Source: an uncultured Pelagibacteraceae bacterium
Lineage (GTDB): Bacteria; Pseudomonadota; Alphaproteobacteria; Pelagibacterales; Pelagibacteraceae
NCBI GenBank assembly: GCA_902522895.1
Contig: CABYXD010000004.1
Location: 1 to 35,874 of the forward strand
Length of the DNA stretch: 35,874 nt
Direction: 5' to 3'
Position 1 is the first letter of the stretch; the number at the start of each line of letters is the position of its first letter. The position numbers were made by a program, and so were the translations under genes. Positions 1 to 35,874 of the stretch are shown one piece after another. The notes under the pieces were generated by a model. It saw only the letters and a program-made list of their open reading frames with translations, was not told the origin of the DNA and did no database searches.

Positions 1-1
1 T

Positions 2-571
2 ATTATCAATCAATTTAAAGGATCAAATATTAATATTCTAGATTTTGGTGCAGGTTGGGGGCATTGGTTGTATTCAGGAGATAAATCTAAATTTAATTCA
101 TATGCACTAGAAATGTCATTTTATAGAAAAAAATATATGTCAAATTTAGGGATTAGAGTTATTGACTATAATAATGTTAAAAATTATAAAAATTTTTTCC
201 ATTTTATCAGGCTAGATCAAGTTGTAGAACATCTGGATGATTTTAAAACTGTATTCAAACTGATTAAAAAATTGGGTACAAAGAATTGTATTTTTTATTT
301 ATCTGTGCCTGATGGTAAAAAAATTATCAATAACACCTCTAAAATAAAGATTGAAAAAGGAGCAATTCAACCATTGGAACACTTGAATTGTTTTTCAAGA
401 TACAGTTTGATTAAATTGTTAAAAATTGAGGGTTTTAAAAAGATTTCATTATTAGAATTATTACATATGCATGTAAAAAGCCTATTTAAGGGTGAAATTT
501 GCATTTCCTTATTTTTGAGAGATATTAGAGATTGTTTTTTTTCTACTTCAATTAAATTTAGAATTAGATAA
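2..571 (+). CDS. SAM-dependent class I methyltransferase, 5'-truncated by window edge
   Basis: The frame stays open upstream of the listed ORF and reads IINQFKGSNINILDFGAGWGHWLYSGDKSKF..., a motif-I-like glycine loop; later DQVVEHLDD and FYLSVPDG resemble Methyltransf_23-type proteins. Confidence 0.7.
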   Translation: MINQFKGSNINILDFGAGWGHWLYSGDKSKFNSYALEMSFYRKKYMSNLGIRVIDYNNVKNYKNFFHFIRLDQVVEHLDDFKTVFKLIKKLGTKNCIFYLSVPDGKKIINNTSKIKIEKGAIQPLEHLNCFSRYSLIKLLKIEGFKKISLLELLHMHVKSLFKGEICISLFLRDIRDCFFSTSIKFRIR

Positions 572-694
572 ATAAATTGTAAGGATAAGCTTATTATTAA
601 ATATTTCTGAAAAAAGATGAAAATTATATTTAAAATATGATTAATAGTTTTAAGTGAATTTGAAAAAAAATTAAATTTAAATATAGGAAACTTT

Positions 695-2488
695 GTGTGT
701 GGCATTAATGGTTTTAATTTTAAAGATCTAAGCCTTATTAAAAAGATGATGGCGCTTACATATAGTAGGGGGCCAGATAATCAAGATTATTTTGAAACAG
801 AGGAATATACTGTTGGACACAATAGACTTTCTATAATTGATCCTGACAAAAGATCTAATCAACCATATTATTTTAAAAACTTCATTTTATCATTTAATGG
901 TGAAATATATAATTATCTTGAAATCAAAAAAAAATTAATTCTTAAAGGTTATAATTTTCAAACAACATCTGATACCGAGGTTATTATAAAATTATTTGAT
1001 TTAGAGGGTATAAATTCTTTTAAAAAGTTATCTGGAATATTTAGTATATCAATTTATGATTTGAAATTAAAAAAATTATATCTAGTAAGAGATGTTGTAG
1101 GCGTAAAACCCCTATACTATCATTTTGATTTAAATACTAAAAAATTTATATTTTCATCTTTGATAAAAGGTATACTCGTTCATCTTAAAAATAAGCAACT
1201 TAATTATGATGCAATTAATTCATATTCTAATTTTAATAGAAATGATTATAGGGAAACATTTTTTAAAAATATTTTTAAAGTTTTACCAGGCGAACTAATT
1301 GAAGTTCATAATGGAAATTTTAAAAAGACAAAAATCTTAAATTTTGAATTTACTAAAAATAGTAACAAAAATGAATTAAATAATGATATAAGTGAAAAAT
1401 TTTCTAATCAATTTTTGTCTGATGTGCCTGTTGCCCTTTCTTTATCTGGAGGAGTAGACTCAAATATTGTTTTGCAAGAACTATTAAAAAATAAAGGTAC
1501 AAATTTTACCAATTATTCGGTAACTTTTAAAAATGCCAATAACTTTCAGGAAGACCATGATGTTGCTAAGAGAATTTCAAATTATTATGGGGTAAAATTT
1601 AATTCAATAGAAATAAATTCTCATGACTTTAAAGACAATTGTGAAAAAATTGTTGATATTGTTGAGGAACCAACAGGTAATCAAAATGCAATATCTAATC
1701 TAATTATTAGCAAGAATGTAACAGAAAAAGTTTTATTTTCAGGCGACGGAGGAGATGAAGTTTTTACAGGATATAATAGATATAGATCAATTTATATATT
1801 ATCTTTATTTTTGAAAATTAATCCTTTTAAAAATTTATATTTAAAAACAAAAAACAAAAATCTAAATAGACTTTCAATTAAAAATTCTAGAAGTTTATAT
1901 TTATCCTTTAGTGAACAAAATGTATTTAAAAATGCTCAAAACGTTTATAAAAACTTTACATTAATCAAAGATAATGATTTAGATCAAATTTTAAATCATA
2001 CACTTAATTTAGATAATCAGCCAAATTTATCTAACGTCATGTTTCATGATTTGGACACATGGGTGCCTAACGATATCCTTATAAGAAATGATAAAATATA
2101 TGGAAATAAAGGGATTGAAGCGCGAGTTCCGTTTCTAGATAAAAGTATTATTGATAGTTATTTAATGTTAAGTGATTTTAAAAAATATGGACCTTTTTTT
2201 AAAAGTAAAAATATTTTGCTTAAAAATTATAAAAATTATAAAAATATTAGTAAATTCGTCTTAAAAAAAAAGCTAGGATTTAACTCACCATTTGCTGGCT
2301 GGCTGAGAAAAGAGATTTATGATTTTGGGAAAGAAGTGTTGAGTAAGGATTATTATAACTCATCAAATATAATTAATTTTGAATTTTCTAAAAAATTATT
2401 AGAAAAACATAGAGATGAATATTGTGACCCTTATTTGATATGGAATTTAATAAGTCTTCAAATTTTTTTAAGGAAAAACAATTTTTAA
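695..2488 (+). CDS. asnB: Asparagine synthase (glutamine-hydrolysing) family amidotransferase
   Basis: GTG start giving MCGINGF (catalytic Cys2), SRGPDNQ, SFNGEIYNY, ALSLSGGVDSN PP-loop motif, SGDGGDEVFTGYNRY, GIEARVPFLD. Confidence 0.92.
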   Translation: MCGINGFNFKDLSLIKKMMALTYSRGPDNQDYFETEEYTVGHNRLSIIDPDKRSNQPYYFKNFILSFNGEIYNYLEIKKKLILKGYNFQTTSDTEVIIKLFDLEGINSFKKLSGIFSISIYDLKLKKLYLVRDVVGVKPLYYHFDLNTKKFIFSSLIKGILVHLKNKQLNYDAINSYSNFNRNDYRETFFKNIFKVLPGELIEVHNGNFKKTKILNFEFTKNSNKNELNNDISEKFSNQFLSDVPVALSLSGGVDSNIVLQELLKNKGTNFTNYSVTFKNANNFQEDHDVAKRISNYYGVKFNSIEINSHDFKDNCEKIVDIVEEPTGNQNAISNLIISKNVTEKVLFSGDGGDEVFTGYNRYRSIYILSLFLKINPFKNLYLKTKNKNLNRLSIKNSRSLYLSFSEQNVFKNAQNVYKNFTLIKDNDLDQILNHTLNLDNQPNLSNVMFHDLDTWVPNDILIRNDKIYGNKGIEARVPFLDKSIIDSYLMLSDFKKYGPFFKSKNILLKNYKNYKNISKFVLKKKLGFNSPFAGWLRKEIYDFGKEVLSKDYYNSSNIINFEFSKKLLEKHRDEYCDPYLIWNLISLQIFLRKNNF

Positions 2489-2489
2489 A

Positions 2490-3605
2490 ATGAAAATATG
2501 CTACTTATCTAATTCAGCAATACCTTCTTCAGTAGCTAGTTCAATTCAAATTGTAAAAATGTGTGAAGCATTTTCGAAATTAAATAATGAGGTCACCTTA
2601 ATTACTATAAATGAATCAAATTCTAAAATTAATTTTTTGAATTATTATAGTATTAAATCAAAGTTCATTTTAAAAAGAATTAAATATTTTAAAACTTTTC
2701 CTTTAGGTATGAGTTATTATTTATTTTCAATTTTTTCTGTCTTTTACAGTTTTAGATATAAACCAGAAATTTATATCACTAGGAATTATTTTACTTGTTT
2801 TTTGCTAGTCATTTTAAGGAAAAAAGTAATAATGGAATTACATCATGATCTAAATATGGAGTCGAGAATAGTAAGATTTTTAGTTACTAAATTTAAATTT
2901 CTAAATTCACCATACATAAAAAAAATTATTGCTATTACTCAGGGCGTTAAAGATGAATATATGAAAAAGAACTTTGTAAAAAAAAATAAGATAATTGTTT
3001 TACCTAGCGGATCATCTATTAAAAAAAGATTTAATTTTTTACATAATAAAAAACATTTTAACATTGGCTATTTTGGATCATTATTTAAATCAAGAGGATT
3101 AAACTTAATAAAAAAATTAGCAAGTATAGATAAAGATAATAGTTATTATTTATATGGAGACTTAAAAAACATAAATAAATTTCAATATAAAAACGTACAT
3201 AAAAATATAAAAATACATAAGTATGTACCGTATAAGGATGTACCGAATAAATTAATAAATATGGATATTTTAATTTTGCCATACATATCCTCAATTAAAG
3301 TTGCAGGTGATGTGGGTGATATAACAAAATTTACATCGCCATTAAAACTATTTGATTATTTAAGCGCAGGTAAAATTATAATTTGTTCAGATTTAAAAGT
3401 ATTAAAAGAAATTATTAAAGATAATGTAAATGCAATTTTTGTAAAAAATTATACTAATGCTTTTTCCTGGAAAAATGAAATTCGAAAATTGAAAAATCAA
3501 CCTGACAAGCAACTAATCATTTCAAAAAATAATTATAGATTAAGTAAGAAATATTCATTAAATCAAAGAGCTAAAAGAATATTAGAGGAAATTAATCCAA
3601 ACTAA
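2490..3605 (+). CDS. Glycosyltransferase family 4
   Basis: GT-B architecture: N-terminal MKICYLSNSAIPSSVASSIQIVKMCEAF; C-terminal IGYFGSLFKSRGLNLI and SPLKLFDYLSAGKIIICSDLKVLKEII. Confidence 0.85.
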   Translation: MKICYLSNSAIPSSVASSIQIVKMCEAFSKLNNEVTLITINESNSKINFLNYYSIKSKFILKRIKYFKTFPLGMSYYLFSIFSVFYSFRYKPEIYITRNYFTCFLLVILRKKVIMELHHDLNMESRIVRFLVTKFKFLNSPYIKKIIAITQGVKDEYMKKNFVKKNKIIVLPSGSSIKKRFNFLHNKKHFNIGYFGSLFKSRGLNLIKKLASIDKDNSYYLYGDLKNINKFQYKNVHKNIKIHKYVPYKDVPNKLINMDILILPYISSIKVAGDVGDITKFTSPLKLFDYLSAGKIIICSDLKVLKEIIKDNVNAIFVKNYTNAFSWKNEIRKLKNQPDKQLIISKNNYRLSKKYSLNQRAKRILEEINPN

Positions 3606-4681
3606 TGAAAAAACAAAACAAGTTGGCAATTGTGGTTTTATTTTGGAACGACAGTGAAAAAACACTCAAGTGTTTAAATTCTCTTTTTCAACAAAAAAAA
3701 CAGAAATTTAAAATTGTGTTAGTTGATAATAATTCTGATCAAAAATATTCAAAAAAAATTTTTAATTGGCTCAATAAAAAAAAAATCAAATATACAAATG
3801 TTAACAAAAATTCATCATTAAAGCAGTCTAATGATAATAAAAAATTGTTTTATATTAAAAACAACAATAATTATGGTTGTGGGCTTGGTCACAACTCTGG
3901 ATACAAATTTTGTCTGAAAAATAATTTTGATTATATTGCAAGAATAGACAATGACATGGTCCTACCTAAAAATCTAATATATAAATTAGTTCAACGACTT
4001 GAAAAAAACAAGTTTATTGCGGGTATTAGTCCAAAAGTAATGTTCGCTGATAATCCGAAAGTAATATGGTTTGGTGGTACTAAAATTGGGAATAATTTAA
4101 AATTTCAAAGAGAATGTTCAAATCACATTTGTAAAAAAAAAGACTCTAATCAATTTAGAGGATTAATTAAAACTGATGCTTTTGTGGGTTGCGCATCGAT
4201 GATGCGAGCCAAGTATTTAAAAAAAACAGGTCTTTCAGATCCAGATTTTTTTTACGGAGAGGAAGATATAGAATTGTCTTACAGATTTAAAAAATTTGGG
4301 GGTGAATTATTTATTGATCTAGATCAAAAAATATATCATTCAGTCTCACACACCGTAGGCACAAATTGGGCCAAAACTATATATTACAACTATAAATATA
4401 GACTTTTGTTAATTAAAAAGATTGGAACTGCGTCAGATAAAATTTTTGGATATAGTATATTTTTTATTAAATTGCTTATTATGATACTGTTTTCATTTAG
4501 AAAAAAATATTCATCAAAAATAATTCAAATTTTATATGCTGGTTTGCATTTTACACAAAAAAAATATGGTCATTACGATAGACAAAAATATAAGATGATA
4601 GATAAGTTTTTTTGTAAAATTAACAAACAAACTTCATTTAAGTTAACATTAGATATACTAACTAATAAAAAGGAAATTTAG
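3605..4681 (+). CDS. Glycosyltransferase family 2 (rhamnosyltransferase-like)
   Basis: VVLFWNDSEKTLKCLNSL, VLVDNNSD, NNNYGCGLGHNSGYKF, ARIDNDMVLP, GCASMMRAKYLKKTGLSDPDFFYGEEDIELSYRFKKFG. Confidence 0.9.
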   Translation: MKKQNKLAIVVLFWNDSEKTLKCLNSLFQQKKQKFKIVLVDNNSDQKYSKKIFNWLNKKKIKYTNVNKNSSLKQSNDNKKLFYIKNNNNYGCGLGHNSGYKFCLKNNFDYIARIDNDMVLPKNLIYKLVQRLEKNKFIAGISPKVMFADNPKVIWFGGTKIGNNLKFQRECSNHICKKKDSNQFRGLIKTDAFVGCASMMRAKYLKKTGLSDPDFFYGEEDIELSYRFKKFGGELFIDLDQKIYHSVSHTVGTNWAKTIYYNYKYRLLLIKKIGTASDKIFGYSIFFIKLLIMILFSFRKKYSSKIIQILYAGLHFTQKKYGHYDRQKYKMIDKFFCKINKQTSFKLTLDILTNKKEI

Positions 4682-4704
4682 TCAATTATAATAAAAACAA
4701 GAAA

Positions 4705-5481
4705 ATGATTTTTAATAAATTAGTTAATAAGAGTTCTTTTGATAAAAATGGCTATGTACTATTAAATACAAATCTAAAAGGCAATTTAATATTTGATAAA
4801 TTATGTATTGAAATTGAAAGCTTATTAAAAAAAAAAATTAAAACTTCTAATATTAAAAATTTAGGTGGCTATATAGTTGGAAACTTGAATATCAATCAAG
4901 GTCATTTTGGACCAAAACTTTATTCAATAATTTTTAAAAATAAATTCAAAAAATATTTTCAAACCCTTACTTTAAAAAAATTCAGTTTATTTGATATAAG
5001 ACACGGTGGTAATTTAACTTTACCAAAGAAAGGTAATCAAATGTTCCATATTGATGGTGGTTACAAAAGTGAAATGTATTTAGTATCTATTGCTACTGAG
5101 AATATTACATTGGATAATGGACCAACAGAAGTATGTATTGGATCCCATATAAAACCAAAAACATTTGATGAATTTTTTTTTGAAAAAAAAATAAAAAAAA
5201 AACTTCTTATGAAAAGAGGACAAATTTTAATTAGAAAACACAATTTATGGCATAGAGGAACAAAAAATCTATCAGATAAGCCAAGATTATTATTATCCTT
5301 TATTATAACTCTTAAAAATAAAAAAAATAAAAAAAATCAAGTAAGTCCAAAATTTGAAATAATGAGGAACTCTTTTAGAAATAATTTTATTGGAAGATTG
5401 CATGAAATTATTTATGTTAAATTTAAATTTATAATAATTATTACAAAAATATTGGTATCTTTTTTTAAAAAATTTTTATAA
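4705..5481 (+). CDS. Phytanoyl-CoA dioxygenase (PhyH)-like Fe(II)/2-oxoglutarate-dependent oxygenase
   Basis: MFHIDGG (HxD), DNGPTEVCIGSH, KHNLWHRGTKNLSDKPRLLLSF (distal His and Arg) fit the PhyH fold. Confidence 0.75.
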   Translation: MIFNKLVNKSSFDKNGYVLLNTNLKGNLIFDKLCIEIESLLKKKIKTSNIKNLGGYIVGNLNINQGHFGPKLYSIIFKNKFKKYFQTLTLKKFSLFDIRHGGNLTLPKKGNQMFHIDGGYKSEMYLVSIATENITLDNGPTEVCIGSHIKPKTFDEFFFEKKIKKKLLMKRGQILIRKHNLWHRGTKNLSDKPRLLLSFIITLKNKKNKKNQVSPKFEIMRNSFRNNFIGRLHEIIYVKFKFIIIITKILVSFFKKFL

Positions 5482-5506
5482 TCAGAAGAAAAGAAAATCT
5501 AAAAAT

Positions 5507-6646
5507 ATGCAAAAAAATTTGATATTTTGGTGTCCATACGTCGGTGATGTAGGAACAGTTAAAGCTGTTTTAGAGTCAGCAAAATCTTTGTCGATATCAA
5601 AAAAATATAAATGTAAAGTATTTAATGCCTATGGAGAATTTGATGAATATAGATCATTATTAAAAAAAAACAAAATCCAGGAGGTAAAATTAATCAAAAA
5701 TTCTCTTATTAAAAGATTACCCAAGGAAGGTTATTTCTGGAGTAGGATGAATTATATTTTGATATTTTTATTTTGTTTTTTCCCTTTACTATTTTATTTG
5801 AAAAAAAACAAAAATGATTATCTTTTTATTTATTTAATTACCTCCCTACCTTTATTGATTGTTTCAATATTTAATTTGAATAATAAAATTATATTAAGAG
5901 TTTCAGGTAAAATAAGATTTACAATTTTAAGAAAATTAATTTTTTACATATCAAAAAAAAAAATAAACAATGTTTTAATACAAACATTAGAATCAAAAAA
6001 TAGGATTTTAAAGAAAAATATTTTTAAAAATAAAATTTTAAATTTGGTAAGAGATCCAATTATAAACCACAACAAAATTAATAAATTAAAAAAAGAAAAA
6101 GTTGAAAAAAAATTTTTAAAGAGTAAATATTTCGTATCGATTGGAAGACTTACTAATCAAAAAAATTTTTTATTTCTGGTGAAATGTTTAAAAAGGATTT
6201 TAGAAAAAGAAAAAAAATTTAACTTTTTAATTTTGGGAGAAGGAAAAGATAGAAATAAAATTGAGACTTATATACAAAAAAACAACCTTTCCCAATATAT
6301 TGTACTCCCTGGATATAAAAAAAATATATTTAAATATATAAATTCTTCAGAAGGGTTGATTTGTTCATCGTTATGGGAAGAGCCAGGATTTGTTATACAA
6401 GAAGCAGCTGCATGTAAAAAAATAATTTTAACATCAAATTGCTATACAGGACCTGCTGAATTCTTGAATTATAGTAAAAATGGTTATATTTTTGAGAGTA
6501 ATAATGAAAACAGTTTTATTAAAAATTTTAATAAATTGTTGATTAATAAAAATGAACATCAAAAAAAAATTATAAAAAATTTTAAAAAAACAAATTATTA
6601 CACACAAAACTTTTTTTTATCAGAGATGAACAAAATTTTAAAATAA
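5507..6646 (+). CDS. Glycosyltransferase family 4
   Basis: FVSIGRLTNQKNFLFLVKC, FLILGEGKDRNKIE, GYKKNIFKYI, SLWEEPGFVIQEAAACKKIILTSNCYTGPAEFL. Confidence 0.87.
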   Translation: MQKNLIFWCPYVGDVGTVKAVLESAKSLSISKKYKCKVFNAYGEFDEYRSLLKKNKIQEVKLIKNSLIKRLPKEGYFWSRMNYILIFLFCFFPLLFYLKKNKNDYLFIYLITSLPLLIVSIFNLNNKIILRVSGKIRFTILRKLIFYISKKKINNVLIQTLESKNRILKKNIFKNKILNLVRDPIINHNKINKLKKEKVEKKFLKSKYFVSIGRLTNQKNFLFLVKCLKRILEKEKKFNFLILGEGKDRNKIETYIQKNNLSQYIVLPGYKKNIFKYINSSEGLICSSLWEEPGFVIQEAAACKKIILTSNCYTGPAEFLNYSKNGYIFESNNENSFIKNFNKLLINKNEHQKKIIKNFKKTNYYTQNFFLSEMNKILK

Positions 6647-7732
6647 GGTTTTAATCACGTTCGAATATTTTTCTAAGTTATCCTTGTAATTAAAAATTTT
6701 TAAATTATTTGAAAAATTCTTTATATTTGAATTTAACTTAATTTTATTTAATTTTTTTATTTTTAAACTTAATTCTTTAACATTATTAATTTTGTATAAT
6801 TCACCATATTTATACTCTTTTAAAATTTCATTGGGACCAGTTTTGCAATCTGATGAAATAATATATTTATTTAGATAAGCAGCCTCTAGTAACACGTTAG
6901 GCAAACCCTCAAATTTTGAAGATGAAATAAAAACATCAGACATTTTAATATATTTATATGGATTTTTAGCAAAGATAATTTTAACATATTTTTTAAGATT
7001 GAATTTTTTAATAAATTCTCTCAAATGGGTTTCTTCAGGCCCATATCCAACAATTAATAATCTAAAGTTTTTAAGTGAATTCTTAAGTTTAATTAGAGCT
7101 TGTAAAATTTCTATTTGATTTTTTTGCTGCACTAGTCTTCCAACATTAATTAAATTTACAGTTTTATTTTTAAAAAAAGGTATTTTTTTTTTATAGATAG
7201 AAAGTTTTTTAATTTCTTTTGAATTGGTTGGATTGAATATAGTTATTGTATCAACACCATATTTTTTTTTCATCTCTCTTTTGAATTCTTTACTATTAAC
7301 TATGATTAAATTTGCTTTAGTTAGTAAAAATCTAAATATTTTTCTCTTTAATGGAGAACCTTTCCATCCTTGAGGACTTAAATTAGATCTTATAATAATT
7401 TTTTTTTTTAAAAGTATAGCAACTATAATTGCATAAAAATTCCCTTGAAATGAAAAAATTACACTTTTATTTAATTTAGCACTAATAAAAAATAGCTTTA
7501 TAGAACAGATAATAAAAAATAATTTTCTATTTATGTTGGACCAGAATTTATTAATTTTAATTAATTTTATTTTTTTACTAATTTTTTTATCAATATTATT
7601 GCCTGTAATTAGTAAGGACTGCTTATAGAAAGTAGCTAGATATTTTGAGATAATAAAAAAATTTTTTTCAACACCTCCTACTTGAGGATCAGGAAAGAAA
7701 TAAATGATTTGATTTTGTTTATTTTGTTTCAT
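6638..7732 (-). CDS. Glycosyltransferase family 4
   Basis: FPDPQVGGVEKNFFIISKYL, LINVGRLVQQKNQIEILQAL, LLIVGYGPEETHLREFI, SSKFEGLPNVLLEAAYLNKYIISSDCKTGPNEIL. Confidence 0.9.
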   Translation of the reverse strand: MKQNKQNQIIYFFPDPQVGGVEKNFFIISKYLATFYKQSLLITGNNIDKKISKKIKLIKINKFWSNINRKLFFIICSIKLFFISAKLNKSVIFSFQGNFYAIIVAILLKKKIIIRSNLSPQGWKGSPLKRKIFRFLLTKANLIIVNSKEFKREMKKKYGVDTITIFNPTNSKEIKKLSIYKKKIPFFKNKTVNLINVGRLVQQKNQIEILQALIKLKNSLKNFRLLIVGYGPEETHLREFIKKFNLKKYVKIIFAKNPYKYIKMSDVFISSSKFEGLPNVLLEAAYLNKYIISSDCKTGPNEILKEYKYGELYKINNVKELSLKIKKLNKIKLNSNIKNFSNNLKIFNYKDNLEKYSNVIKTLF

Positions 7733-7742
7733 ATAAATATTT

Positions 7743-8504
7743 GTGTCTTTAGTAACAATTATTATCCCATATAAAAATAATTTAAAATATTTATTTTCCG
7801 CTTTAAGGTCCGTTTTTTTTCAAACTTATAAAAAATTTAAAATTATAATTATTTATGATGACAAAGATACCTCTGATTTATTTCATATAAAAAAATTCAT
7901 TTCTAATAAAATAATAAAACAAAAATTTTTTGTACAAATTATAATGAATAAAAAAAATTTAGGAGCTGGGTTATCAAGAAATATTGGTATTAAATTTAGC
8001 AAATCAAAATTTATTGCTTTTTTAGATAGCGATGATGTTTGGCACAAAAATAAATTAAAATTGCAATTAAGGTTTATGAATAAATATAAGGTTCCAATTT
8101 CCCACACCTCTTATAATGTTATAAATGAATTAGGTAAAAAAACTTCAAAAAGAAAAGCAAAAAAAAAATTATATTTGAAAAATTTACTTAAGTCTTGTGA
8201 TATTGGATTATCTACAGTTATGATTGATTTAAAATTTCTAAAAAAAAATAATTTAAAATTTCCTAGCATTAAAACAAAAGAGGATTATGTGTTGTGGTTA
8301 AAAATTTTACAAAAAATTTCATTTATTAGAGGCATTAACACAAGTTTAACTAATTATAGAAAAAGAAAAAAATCATTATCCTCAAATAAAATGACAAGTA
8401 TTATAAATGGATATAGAGTTTATAAAGATTATATGAATATGGGATATCTTGAATCATTTTATAGATTATTAATATTGTCTCTCAATTCTTTAAAAAAAAA
8501 TTAA
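7743..8504 (+). CDS. Glycosyltransferase family 2
   Basis: GTG start; VTIIIPYKNNLKYLFSALRSVFFQTYKKFKIIIIYDD, NLGAGLSRNIGIKFSKSKFIAFLDSDDVWHKNKL. Confidence 0.9.
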   Translation: MSLVTIIIPYKNNLKYLFSALRSVFFQTYKKFKIIIIYDDKDTSDLFHIKKFISNKIIKQKFFVQIIMNKKNLGAGLSRNIGIKFSKSKFIAFLDSDDVWHKNKLKLQLRFMNKYKVPISHTSYNVINELGKKTSKRKAKKKLYLKNLLKSCDIGLSTVMIDLKFLKKNNLKFPSIKTKEDYVLWLKILQKISFIRGINTSLTNYRKRKKSLSSNKMTSIINGYRVYKDYMNMGYLESFYRLLILSLNSLKKN

Positions 8505-8527
8505 AAAACTTGAAAAATTTAATTTTT

Positions 8528-9853
8528 TTAAGAATGAAATTTAAAATTTTTGTTTGAAAGATAAATTAGTATTGACAAATTAAACCAAAATGGAATGCCA
8601 TAGTTTGTTCCAAAAAAACTACCCGATGGTAGAATTGGAAATATAAAAAAAATATGTAATAAAAGATGTGAAATTAAATATATTTCTTTATTTTTTTTTA
8701 GTGATCTTAAAGAAATATAAATTGGATAAAAGAAAATAAAGATACAATAAACTAATCCAACCAAACCAACTTCAGACAATATTTCAAGATAAATTTGATG
8801 AGGATGAGTTGAAGCTTTAAGAACTGGAGTTTCTACAAGTCCATCAGATGTAACATTATTAACTCCAAATTTTGTATCCTCATATTTAGCTTTTGAACTC
8901 TCTGAATAAAAATTATTTATACCTATACCAAATATAGGGTAGTTTAAAAAAATTTTATATGCTGCTGCATAATGTGGAGCATGTGTAGAAACTTTAAATC
9001 TTTGTATAAAATTTAATTTATATTTCCCATTTTCAACAATAATTAACTCTTCAGTTAAATCATATAAACCCTTTCCTTGTTTAGTGTTTTTGGTCAATTG
9101 ATAAAATGAAAATATCAAAACTAATATAACTGGAGTAAAAAGTATTAATTTTTTTATTTTTAATTTAGTGAAATTTAGAACAAAATATATGAAATAAAAT
9201 ATCATTATTAATAAAACAAATTTTAAAAAGTTAGATCTTTCACCAATAATAAAACTTATGATAATAAGAAAGCATATTAAGATAAAAAAATAATAATGAT
9301 TGGATCTTTTAAATATAAATGTGAGAGTAAATAAAGCAGTAAAACAAAATATATATCCAATAATTAATTCATCATTAGTAAAACTAGCTATTCTGCCTAC
9401 TTTAGAGGATTTATATCCTAAAAGATTATACCCAAATAAATATTCGAACAAAATATCAAAACTTAATATTAGAAGGATAACAACGTAAGTCTTATAAATT
9501 TTAGAAAAAAAATTAGTTTTATTGTTTTTTTCCAAATAGATTATTAATCCAAATAACATTAGAACGAATCTAGAAAATGATAAATATTTAAAAATAGAGC
9601 TTTGTAAAAATGAGTTTTTAAACTCAAAACTTTCAAAAGGAAAAATTAAAATTATAAAACTAAAAAATAAAATTTTAGCTTTGGTATTTATAATATTGAT
9701 ATTTAAAAATCTCTTGTAATTAAATATTGCATATAACGAAAATATTATTGAAAAACAATTTAGTGCAAAAGAGCCCAATATAATTAAAATTGGAAATGAC
9801 AACAATAGTAGCCCTAATATAATGTTAATTTTACTACTAATTATTTGTTTCAT
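8528..9853 (-). CDS. O-antigen ligase / Wzy-like polymerase integral membrane protein
   Basis: Many hydrophobic helices; Wzy_C-like loop IFLNYPIFGIGINNFYSES followed by STHPHQIYLEILSEVGLVGLVYCIFIFFYPI. Confidence 0.85.
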   Translation of the reverse strand: MKQIISSKINIILGLLLLSFPILIILGSFALNCFSIIFSLYAIFNYKRFLNINIINTKAKILFFSFIILIFPFESFEFKNSFLQSSIFKYLSFSRFVLMLFGLIIYLEKNNKTNFFSKIYKTYVVILLILSFDILFEYLFGYNLLGYKSSKVGRIASFTNDELIIGYIFCFTALFTLTFIFKRSNHYYFFILICFLIIISFIIGERSNFLKFVLLIMIFYFIYFVLNFTKLKIKKLILFTPVILVLIFSFYQLTKNTKQGKGLYDLTEELIIVENGKYKLNFIQRFKVSTHAPHYAAAYKIFLNYPIFGIGINNFYSESSKAKYEDTKFGVNNVTSDGLVETPVLKASTHPHQIYLEILSEVGLVGLVYCIFIFFYPIYISLRSLKKNKEIYLISHLLLHIFFIFPILPSGSFFGTNYGIPFWFNLSILIYLSNKNFKFHS

Positions 9854-10833
9854 TTTCTATAATTTAGCCTTGCAGCAAAATATAAGAAAAAAGTCAAAAT
9901 AAAAGTTATTAATGATAATATTTTAGAAAAATTACTTAATAAAAAACCTAAATAAATAATTAACAAGTTAGAAACAAAAAATAAAAAAAGCGTTTTAAAA
10001 TGATTTTTTTTAAATTTAGCTAAAATTTTATGGTGGAGGTGTGTATTATCTGCCGTTAAAATATTTTTTTTTTGTAATGCTCTATTAGTGGATACAAATA
10101 AAAAGTCGAATATCGGGTACCACAATGGCCATATTAAATATACAGGGTGTATTTTAAATCCTCTATAAAGTTCAATTGTCAAAAAACTTATAAAAAAACC
10201 AATGAACAAACTACCTGCATTACCACTAAATATTTTAAATTTTGATTTTGAAGGCAATAAGTTCAATATTAAATTTAAAATTACTGGAATAAGTAGTAAC
10301 TTAATAAGCGAGATGGTTTGAGAGTCTTCAATTAAAAAAATATAATATCCTAAGCAACAAATAAAAAATGTTAATAGTAAACCATCTGATCCATCAATAT
10401 AATTTGTCGCATTTATTAATAAACCTGTAGCAAGAATCAAAAAGGGTATATGAAATTTTCCTAAATTTAAAACTCCAATTTGCTCGTAGTTTCCTAAGTT
10501 TGTTATATTTATGCCATTAAAAATTAAATATGCAGAAGGAGCTATAAGTAAAATGATTTTAGTCGATGGGTTTAAATTAATTACATCATCAATAAGACCA
10601 ACAACGAAAACAAAAAAACCAATTGAAATAATGAATTCAATATTATGATTTAATTCAAAAAAATTAATAATTATTAAATAAAACAAATAAATGATTATTC
10701 CACCTGTATTAAATACTTTTGAAGTATGAACTTTTCTTATGTTGGGTTTATCATAGAGTTCCAATTTTTTTGAAATAAATATAGTAAACAGAAGTAATAT
10801 AAAATATAAAATTGTAAGATTAATTAGTAACAT
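9850..10833 (-). CDS. Undecaprenyl-phosphate sugar-1-phosphate transferase (WecA/MraY family)
   Basis: YDKPNIRKVHTSKVFNTGGIIIY, GLIDDVINLNPSTKI, NATNYIDGSDGLLL, FSGNAGSLFIGFFIS, NTHLHHKIL. Confidence 0.92.
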   Translation of the reverse strand: MLLINLTILYFILLLFTIFISKKLELYDKPNIRKVHTSKVFNTGGIIIYLFYLIIINFFELNHNIEFIISIGFFVFVVGLIDDVINLNPSTKIILLIAPSAYLIFNGINITNLGNYEQIGVLNLGKFHIPFLILATGLLINATNYIDGSDGLLLTFFICCLGYYIFLIEDSQTISLIKLLLIPVILNLILNLLPSKSKFKIFSGNAGSLFIGFFISFLTIELYRGFKIHPVYLIWPLWYPIFDFLFVSTNRALQKKNILTADNTHLHHKILAKFKKNHFKTLFLFFVSNLLIIYLGFLLSNFSKILSLITFILTFFLYFAARLNYRK

Positions 10834-10891
10834 GTTTTTTAAAAATTTTTGTATTACTAATATACAATAAAAGAAAAGGAAATTACAATTA

Positions 10892-12595
10892 ATGCCAGAT
10901 ATTATAATCTTTTTTTTGATCTTTTATATATTGTTAATTTCAGTAGTTGGATATGGCATATTATTTCAAAGATTATGTTTTGGGCATATTGGAAATTCGA
11001 CAGATCAAAACGAGATTTATATAGGATTTTATGGGCTGTTTTTAATAACTATTATCTCTTTAATATCAAGTTTATTTGTTCCTCATAATTTTTTACATAA
11101 TATCATATTACATTCAATTGGGGTTTTATTATTTATATTTTTAAAAATTAGAAATAAAAAAGATTATTCAAAAAGTATCTTTTTGATTTCACTTTTAGTG
11201 CTTTCTGCATTGTTAATATCTAAAACTCACGATGATTTTTCTTATTATCATTTACCATTTACAAAATATTTAACAGAACAAAAAATTATATTTGGTATGG
11301 GGAATCTGGGTCATGGATATAAATTAATTTCTTCCTTATTTTTTTTAAATTCAACTTTTTATTTACCTTTTCTTGAATATTTTACTTTTCATTTCTCTTT
11401 ATTATTTTTTTTAATTTTTTTTAATTATATTTTATTAAGTGAAATTTTTTCTAACAAGTCTAATGAAGTAATTAGGTTTATATGTATTTTTGCATTAGCT
11501 TTTTTTAATTTATCTTTTAATAGAATTGCAGAATATGGCACTGATAAAGCCGGCCAACTACTTATAGTAGTTTTAATCATTAAGATTTTACAACACATTT
11601 GTTATGATAATAATAAGTTTAAACTTAATAGTGTACTAATTTTGTTACCTTTATTAGCTTTTTGCATGAGTTTAAAAACTTATTTTTTACCATATATATT
11701 GCTTGGAGGAACAATAGTATTTTTAGACACAAGGATTAGCAAAAGCATTAAAACAATATGTTATTCTAGATCTTTTCTAATTACATCAATTTCATTAACA
11801 ATTTACTTTTTTCATCATTTTATCTCGACTGGATGTTTTATTTCACCATTAAGTATAACATGTCTTGGAGATAATTTAGAATGGGCAAGTAGCAGTATAG
11901 AATATAAAAATTTAGCTATTTGGCTTGAGCAGTGGGCAAAAGCTGGCGCAGGACCAGGTTTCAGAGTTGAAAATCCTTTAGACTATATAAAAAATTTTAA
12001 TTGGATTTCTCGTTGGACAGAAAAATATTTTGTTGGAAAGTTTTTAGATCAGTTGGTTGTATTAATGTCAGTTTTTTTAGTGATATTTTTATTTCTGAAA
12101 AAATTTAAATTAACGACTGGGTCATTAACTATAAATAAAAAAATTGTATTTTTTTATACAATTATCCTAGTTATCTTTTTTATTTGGTTTACCAAACATC
12201 CACAACTAAGGTATGGCGGGTATTCAATTGTTTTTTTAACAATGTCTATTCCTATTGCAATACTATTTCAGAAAGCAGTAAATAAAAAAACTTTCAAAAA
12301 AAACTTTAAATATTTAGTTTTATTAATAGTGATTATTTTCAATTTTAAAAATATTAATAGAATTAATAAAGAATTCCAACGAACCGACTTGTACAAATTT
12401 GATGATTTCCCTTATTATGCTATTCCTGAAAAAAAATTTATTGCCGAAAAAACTTCATCAGGTCTTACATTCTATAGATCTCCAGGACATTGTTGGAACA
12501 CCCCAACTCCTTGCACCGGTAGCTTAAAAAGTAAAATTGGAGTTAAAAAAATTAATGGATATTATTTTTTAATAAAAAACCCAATATCTGAATAA
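10892..12595 (+). CDS. Large multi-pass membrane protein of unknown function (possible GT-C-like or LIC_10190-like family)
   Basis: 567 aa with many hydrophobic segments; conserved-looking luminal segment ISKTHDDFSYYHLPFTKYLTEQKIIFGMGNLGHGYKLISSLFFL; located in the polysaccharide cluster. Confidence 0.6.
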   Translation: MPDIIIFFLIFYILLISVVGYGILFQRLCFGHIGNSTDQNEIYIGFYGLFLITIISLISSLFVPHNFLHNIILHSIGVLLFIFLKIRNKKDYSKSIFLISLLVLSALLISKTHDDFSYYHLPFTKYLTEQKIIFGMGNLGHGYKLISSLFFLNSTFYLPFLEYFTFHFSLLFFLIFFNYILLSEIFSNKSNEVIRFICIFALAFFNLSFNRIAEYGTDKAGQLLIVVLIIKILQHICYDNNKFKLNSVLILLPLLAFCMSLKTYFLPYILLGGTIVFLDTRISKSIKTICYSRSFLITSISLTIYFFHHFISTGCFISPLSITCLGDNLEWASSSIEYKNLAIWLEQWAKAGAGPGFRVENPLDYIKNFNWISRWTEKYFVGKFLDQLVVLMSVFLVIFLFLKKFKLTTGSLTINKKIVFFYTIILVIFFIWFTKHPQLRYGGYSIVFLTMSIPIAILFQKAVNKKTFKKNFKYLVLLIVIIFNFKNINRINKEFQRTDLYKFDDFPYYAIPEKKFIAEKTSSGLTFYRSPGHCWNTPTPCTGSLKSKIGVKKINGYYFLIKNPISE

Positions 12596-12596
12596 A

Positions 12597-13313
12597 ATGC
12601 TATATTCTAAGATAATCATAATTATTTTAAATTTTCTAGATTATTTTCAGCAAAGAAAAATTATTAATTTAATTAATAATAAATTTTTAAAGCCAATAAT
12701 TGTATTTGATGTAGGTGCACATTATGGAGAAACAATAAAATTATTTAATAAGAAATTAAAACTAAATAAAATATATTCATTTGAAGCGAGTCCACAAAAT
12801 TACAAAATACTCGAGAAAAATGTTGCCAAGTATAATTCAAAAAAAATACAAATTTATAATTATGGGGCAGGAGAAAAAATATCTGAAAATTATATTAATC
12901 AGACATTAGAATCATCTTCGTCAACAATTAATAAACTTAATGAAAGCTCTAAATATTTTAAAAAAAAGTTAAAGATTTTAAATATCAAAAATAAAGAATC
13001 TTTTCAGCTTAAAATTCCAATTAAAATAATCACTTTAGATTATTTTATAGAAAAGAATAAAATTGAACATATTGATTTATTAAAAATAGATACAGAAGGT
13101 TATGAATTTAATGTTTTAAAGGGATTAGAAAAACATAATGATAAAGTTAAACTAGTGTATTTTGAACATCATTATGATGATATGATAATTAAAAACTATA
13201 AATTTACTGACATCCATTTTTTGTTAACAAGTTATGGTTTTGTAAAAATCAAAAAAAGTAAGATGATATTTAGAAAATCTTTTGAATATGTATATGAAAA
13301 TCAAAAAATATAA
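12597..13313 (+). CDS. FkbM family methyltransferase
   Basis: VFDVGAHYGETIKLF, IYSFEASPQNYKILEKNV, ITLDYFIEKNKIEHIDLLKIDTEGYEFNVLKGLE. Confidence 0.9.
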   Translation: MLYSKIIIIILNFLDYFQQRKIINLINNKFLKPIIVFDVGAHYGETIKLFNKKLKLNKIYSFEASPQNYKILEKNVAKYNSKKIQIYNYGAGEKISENYINQTLESSSSTINKLNESSKYFKKKLKILNIKNKESFQLKIPIKIITLDYFIEKNKIEHIDLLKIDTEGYEFNVLKGLEKHNDKVKLVYFEHHYDDMIIKNYKFTDIHFLLTSYGFVKIKKSKMIFRKSFEYVYENQKI

Positions 13314-13343
13314 TATTGTGTCTATGAATCATTTATTTTAAGT

Positions 13344-14768
13344 TTATTTTTTTAATCGTAATTTGTAATAAGATGTAAGAATAATAAAAAGCATTCTTAA
13401 TGCATTAGATATTACTGAGGTCATTTTTGTGCTTTCTTCCTTTCTTTCATAGTATGTGACTGGGACCTCAGTTATTTTTAAATTATTTTTATAAGCACCT
13501 ATCAAAAGATCAAAATCTCCCCACAAATCTTTCATTCCCCATTTTGAAATATCTTTTTTTATTTTAACCCAATCTTTTTTATAAAATATTTTTGTTCCAC
13601 ATAATGTATCTGTTATTTTTTTTCTAAAAAGCAAGCTAAATAAGCTAGCAAAAAAATTATTTCCAATAAAATTAAATAATTTCATCGCACCATCTTTTTG
13701 TGGGTAAATCATTCTTGTGCAATTTATAAAATCTGCGTTTGTATTTTTTAATATATCTATTGAAAATTCAACATCCTTAAAGCTCACAGTTAGGTCTGCA
13801 TCATATATTACGACTATATCACCACTCGAATTATCTATACCTTTATAAACATTTTCTGATTTGCAGATTCCAGGACCATCATATTTAATAATTTTATTAT
13901 TATTTAATTTTTTAGATAATTTATCAATTTCATCGCTGGTATTATCTTTAGAATTATCATCACCAAATAAATATTCATTAGACTGGTTACTTTCAATTAT
14001 ATTTTTTTCGAATGCCTTGATGTTATTTTCCTCATTTTTACACGGAATTATGAATGAAACTTTTTTATTATTATTTTCAATAAAATTTTGATTTATTTTT
14101 TTTAAAATTGTTACATTTGAAAGACAAAATATATTGAATATAGGTAATCTAAAAAGCCTATTAATAAAATTAGTAAAAAATGGAATATAAATTGGTAATG
14201 CTATAAGTTTTTCATTTCTAATTACTTCCAAGTTACAACTCGTGTATAAATTGTTTAAGTAAGACGAAGGCAAGAAATTATTTTTGGTAGGAGAAAAATT
14301 AAAAAATAATTTTAATAATTTTATAAAAATCATCCAAATCAAATTTTTTGATAAAATAATTATTTTTGCATCATCTTTCATTATTTTAGATAAATTTAAT
14401 AAATTTGAAGTTGGGTTTGATTGATGTTCTATATCAGCTATTAAAATAGTGTCACATTCAGACAATTCATCATGATTAATTTCATTTATATAATGAGTAT
14501 TCGAATTATATTTTATTTCATATTTTTCGTCTATTTCTTTAATAAAAATTTTGTTTGATTTGATATTTTTACTTATCAAGGAGTTGCCAGCACAAAAAAT
14601 GAAAATACCTTTAGAGCTATCTATACAATTATTAATAAAATTTGAAATTTCATTAAATAAAAACTTTTTTTTTTGTATAAATTTGAGTCTTTTTTCAAAA
14701 TTTGATTTAAAAAAAGATGTACTAGAATTTAAATAGTAATCACTTTTTAAGAGTTTTGAAATATTCAT
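13344..14768 (-). CDS. Fusion protein: N-terminal methyltransferase-like domain plus C-terminal GT2 (dolichol-phosphate-mannose-synthase-like) domain
   Basis: C-terminal half: VSFIIPCKNEENNIKAFEKNI, DDNSKDNTSDEI, GDIVVIYDADLTVS, DTLCGTKIFYKKDW, VPVTYYERKEESTKM. N-terminal about 220 aa: GIFIFCAGNSLISKNIKSNK, then SECDTILIADIEHQSNPTSNLLNLSKIMKDDAKIII. Confidence 0.8.
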   Translation of the reverse strand: MNISKLLKSDYYLNSSTSFFKSNFEKRLKFIQKKKFLFNEISNFINNCIDSSKGIFIFCAGNSLISKNIKSNKIFIKEIDEKYEIKYNSNTHYINEINHDELSECDTILIADIEHQSNPTSNLLNLSKIMKDDAKIIILSKNLIWMIFIKLLKLFFNFSPTKNNFLPSSYLNNLYTSCNLEVIRNEKLIALPIYIPFFTNFINRLFRLPIFNIFCLSNVTILKKINQNFIENNNKKVSFIIPCKNEENNIKAFEKNIIESNQSNEYLFGDDNSKDNTSDEIDKLSKKLNNNKIIKYDGPGICKSENVYKGIDNSSGDIVVIYDADLTVSFKDVEFSIDILKNTNADFINCTRMIYPQKDGAMKLFNFIGNNFFASLFSLLFRKKITDTLCGTKIFYKKDWVKIKKDISKWGMKDLWGDFDLLIGAYKNNLKITEVPVTYYERKEESTKMTSVISNALRMLFIILTSYYKLRLKK

Positions 14769-14808
14769 ATTTTGTTTAACTATTTATTTTTTTTAATTTA
14801 TATTTTTT

Positions 14809-14832
14809 AAGTATCATATATATTTGATACTT
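14809..14832. promoter_or_regulatory. Perfect inverted repeat (8-bp arms, 8-nt spacer) in divergent intergenic region; possible operator or hairpin
   Basis: aagtatca-tatatatt-tgatactt; arms are exact reverse complements; lies between the minus-strand GT fusion and the plus-strand epimerase. Confidence 0.4.
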
Positions 14833-14862
14833 TTAATAATAGTATTATAAACTAATTCAAAA

Positions 14863-15738
14863 ATGAAAAAATATATAGTTGTAACTGGAGGTGCTGGCTT
14901 TATAGGGTCAAATTTAATCTTTAAATTGCTTAAATATACTAACTTTAAAATTTTAAGTATTGATAATTATTCAACTGGTAAAAGGAAAAATCATATTTTA
15001 AATAAAAGAGTAAAATATATTAGATCAGACACAAAAAAAATTTCAAAAGTTTTAAATGTTTTTAAAAAAAAAATTTTAGTAATTTTCCATTTTGGAGAAT
15101 TTGCTAGAATTTATCAAAGTTTTTTGAAAATGAATGAGTGTATTGCCTCTAATACTATTGGGACAAACGAAGTATTAAATTTTTGTCTCAAAAATAGAAT
15201 TAAATTAATTTATTCAGCTACTTCAGCAACTATTGGCAATAAAGGTAATGATAAAAATTTATCACCTTATGCTTTTACCAAAGCAAAAAATATTGAAATG
15301 TTAGAAAATTTAAAAAAATGGTTTAATTTTAAATATGAAGTAATCTTTTTTTACAATGTATATGGTCCTAATCAAATTAAATCTGGTAGTATGGCGACCG
15401 TTATAGGAATTTTTGAGGAACAATATAAAAAAAAGAAACCTTTAACAGTTGTCAAACCAGGAACTCAATCAAGAAGATTTACTCATGTTTATGATACTGT
15501 CGATGCATGTTTTTATGCCTATAAAAAAGATAAATGCAGGTATTATAGTATTTCAAATAAAAAAAGTTATTCAATAATTGAGGTAGCAAAAATGTTTAAT
15601 TCTAAAATTAAATATTTAGCTTCAAGACCTGGTGAACGATATGCATCAGCTTTAACAAATATGAATTTGTCTAATAAAGTCTATAAATTGTTTGGTAAAA
15701 TTCAATTGAAAGATTATTTGAGGAAGATAATTAAATAG
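14863..15738 (+). CDS. NAD-dependent epimerase/dehydratase (UDP-glucose 4-epimerase-like SDR)
   Basis: VVTGGAGFIGSNLI Rossmann motif, SPYAFTKAKN (YxxxK), FFYNVYGPNQIKSG, SRRFTHVYDTVDACFYA. Confidence 0.9.
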   Translation: MKKYIVVTGGAGFIGSNLIFKLLKYTNFKILSIDNYSTGKRKNHILNKRVKYIRSDTKKISKVLNVFKKKILVIFHFGEFARIYQSFLKMNECIASNTIGTNEVLNFCLKNRIKLIYSATSATIGNKGNDKNLSPYAFTKAKNIEMLENLKKWFNFKYEVIFFYNVYGPNQIKSGSMATVIGIFEEQYKKKKPLTVVKPGTQSRRFTHVYDTVDACFYAYKKDKCRYYSISNKKSYSIIEVAKMFNSKIKYLASRPGERYASALTNMNLSNKVYKLFGKIQLKDYLRKIIK

Positions 15739-15760
15739 ATAAATCAATATTATTTCTTAG

Positions 15761-15788
15761 TTTACAATTTAAATTAAATCATTATAAA
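15761..15788 (+). promoter_or_regulatory. Putative sigma70-type promoter for the 5S rRNA gene
   Basis: TTTACA (15761-15766), 16-nt spacer, TATAAA (15783-15788); predicted start about 7 nt downstream coincides with the 5S 5' end. Confidence 0.5.
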
Positions 15789-15792
15789 GCTT

Positions 15793-15910
15793 CTGCCGGT
15801 GATTATTGCGTTAGTGTTATACCCGATCCCATTCCGAACTCGGAAGTCAAGCCTGACTGCGCCAATGGTACTATGTCTTAAGGCATGGAAGAGTAGGACA
15901 TTGCCGGCAT
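15793..15910 (+). rRNA. rrf: 5S ribosomal RNA
   Basis: Conserved 5S core cccgatcccattccgaactcggaagtcaagcctgactgcgccaatggtact...ggaagagtagga; terminal helix tgccgg (15794-15799) pairs with ccggca (15904-15909). Confidence 0.95.
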
Positions 15911-15919
15911 TAAATTATT

Positions 15920-16045
15920 ATGAAAATTAAAAGTTCACTAAAATCTATAAAAAAAAGAGACTTAAACTCTAAGCTGGTTAAAAGAAGGGGTAGAGTTTAT
16001 GTTATTAATAAAACTAATCCAAAATTCAAAGCAAGACAAAAATAA
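15920..16045 (+). CDS. rpmJ: 50S ribosomal protein L36
   Basis: 41-aa ORF not in supplied track: [41 protein letters not shown]; the [18 protein letters not shown] pattern is typical of L36. Confidence 0.92.
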
Positions 16046-16050
16046 TTTTT

Positions 16051-16161
16051 ATGGATAATGAAAACCATAAAAATACCTGGAACAATTTTACTAAATTCGT
16101 TCTGTGGGGAACTGTCGCTGTTGTATTAGTTTTAGTTTTAATGGCGTTATTCTTACTATAA
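16051..16161 (+). CDS. Small aa3-type cytochrome c oxidase subunit IV-like membrane protein
   Basis: 36-aa ORF not in supplied track: MDNENHKNTWNNFTKFVLWGTVAVVLVLVLMALFLL; T-W..F.KF..WGT.AV followed by one TM helix, as in bacterial aa3-type COX IV, directly before pntAA. Confidence 0.7.
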   Translation: MDNENHKNTWNNFTKFVLWGTVAVVLVLVLMALFLL

Positions 16162-16171
16162 TATTTTTTTT

Positions 16172-17260
16172 ATGAAAGTCGTTTCTGTTTTAGAAAATCA
16201 AACAATAGAAAAAAGGGTTGCAATTACACCAGAAATTGCAAAAAAATATTTATCACTTGGTTTTGAAGTTTTATTGCCTGAAAATTATGCTAACCACTTA
16301 GGTATCAAAGACAATGAATACAGTAATATTGGAGTTAAAATATCTAAAGATGAAAAAGAAATTATAAACAGTGCTGATATCATTGTTCAGATAGAATTAC
16401 CAAATGATGAAAAAAGATCCTTAATAAAAGAGAACCAAACATTAATTGGTGTTTTTAATCCCTACAGTAATAAAGATAAAATAGACGATCTGGTTAAAAG
16501 AAATATTAATGTTCTTTCATTAGAATTACTTCCAAGAATAACAAGAGCTCAGTCTATGGATATACTTTCATCACAAGCTAATCTTGCTGGATATAAGGCA
16601 GTTTTGGAGTCTGTCGCTAATTTTGAAAAAGCTATTCCAATGATGATGACTGCAGCAGGAACAATTCCAGCCGCAAAGGTTTTGGTCGTTGGCGCAGGTG
16701 TTGCAGGATTACAGGCTATTGCGACTGCAAAAAGAATGGGTGCAATTGTTTTTGCTACTGATGTAAGAATGACATCAAAAGAGCAAGTTGAAAGTTTAGG
16801 GGGCAAATTTTTAACTGTAGAGGGAGCTGAAAATCTTGAAACAGAAGGAGGCTATGCCAAAGAAGCTTCAGATGATTTTAAAAAAAAACAAGAGGAATTA
16901 TTAACAGAAACACTTAAGAAAATTGATATTGTAATTTGTACGGCATTAATTCCTGGAAAAAAAGCTCCAGTAATAATTAAAGATGAAATGATTAATAATA
17001 TGCAAGCAGGATCAATAATTTACGATTTGGCAGCTATACAAGGTGGAAATACTGCTTTTACAGAAGTTGATAAAGTAATAGATAAAAATGGGGTTAAAAT
17101 CATGGGTGAAAGCAATATTCTTAATAAACTGCCTACTTCAGCGTCAAATTTATATGCTAAAAACGTATTTAATTTTGTTTTAAATTTATACGATAAAGAA
17201 AATAAAAAAATTAATATAAACACTGATGATGAAATAATAGATAAAACTCTAATAAAATAA
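16172..17260 (+). CDS. pntAA: NAD(P) transhydrogenase subunit alpha part 1 (PntAA)
   Basis: ENQTIEKRVAITPEIAKKY, SRAQSMDILSSQANLAGYKAV-like segment, VLVVGAGVAGLQAIATAKRMGAIVFATDVR, CTALIPGKKAPVII. Confidence 0.96.
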   Translation: MKVVSVLENQTIEKRVAITPEIAKKYLSLGFEVLLPENYANHLGIKDNEYSNIGVKISKDEKEIINSADIIVQIELPNDEKRSLIKENQTLIGVFNPYSNKDKIDDLVKRNINVLSLELLPRITRAQSMDILSSQANLAGYKAVLESVANFEKAIPMMMTAAGTIPAAKVLVVGAGVAGLQAIATAKRMGAIVFATDVRMTSKEQVESLGGKFLTVEGAENLETEGGYAKEASDDFKKKQEELLTETLKKIDIVICTALIPGKKAPVIIKDEMINNMQAGSIIYDLAAIQGGNTAFTEVDKVIDKNGVKIMGESNILNKLPTSASNLYAKNVFNFVLNLYDKENKKININTDDEIIDKTLIK

Positions 17261-17264
17261 AAAT

Positions 17265-17573
17265 ATGGAAATAGATCCCTTTATATTCAGATTAAGTATA
17301 TTTATTCTTTCAATATTTATTGGATATTATGTTGTTTGGAGTGTAACGCCTTCTTTACACACTCCTTTAATGTCAGTGACTAATGCAATTTCTTCAGTTA
17401 TAATTGTTGGAGCTATCATTGCTGCGTTAGCTGGTAATTCTGATAGTGTTTTTAATACTTCAAGTATTTTTGGATTTTTAGCAATATCTCTTGCAGCAAT
17501 AAACATCTTTGGGGGTTTTTTAGTAACTCAAAGAATGCTTGCCATGTATAAAAAAAAGAAAAAGGGTAAATGA
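17265..17573 (+). CDS. pntAB: NAD(P) transhydrogenase subunit alpha part 2 (PntAB)
   Basis: VVWSVTPSLHTPLMSVTNAISSVIIVGAI and FGGFLVTQRMLAMYKKKKK; follows pntAA. Confidence 0.95.
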   Translation: MEIDPFIFRLSIFILSIFIGYYVVWSVTPSLHTPLMSVTNAISSVIIVGAIIAALAGNSDSVFNTSSIFGFLAISLAAINIFGGFLVTQRMLAMYKKKKKGK

Positions 17574-18970
17574 TGATTTCTGTAAATTTATCAGCAATTT
17601 TTTATTTAGTTTCTGGTGTATTATTTATTTTAGCATTAAGAGGTTTGTCATCTCCAGAAACATCTAGACAAGGTAATTTTTTTGGAATTATGGGTATGAT
17701 AATTGCAATAACAGTTACATTTTTATCTATAGGAAATTTTTCAATTGGGTTTATATATGTTTTAATTTTTTTATTAATTGGTGGTTTAATTGGAGCTTTT
17801 ATAGCTTACAAAATACCAATGACAGCTATGCCTGAACTAGTAGCTGGTTTTCATAGTTTAGTTGGTCTAGCAGCAGTTTTTGTAGCAATATCAGCTTTCC
17901 TAAATCCAGAAGCATTTAACCTTGGAACATCGGGAAATATCAAGCTTGGAAGTTTAATTGAAATGTCAATTGGTGCTGCTGTAGGTGCGATAACATTTTC
18001 TGGATCAATAATTGCTTTTTTAAAATTACAAGGAATTATGTCTGGATCACCAATTACATTTAAAGGACAGCATCCACTTAATGCTCTAATATTAATAGCA
18101 ATAGTAATTTTAACTTACTTGCTTTGTTCAACTCAGTCTTCAAATTTATTTTGGATTTTATTAGTCACCTCTTTTTTAATTGGTTTTCTATTAATAATTC
18201 CAATTGGTGGAGCAGATATGCCGGTAGTAATTTCAATGCTTAATTCATATTCAGGTTGGGCAGCTGCGGGAATTGGATTTACTTTAGAAAATACTGCTTT
18301 AATTATTACAGGAGCCTTGGTTGGTTCATCAGGAGCAATTTTATCTTATATAATGTGTAAGGGCATGAACCGTTCTTTCTTTAACGTTATATTAGGTGGA
18401 TTTGGAGCAACTGAGCAATCAGCGAATTTGTCAAGTAAAGAACAAAGACCTGTCAAAAGCGGTAATGCCGAAGATGCAGCTTTCTTGATGAAGAATGCAT
18501 CATCAGTAATAATCGTACCGGGCTATGGAATGGCAGTTGCACAAGCACAGCATGCTCTTAGAGAAATGGTAGATACACTAAAAAAAAATGATATTAAGGT
18601 TTCTTATGCAATCCATCCAGTAGCAGGTAGAATGCCAGGCCACATGAATGTTTTATTGGCTGAAGCTAATGTTCCTTATGATGAAGTTTTTGAATTAGAG
18701 GAAATTAATAATGATTTTGCTAATGCAGATGTTGCATTTGTAATTGGCGCCAATGATGTAACAAACCCAGTTGCAAAAACTGACCCACAAAGCCCAATTT
18801 ATGGTATGCCCGTCCTAGATGTTGAGAAGTGTAAATCAGTTTTATTTGTAAAGAGAAGCCTTTCACCAGGTTATGCAGGGATTGACAATGATTTATTTTA
18901 TAAGGAAAATACCTTAATGCTTTTTGCTGATGCAAAAAAAATGACAGAAGATATTACGAAAAATATTTAA
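17570..18970 (+). CDS. pntB: NAD(P) transhydrogenase subunit beta (PntB)
   Basis: LRGLSSPETSRQGN, GGADMPVVISMLNSYSGWAAAGIGF, IVPGYGMAVAQAQHALREM, YAIHPVAGRMPGHMNVLLAEANVPYDEV, GANDVTNPVAKTDPQSPIYGMPVLDV. Confidence 0.97.
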   Translation: MMISVNLSAIFYLVSGVLFILALRGLSSPETSRQGNFFGIMGMIIAITVTFLSIGNFSIGFIYVLIFLLIGGLIGAFIAYKIPMTAMPELVAGFHSLVGLAAVFVAISAFLNPEAFNLGTSGNIKLGSLIEMSIGAAVGAITFSGSIIAFLKLQGIMSGSPITFKGQHPLNALILIAIVILTYLLCSTQSSNLFWILLVTSFLIGFLLIIPIGGADMPVVISMLNSYSGWAAAGIGFTLENTALIITGALVGSSGAILSYIMCKGMNRSFFNVILGGFGATEQSANLSSKEQRPVKSGNAEDAAFLMKNASSVIIVPGYGMAVAQAQHALREMVDTLKKNDIKVSYAIHPVAGRMPGHMNVLLAEANVPYDEVFELEEINNDFANADVAFVIGANDVTNPVAKTDPQSPIYGMPVLDVEKCKSVLFVKRSLSPGYAGIDNDLFYKENTLMLFADAKKMTEDITKNI

Positions 18971-18997
18971 GACAAAGTATTAATTTTTTGAATTTTC

Positions 18998-20107
18998 ATG
19001 AAATATAATTTTATTTTCTACTATCCGTCTATTGAAAGTGGCGGATTAGAAAAAAACTTATTTTTTTTAATTAATTCGTTAGCAGAAAAAAAATATCAAG
19101 TTAAGCTAATCACTTATGCAGATAATATAAAAAATAGTAAAATAAGAAAAAAATTTTTTTTTCACAAAAATATCGACTTAATAAGTTCAGATATAATTAA
19201 AGGAATTAACAATAAATATTTAAAATACATTTTTTGTTCCATTAGATTATTTTTTTTTATGTTAAGTGAAAAAGGAACTATCGTATCATTTCAAGGAAAT
19301 ATTTTACCAATAATAGTTGCAAAAATTACAAGTAATAAAATAATAATTAGATGTAATACGGCTCCATCAAAGTATATAAATAATTTTTTTAAAAAATATT
19401 TTTTTAAATTTTTTTATTCCTTAAGCGATATAATTTTAGTTACATCAGAAGATTTTAAAAAAGAAATTAAAAAATATTTTAATTTAGTCAGTAAAGTACA
19501 TAAACAAAGCCTAGATCTAGATGATATTAAAAAAAAATCAAAAATTAATTTCAATTTTACTTTTTTTAAAAATTTTAAAGGTATTAAAATTATAAATGTA
19601 GGAAGATTGACTCATCAAAAAAATCAAATCATATTATTAAAAGCATTTTTGGAATTAATTAAATATCGTAAAGCAAAACTCTTGCTAATTGGAAGTGGAG
19701 GGGATGAAAAAATTTTAAAAAAATTTATTAAAGAGAATAAAATTCAAAATTTAGTTAAAATTGTTAACTTTACTAACAATCCTTTTAAATATATCTCACT
19801 TTGTGATATTAAGGTTTTAAGCTCTAGATATGAGGGTAATCCAAACATTTTGCTTGAAACAGCCTGTTTAAAAAAATTAATAATCTCTACCAATTGTAAA
19901 GTTGGTCCAAGAGAAATATTGCAGTCAGGCAAAGGAGGCATTTTATTCAAAGTCGGGGATTATAATAAGTTACTCTCAATTTTAAAGAATATAGATATCA
20001 ATTCAAAAAATATTAAAAGAAAAATAAATATTAGTTATCAATATGTAAAAAAAAACTTTAAAAAGGATATTTCGCTAAGTTTTATTAATCTAATAAAAAA
20101 ATTATAA
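18998..20107 (+). CDS. Glycosyltransferase family 4 (paralogous to 6638-7732)
   Basis: YYPSIESGGLEKNLFFLINSL, IINVGRLTHQKNQIILLKAF, LLLIGSGGDEKILKKFI, LSSRYEGNPNILLETACLKKLIISTNCKVGPREIL. Confidence 0.9.
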   Translation: MKYNFIFYYPSIESGGLEKNLFFLINSLAEKKYQVKLITYADNIKNSKIRKKFFFHKNIDLISSDIIKGINNKYLKYIFCSIRLFFFMLSEKGTIVSFQGNILPIIVAKITSNKIIIRCNTAPSKYINNFFKKYFFKFFYSLSDIILVTSEDFKKEIKKYFNLVSKVHKQSLDLDDIKKKSKINFNFTFFKNFKGIKIINVGRLTHQKNQIILLKAFLELIKYRKAKLLLIGSGGDEKILKKFIKENKIQNLVKIVNFTNNPFKYISLCDIKVLSSRYEGNPNILLETACLKKLIISTNCKVGPREILQSGKGGILFKVGDYNKLLSILKNIDINSKNIKRKINISYQYVKKNFKKDISLSFINLIKKL

Positions 20108-21150
20108 TGAAAATAGCTATTATTGGTTCAGGTTTTTTTGGTGCTACACTGGGTCTTTATTTGTCAAAAAAAAATAAAGTAACTATTTATGAAAAAGAAA
20201 AAAATATTTTAAATGGAGCATCCTCGGCAAATCAGTTTCGTTTTCATTTAGGATACCATTATCCTAGATCAAAAAAAACAATATCTGAGATTAATAAATC
20301 AAAAAAATTATTCACTTCTTTTAATGGACCTAAGGTATTTCAAAAAACTATAAATTACTATTTAATTGCTAAAGAAAGTAAAACTAATTTTACTAAATAC
20401 AAATTATTTTTAAAAAAAAATAGACTTTATAACAAAAGTATAAATATTCTGAATTTAAGTAAAAAAATTGATAAAGTAATTTTGTCTAACGAAAAAATAT
20501 TAAATTATTTTGAATATAAAAGATCACTATTACAAAAAATTCAAAAATCTAAATTAAAGCTTAAATTAAATACTGAGTTTAAAAAAGATGATTTAAATAA
20601 CTATGATAAAGTTATAATAGCAACTTATTCAAACAATAATTTAGTTTTAAAAAAACTTGGTATAAAAAAAATACAAAAATATAAATTTGAATTAGTTGAA
20701 AAAATTGTTATCAAATTACCTAAAAGATTTTCTAACAAAAGTTATGTTGTTGTTGACGGTAAGTTTGTTTGTGTAGATCCCTATTTAGGTACAAACTATC
20801 ATTTGTTAAGTGATGTAAAATTATCTAAATTAGAAATCAAATCTGGAAATTTTCCAATTTTTAAAGATAAAAAGAAAAGATATCTTAATAAAGGCATGAT
20901 TAAAAATATTAAAGTTTCAAGATTTAATCAATTTATAAAAAGAAGTTCAATTTATCTTCCATTTTTAAAAGAGGCAAAATATGTGGGATCTTTTTTCGTT
21001 GTCAGAACAATTCAAAAAAATAAAGAGAAAACTGATGAGAGAGTAACATCTATTGTTAATCATTCAAAAAAAATTACAAGTATTCTTTCAGGTAAATGGA
21101 ATAATTGTGTTTATTTAGCTAAAAATTTTATAATAAAAAAAGATTTATGA
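20107..21150 (+). CDS. FAD-dependent oxidoreductase (DAO-like Rossmann fold), putative sugar-modifying enzyme
   Basis: MKIAIIGSGFFGATLGLYLSKKNKVTIYEKEKNILNGASSANQFRFHLGYHYPRS: GxGxxG dinucleotide motif and acidic end of beta2. Confidence 0.75.
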   Translation: MKIAIIGSGFFGATLGLYLSKKNKVTIYEKEKNILNGASSANQFRFHLGYHYPRSKKTISEINKSKKLFTSFNGPKVFQKTINYYLIAKESKTNFTKYKLFLKKNRLYNKSINILNLSKKIDKVILSNEKILNYFEYKRSLLQKIQKSKLKLKLNTEFKKDDLNNYDKVIIATYSNNNLVLKKLGIKKIQKYKFELVEKIVIKLPKRFSNKSYVVVDGKFVCVDPYLGTNYHLLSDVKLSKLEIKSGNFPIFKDKKKRYLNKGMIKNIKVSRFNQFIKRSSIYLPFLKEAKYVGSFFVVRTIQKNKEKTDERVTSIVNHSKKITSILSGKWNNCVYLAKNFIIKKDL

Positions 21151-21890
21151 AATTAAATGTAGGTTTAATTGGAAAAGGAAATTGGGGAAAAATTATAGAA
21201 AAAAAATTAAATGCTCTATCAAATTTGAAATTTGTCTGTGGTAAAAAAAAAAGTTATTTAAAATTAATTAAATCCTCAAATATCCATTGGGTATTCATTG
21301 TCACACCTAATAAGACACATTATAAATTAGTAAAAATGTGTTTAGATAATAAAGTAAATGTTTTTTGTGAAAAACCTCTTTGCTTAACAACAATTCAAGC
21401 CAAAAAATTAATTAAAATTGCAAAAAAAAATAAAGTTAAATTATTTATTAGTGATCTTTACAATTTTTATACAAATAAATTTAAAAAAAATGAATTGATA
21501 ACAGAAGTTTATAGATCTAAGTTTGTTAACGGGTTAGATAATGAATTTTTTTTTAGACTTATGTATCACGATATCAGTATATTATATAAACATTTAAACA
21601 AATTGATAAGTTTTACATGCCAAATTTCCCAAAATAATTTTGAAAAAAAATTTCAATTAGTTATAGATTCATCGAATAAAAAAAGGTTTACTTTTTTTTA
21701 TGATTTAAAATCAAAAAAAAAGAAACATTTAATAAATGATTTACAAATTAAATCAAAGAAAGATATTTTAAAAGAAATGATAAACAATGTTTTGAAAAAA
21801 CGAGTTAATTATTTTCAAAATAACCAAAAAGCAATATTTATCATAAAGTTTATAAATGAAATAAAAAAAAAGGTTAAATATGCCAACTAA
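21147..21890 (+). CDS. Gfo/Idh/MocA-family oxidoreductase (short)
   Basis: VGLIGKGNWGKIIEKKLN, WVFIVTPNKTHYKLVKMCLDNKVNVFCEKPLCLT (TPN..H....C...K.VFCEKP). Confidence 0.85.
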   Translation: MKLNVGLIGKGNWGKIIEKKLNALSNLKFVCGKKKSYLKLIKSSNIHWVFIVTPNKTHYKLVKMCLDNKVNVFCEKPLCLTTIQAKKLIKIAKKNKVKLFISDLYNFYTNKFKKNELITEVYRSKFVNGLDNEFFFRLMYHDISILYKHLNKLISFTCQISQNNFEKKFQLVIDSSNKKRFTFFYDLKSKKKKHLINDLQIKSKKDILKEMINNVLKKRVNYFQNNQKAIFIIKFINEIKKKVKYAN

Positions 21891-22578
21891 AATTTATTGT
21901 GATAGTGCTGATATAAAAGTTATTAAGAAATATAATAAAAAAAAAATTGTAAAAGGCTTTACAACTAATCCAAGTTTAATGCGAAAAGCTGGCGCAAGAG
22001 ACTATCGAGCTTATTCTAAAAAAATAATTAAAATTTGTAAAAATAAACCTATTTCGTTTGAGGTTTTTGCTGATGATAAAAAATCTATGATTAATCAAGG
22101 TATTAAAATAAATACTTGGGGGAAAAACGTTTATGTAAAAGTACCGGTCATTAATTCAAAAAATAAATTTTCTGGAGCAGTAATTAAAGCATTAAACAGT
22201 AAAAATATTAAATTAAATATTACTGCAGTTTATACAGCTCAACAAACAAGAAAGATTTTAAAAGTCATCAATAAAAAAACCAAAGTGATTATTTCAATAT
22301 TTGCGGGTAGGGCTGGGGATACCGGAAAAGATCCAGTGCCAGAATTTTTAAAGAGCTTAAAATTATCAAAAAAATTTAAAAATGTTGAAATTTTGTGGGC
22401 AAGTGTAAGAGAACCATATAATTATTTACAAGCTAAACAACTAGGCTGTCATATAGTAACTGTTCCACCCAATTTAATTGAGAAGATTGAAAAATTTGGG
22501 AAATCCTTTAACGAACTTACAATTGAAACTGTAAATGCTTTTCTTATTGATAGTAAAAAATCAAAATTTAATATTTAG
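21880..22578 (+). CDS. Transaldolase / fructose-6-phosphate aldolase (TalC/FSA)-like protein
   Basis: IYCDSADIKVIKKY, KGFTTNPSLMRKAG, NVYVKVPVIN (Schiff-base Lys context), LNITAVYTAQQ, ISIFAGRAGDTGKDP, ILWASVREPYNYLQAKQLGCHIVTVPP. Confidence 0.88.
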   Translation: MPTKIYCDSADIKVIKKYNKKKIVKGFTTNPSLMRKAGARDYRAYSKKIIKICKNKPISFEVFADDKKSMINQGIKINTWGKNVYVKVPVINSKNKFSGAVIKALNSKNIKLNITAVYTAQQTRKILKVINKKTKVIISIFAGRAGDTGKDPVPEFLKSLKLSKKFKNVEILWASVREPYNYLQAKQLGCHIVTVPPNLIEKIEKFGKSFNELTIETVNAFLIDSKKSKFNI

Positions 22579-22584
22579 TTTGAT

Positions 22585-22661
<77 letters not shown>

Positions 22662-22667
22662 ATATAC

Positions 22668-22874
22668 TTAAATTCTGTTTTTAAGTTTATTTAGCTTCTT
22701 AACTCTTTTAATATTTTCTTGAAGAATTCTTTTTTTCTTCTCTGAAGGTTTTTCATAAGTATTTTTTAATTTTATAACTTTAAAAAAACCGTCTCTCTGA
22801 AGTTTTCTTTTTAAAACTCTTAGAGCTTGTTCAACATTATTATCTTTTACTTCTATTTTAATAAATACCTCCAA
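22668..22874 (-). CDS. rpsU: 30S ribosomal protein S21
   Basis: VEQALRVLKRKLQRDGFFKVIKLKNTYEKPSEKKKR. Confidence 0.93.
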   Translation of the reverse strand: MEVFIKIEVKDNNVEQALRVLKRKLQRDGFFKVIKLKNTYEKPSEKKKRILQENIKRVKKLNKLKNRI

Positions 22875-22925
22875 AAAAGTGAGTGATTAGCACTTTTATA
22901 TTTTTATGTCTATTTATTTTATCCA

Positions 22926-23507
22926 TTAATTGTTAGCTTGTTCAGTTAGCTTTTCTTTTTCTTTTTGCTTTTTCTCTCTTTTAATTCTTCTTTCAGCTTT
23001 TTCTATAGCTTCAATCAAATCTTTTTGAGTGAATAAGTTTAAAGCTACTGGATCTTTAGGGTTTAGATTGTTGTAGTTCCAATAACTCTTATTTCTTATA
23101 GATGTTACAGAGTTTTTTGTAATACCTACCAACTTTGCAATTTGTGAGTCTTTAAGAATATTATGTTGTTTTATTAACCATAATGCAGAATCTGGCTTAT
23201 CTTGTCTTTTAGAAAGTGGAATATATTTTTTTATTTTTTTTTCAGTATTAGAGATTTCAATATCAGCACTTTTAATTTGTAGTGGTCTATTTTGATCTTT
23301 TGATGATAAATCAATTTCTTCTCTAGTTAATTGTCCTGATATTATTGGATTGTATGCTTTAATTCCTTTTGCAACCTCTCCATCCGCTATTCCCTGGATC
23401 TCCACTTCATGTAATTGGCAAAAATCTGCAATTTGTTTAAATGTAATGGTTGTATTTTCAACTAGCCAGACAGCAGTCGCCATTGGCATTAAAGGAGCGT
23501 TTGACAT
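22926..23507 (-). CDS. DUF1013 protein, TrcR-like cell-cycle transcriptional regulator
   Basis: MSNAPLMPMATAVWLVENTTITFKQIADFCQLHEVEIQGIADGEVAKGIKAYNPIISGQLTREEI and IGITKNSVTSIRNKSYWN-like segment; alphaproteobacterial family. Confidence 0.85.
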   Translation of the reverse strand: MSNAPLMPMATAVWLVENTTITFKQIADFCQLHEVEIQGIADGEVAKGIKAYNPIISGQLTREEIDLSSKDQNRPLQIKSADIEISNTEKKIKKYIPLSKRQDKPDSALWLIKQHNILKDSQIAKLVGITKNSVTSIRNKSYWNYNNLNPKDPVALNLFTQKDLIEAIEKAERRIKREKKQKEKEKLTEQANN

Positions 23508-23738
23508 TTAATTCTTTTTTTCTGATTTAAAATTTTGGAATTTTTTATTAAATTTACTGATTCTTCCTTTATCCATTAATTTTTGTTTTCCACCTGTCCA
23601 CGCTGAATGTGATTTTGGATCAATTTCTAACTTTAAGATCTCACCTTCTTTCCCCCAAGTTGACATTGTCTCAAACTGGGTACCATCAGTCATTTCGACT
23701 TTGATTGAATGATAATTTGGATGAATATTTTTTTTCAT
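23508..23738 (-). CDS. rpmE: 50S ribosomal protein L31 (cysteine-less type)
   Basis: [67 protein letters not shown]. Confidence 0.93.
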
Positions 23739-23773
23739 GACGAGATTTATAGCAAAAGAATTTTCTAAAACAA

Positions 23774-24517
23774 TTAAAAGTTATCTAATTTTTCAAGTAA
23801 TTTTGAATTAATATTAGCACTAGAGGCAATAATTTTGATATTATTGTTAGATGTTAGATTAATTTCATTAATTATTCCACCTGCCTCTTTAACTAAAATT
23901 ATACCTGCAGCAATATCCCAAATGTTTAAATTATTTTGAAAATAACCATCATATCTTCCAGCTGCTACATAAGCCATATCTAAAGAAGCACAACCAGATT
24001 TTCTATATGATAAATCTGGATCTTTTTTTATTTTTCCTCCGGTAACAAACAAACAATCATTTAGTTTATTTTTTTTTGATACTCTTATTCTATGATTATT
24101 AAAAAAGGCACCATTATTTTTTTCAGCAAAAAAAATTTCATTTTTTATAGGGTCAAAAATAAGTCCTGTTATTATCTCATTGTTTGATTTTAAGGCAATG
24201 GATATCCCAAAGTGAGGTATGCCATGTAAAAAATTTATTGTTCCATCTATAGGGTCAATTATCCAAGTATTATTTTTATCTTTATTAATTTCAATACCAT
24301 TTTCTTCACTAATAATAGAATAATTAGGTCTTGCTTTTTTTAATTCTTCAATAATAATTTTTTCAGCTTTCAAATCTGAATTAGTCACAAAGTCTAATGG
24401 GCCCTTTTTTGAGACTTGTAATTTTTCTATTTCACCAAAATCTCTGATTAATATCTTTGAGGCTTTTTCACTAGCCTTAATCATTATATTTAGATTTGCT
24501 GAAATTGAATTCATCAA
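23774..24517 (-). CDS. suhB: Inositol monophosphatase family protein (SuhB-like)
   Basis: [67 protein letters not shown]. Confidence 0.9.
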
Positions 24518-24518
24518 A

Positions 24519-25079
24519 TTATATTTTTTTTATGTATTCTAAATTTCTAGTATCAACAATAATTTTATCACCAGCTTCAATAAATGGAGGAACTTGAATA
24601 TTCAGTCCATTATCAAGTTTTGCTGGTTTATAAGATGATGAAACTGTTTGGCCCTTTAATGCAACATCTGTTGTATCAACTATACAATTTACTTGATTTG
24701 GTAAATCTACAGAAATGGGCAAATCATTATAAAAACTAACTGAAACTTCTAAGTTTTCGGTTAATAATTTTCCTTTATCACCTATAATATCTTTTTTTAT
24801 TTCAATTTGATCAAATGTCTTAGGGTTCATAAAAAAATAATTTTTTTCATCTTCGTAAAGAAAATTAAATTTAGTTTCTTCTAATGAAGCTTTTTCAACA
24901 GATTCACTTGATCTAAATCTCTCATTAATCTTTGTATTTTTGTTCATACTTTTCATTTCAACTTGAGCAAAAGCTCCGCCTTTTCCGGGTTTAACATGTT
25001 GAGTTTTCAGAACTTGCCATAAGTCATTTTTGTATTCTAAAAGCATTCCAACTCTTATTTCACTAGCATTTAATTTCAT
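24519..25079 (-). CDS. efp: Elongation factor P
   Basis: ASEIRVGMLLEYKNDLWQVLKTQHVKPGKGGAFAQVEMKSM, FMNPKTFDQIEI, LPNQVNCIVDTTDVALKGQTVSSSYKPAKLDNGLNIQVPPFIEAGDKIIVDTR. Confidence 0.96.
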   Translation of the reverse strand: MKLNASEIRVGMLLEYKNDLWQVLKTQHVKPGKGGAFAQVEMKSMNKNTKINERFRSSESVEKASLEETKFNFLYEDEKNYFFMNPKTFDQIEIKKDIIGDKGKLLTENLEVSVSFYNDLPISVDLPNQVNCIVDTTDVALKGQTVSSSYKPAKLDNGLNIQVPPFIEAGDKIIVDTRNLEYIKKI

Positions 25080-25690
25080 TTTAATTTTTCAATCGCTTTA
25101 ACTGGTTTTAGTTTTTTATTATTCCAAATGTAGCCTGAGATAGCTAAAAAGTTTGCTTTATTCAATAGTAGTTTTTGATAATTATTAAAATTAATACCAC
25201 CAATAGCAACAATTGGAGTTTTTGTAATCTTTCTTGCTTTTTTAAGCAAATTAATTGAAGCCTTATATTTTACCCTTTTTGTTCTTGAAATATTGAAAGC
25301 TCCAAAAGCTAAATAATCAGCTTTATTTTTTATAGCAGCTTTTGCTAATTTTATTGAGTTATGACAGGTAATTCCTATTATTTTATTTCCAATTAATTTT
25401 CTAGCTTCTAAGATATTCATGTCTTTTTGACCTAAATGACAACCATCAGCATTTAATTTTTTTGTTAGATAAACATCATCATTTATTAAAAATTTAACAT
25501 TAAACTTTTTACATATCTTTTTAATTTTTTTTCCAATTATTAATTTTTTTTTGAAACTTTCTTTTTTTTGTCTTAGTTGAAAAAAACTAACTTTTTTTTG
25601 TTTAAGAACTTTATTTAAATCACTATAAAAAGATTTATTTATTTTTAATGGTGAAATGAGATATATAAATTTTTTTCTATTAATTCTCAA
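25076..25690 (-). CDS. Thiamine-phosphate synthase family protein (ThiE/TenI-like)
   Basis: VSFFQLRQKKESFKKKL, FLINDDVYLTKKLNADGCHLGQKDMNILEARKLIGNKIIGITCHN, IVAIGGINFNNYQKLL. Confidence 0.8.
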   Translation of the reverse strand: MRINRKKFIYLISPLKINKSFYSDLNKVLKQKKVSFFQLRQKKESFKKKLIIGKKIKKICKKFNVKFLINDDVYLTKKLNADGCHLGQKDMNILEARKLIGNKIIGITCHNSIKLAKAAIKNKADYLAFGAFNISRTKRVKYKASINLLKKARKITKTPIVAIGGINFNNYQKLLLNKANFLAISGYIWNNKKLKPVKAIEKLK

Positions 25691-26687
25691 GATCTTCAGA
25701 CCATTTTCCTTGAGCTGCTAGTGTGTTCATTTTAGCTCGGTGGTTAAAAATCTTTTGAGTGCCCTCAATATTTTTTATATCTTTTGACCAAAATTTTAAG
25801 GCACTTTGTTGAAGGGCTCGTCCATAAGAATAACTCATTATAAAATTAGTATTATTATACTTATTTATTAAATTTAAATTTTCAGTTGCCTCTATTTCCG
25901 ATTGGCCACCAGATAAAAAAGCAATTCCTGGTATCTCTGAGGGCACTGAATTTTTTAAACATTCCAAAGTTAATTTTGCTACCTCTTCATTTGAAATTTT
26001 ATCTTTAGACTTATTGCCAGCCAAGATCATATTGGGTTTGAGTATAATTCCTTTCAAATCAACTTTATGTAAATAAAGTTCATCAAAACATTTTTTGATT
26101 ACTTCTGAGGTTTTTTCATAGCAATCTTTTGATGAATGTTCACCATCCATCAAAACTTCTGGTTCAACTATTGGAACCATATTACATTCTTGAACTAATG
26201 CAGAATATCTTGCTAATGCATGAGCGTTAGCTTGTATTGAAAGTTTACTTGGAAAATCTTTAGATATACTATAAACGCCTCTCCATTTTGTAAATTTTGC
26301 ACCAAGCTTGTAATATTCTTGTAATCTTTCTCTTAATCCATCTAAGCCCTCAGTAATTTTTTCATCTGGTGAGCCTGCTAGAACTTTTGCACCCGTATCA
26401 ACTTTTATACCTGGAGCACAACCCTTATTTGAAATTAACTCTGGGATCTTATTTTTTTTTGATGAATTTTGTTTTATTGTTTCATCATATAAAATTACAC
26501 CTCCTATACAATCAGACATGCTCGATGCACTAAATAGAGTTTCTCTAAATAATAATCTATTTTCTGGGGTTGATGAAACATTTACACCATCTAATCTTTT
26601 GGTCATTGTTCCAGTACTTTCATCAGCAGCCAAAATTCCTTTGCCTTTTTCTAAAATTTTAAGTGCAATGTTATTTAACTCTGACAT
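25680..26687 (-). CDS. fba: Class I fructose-bisphosphate aldolase
   Basis: KGILAADESTGTMTKRLDGVNVSSTPENRLLFRETLF, GGVILYDETIKQ, TKWRGVYSI, VPIVEPEVLMDGEH, GIILKPNMILAG, GIAFLSGGQSEIEAT. Confidence 0.95.
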   Translation of the reverse strand: MSELNNIALKILEKGKGILAADESTGTMTKRLDGVNVSSTPENRLLFRETLFSASSMSDCIGGVILYDETIKQNSSKKNKIPELISNKGCAPGIKVDTGAKVLAGSPDEKITEGLDGLRERLQEYYKLGAKFTKWRGVYSISKDFPSKLSIQANAHALARYSALVQECNMVPIVEPEVLMDGEHSSKDCYEKTSEVIKKCFDELYLHKVDLKGIILKPNMILAGNKSKDKISNEEVAKLTLECLKNSVPSEIPGIAFLSGGQSEIEATENLNLINKYNNTNFIMSYSYGRALQQSALKFWSKDIKNIEGTQKIFNHRAKMNTLAAQGKWSEDLEN

Positions 26688-26688
26688 A

Positions 26689-27867
26689 TTATTTTAGAGC
26701 TTTTATACCAGGAAGTTCTTTACCTTCAAGATATTCCAAAAATGCACCACCAGCAGTTGAAACAAAATTGAAATCTTTAAAAGCATCAATTTTGTTTATT
26801 AAAGCTATTGTATCTCCACCTCCCACAACAGAAAAAATTGATTTGTTTTTATTTTTTTTAATAATTGCTTTTGCAATTTTGTAACTACCATTTGCAAAAT
26901 TTGGATTCTCAAAATAGCCTGCTGGACCATTCCATAAAACCGTTTCACTATTTTCTATAATGTCTTTAATTTTATTGATTGTTTTGGGTCCAATATCTAA
27001 GATTAAATCATCATCTTTTATGTTATTTATTTCTTTGACTTTTGACTTATCATCCATGTTTTTTCCAACCAAAACATCCTCTGGATAGGTAATTTTACAA
27101 GAGTAATTTTTTGAAGTTTTGAAAATTTCATTAATTATCATTTCACAATTTTCTTCTCTAATTGATTTGCCTATTTTGTTTCCTTTATAATTAATAATAT
27201 TATTTGCCATTGCTCCCACAATTATAATGTTATCAAATTTAGGTATTAAATTTTTAATTATCCCAATTTTTGATGAAATTTTTGACCCTCCAATAATACA
27301 TGTAATTGGTTTTTTAATTTCAGTTGTAACTTTTTTTAAAGCATTTATTTCTGTTTCTAATTGTAATCCAGCAAAAGAAGGTAAAAATTCTGTGATTTTA
27401 CACACGGATGCGTGAGCTCTATGAGAACAAGAAAATGCATCATTAACAAACAAATCAGCAAGTCCTGCTAAATGTTTTGCAAAAGTAGTATCATTTTTTT
27501 CTTCTTCTTCATAAAATCTAATATTTTCTAAAAAAACTATTTGATGATTAGGGTCTTTTAGTAAATTTTCCTTTTTTAAATTAAAAATATTATCATTAAT
27601 TATTTTAATTTTTTTGTTAATTTTTTTTTCTAAAATTTCACAAATTGGTTTAAGAGATAAATTTTTATTTATTTTTCCTTTTGGACGTCCTACATGTGAA
27701 ATTACTATTATTCGAGAATTTTTGTCCAGCAAAAATTTAATTATTGGTAGAATTTTATTTATTCTTGTTTGATCTATAATTACATCATTCTTCAAAGGAA
27801 CATTCAAATCTAATCTTAATAAAACTTTTTTTTGATTAAGATTTCCATGATCTTTAATATTATTCAT
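26689..27867 (-). CDS. pgk: Phosphoglycerate kinase
   Basis: KKVLLRLDLNVPLKN, SHVGRPKGKIN, FLENIRFYEEEEKND, DLFVNDAFSCSHRAHAS, ITCIIGGSKISSKIG, LWNGPAGYFE, SVVGGGDTIA. Confidence 0.96.
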   Translation of the reverse strand: MNNIKDHGNLNQKKVLLRLDLNVPLKNDVIIDQTRINKILPIIKFLLDKNSRIIVISHVGRPKGKINKNLSLKPICEILEKKINKKIKIINDNIFNLKKENLLKDPNHQIVFLENIRFYEEEEKNDTTFAKHLAGLADLFVNDAFSCSHRAHASVCKITEFLPSFAGLQLETEINALKKVTTEIKKPITCIIGGSKISSKIGIIKNLIPKFDNIIIVGAMANNIINYKGNKIGKSIREENCEMIINEIFKTSKNYSCKITYPEDVLVGKNMDDKSKVKEINNIKDDDLILDIGPKTINKIKDIIENSETVLWNGPAGYFENPNFANGSYKIAKAIIKKNKNKSIFSVVGGGDTIALINKIDAFKDFNFVSTAGGAFLEYLEGKELPGIKALK

Positions 27868-28874
27868 TAAGAAATTTTGTGAAGGTACTCTGCAATGTCA
27901 CACATTCTATTTGAAAAACCCCATTCATTATCATACCAGGCTGAAATTTTGCCCATATTTTTACCTACTACATTTGTTAAACTAGCATCAATAATTGATG
28001 AAGCGGGATTATGATTAAAATCTACAGAGACAAGTTTATCTTTTGTTACCTCAAGAATCTTTTTTTTATTTTTTTTACTAAAGTTTTCAAATGCTAAATT
28101 AATTTTCTCAATACTTAAATCCTTTTTTGTACAAAAAACCAATTCTATCAATGAAACATTTGGTGTTGGTACTCTCATTGCTATGCCTTCTAATTTTCCT
28201 TTAAGAGAAGGTATAATTTCACCAATCGCTTTTGAAGCACCTGTTGAGGTTGGAACAATAGATTGGCTGGCAGATCTAGCTCTTCTCGGATCTTTGTGAG
28301 AATTATCTAAAATTCTTTGATCACTTGTAAAAGCATGAATTGTTGTCATAAAACCTTTTTCAATTTCAAAATTTTCATTTAAAACATGAGCTACAGGTAC
28401 AAGACAATTTGTTGTACATGATGCAGCAGAAATAATGTTATCATCTTTTTTTAATTCAGACTGATTTACTCCAAAAACAATTGTTTTATCAGCATTTTTG
28501 CATGGAGCCGAAACAATTACTTTTTTTGCACCGTTATTTAAATGAGTTAATAATTTATCTTTAGAATTAAACTTACCTGTACATTCAAAAACATAATCAA
28601 CATCATACTTTTTCCATTTAATATTTTTTAAATCTTGCTCTTGACCGAAAGAAATTTTTTTTTTGTTGATAATTAGATGATTTTTATCAAAACCTATTTT
28701 AGCATTAAATTTTCCATGAATTGAATCGTATTTTATAAGGCCTGAACAAGCTTCAGAACTGGTTTTATTATTTATATGTTTAATTTCTATATTTTTATAA
28801 TTATTTTCAATTATAGAGCGAACAATCATTCTTCCAATTCTACCCATTCCATTAATTCCAACTTTTATCTTCAT
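27867..28874 (-). CDS. gap: Glyceraldehyde-3-phosphate dehydrogenase
   Basis: [114 protein letters not shown]. Confidence 0.97.
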
Positions 28875-30814
28875 AATTTTTCTTTGATCTTTTTAATTAT
28901 ACTTTTCGAATCTAATTCAAAGTGATCGTATATTTCTTTATATGGAGCACTTTTTCCAAAATTATTAATTCCAAAATTTAATCCATTAATGCCTGTATAT
29001 TTTTTCCAATAATCTGTTTCAGAGGCCTCTATAGACACAACAAGTTTAGTTTCACCCAATATTTTATTTTTATAGCCTTCACTTTGTTGATCAAATAATT
29101 CATGACAAGGCATTGATATTATTTTGGAATAAATACCATCTGTGGCTAATTTATGTCCAATATCAATTGCTAAACTAGTTTCAGATCCAGTTGCTATAAT
29201 TGATACAGCTATTTTGTTTCCAGTTCTTAAAATCTCGTAACCACCCACAGATGACTCATTTTTAGAAGAATTTTTTACTCTAATAGGATTAATTCCTTGT
29301 CTTGTTAAAGCTATTACGCTTGGAGTATTTTTATTTTCAAGAGCTAATTGCCAACATTCAAAAGTTTCTATCATGTCGGACGGTCTAAAGACATTTAAAT
29401 TTGGGATGGATCTTAAACTTGTCAATTGTTCTATTGGTTGGTGAGTTGGCCCATCTTCACCTAGCCCAATAGAGTCATGTGTAAATACATATATAACTCT
29501 TTGTTTCATCATTGCCGCCAATCTAATCGATGGTTTACAATAATCACTAAATATTAAAAAAGTGCCTCCGTAAGGAATTAAATTACTGTGAAGAGCGATA
29601 CCGTTCATTATTCCACACATCGCATGTTCTCTCACTCCATAATGAAGATAGTTTCCTGAAAAATTACCAGGTTTTATTTCTTTATGATCTTTAGTTTTTG
29701 TATTATTTGAGCCAGCTAAATCAGCTGAACCACCAATCAGATTTGGTAATTTGGCAACAATACTTAAAAACATTTCTGATGCCTTTCTTGTAGCGAGTGG
29801 TTTTGAATTTTTTATAAAATCATTTTTTGTTTTTTCTATTAAATTATTTAATGAGTTTAGATTTTTATAATTATTAAAAATTTCATTATATTTATTTGTA
29901 TTTTTTTTTACTTTTTGTTGAGCTTTTTCTCCGATATGTCTCCATTCACTTAATAATTCATTTGGAATTTTAAAAGGTTCGTAATTCCATTTTAATTTTT
30001 TTCTTACAAGTACTATTTCATCTTCACCTAAAGGACTTCCATGAGACGATGCTTTACCACTTTTATTTGGTGATCCATAACCAATAGTTGTTTTGCAAGA
30101 AATGGCTATTGGTTTTTTTGAGTTTTGAGCTTTTTTTAGAGCCTTAAATATTTCTTTATAATTATGACCATTGATTTTTATATAATCCCAACCATAACTT
30201 TTAAATCTCTTCTCGTAGTCATCAGAAACTGTTAAGTTAGTAGGTCCATCGATAGATATGGAATTATTATCAAAAAGTAATATTAAATTTTTAAGTTTAA
30301 GATGACCCGCTAAACTTAAAGCTTCGTGACTTATCCCTTCCATTAAACACCCATCACTGGCCAACACATAAGTTTTATGACTAATTTTATTTTTTCCAAA
30401 TTTTTTTTTTAAAATCTCTTCTGATATTGCGAAACCAACTGCATTTGATATTCCTTGGCCTAAAGGACCAGTGGTAGTCTCGATTCCAGTATTTGGATGA
30501 TATTCTGGATGGCCTGCACAGATAGAATCTAGCTGTCTAAAATTTTTTATATCATTTAATGAAACACTTTTATAACCTGTTAGATACAGAAGAGAATAAA
30601 GCAGCATGGATCCATGACCTGCAGAAAGAACAAATCTATCTCTATTTATCCAACTTGGATTCTTTGGATTAAAATTTAAAAAATCTTTAAAAAGAACAGT
30701 TAATACGTCAGCCATTCCCATTGGCATTCCAGGATGACCTGAATTTGCTTTTTGAACAGCATCAATTGACAAAAATCTAATGCAATTGGCCAATTCTTTA
30801 TAAAGTTTATTCAA
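28871..30814 (-). CDS. tkt: Transketolase
   Basis: [107 protein letters not shown]. Confidence 0.97.
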
Positions 30815-30866
30815 AAATTATCCTGTGTAGACTTAGAAGATTCTATTTAATATTATAAATATATAT

Positions 30867-31190
30867 ATGAATTCTGTTATCGAAAAAGAAAAAAAATTAA
30901 AATTAGCACTTACAAAGTTAAAAAACTTAAATTTAAAAAACCCAGATTTGCAGAATAACCTTGAAATTTTAAATTCAAACAAAAATCAATTAGAAATTGA
31001 AAAGGGAGAGTTAGAAGATAAGTATAAACTTTTAAATGAAGATTATAACAGTTTATCTAAAAGATTGGAAGAAATGCAAAATAAAGAAAAAATAGAACAA
31101 AAAAAACAGATTGAGTTTTCTGAAAAAATTGATGAATTAAATCAAGAAACAGATACTTTGTTAGAGGAAATTGATAAATGGCAAACGTAA
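30867..31190 (+). CDS. Coiled-coil protein of unknown function upstream of zapA (DUF4164-like)
   Basis: 107 aa, Glu/Lys/Leu-rich heptad-like sequence; overlaps the zapA start by 13 nt. Confidence 0.65.
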   Translation: MNSVIEKEKKLKLALTKLKNLNLKNPDLQNNLEILNSNKNQLEIEKGELEDKYKLLNEDYNSLSKRLEEMQNKEKIEQKKQIEFSEKIDELNQETDTLLEEIDKWQT

Positions 31191-31621
31191 GTATTAAATT
31201 TAATGGAAAAGAATTTTTATTATCGTGTGACGATGGTCAAGAAGAACATCTAGAGGAACTATTAATACAAATAAATAAAAAATTTAATGAATTAAAAAAT
31301 GACCTTGGAAATTTGGGGGAAAATAAATTACTTTTAATAACAGCAGTTAAGGTAATGGATGAATATCACGAAACGAAAAAAAAAGTTGAACAAAAAAAAG
31401 CAGAGTTAAGAGATCTTTCAAATAAATTTAGAGAATTAAAAAATTTAGTTTATGATTATAGAGATAAAAAGGAAAACGAAATTAAAGATTTAAATGAAAG
31501 ACAAGTAAATTTGAAATTAGATATAGAAACCAATCAAAAAAATTATGAAAAACTAATTGATCAAGCTGCAGATGAAATTTCAAATTTTGTTGATAATGCA
31601 AACTCAGATAAATTATCTTAA
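31178..31621 (+). CDS. zapA: Cell division protein ZapA
   Basis: MANVSIKFNGKEFLLSCDDGQEEHLEELLIQINKKFNELKNDLGNLGENKLLLITAVKVMDEYHE; followed by fau as in other Alphaproteobacteria. Confidence 0.85.
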   Translation: MANVSIKFNGKEFLLSCDDGQEEHLEELLIQINKKFNELKNDLGNLGENKLLLITAVKVMDEYHETKKKVEQKKAELRDLSNKFRELKNLVYDYRDKKENEIKDLNERQVNLKLDIETNQKNYEKLIDQAADEISNFVDNANSDKLS

Positions 31622-31630
31622 AAAATTTTT

Positions 31631-32173
31631 GTGAATAAATCAGCAATAAGAAAAAAAATTTTTCAATTAAGAAAAAAAAAATATTTTAAAAGCGAATCCA
31701 TTAGTCCTGATAAAATTTTTAAATTTTTAGAAAGGAAAAAAATTAAAAAAAAAATTATAGGAGGCTATTATCCTTATAATTATGAAATTGACATTCTTAA
31801 TATATTAAAAAAGTTAGAAAAAAAAAATTATTTGATTTCACTTCCCAAGATAAATAAAAATAATAAAATGAATTTTTACCAATGGTCATTTAAAGATCCA
31901 CTCTCAATTAATGCTTTTGGTATTCCTGAGCCTTTACCAAAAAAAAAAGTTAATCCAGAAATATTGTTAATTCCAATTGTGGCTTATGACAAAGAATTAA
32001 ACAGACTTGGATATGGAGGCGGTTTTTATGATAGATATTTGTCTCAAGCTTTAAATCATAAAAAGATAATAAAAATTGGTTTAGGATTTTCATTTCAAAA
32101 AATTGATAAATTACCTACTAATCAATATGATCAAAAACTTGATTATGTAATAACTGAAAAAGATTTTATTTAA
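31631..32173 (+). CDS. fau: 5-formyltetrahydrofolate cyclo-ligase
   Basis: GTG start; IGGYYPYNYEIDIL, NAFGIPEPLPKKKVNPEILLIPIVAYDKELNRLGYGGGFYDRYLS. Confidence 0.92.
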   Translation: MNKSAIRKKIFQLRKKKYFKSESISPDKIFKFLERKKIKKKIIGGYYPYNYEIDILNILKKLEKKNYLISLPKINKNNKMNFYQWSFKDPLSINAFGIPEPLPKKKVNPEILLIPIVAYDKELNRLGYGGGFYDRYLSQALNHKKIIKIGLGFSFQKIDKLPTNQYDQKLDYVITEKDFI

Positions 32174-32979
32174 TGAGAATTTTATTTTTAGGAGACGTAG
32201 TTGGTATTTCAGGATGCTCTAAAATATTGAATAATTTAAAAGCAGAAATAGAAAAAAGAAATATTAATTTTGTAATAGTTAATGGAGAAAATTCAGATGA
32301 CACAGGTGTAGGTTTAACTAAAGAAATTTGTAATGATTTTTATAGTTGTGGAGTTAATGTAATTACAACTGGCAACCATGTTTGGGATCAAAAAGATATT
32401 ATGAGCTTTATAGAAAAAGAAAATAGACTTTTAAGGCCTCATAATCTTTTTGAATTATCACCAGGTAAAGGGTTTGAAATTTATGAAGCTTCTAATAATT
32501 TAAAGATTGGAGTATTGAATTTAATGGGAAATGTTTTTATGAAGAAATGTGATGATGTTTTTGAAGTATCAAGAAAATTTTTAAAAACTCATCAATTAAA
32601 AGAACATTATGATTTGTTAGTAGTGGATTTTCATGGCGAGATCACTAGTGAAAAAAATGCTATTGGTCATTTTTTTGATGGAAAAGCAACATTAGTTGTG
32701 GGAACACATACACATATACCCACCAATGATGCAAGAGTTTTAGAAAATGGAACAGCATACCAAACAGATGCAGGCATGTGTGGTGATTACAATTCAGTTA
32801 TTGGCATGAATAAAGAGAACTCAATTAACAGATTTTTGAAAGAAAATTCTTCAAAACACTTTCCTGCTAAAGGAGAAGCTACTTTAAGTGGAGTTATAGT
32901 TGATTGTGATGTAAAGACCGGACTAGCTAAAAATATAGAAAGTTATATTTTTGGAGCACAATTAAAAAATACTTTATAA
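32173..32979 (+). CDS. YmdB-family metallophosphoesterase (TIGR00282-like)
   Basis: MRILFLGDVVGISG, FVIVNGENSDDTGVGLT, VITTGNHVWDQKDI, VDFHGEITSEKNAIGHFFDGKATLVVGTHTHIPTNDARVLENGTAYQTDAGMCGDYNSVIGM. Confidence 0.93.
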   Translation: MRILFLGDVVGISGCSKILNNLKAEIEKRNINFVIVNGENSDDTGVGLTKEICNDFYSCGVNVITTGNHVWDQKDIMSFIEKENRLLRPHNLFELSPGKGFEIYEASNNLKIGVLNLMGNVFMKKCDDVFEVSRKFLKTHQLKEHYDLLVVDFHGEITSEKNAIGHFFDGKATLVVGTHTHIPTNDARVLENGTAYQTDAGMCGDYNSVIGMNKENSINRFLKENSSKHFPAKGEATLSGVIVDCDVKTGLAKNIESYIFGAQLKNTL

Positions 32980-32982
32980 ATT

Positions 32983-33705
32983 ATGGCAGGACATTCACAT
33001 TGGGCTGGGATTAAACATAAAAAAGGTAAAGCTGATAAACAAAGATCAAAAATATTTTCTAAACTATCAAAAGAAATTACAGTTGCTGCAAAACTGGGAG
33101 ATAAAGATCCAGCAATGAATCCTAGATTAAGATCTGCAATTCAAGCTGCAAGATCTGCAAATATGCCAAAAGATAATATTGAAAGAGCTATTGATAAATC
33201 TTCGATAAATACAGAGTCAAATTTTGAAAATTTAAGATACGAGGGTTTTGGACCTGAAAAAGTAGCTGTAATTGTTGAAACTCTTACAGATAATAAAAAT
33301 AGAACTGCATCAAATGTAAGAACTATCTTTCAAAAAGCTGGAGGCAGTCTTGGAACGCAGGGTTCTGCTTCACATAATTTTAATCAAATAGGTATTATCA
33401 AAATAGATAAAAAAGAGATTTCAGATGAAGATGTATTTGAACTAGCTATTCATGCTGGCGCAGACGAATGCAAAACAAATAGTGATTTTCACGAAATTCA
33501 ATGCTCTGTAAATGAAATTTATAATGTAAAAAAAGAGTTAGAGAAAAAGATTAATAATTTCATATCAACAGAAATTGAATGGATACCGCTTAATAGTGTT
33601 GAAATTTCTAAAGAAAAAAATGAGGACCTAATTAATTTTCTTGAAACATTAGAAGAAGATGATGATGTGCAAAATATTTATTCCAATGCTGAATTTAGAA
33701 AGTAA
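32983..33705 (+). CDS. yebC: YebC/PmpR family transcriptional/translation regulator
   Basis: MAGHSHWAGIKHKKGKADKQRSKIFSKLSKEITVAAKLG, RSANMPKDNIERAIDK, YEGFGPEKVAVIVETLTDNKNRT. Confidence 0.97.
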   Translation: MAGHSHWAGIKHKKGKADKQRSKIFSKLSKEITVAAKLGDKDPAMNPRLRSAIQAARSANMPKDNIERAIDKSSINTESNFENLRYEGFGPEKVAVIVETLTDNKNRTASNVRTIFQKAGGSLGTQGSASHNFNQIGIIKIDKKEISDEDVFELAIHAGADECKTNSDFHEIQCSVNEIYNVKKELEKKINNFISTEIEWIPLNSVEISKEKNEDLINFLETLEEDDDVQNIYSNAEFRK

Positions 33706-33708
33706 GAT

Positions 33709-34200
33709 ATGTTAATTATTGGTATAGACCCTGGAATATCTGGATCAATTTGTTTTTTTGAGAACGGTAAAATACTTGAAGTTATTGAAATGCCAACAAT
33801 GACAGATGGAAAAAAAAATAAAAGACAAGTAAATGGGTCACAAATTTATAATGAAATTTTAAAAAAAACTAATAACAGCAAAAATAATATTAGAGTTATT
33901 ATTGAGCAGGTATCAGCAATGCCTGGCCAAGGAGTTACTAGCATGTTCAATTTTGGACAATCTTTTGGAATTTTAAAAGGTATATGTTCTGCAATGCAAT
34001 TACCAATGTATTTTGTTAGGCCTGCTAAATGGAAAAAATATTTTGGTTTGATAAATTCAGAGAAGGACGCAAGCAGAACAAAAGCAATAGAAATGTTTCC
34101 ATACTTTTCATCTCAGCTTTCCAAAAAAAAAGACTCGAATAAAGCCGATGCAATATTAATCGCCAGTTTTTATCACGAAACCTACAAATTAGAGGAATAA
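33709..34200 (+). CDS. RuvC-like Holliday junction resolvase family protein (phage-type)
   Basis: MLIIGIDPGISGSICFFENGKI, VIIEQVSAMPGQGVTSMFNFGQSFGILKG, FVRPAKWKKYFGL, KKDSNKADAILIASFYH; RNase H-fold acidic residues retained; location after yebC. Confidence 0.82.
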   Translation: MLIIGIDPGISGSICFFENGKILEVIEMPTMTDGKKNKRQVNGSQIYNEILKKTNNSKNNIRVIIEQVSAMPGQGVTSMFNFGQSFGILKGICSAMQLPMYFVRPAKWKKYFGLINSEKDASRTKAIEMFPYFSSQLSKKKDSNKADAILIASFYHETYKLEE

Positions 34201-34251
34201 TCTAAAGAATTTAAGCCAAATTCATGACACAATTAAGTGTGAGAAGGCATT

Positions 34252-34926
34252 ATGGAAGCTGATATTTCATCTCAAGCCGTTGGATTAGCATCAAGTGCTG
34301 ACTTTTCTTTAATAAATTTATTTATTCGCGCAGATATTATAGTTAAATCTGTAATTATTTTGCTGATTGCGTGTTCAATTTATTCATGGGCTATAATTAT
34401 AGAAAAATTTAGGCTTTTTAAAAAGATTAATCTATCTACAGAAGTATTTGAAACAAAATTTTGGAACTCAAAATCTGCAGAATCATTTTATAATAACTTG
34501 CCAGCAAATACTGAAGACCCTATGGCGCTTGTTTTTAAAGATGCAATGCAAGGTTTATTAAAGAAAAGATCAAAAATTGATTTACAAGAGAGAATGACAA
34601 CAATGTTAGAAACAGGAATTGAAAAACAAATGTCTAAAATTAGTAAAGGTTTTACTTTTTTAGCTACTGTAGGTTCTACAGCTCCATTTATAGGTTTATT
34701 TGGAACAGTATGGGGAATTATGAATTCATTTCAATCAATCGCAATTTCGAGAAACACTAGTTTAGCTATTGTTGCACCAGGTATTGCTGAAGCATTATTT
34801 GCAACTGCATTAGGGCTGTTAGCAGCAATTCCTGCTGTAATTGCATATAATAAATTTAATAACGATTCAATTTTGTACACTAAAAAATTAGAAAATTTTT
34901 CAAAAAGATTTTTAACAATAATTTAA
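34252..34926 (+). CDS. tolQ: Tol-Pal system protein TolQ (MotA/ExbB family)
   Basis: DFSLINLFIRADIIVKSVIILLIACSIYSWAIIIEKFRLF, FLATVGSTAPFIGLFGTVWGIMNSFQSIA, IAPGIAEALFATALGLLAAIPAVIAYNKF-like segment. Confidence 0.95.
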   Translation: MEADISSQAVGLASSADFSLINLFIRADIIVKSVIILLIACSIYSWAIIIEKFRLFKKINLSTEVFETKFWNSKSAESFYNNLPANTEDPMALVFKDAMQGLLKKRSKIDLQERMTTMLETGIEKQMSKISKGFTFLATVGSTAPFIGLFGTVWGIMNSFQSIAISRNTSLAIVAPGIAEALFATALGLLAAIPAVIAYNKFNNDSILYTKKLENFSKRFLTII

Positions 34927-34927
34927 A

Positions 34928-35344
34928 ATGGCTTTTAAATTAAATCGTTCATCAAAAGAACCAATGAGCGAAATAAATGTCACTCCTTTTGTAGATGTGA
35001 TGTTAGTTCTTTTAATTATATTTATGGTTACGGCACCATTATTAACTGTTGGTGTACAGGTTGATCTTCCTGAAAGTTCAGCTGACTCACTTCCTGAAGA
35101 ACAAGAACCTTTGACTTTAACAATTAATTCAAAAGGAGAAATTTTTATTCAAGAGTCCAAAGTAGAATATGAAAAAATTATTGCAAAGGTTTTGGCAGTC
35201 TCTAAAAATAGAACTGATACTAGAATTTATGTAAGAGGAGACAAAACAATAAATTATGGAAGAGTTTTAGAAATTATGGGTCTATTATCTGGATCTGGAT
35301 TTACAAAAGTAGCATTAATATCTGAACCTTACAAGGAAAGGTAA
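34928..35344 (+). CDS. tolR: Tol-Pal system protein TolR (ExbD family)
   Basis: MSEINVTPFVDVMLVLLIIFMVTAPLLTVGVQVDLPES, VYVRGDKTINYGRVLEIMGLL-like segment. Confidence 0.95.
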   Translation: MAFKLNRSSKEPMSEINVTPFVDVMLVLLIIFMVTAPLLTVGVQVDLPESSADSLPEEQEPLTLTINSKGEIFIQESKVEYEKIIAKVLAVSKNRTDTRIYVRGDKTINYGRVLEIMGLLSGSGFTKVALISEPYKER

Positions 35345-35352
35345 TCTTTAAA

Positions 35353-35874
35353 GTGAATAGGAGTTTAATTATATCTTCTGTTTTCCATATAATAGTAATA
35401 TTTATAACAGCAATGAGCCTTCCATTTTTGGCAAAAAAAGCAATAGATCTTCCCCCAATAGTGTCAATCGAACTAATTCAAATTACTGATAAAACTAATA
35501 TTCCATTCGCACCTAAAGCAAAAAAAACTATTGAAAAAATTAAGGAAAAAGAAAAAAAATTAGTCTCTGAACAAGCACCACCAAAAAAAGTTAAAAAGAT
35601 TAAGCCCGATGCAGTCGCAATGCCTGATGATAAAATTAAAAAGGTTGAAAAAATTAAAGAAGATAAACAAAACCCTGAGAAAATAGACGAAGAAGTTAAA
35701 CAAGTTTCGGAGTTTGAAAAAAAAGAGTTATTTGATCCAAATAATATTGCTGCATTAATTGATAAATCAAAAGAGGAAAGCGCCGAAACAATTAAAAAAA
35801 CAAATAAAGTTACTCAAGATCAAGAGAGAAATGTTGAAAATGCTGGTTTGTCATTAAGTGAAGAAGACGCACTA
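35353..35874 (+). CDS. tolA: TolA-like protein, 3'-truncated by window edge
   Basis: GTG start, not in supplied track: MNRSLIISSVFHIIVIFITAMSLPFLAKKAIDLPPIVSIELIQITDKTNIPFAPKAKK...; one N-terminal TM helix then a Lys/Glu-rich domain; follows tolQR. Confidence 0.85.
   Translation, partial: MNRSLIISSVFHIIVIFITAMSLPFLAKKAIDLPPIVSIELIQITDKTNIPFAPKAKKTIEKIKEKEKKLVSEQAPPKKVKKIKPDAVAMPDDKIKKVEKIKEDKQNPEKIDEEVKQVSEFEKKELFDPNNIAALIDKSKEESAETIKKTNKVTQDQERNVENAGLSLSEEDAL

Follow-up and report, generated by a model that had tools for sequence, protein, structure and literature searches.

The three genes that lie between pntB and the transaldolase gene tal in an uncultured SAR11 bacterium probably form a small, exchangeable surface-glycan cassette, a reading to which we assign a probability of about 60%. 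They encode a GT4-family glycosyltransferase (GT4), a FAD-dependent oxidoreductase (FAD) and a short Gfo/Idh/MocA oxidoreductase (Gfo). FAD and Gfo would act as a two-step redox unit, GT4 would transfer the product, and tal would be a bystander. The window, the whole 35,874-nt stretch of DNA that was analysed, is one of the contigs of a source genome (G000) of 557 kb that is 53% complete. SAR11 bacteria rank with the most abundant organisms on Earth; their surface-glycan chemistry, a likely phage receptor, is little known.

The insert between pntB and tal

The left flank of the insertion site is pntB (17570-18970, + strand; Pfam PNTB, 657.6 bits), which encodes the NAD(P) transhydrogenase beta subunit. 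Its stop codon is followed after 27 nt by the start of GT4 (18998-20107), and then by FAD (20107-21150), Gfo (21147-21890) and tal (21880-22578), with an 11-nt overlap between Gfo and tal. The ORF coordinates verified the original prediction as to the positions and overlaps of the four genes, all of which are on the + strand. Its family assignments (GT4, FAD oxidoreductase, Gfo/Idh/MocA and TalC/FSA-like aldolase) were verified by Pfam, all four products scoring above the curated cut-offs of Glycos_transf_1, DAO, GFO_IDH_MocA and TAL_FSA. The GT4 protein scored 79.7 bits to Glycos_transf_1 (cut-off 26.4) and carries the EX7E motif EGNPNILLE at residue 279. C1 opposite A72 in the acceptor stem is a hallmark of bacterial initiator tRNAs, and C1 faces A72 in the tRNA-Met (CAT) that ARAGORN detected on the - strand at 22585-22661; both the 27-nt gap and the initiator type of this tRNA, as originally described, were thus borne out. 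A polysaccharide island of the O-chain type (1-15738), containing glycosyltransferases, Wzy_C, a WecA-like gene, a FkbM methyltransferase and an epimerase, is located on the opposite side of pntAB.

The G+C contents of GT4 (20.3%), FAD (20.6%) and Gfo (19.2%) are like that of the polysaccharide island (21.9% over 1-14800) and unlike those of pntB (33%) and tal (26.5%), and the three genes can therefore be read as an insert. Among SAR11 single-cell genomes, AG-422-C13 (L072) contains a complete copy in the arrangement pntB-GT4-FAD-Gfo-tal, with 51-65% identity to the window proteins; since the order is the same in this genome, the gene layout of the window is not a matter of chance. In AH-324-K11 (L073) the contig ends with pntB-GT4-FAD, and AG-325-K07 (L079) has pntB-GT4-FAD-tal with a frameshifted FAD and no Gfo. 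The GT4 proteins at this place in the three genomes are 60-67% identical to that of the window, and their FAD proteins form one clade with that of the window (support 0.995). Judging from the sequences, we identify GT4, FAD and Gfo as a mobile insert between pntB and tal. The carriers do not group in the pntB tree, where 4 changes are needed among them; a single ancestral insertion is thus unsupported, and the history appears to fit either cassette exchange between strains or repeated loss. The same gap holds other inserts elsewhere, labelled by eye as methyltransferase-like (L065), 415-aa membrane-protein-like (L066) and acyltransferase-like (L277), and RIS_SAG_27 (L074) has FAD-Gfo-radical SAM directly after tal instead. 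A role for the insert in anti-phage defence was rejected, as PADLOC gave no match to its three proteins.

The gene on the right flank, tal, was found in 52 of 53 near-complete genomes, normally in single copy, in a search of 147 family genomes. The pntB-tal junction was compared among 49 genomes whose tal has 61% identity or more; pntB is followed by tal after 5-17 nt, with nothing between, in 44 of these. The neighbourhood of tal includes the core carbon genes fba, pgk, gap and tkt (25680-30814, - strand; Pfam for fba, pgk and tkt), whose order is conserved in relatives, and the core stretch to its right has a G+C content of 27.7%. The TAL_FSA domain scored 148.2 bits against a Pfam cut-off of 27. 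Glu and Phe distinguish transaldolases from fructose-6-phosphate aldolases, in which these residues are Gln and Tyr. The protein resembles the small transaldolases in its full-length match to TIGR02134 (transald_staph) and in E60 (SFEVF), the Schiff-base lysine K87 and F139 (IFAGR), which align with the transaldolase of T. acidophilum (3s0c/3s1u). Its TIGR02134 score of 265.9 bits is below the equivalog cut-off of 281.95, marking it as a divergent relative. By synteny, copy number, composition and residues, 21880-22578 is identified as a core SAR11 gene for a predicted ordinary transaldolase and as a bystander to the insert.

These observations bear on the original prediction of one self-contained four-gene pathway, with a TalC-like enzyme to alter the carbon chain, two oxidoreductases for modification of its product and a glycosyltransferase for the transfer. 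The tight co-directional overlaps, including that of Gfo with tal, speak for such a unit, as do tal homologues close to FAD at eight CPR/DPANN loci (L107, L109, L112, L116, L118, L121, L127 and L129); however, these homologues come with GDP-heptose-type genes that are absent from the window. Moreover, pntB runs directly into tal without the cassette in the 44 relatives, FAD-Gfo lacks tal in most SAR11 loci, tal differs from the insert in composition and has transaldolase-type residues, and no GmhA-type isomerase was found in the 53% complete G000. We consider the four-gene pathway highly improbable, and its aldolase step is rejected on the synteny, copy number, composition and active-site residues of tal, which is read as an ordinary transaldolase near transketolase, an outcome that the prediction itself had named as refuting it. 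A misleading lead is thereby removed, the aldolase belonging to core metabolism. In the pntB-tRNA interval, which the prediction proposed to compare across SAR11, L072, L073 and L079 carry the cassette in whole or in part at the corresponding site, and 44 of 49 relatives lack it. The idea of the insert as a decaying remnant of the island without function draws on its low G+C content and on L079 with its frameshifted FAD and missing Gfo. We regard it as scarcely credible: the three ORFs of the window are intact and keep their cofactor motifs and the EX7E motif of the glycosyltransferase, and the divergence of the intact set in L072 is consistent with long maintenance.

The flavin enzyme and its short Gfo partner

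The FAD protein scored 35.1 bits to Pfam DAO (cut-off 27.9). Its AF2 model (pLDDT 93.7) matched glycine oxidase (Foldseek E 7e-18), GlpD, sarcosine oxidase and L-2-hydroxyglutarate dehydrogenase folds, with a sequence identity of 10-15% and TM-scores by query length of 0.6-0.73. With Pfam DAO above its cut-off and a GR2-type fold, 20107-21150 is a predicted DAO/GR2 flavoprotein. Enzymes of the DAO fold often have amine or hydroxy-acid substrates rather than sugars. Invariant residues among 69 relatives include R45, H47, G49, H51, Y52, P53, R54, E129, D217, R312 and K330. When the family profile was compared with solved chains, the N-terminal dinucleotide-binding region was the only part matched, among the matches listed. 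The Gfo protein has an N-terminal Rossmann domain (GFO_IDH_MocA, 61.8 bits; cut-off 24) with GKGNWG as its GxGxxG motif and EKP at residue 75, and is a putative NAD(P) partner of the flavin enzyme. At 247 aa it is shorter than usual for the Gfo/Idh/MocA family (>300 aa); only its N-terminal domain was matched, without a full-length C-terminal domain. A viral Gfo-FAD fusion was modelled with a pLDDT of 84.7, and the fold matches to biliverdin reductase A, GnnA (UDP-GlcNAc 3-dehydrogenase), WlbA and GenD2 are those of the Gfo half of this fusion.

Loci with relatives of the FAD gene were gathered with an alignment of five relatives, giving at least 80 from genomes and at least 80 from IMG/VR contigs, whose label "viral" is that of IMG/VR; a viral-contig scan with the single window FAD protein gave no match. 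Conserved peptides such as HYPRS were used to choose the loci, and proportions hold only for the 154 loci with a scorable FAD gene. Within this set, Gfo is fused into the FAD polypeptide in 48, adjacent in 41 (89/154 fused or adjacent) and two genes away in 4; at distances of 3-8 genes it occurs 7 times in about 975 slots. Most of the same-strand adjacent pairs (n=34) overlap by at least 4 nt. Gfo precedes FAD in the fusions of CPR bacteria and viral contigs, and FAD precedes Gfo in that of one Pacearchaeota. In 13 loci FAD adjoins a short-chain dehydrogenase (SDR), mostly of 195-250 aa, and Gfo is missing from all of these; the same kind of SDR stands beside FAD in convergent orientation in the SAR11 genome G146. 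Because SDR replaces Gfo beside the same flavin enzyme, the latter seems to rely on a partner that uses NAD(P). Among the 106 unfused FAD loci, 61 have no Gfo in the available stretch, 13 of these having SDR, and the flavin enzyme may therefore also act alone or with other partners. In G026, Gfo is about 14 kb from FAD. The neighbours of FAD loci are mostly glycosyltransferases and sugar-nucleotide genes. Taken as sequence evidence, the pairing argues for FAD and short Gfo as a genuine conserved module in SAR11, CPR bacteria, archaea and viral contigs. The co-occurrence expected by the original prediction holds for the FAD-Gfo pair and, in most SAR11 loci, not for tal.

We propose that one of the two active sites would oxidise a sugar, probably an activated or lipid-linked one, at one of its positions, and that the other would reduce the resulting keto or imino compound. 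One of the sites would work with flavin and the other with NAD(P)(H), yielding an epimerised or otherwise modified sugar, which the adjacent GT4 would move onto a cell-surface glycan. The fused FAD/Gfo forms suggest that an unstable keto or imino sugar is handed over. The gene arrangement, the insertion, the pairing and fusion of the two enzymes, their folds and their cofactor motifs are observed; that both act on a common substrate, which redox step comes first, which sugar is modified and that GT4 transfers it is what we infer. The synthesis and transfer of an unusual sugar, as originally envisaged, would survive in this form, with FAD/Gfo as a conserved pair in glycan settings and GT4 beside it in same-site copies, minus the carbon-chain change by the aldolase. 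No description of the FAD/Gfo combination was found in a literature search of open-access papers. The prediction of an undescribed pathway may apply to this pair, having failed for the four genes with the aldolase. A broader proposal, which we put forward tentatively as somewhat less probable than not, is that the HxGxHYPRS flavin enzyme and short Gfo (or SDR) constitute an undescribed two-cofactor system that would remodel a surface sugar by successive flavin and NAD(P) steps, handing over an unstable intermediate; it would be spread over CPR bacteria, archaea and viral contigs as well as SAR11, whose strains would exchange it as a cassette altering the phage-facing surface. The naturally fused pair of viral contigs and CPR genomes would be a compact, expressible target with which to read part of SAR11 glycan chemistry.

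As for the substrate, gene neighbours point two ways, to GDP-heptose-type genes and to a DesII-like radical SAM gene. FAD-Gfo might modify a heptose, either nucleotide-linked (GDP- or ADP-heptose) or as its phosphate, for which the core transaldolase would supply sedoheptulose 7-phosphate. Genes of the GDP-heptose type (SIS isomerase, HAD phosphatase, GHMP kinase and nucleotidyltransferase) occur at CPR/DPANN loci; nine CPR/DPANN-type loci have two or more of SIS, HAD and GHMP close to FAD, and TAL is present as well in seven of these, while SIS and HAD genes are near FAD in G026 and G146. We nevertheless consider this unlikely, as most SAR11 FAD-Gfo loci, the window included, have no heptose genes nearby, no GmhA-type isomerase turned up in G000 (53% complete), and other loci pair with the DesII-like gene. 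The latter (325-336 bits to TIGR04426, cut-off 450) adjoins FAD/Gfo in L074, L075, L078 and viral contigs and is close to FAD in G146, which would suit a DesII-like pathway to a deoxysugar or amino sugar, where a radical SAM lyase produces a keto-deoxysugar that Gfo reduces and FAD oxidises further. Such a gene is absent from the window, was not found in G140, G026 or the 53% complete G000, and is present in just 11 of the 154 loci, and a pathway of this kind seems quite unlikely for the pair. The surface-glycan cassette, with tal as a bystander, is the reading we prefer.

Comparison with known systems

The FAD family shares its fold and GxGxxG dinucleotide site with DAO/GR2 flavoproteins such as ThiO glycine oxidase, GlpD, sarcosine oxidase and L-2-hydroxyglutarate dehydrogenase, from which it differs in its low identity and in its own signature, HxGxHYPRS. 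Similarly, the Rossmann domain with GxGxxG and EKP, and the fold of the Gfo half of the viral fusion, are common to GnnA, WlbA/WbpB, GenD2 and biliverdin reductase A. Unlike these enzymes, the short Gfo proteins (about 220-266 aa) have a shortened C-terminal domain and, compared with GnnA-type enzymes, look like obligate partners of a flavin enzyme, to which they are often fused.

Pelagimyophages carry cassettes of glycosyltransferases and radical SAM in their host-recognition regions, according to the part of the published account drawn on here (PMC7029224). Glycosyltransferases and radical SAM genes also surround the Gfo-FAD fusions of the viral contigs, and a link between these contigs and the pelagimyophage cassettes would be fitting, although that part of the account describes no flavin/Gfo pair and SAR11 is only a putative host of the viral contigs. 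The window FAD protein had no match among cultured phage records, where the fusion had one weak partial match and no close relative; the flanking sequence of two viral contigs likewise gave no match.

The O-chain flexible genomic island of Pelagibacter, a hypervariable region, has pntB as its conserved border (PMC4033161). The insert resembles this island in its glycan genes, island-like composition, adjacency to pntB and variability among strains. It differs in position: the described island occupies the variable side of pntB, whereas the insert sits beyond that border, between pntB and core tal. Given that pntB is the published border, the pntB-tal gap is a satellite insertion site, placed on the core flank of the O-chain island.

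Transaldolase genes and their surroundings

In several SAR11 genomes, the sole transaldolase gene lies in a heptose-type SIS-HAD-tal cassette and shares 40–51% identity with the transaldolase of the window. Such cassettes were found at L264:5594-7493, L266:5760-7613, L268:6660-8468 and L064:5859-7685 of the sampled loci, and no second TAL_FSA gene besides the cassette copy was found in the closed genome G063. The cassette gene looks like a substitute for the core transaldolase in these genomes. In genome G123 (listed completeness 97%), a gene that appeared acyltransferase-like by eye lies between pntB and a broken transaldolase remnant (L277:6402-9010), and a TAL_FSA match was not found in genome G109, whose listed completeness is also 97%. 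Since an extra 232-aa gene, methyltransferase-like by eye, is located between tal and trcR in genome G140 (L069:6013-6711), the right side of tal also accepts inserts.

Possible alternative partners of the flavin oxidoreductase

A short-chain dehydrogenase adjoins the FAD oxidoreductase gene in the position of Gfo at L128, L130, L135, L142, L143, L169 and L177, as well as at L229–L231, L233, L234 and L236, and Gfo was absent from every one of these loci. In a separate FAD subgroup (L134, L138, L140, L144–L151 and L237), Gfo is replaced by a sugar phosphate isomerase/epimerase, xylose-isomerase-like by eye, and an NAD epimerase-like gene is often also present.

Gfo-FAD fusions and giant-virus proteins

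At the CPR loci L107, L116, L125 and L127, a recurrent gene of 505–574 aa adjoins the Gfo-FAD fusions; its L125 copy contains B12-binding and radical SAM domains. When compared with BFVD, the model of the window FAD protein gave a good fold match to giant-virus proteins of approximately 670–680 aa (Marseillevirus LCMAC201 and Fadolivirus), which may be additional fusions.
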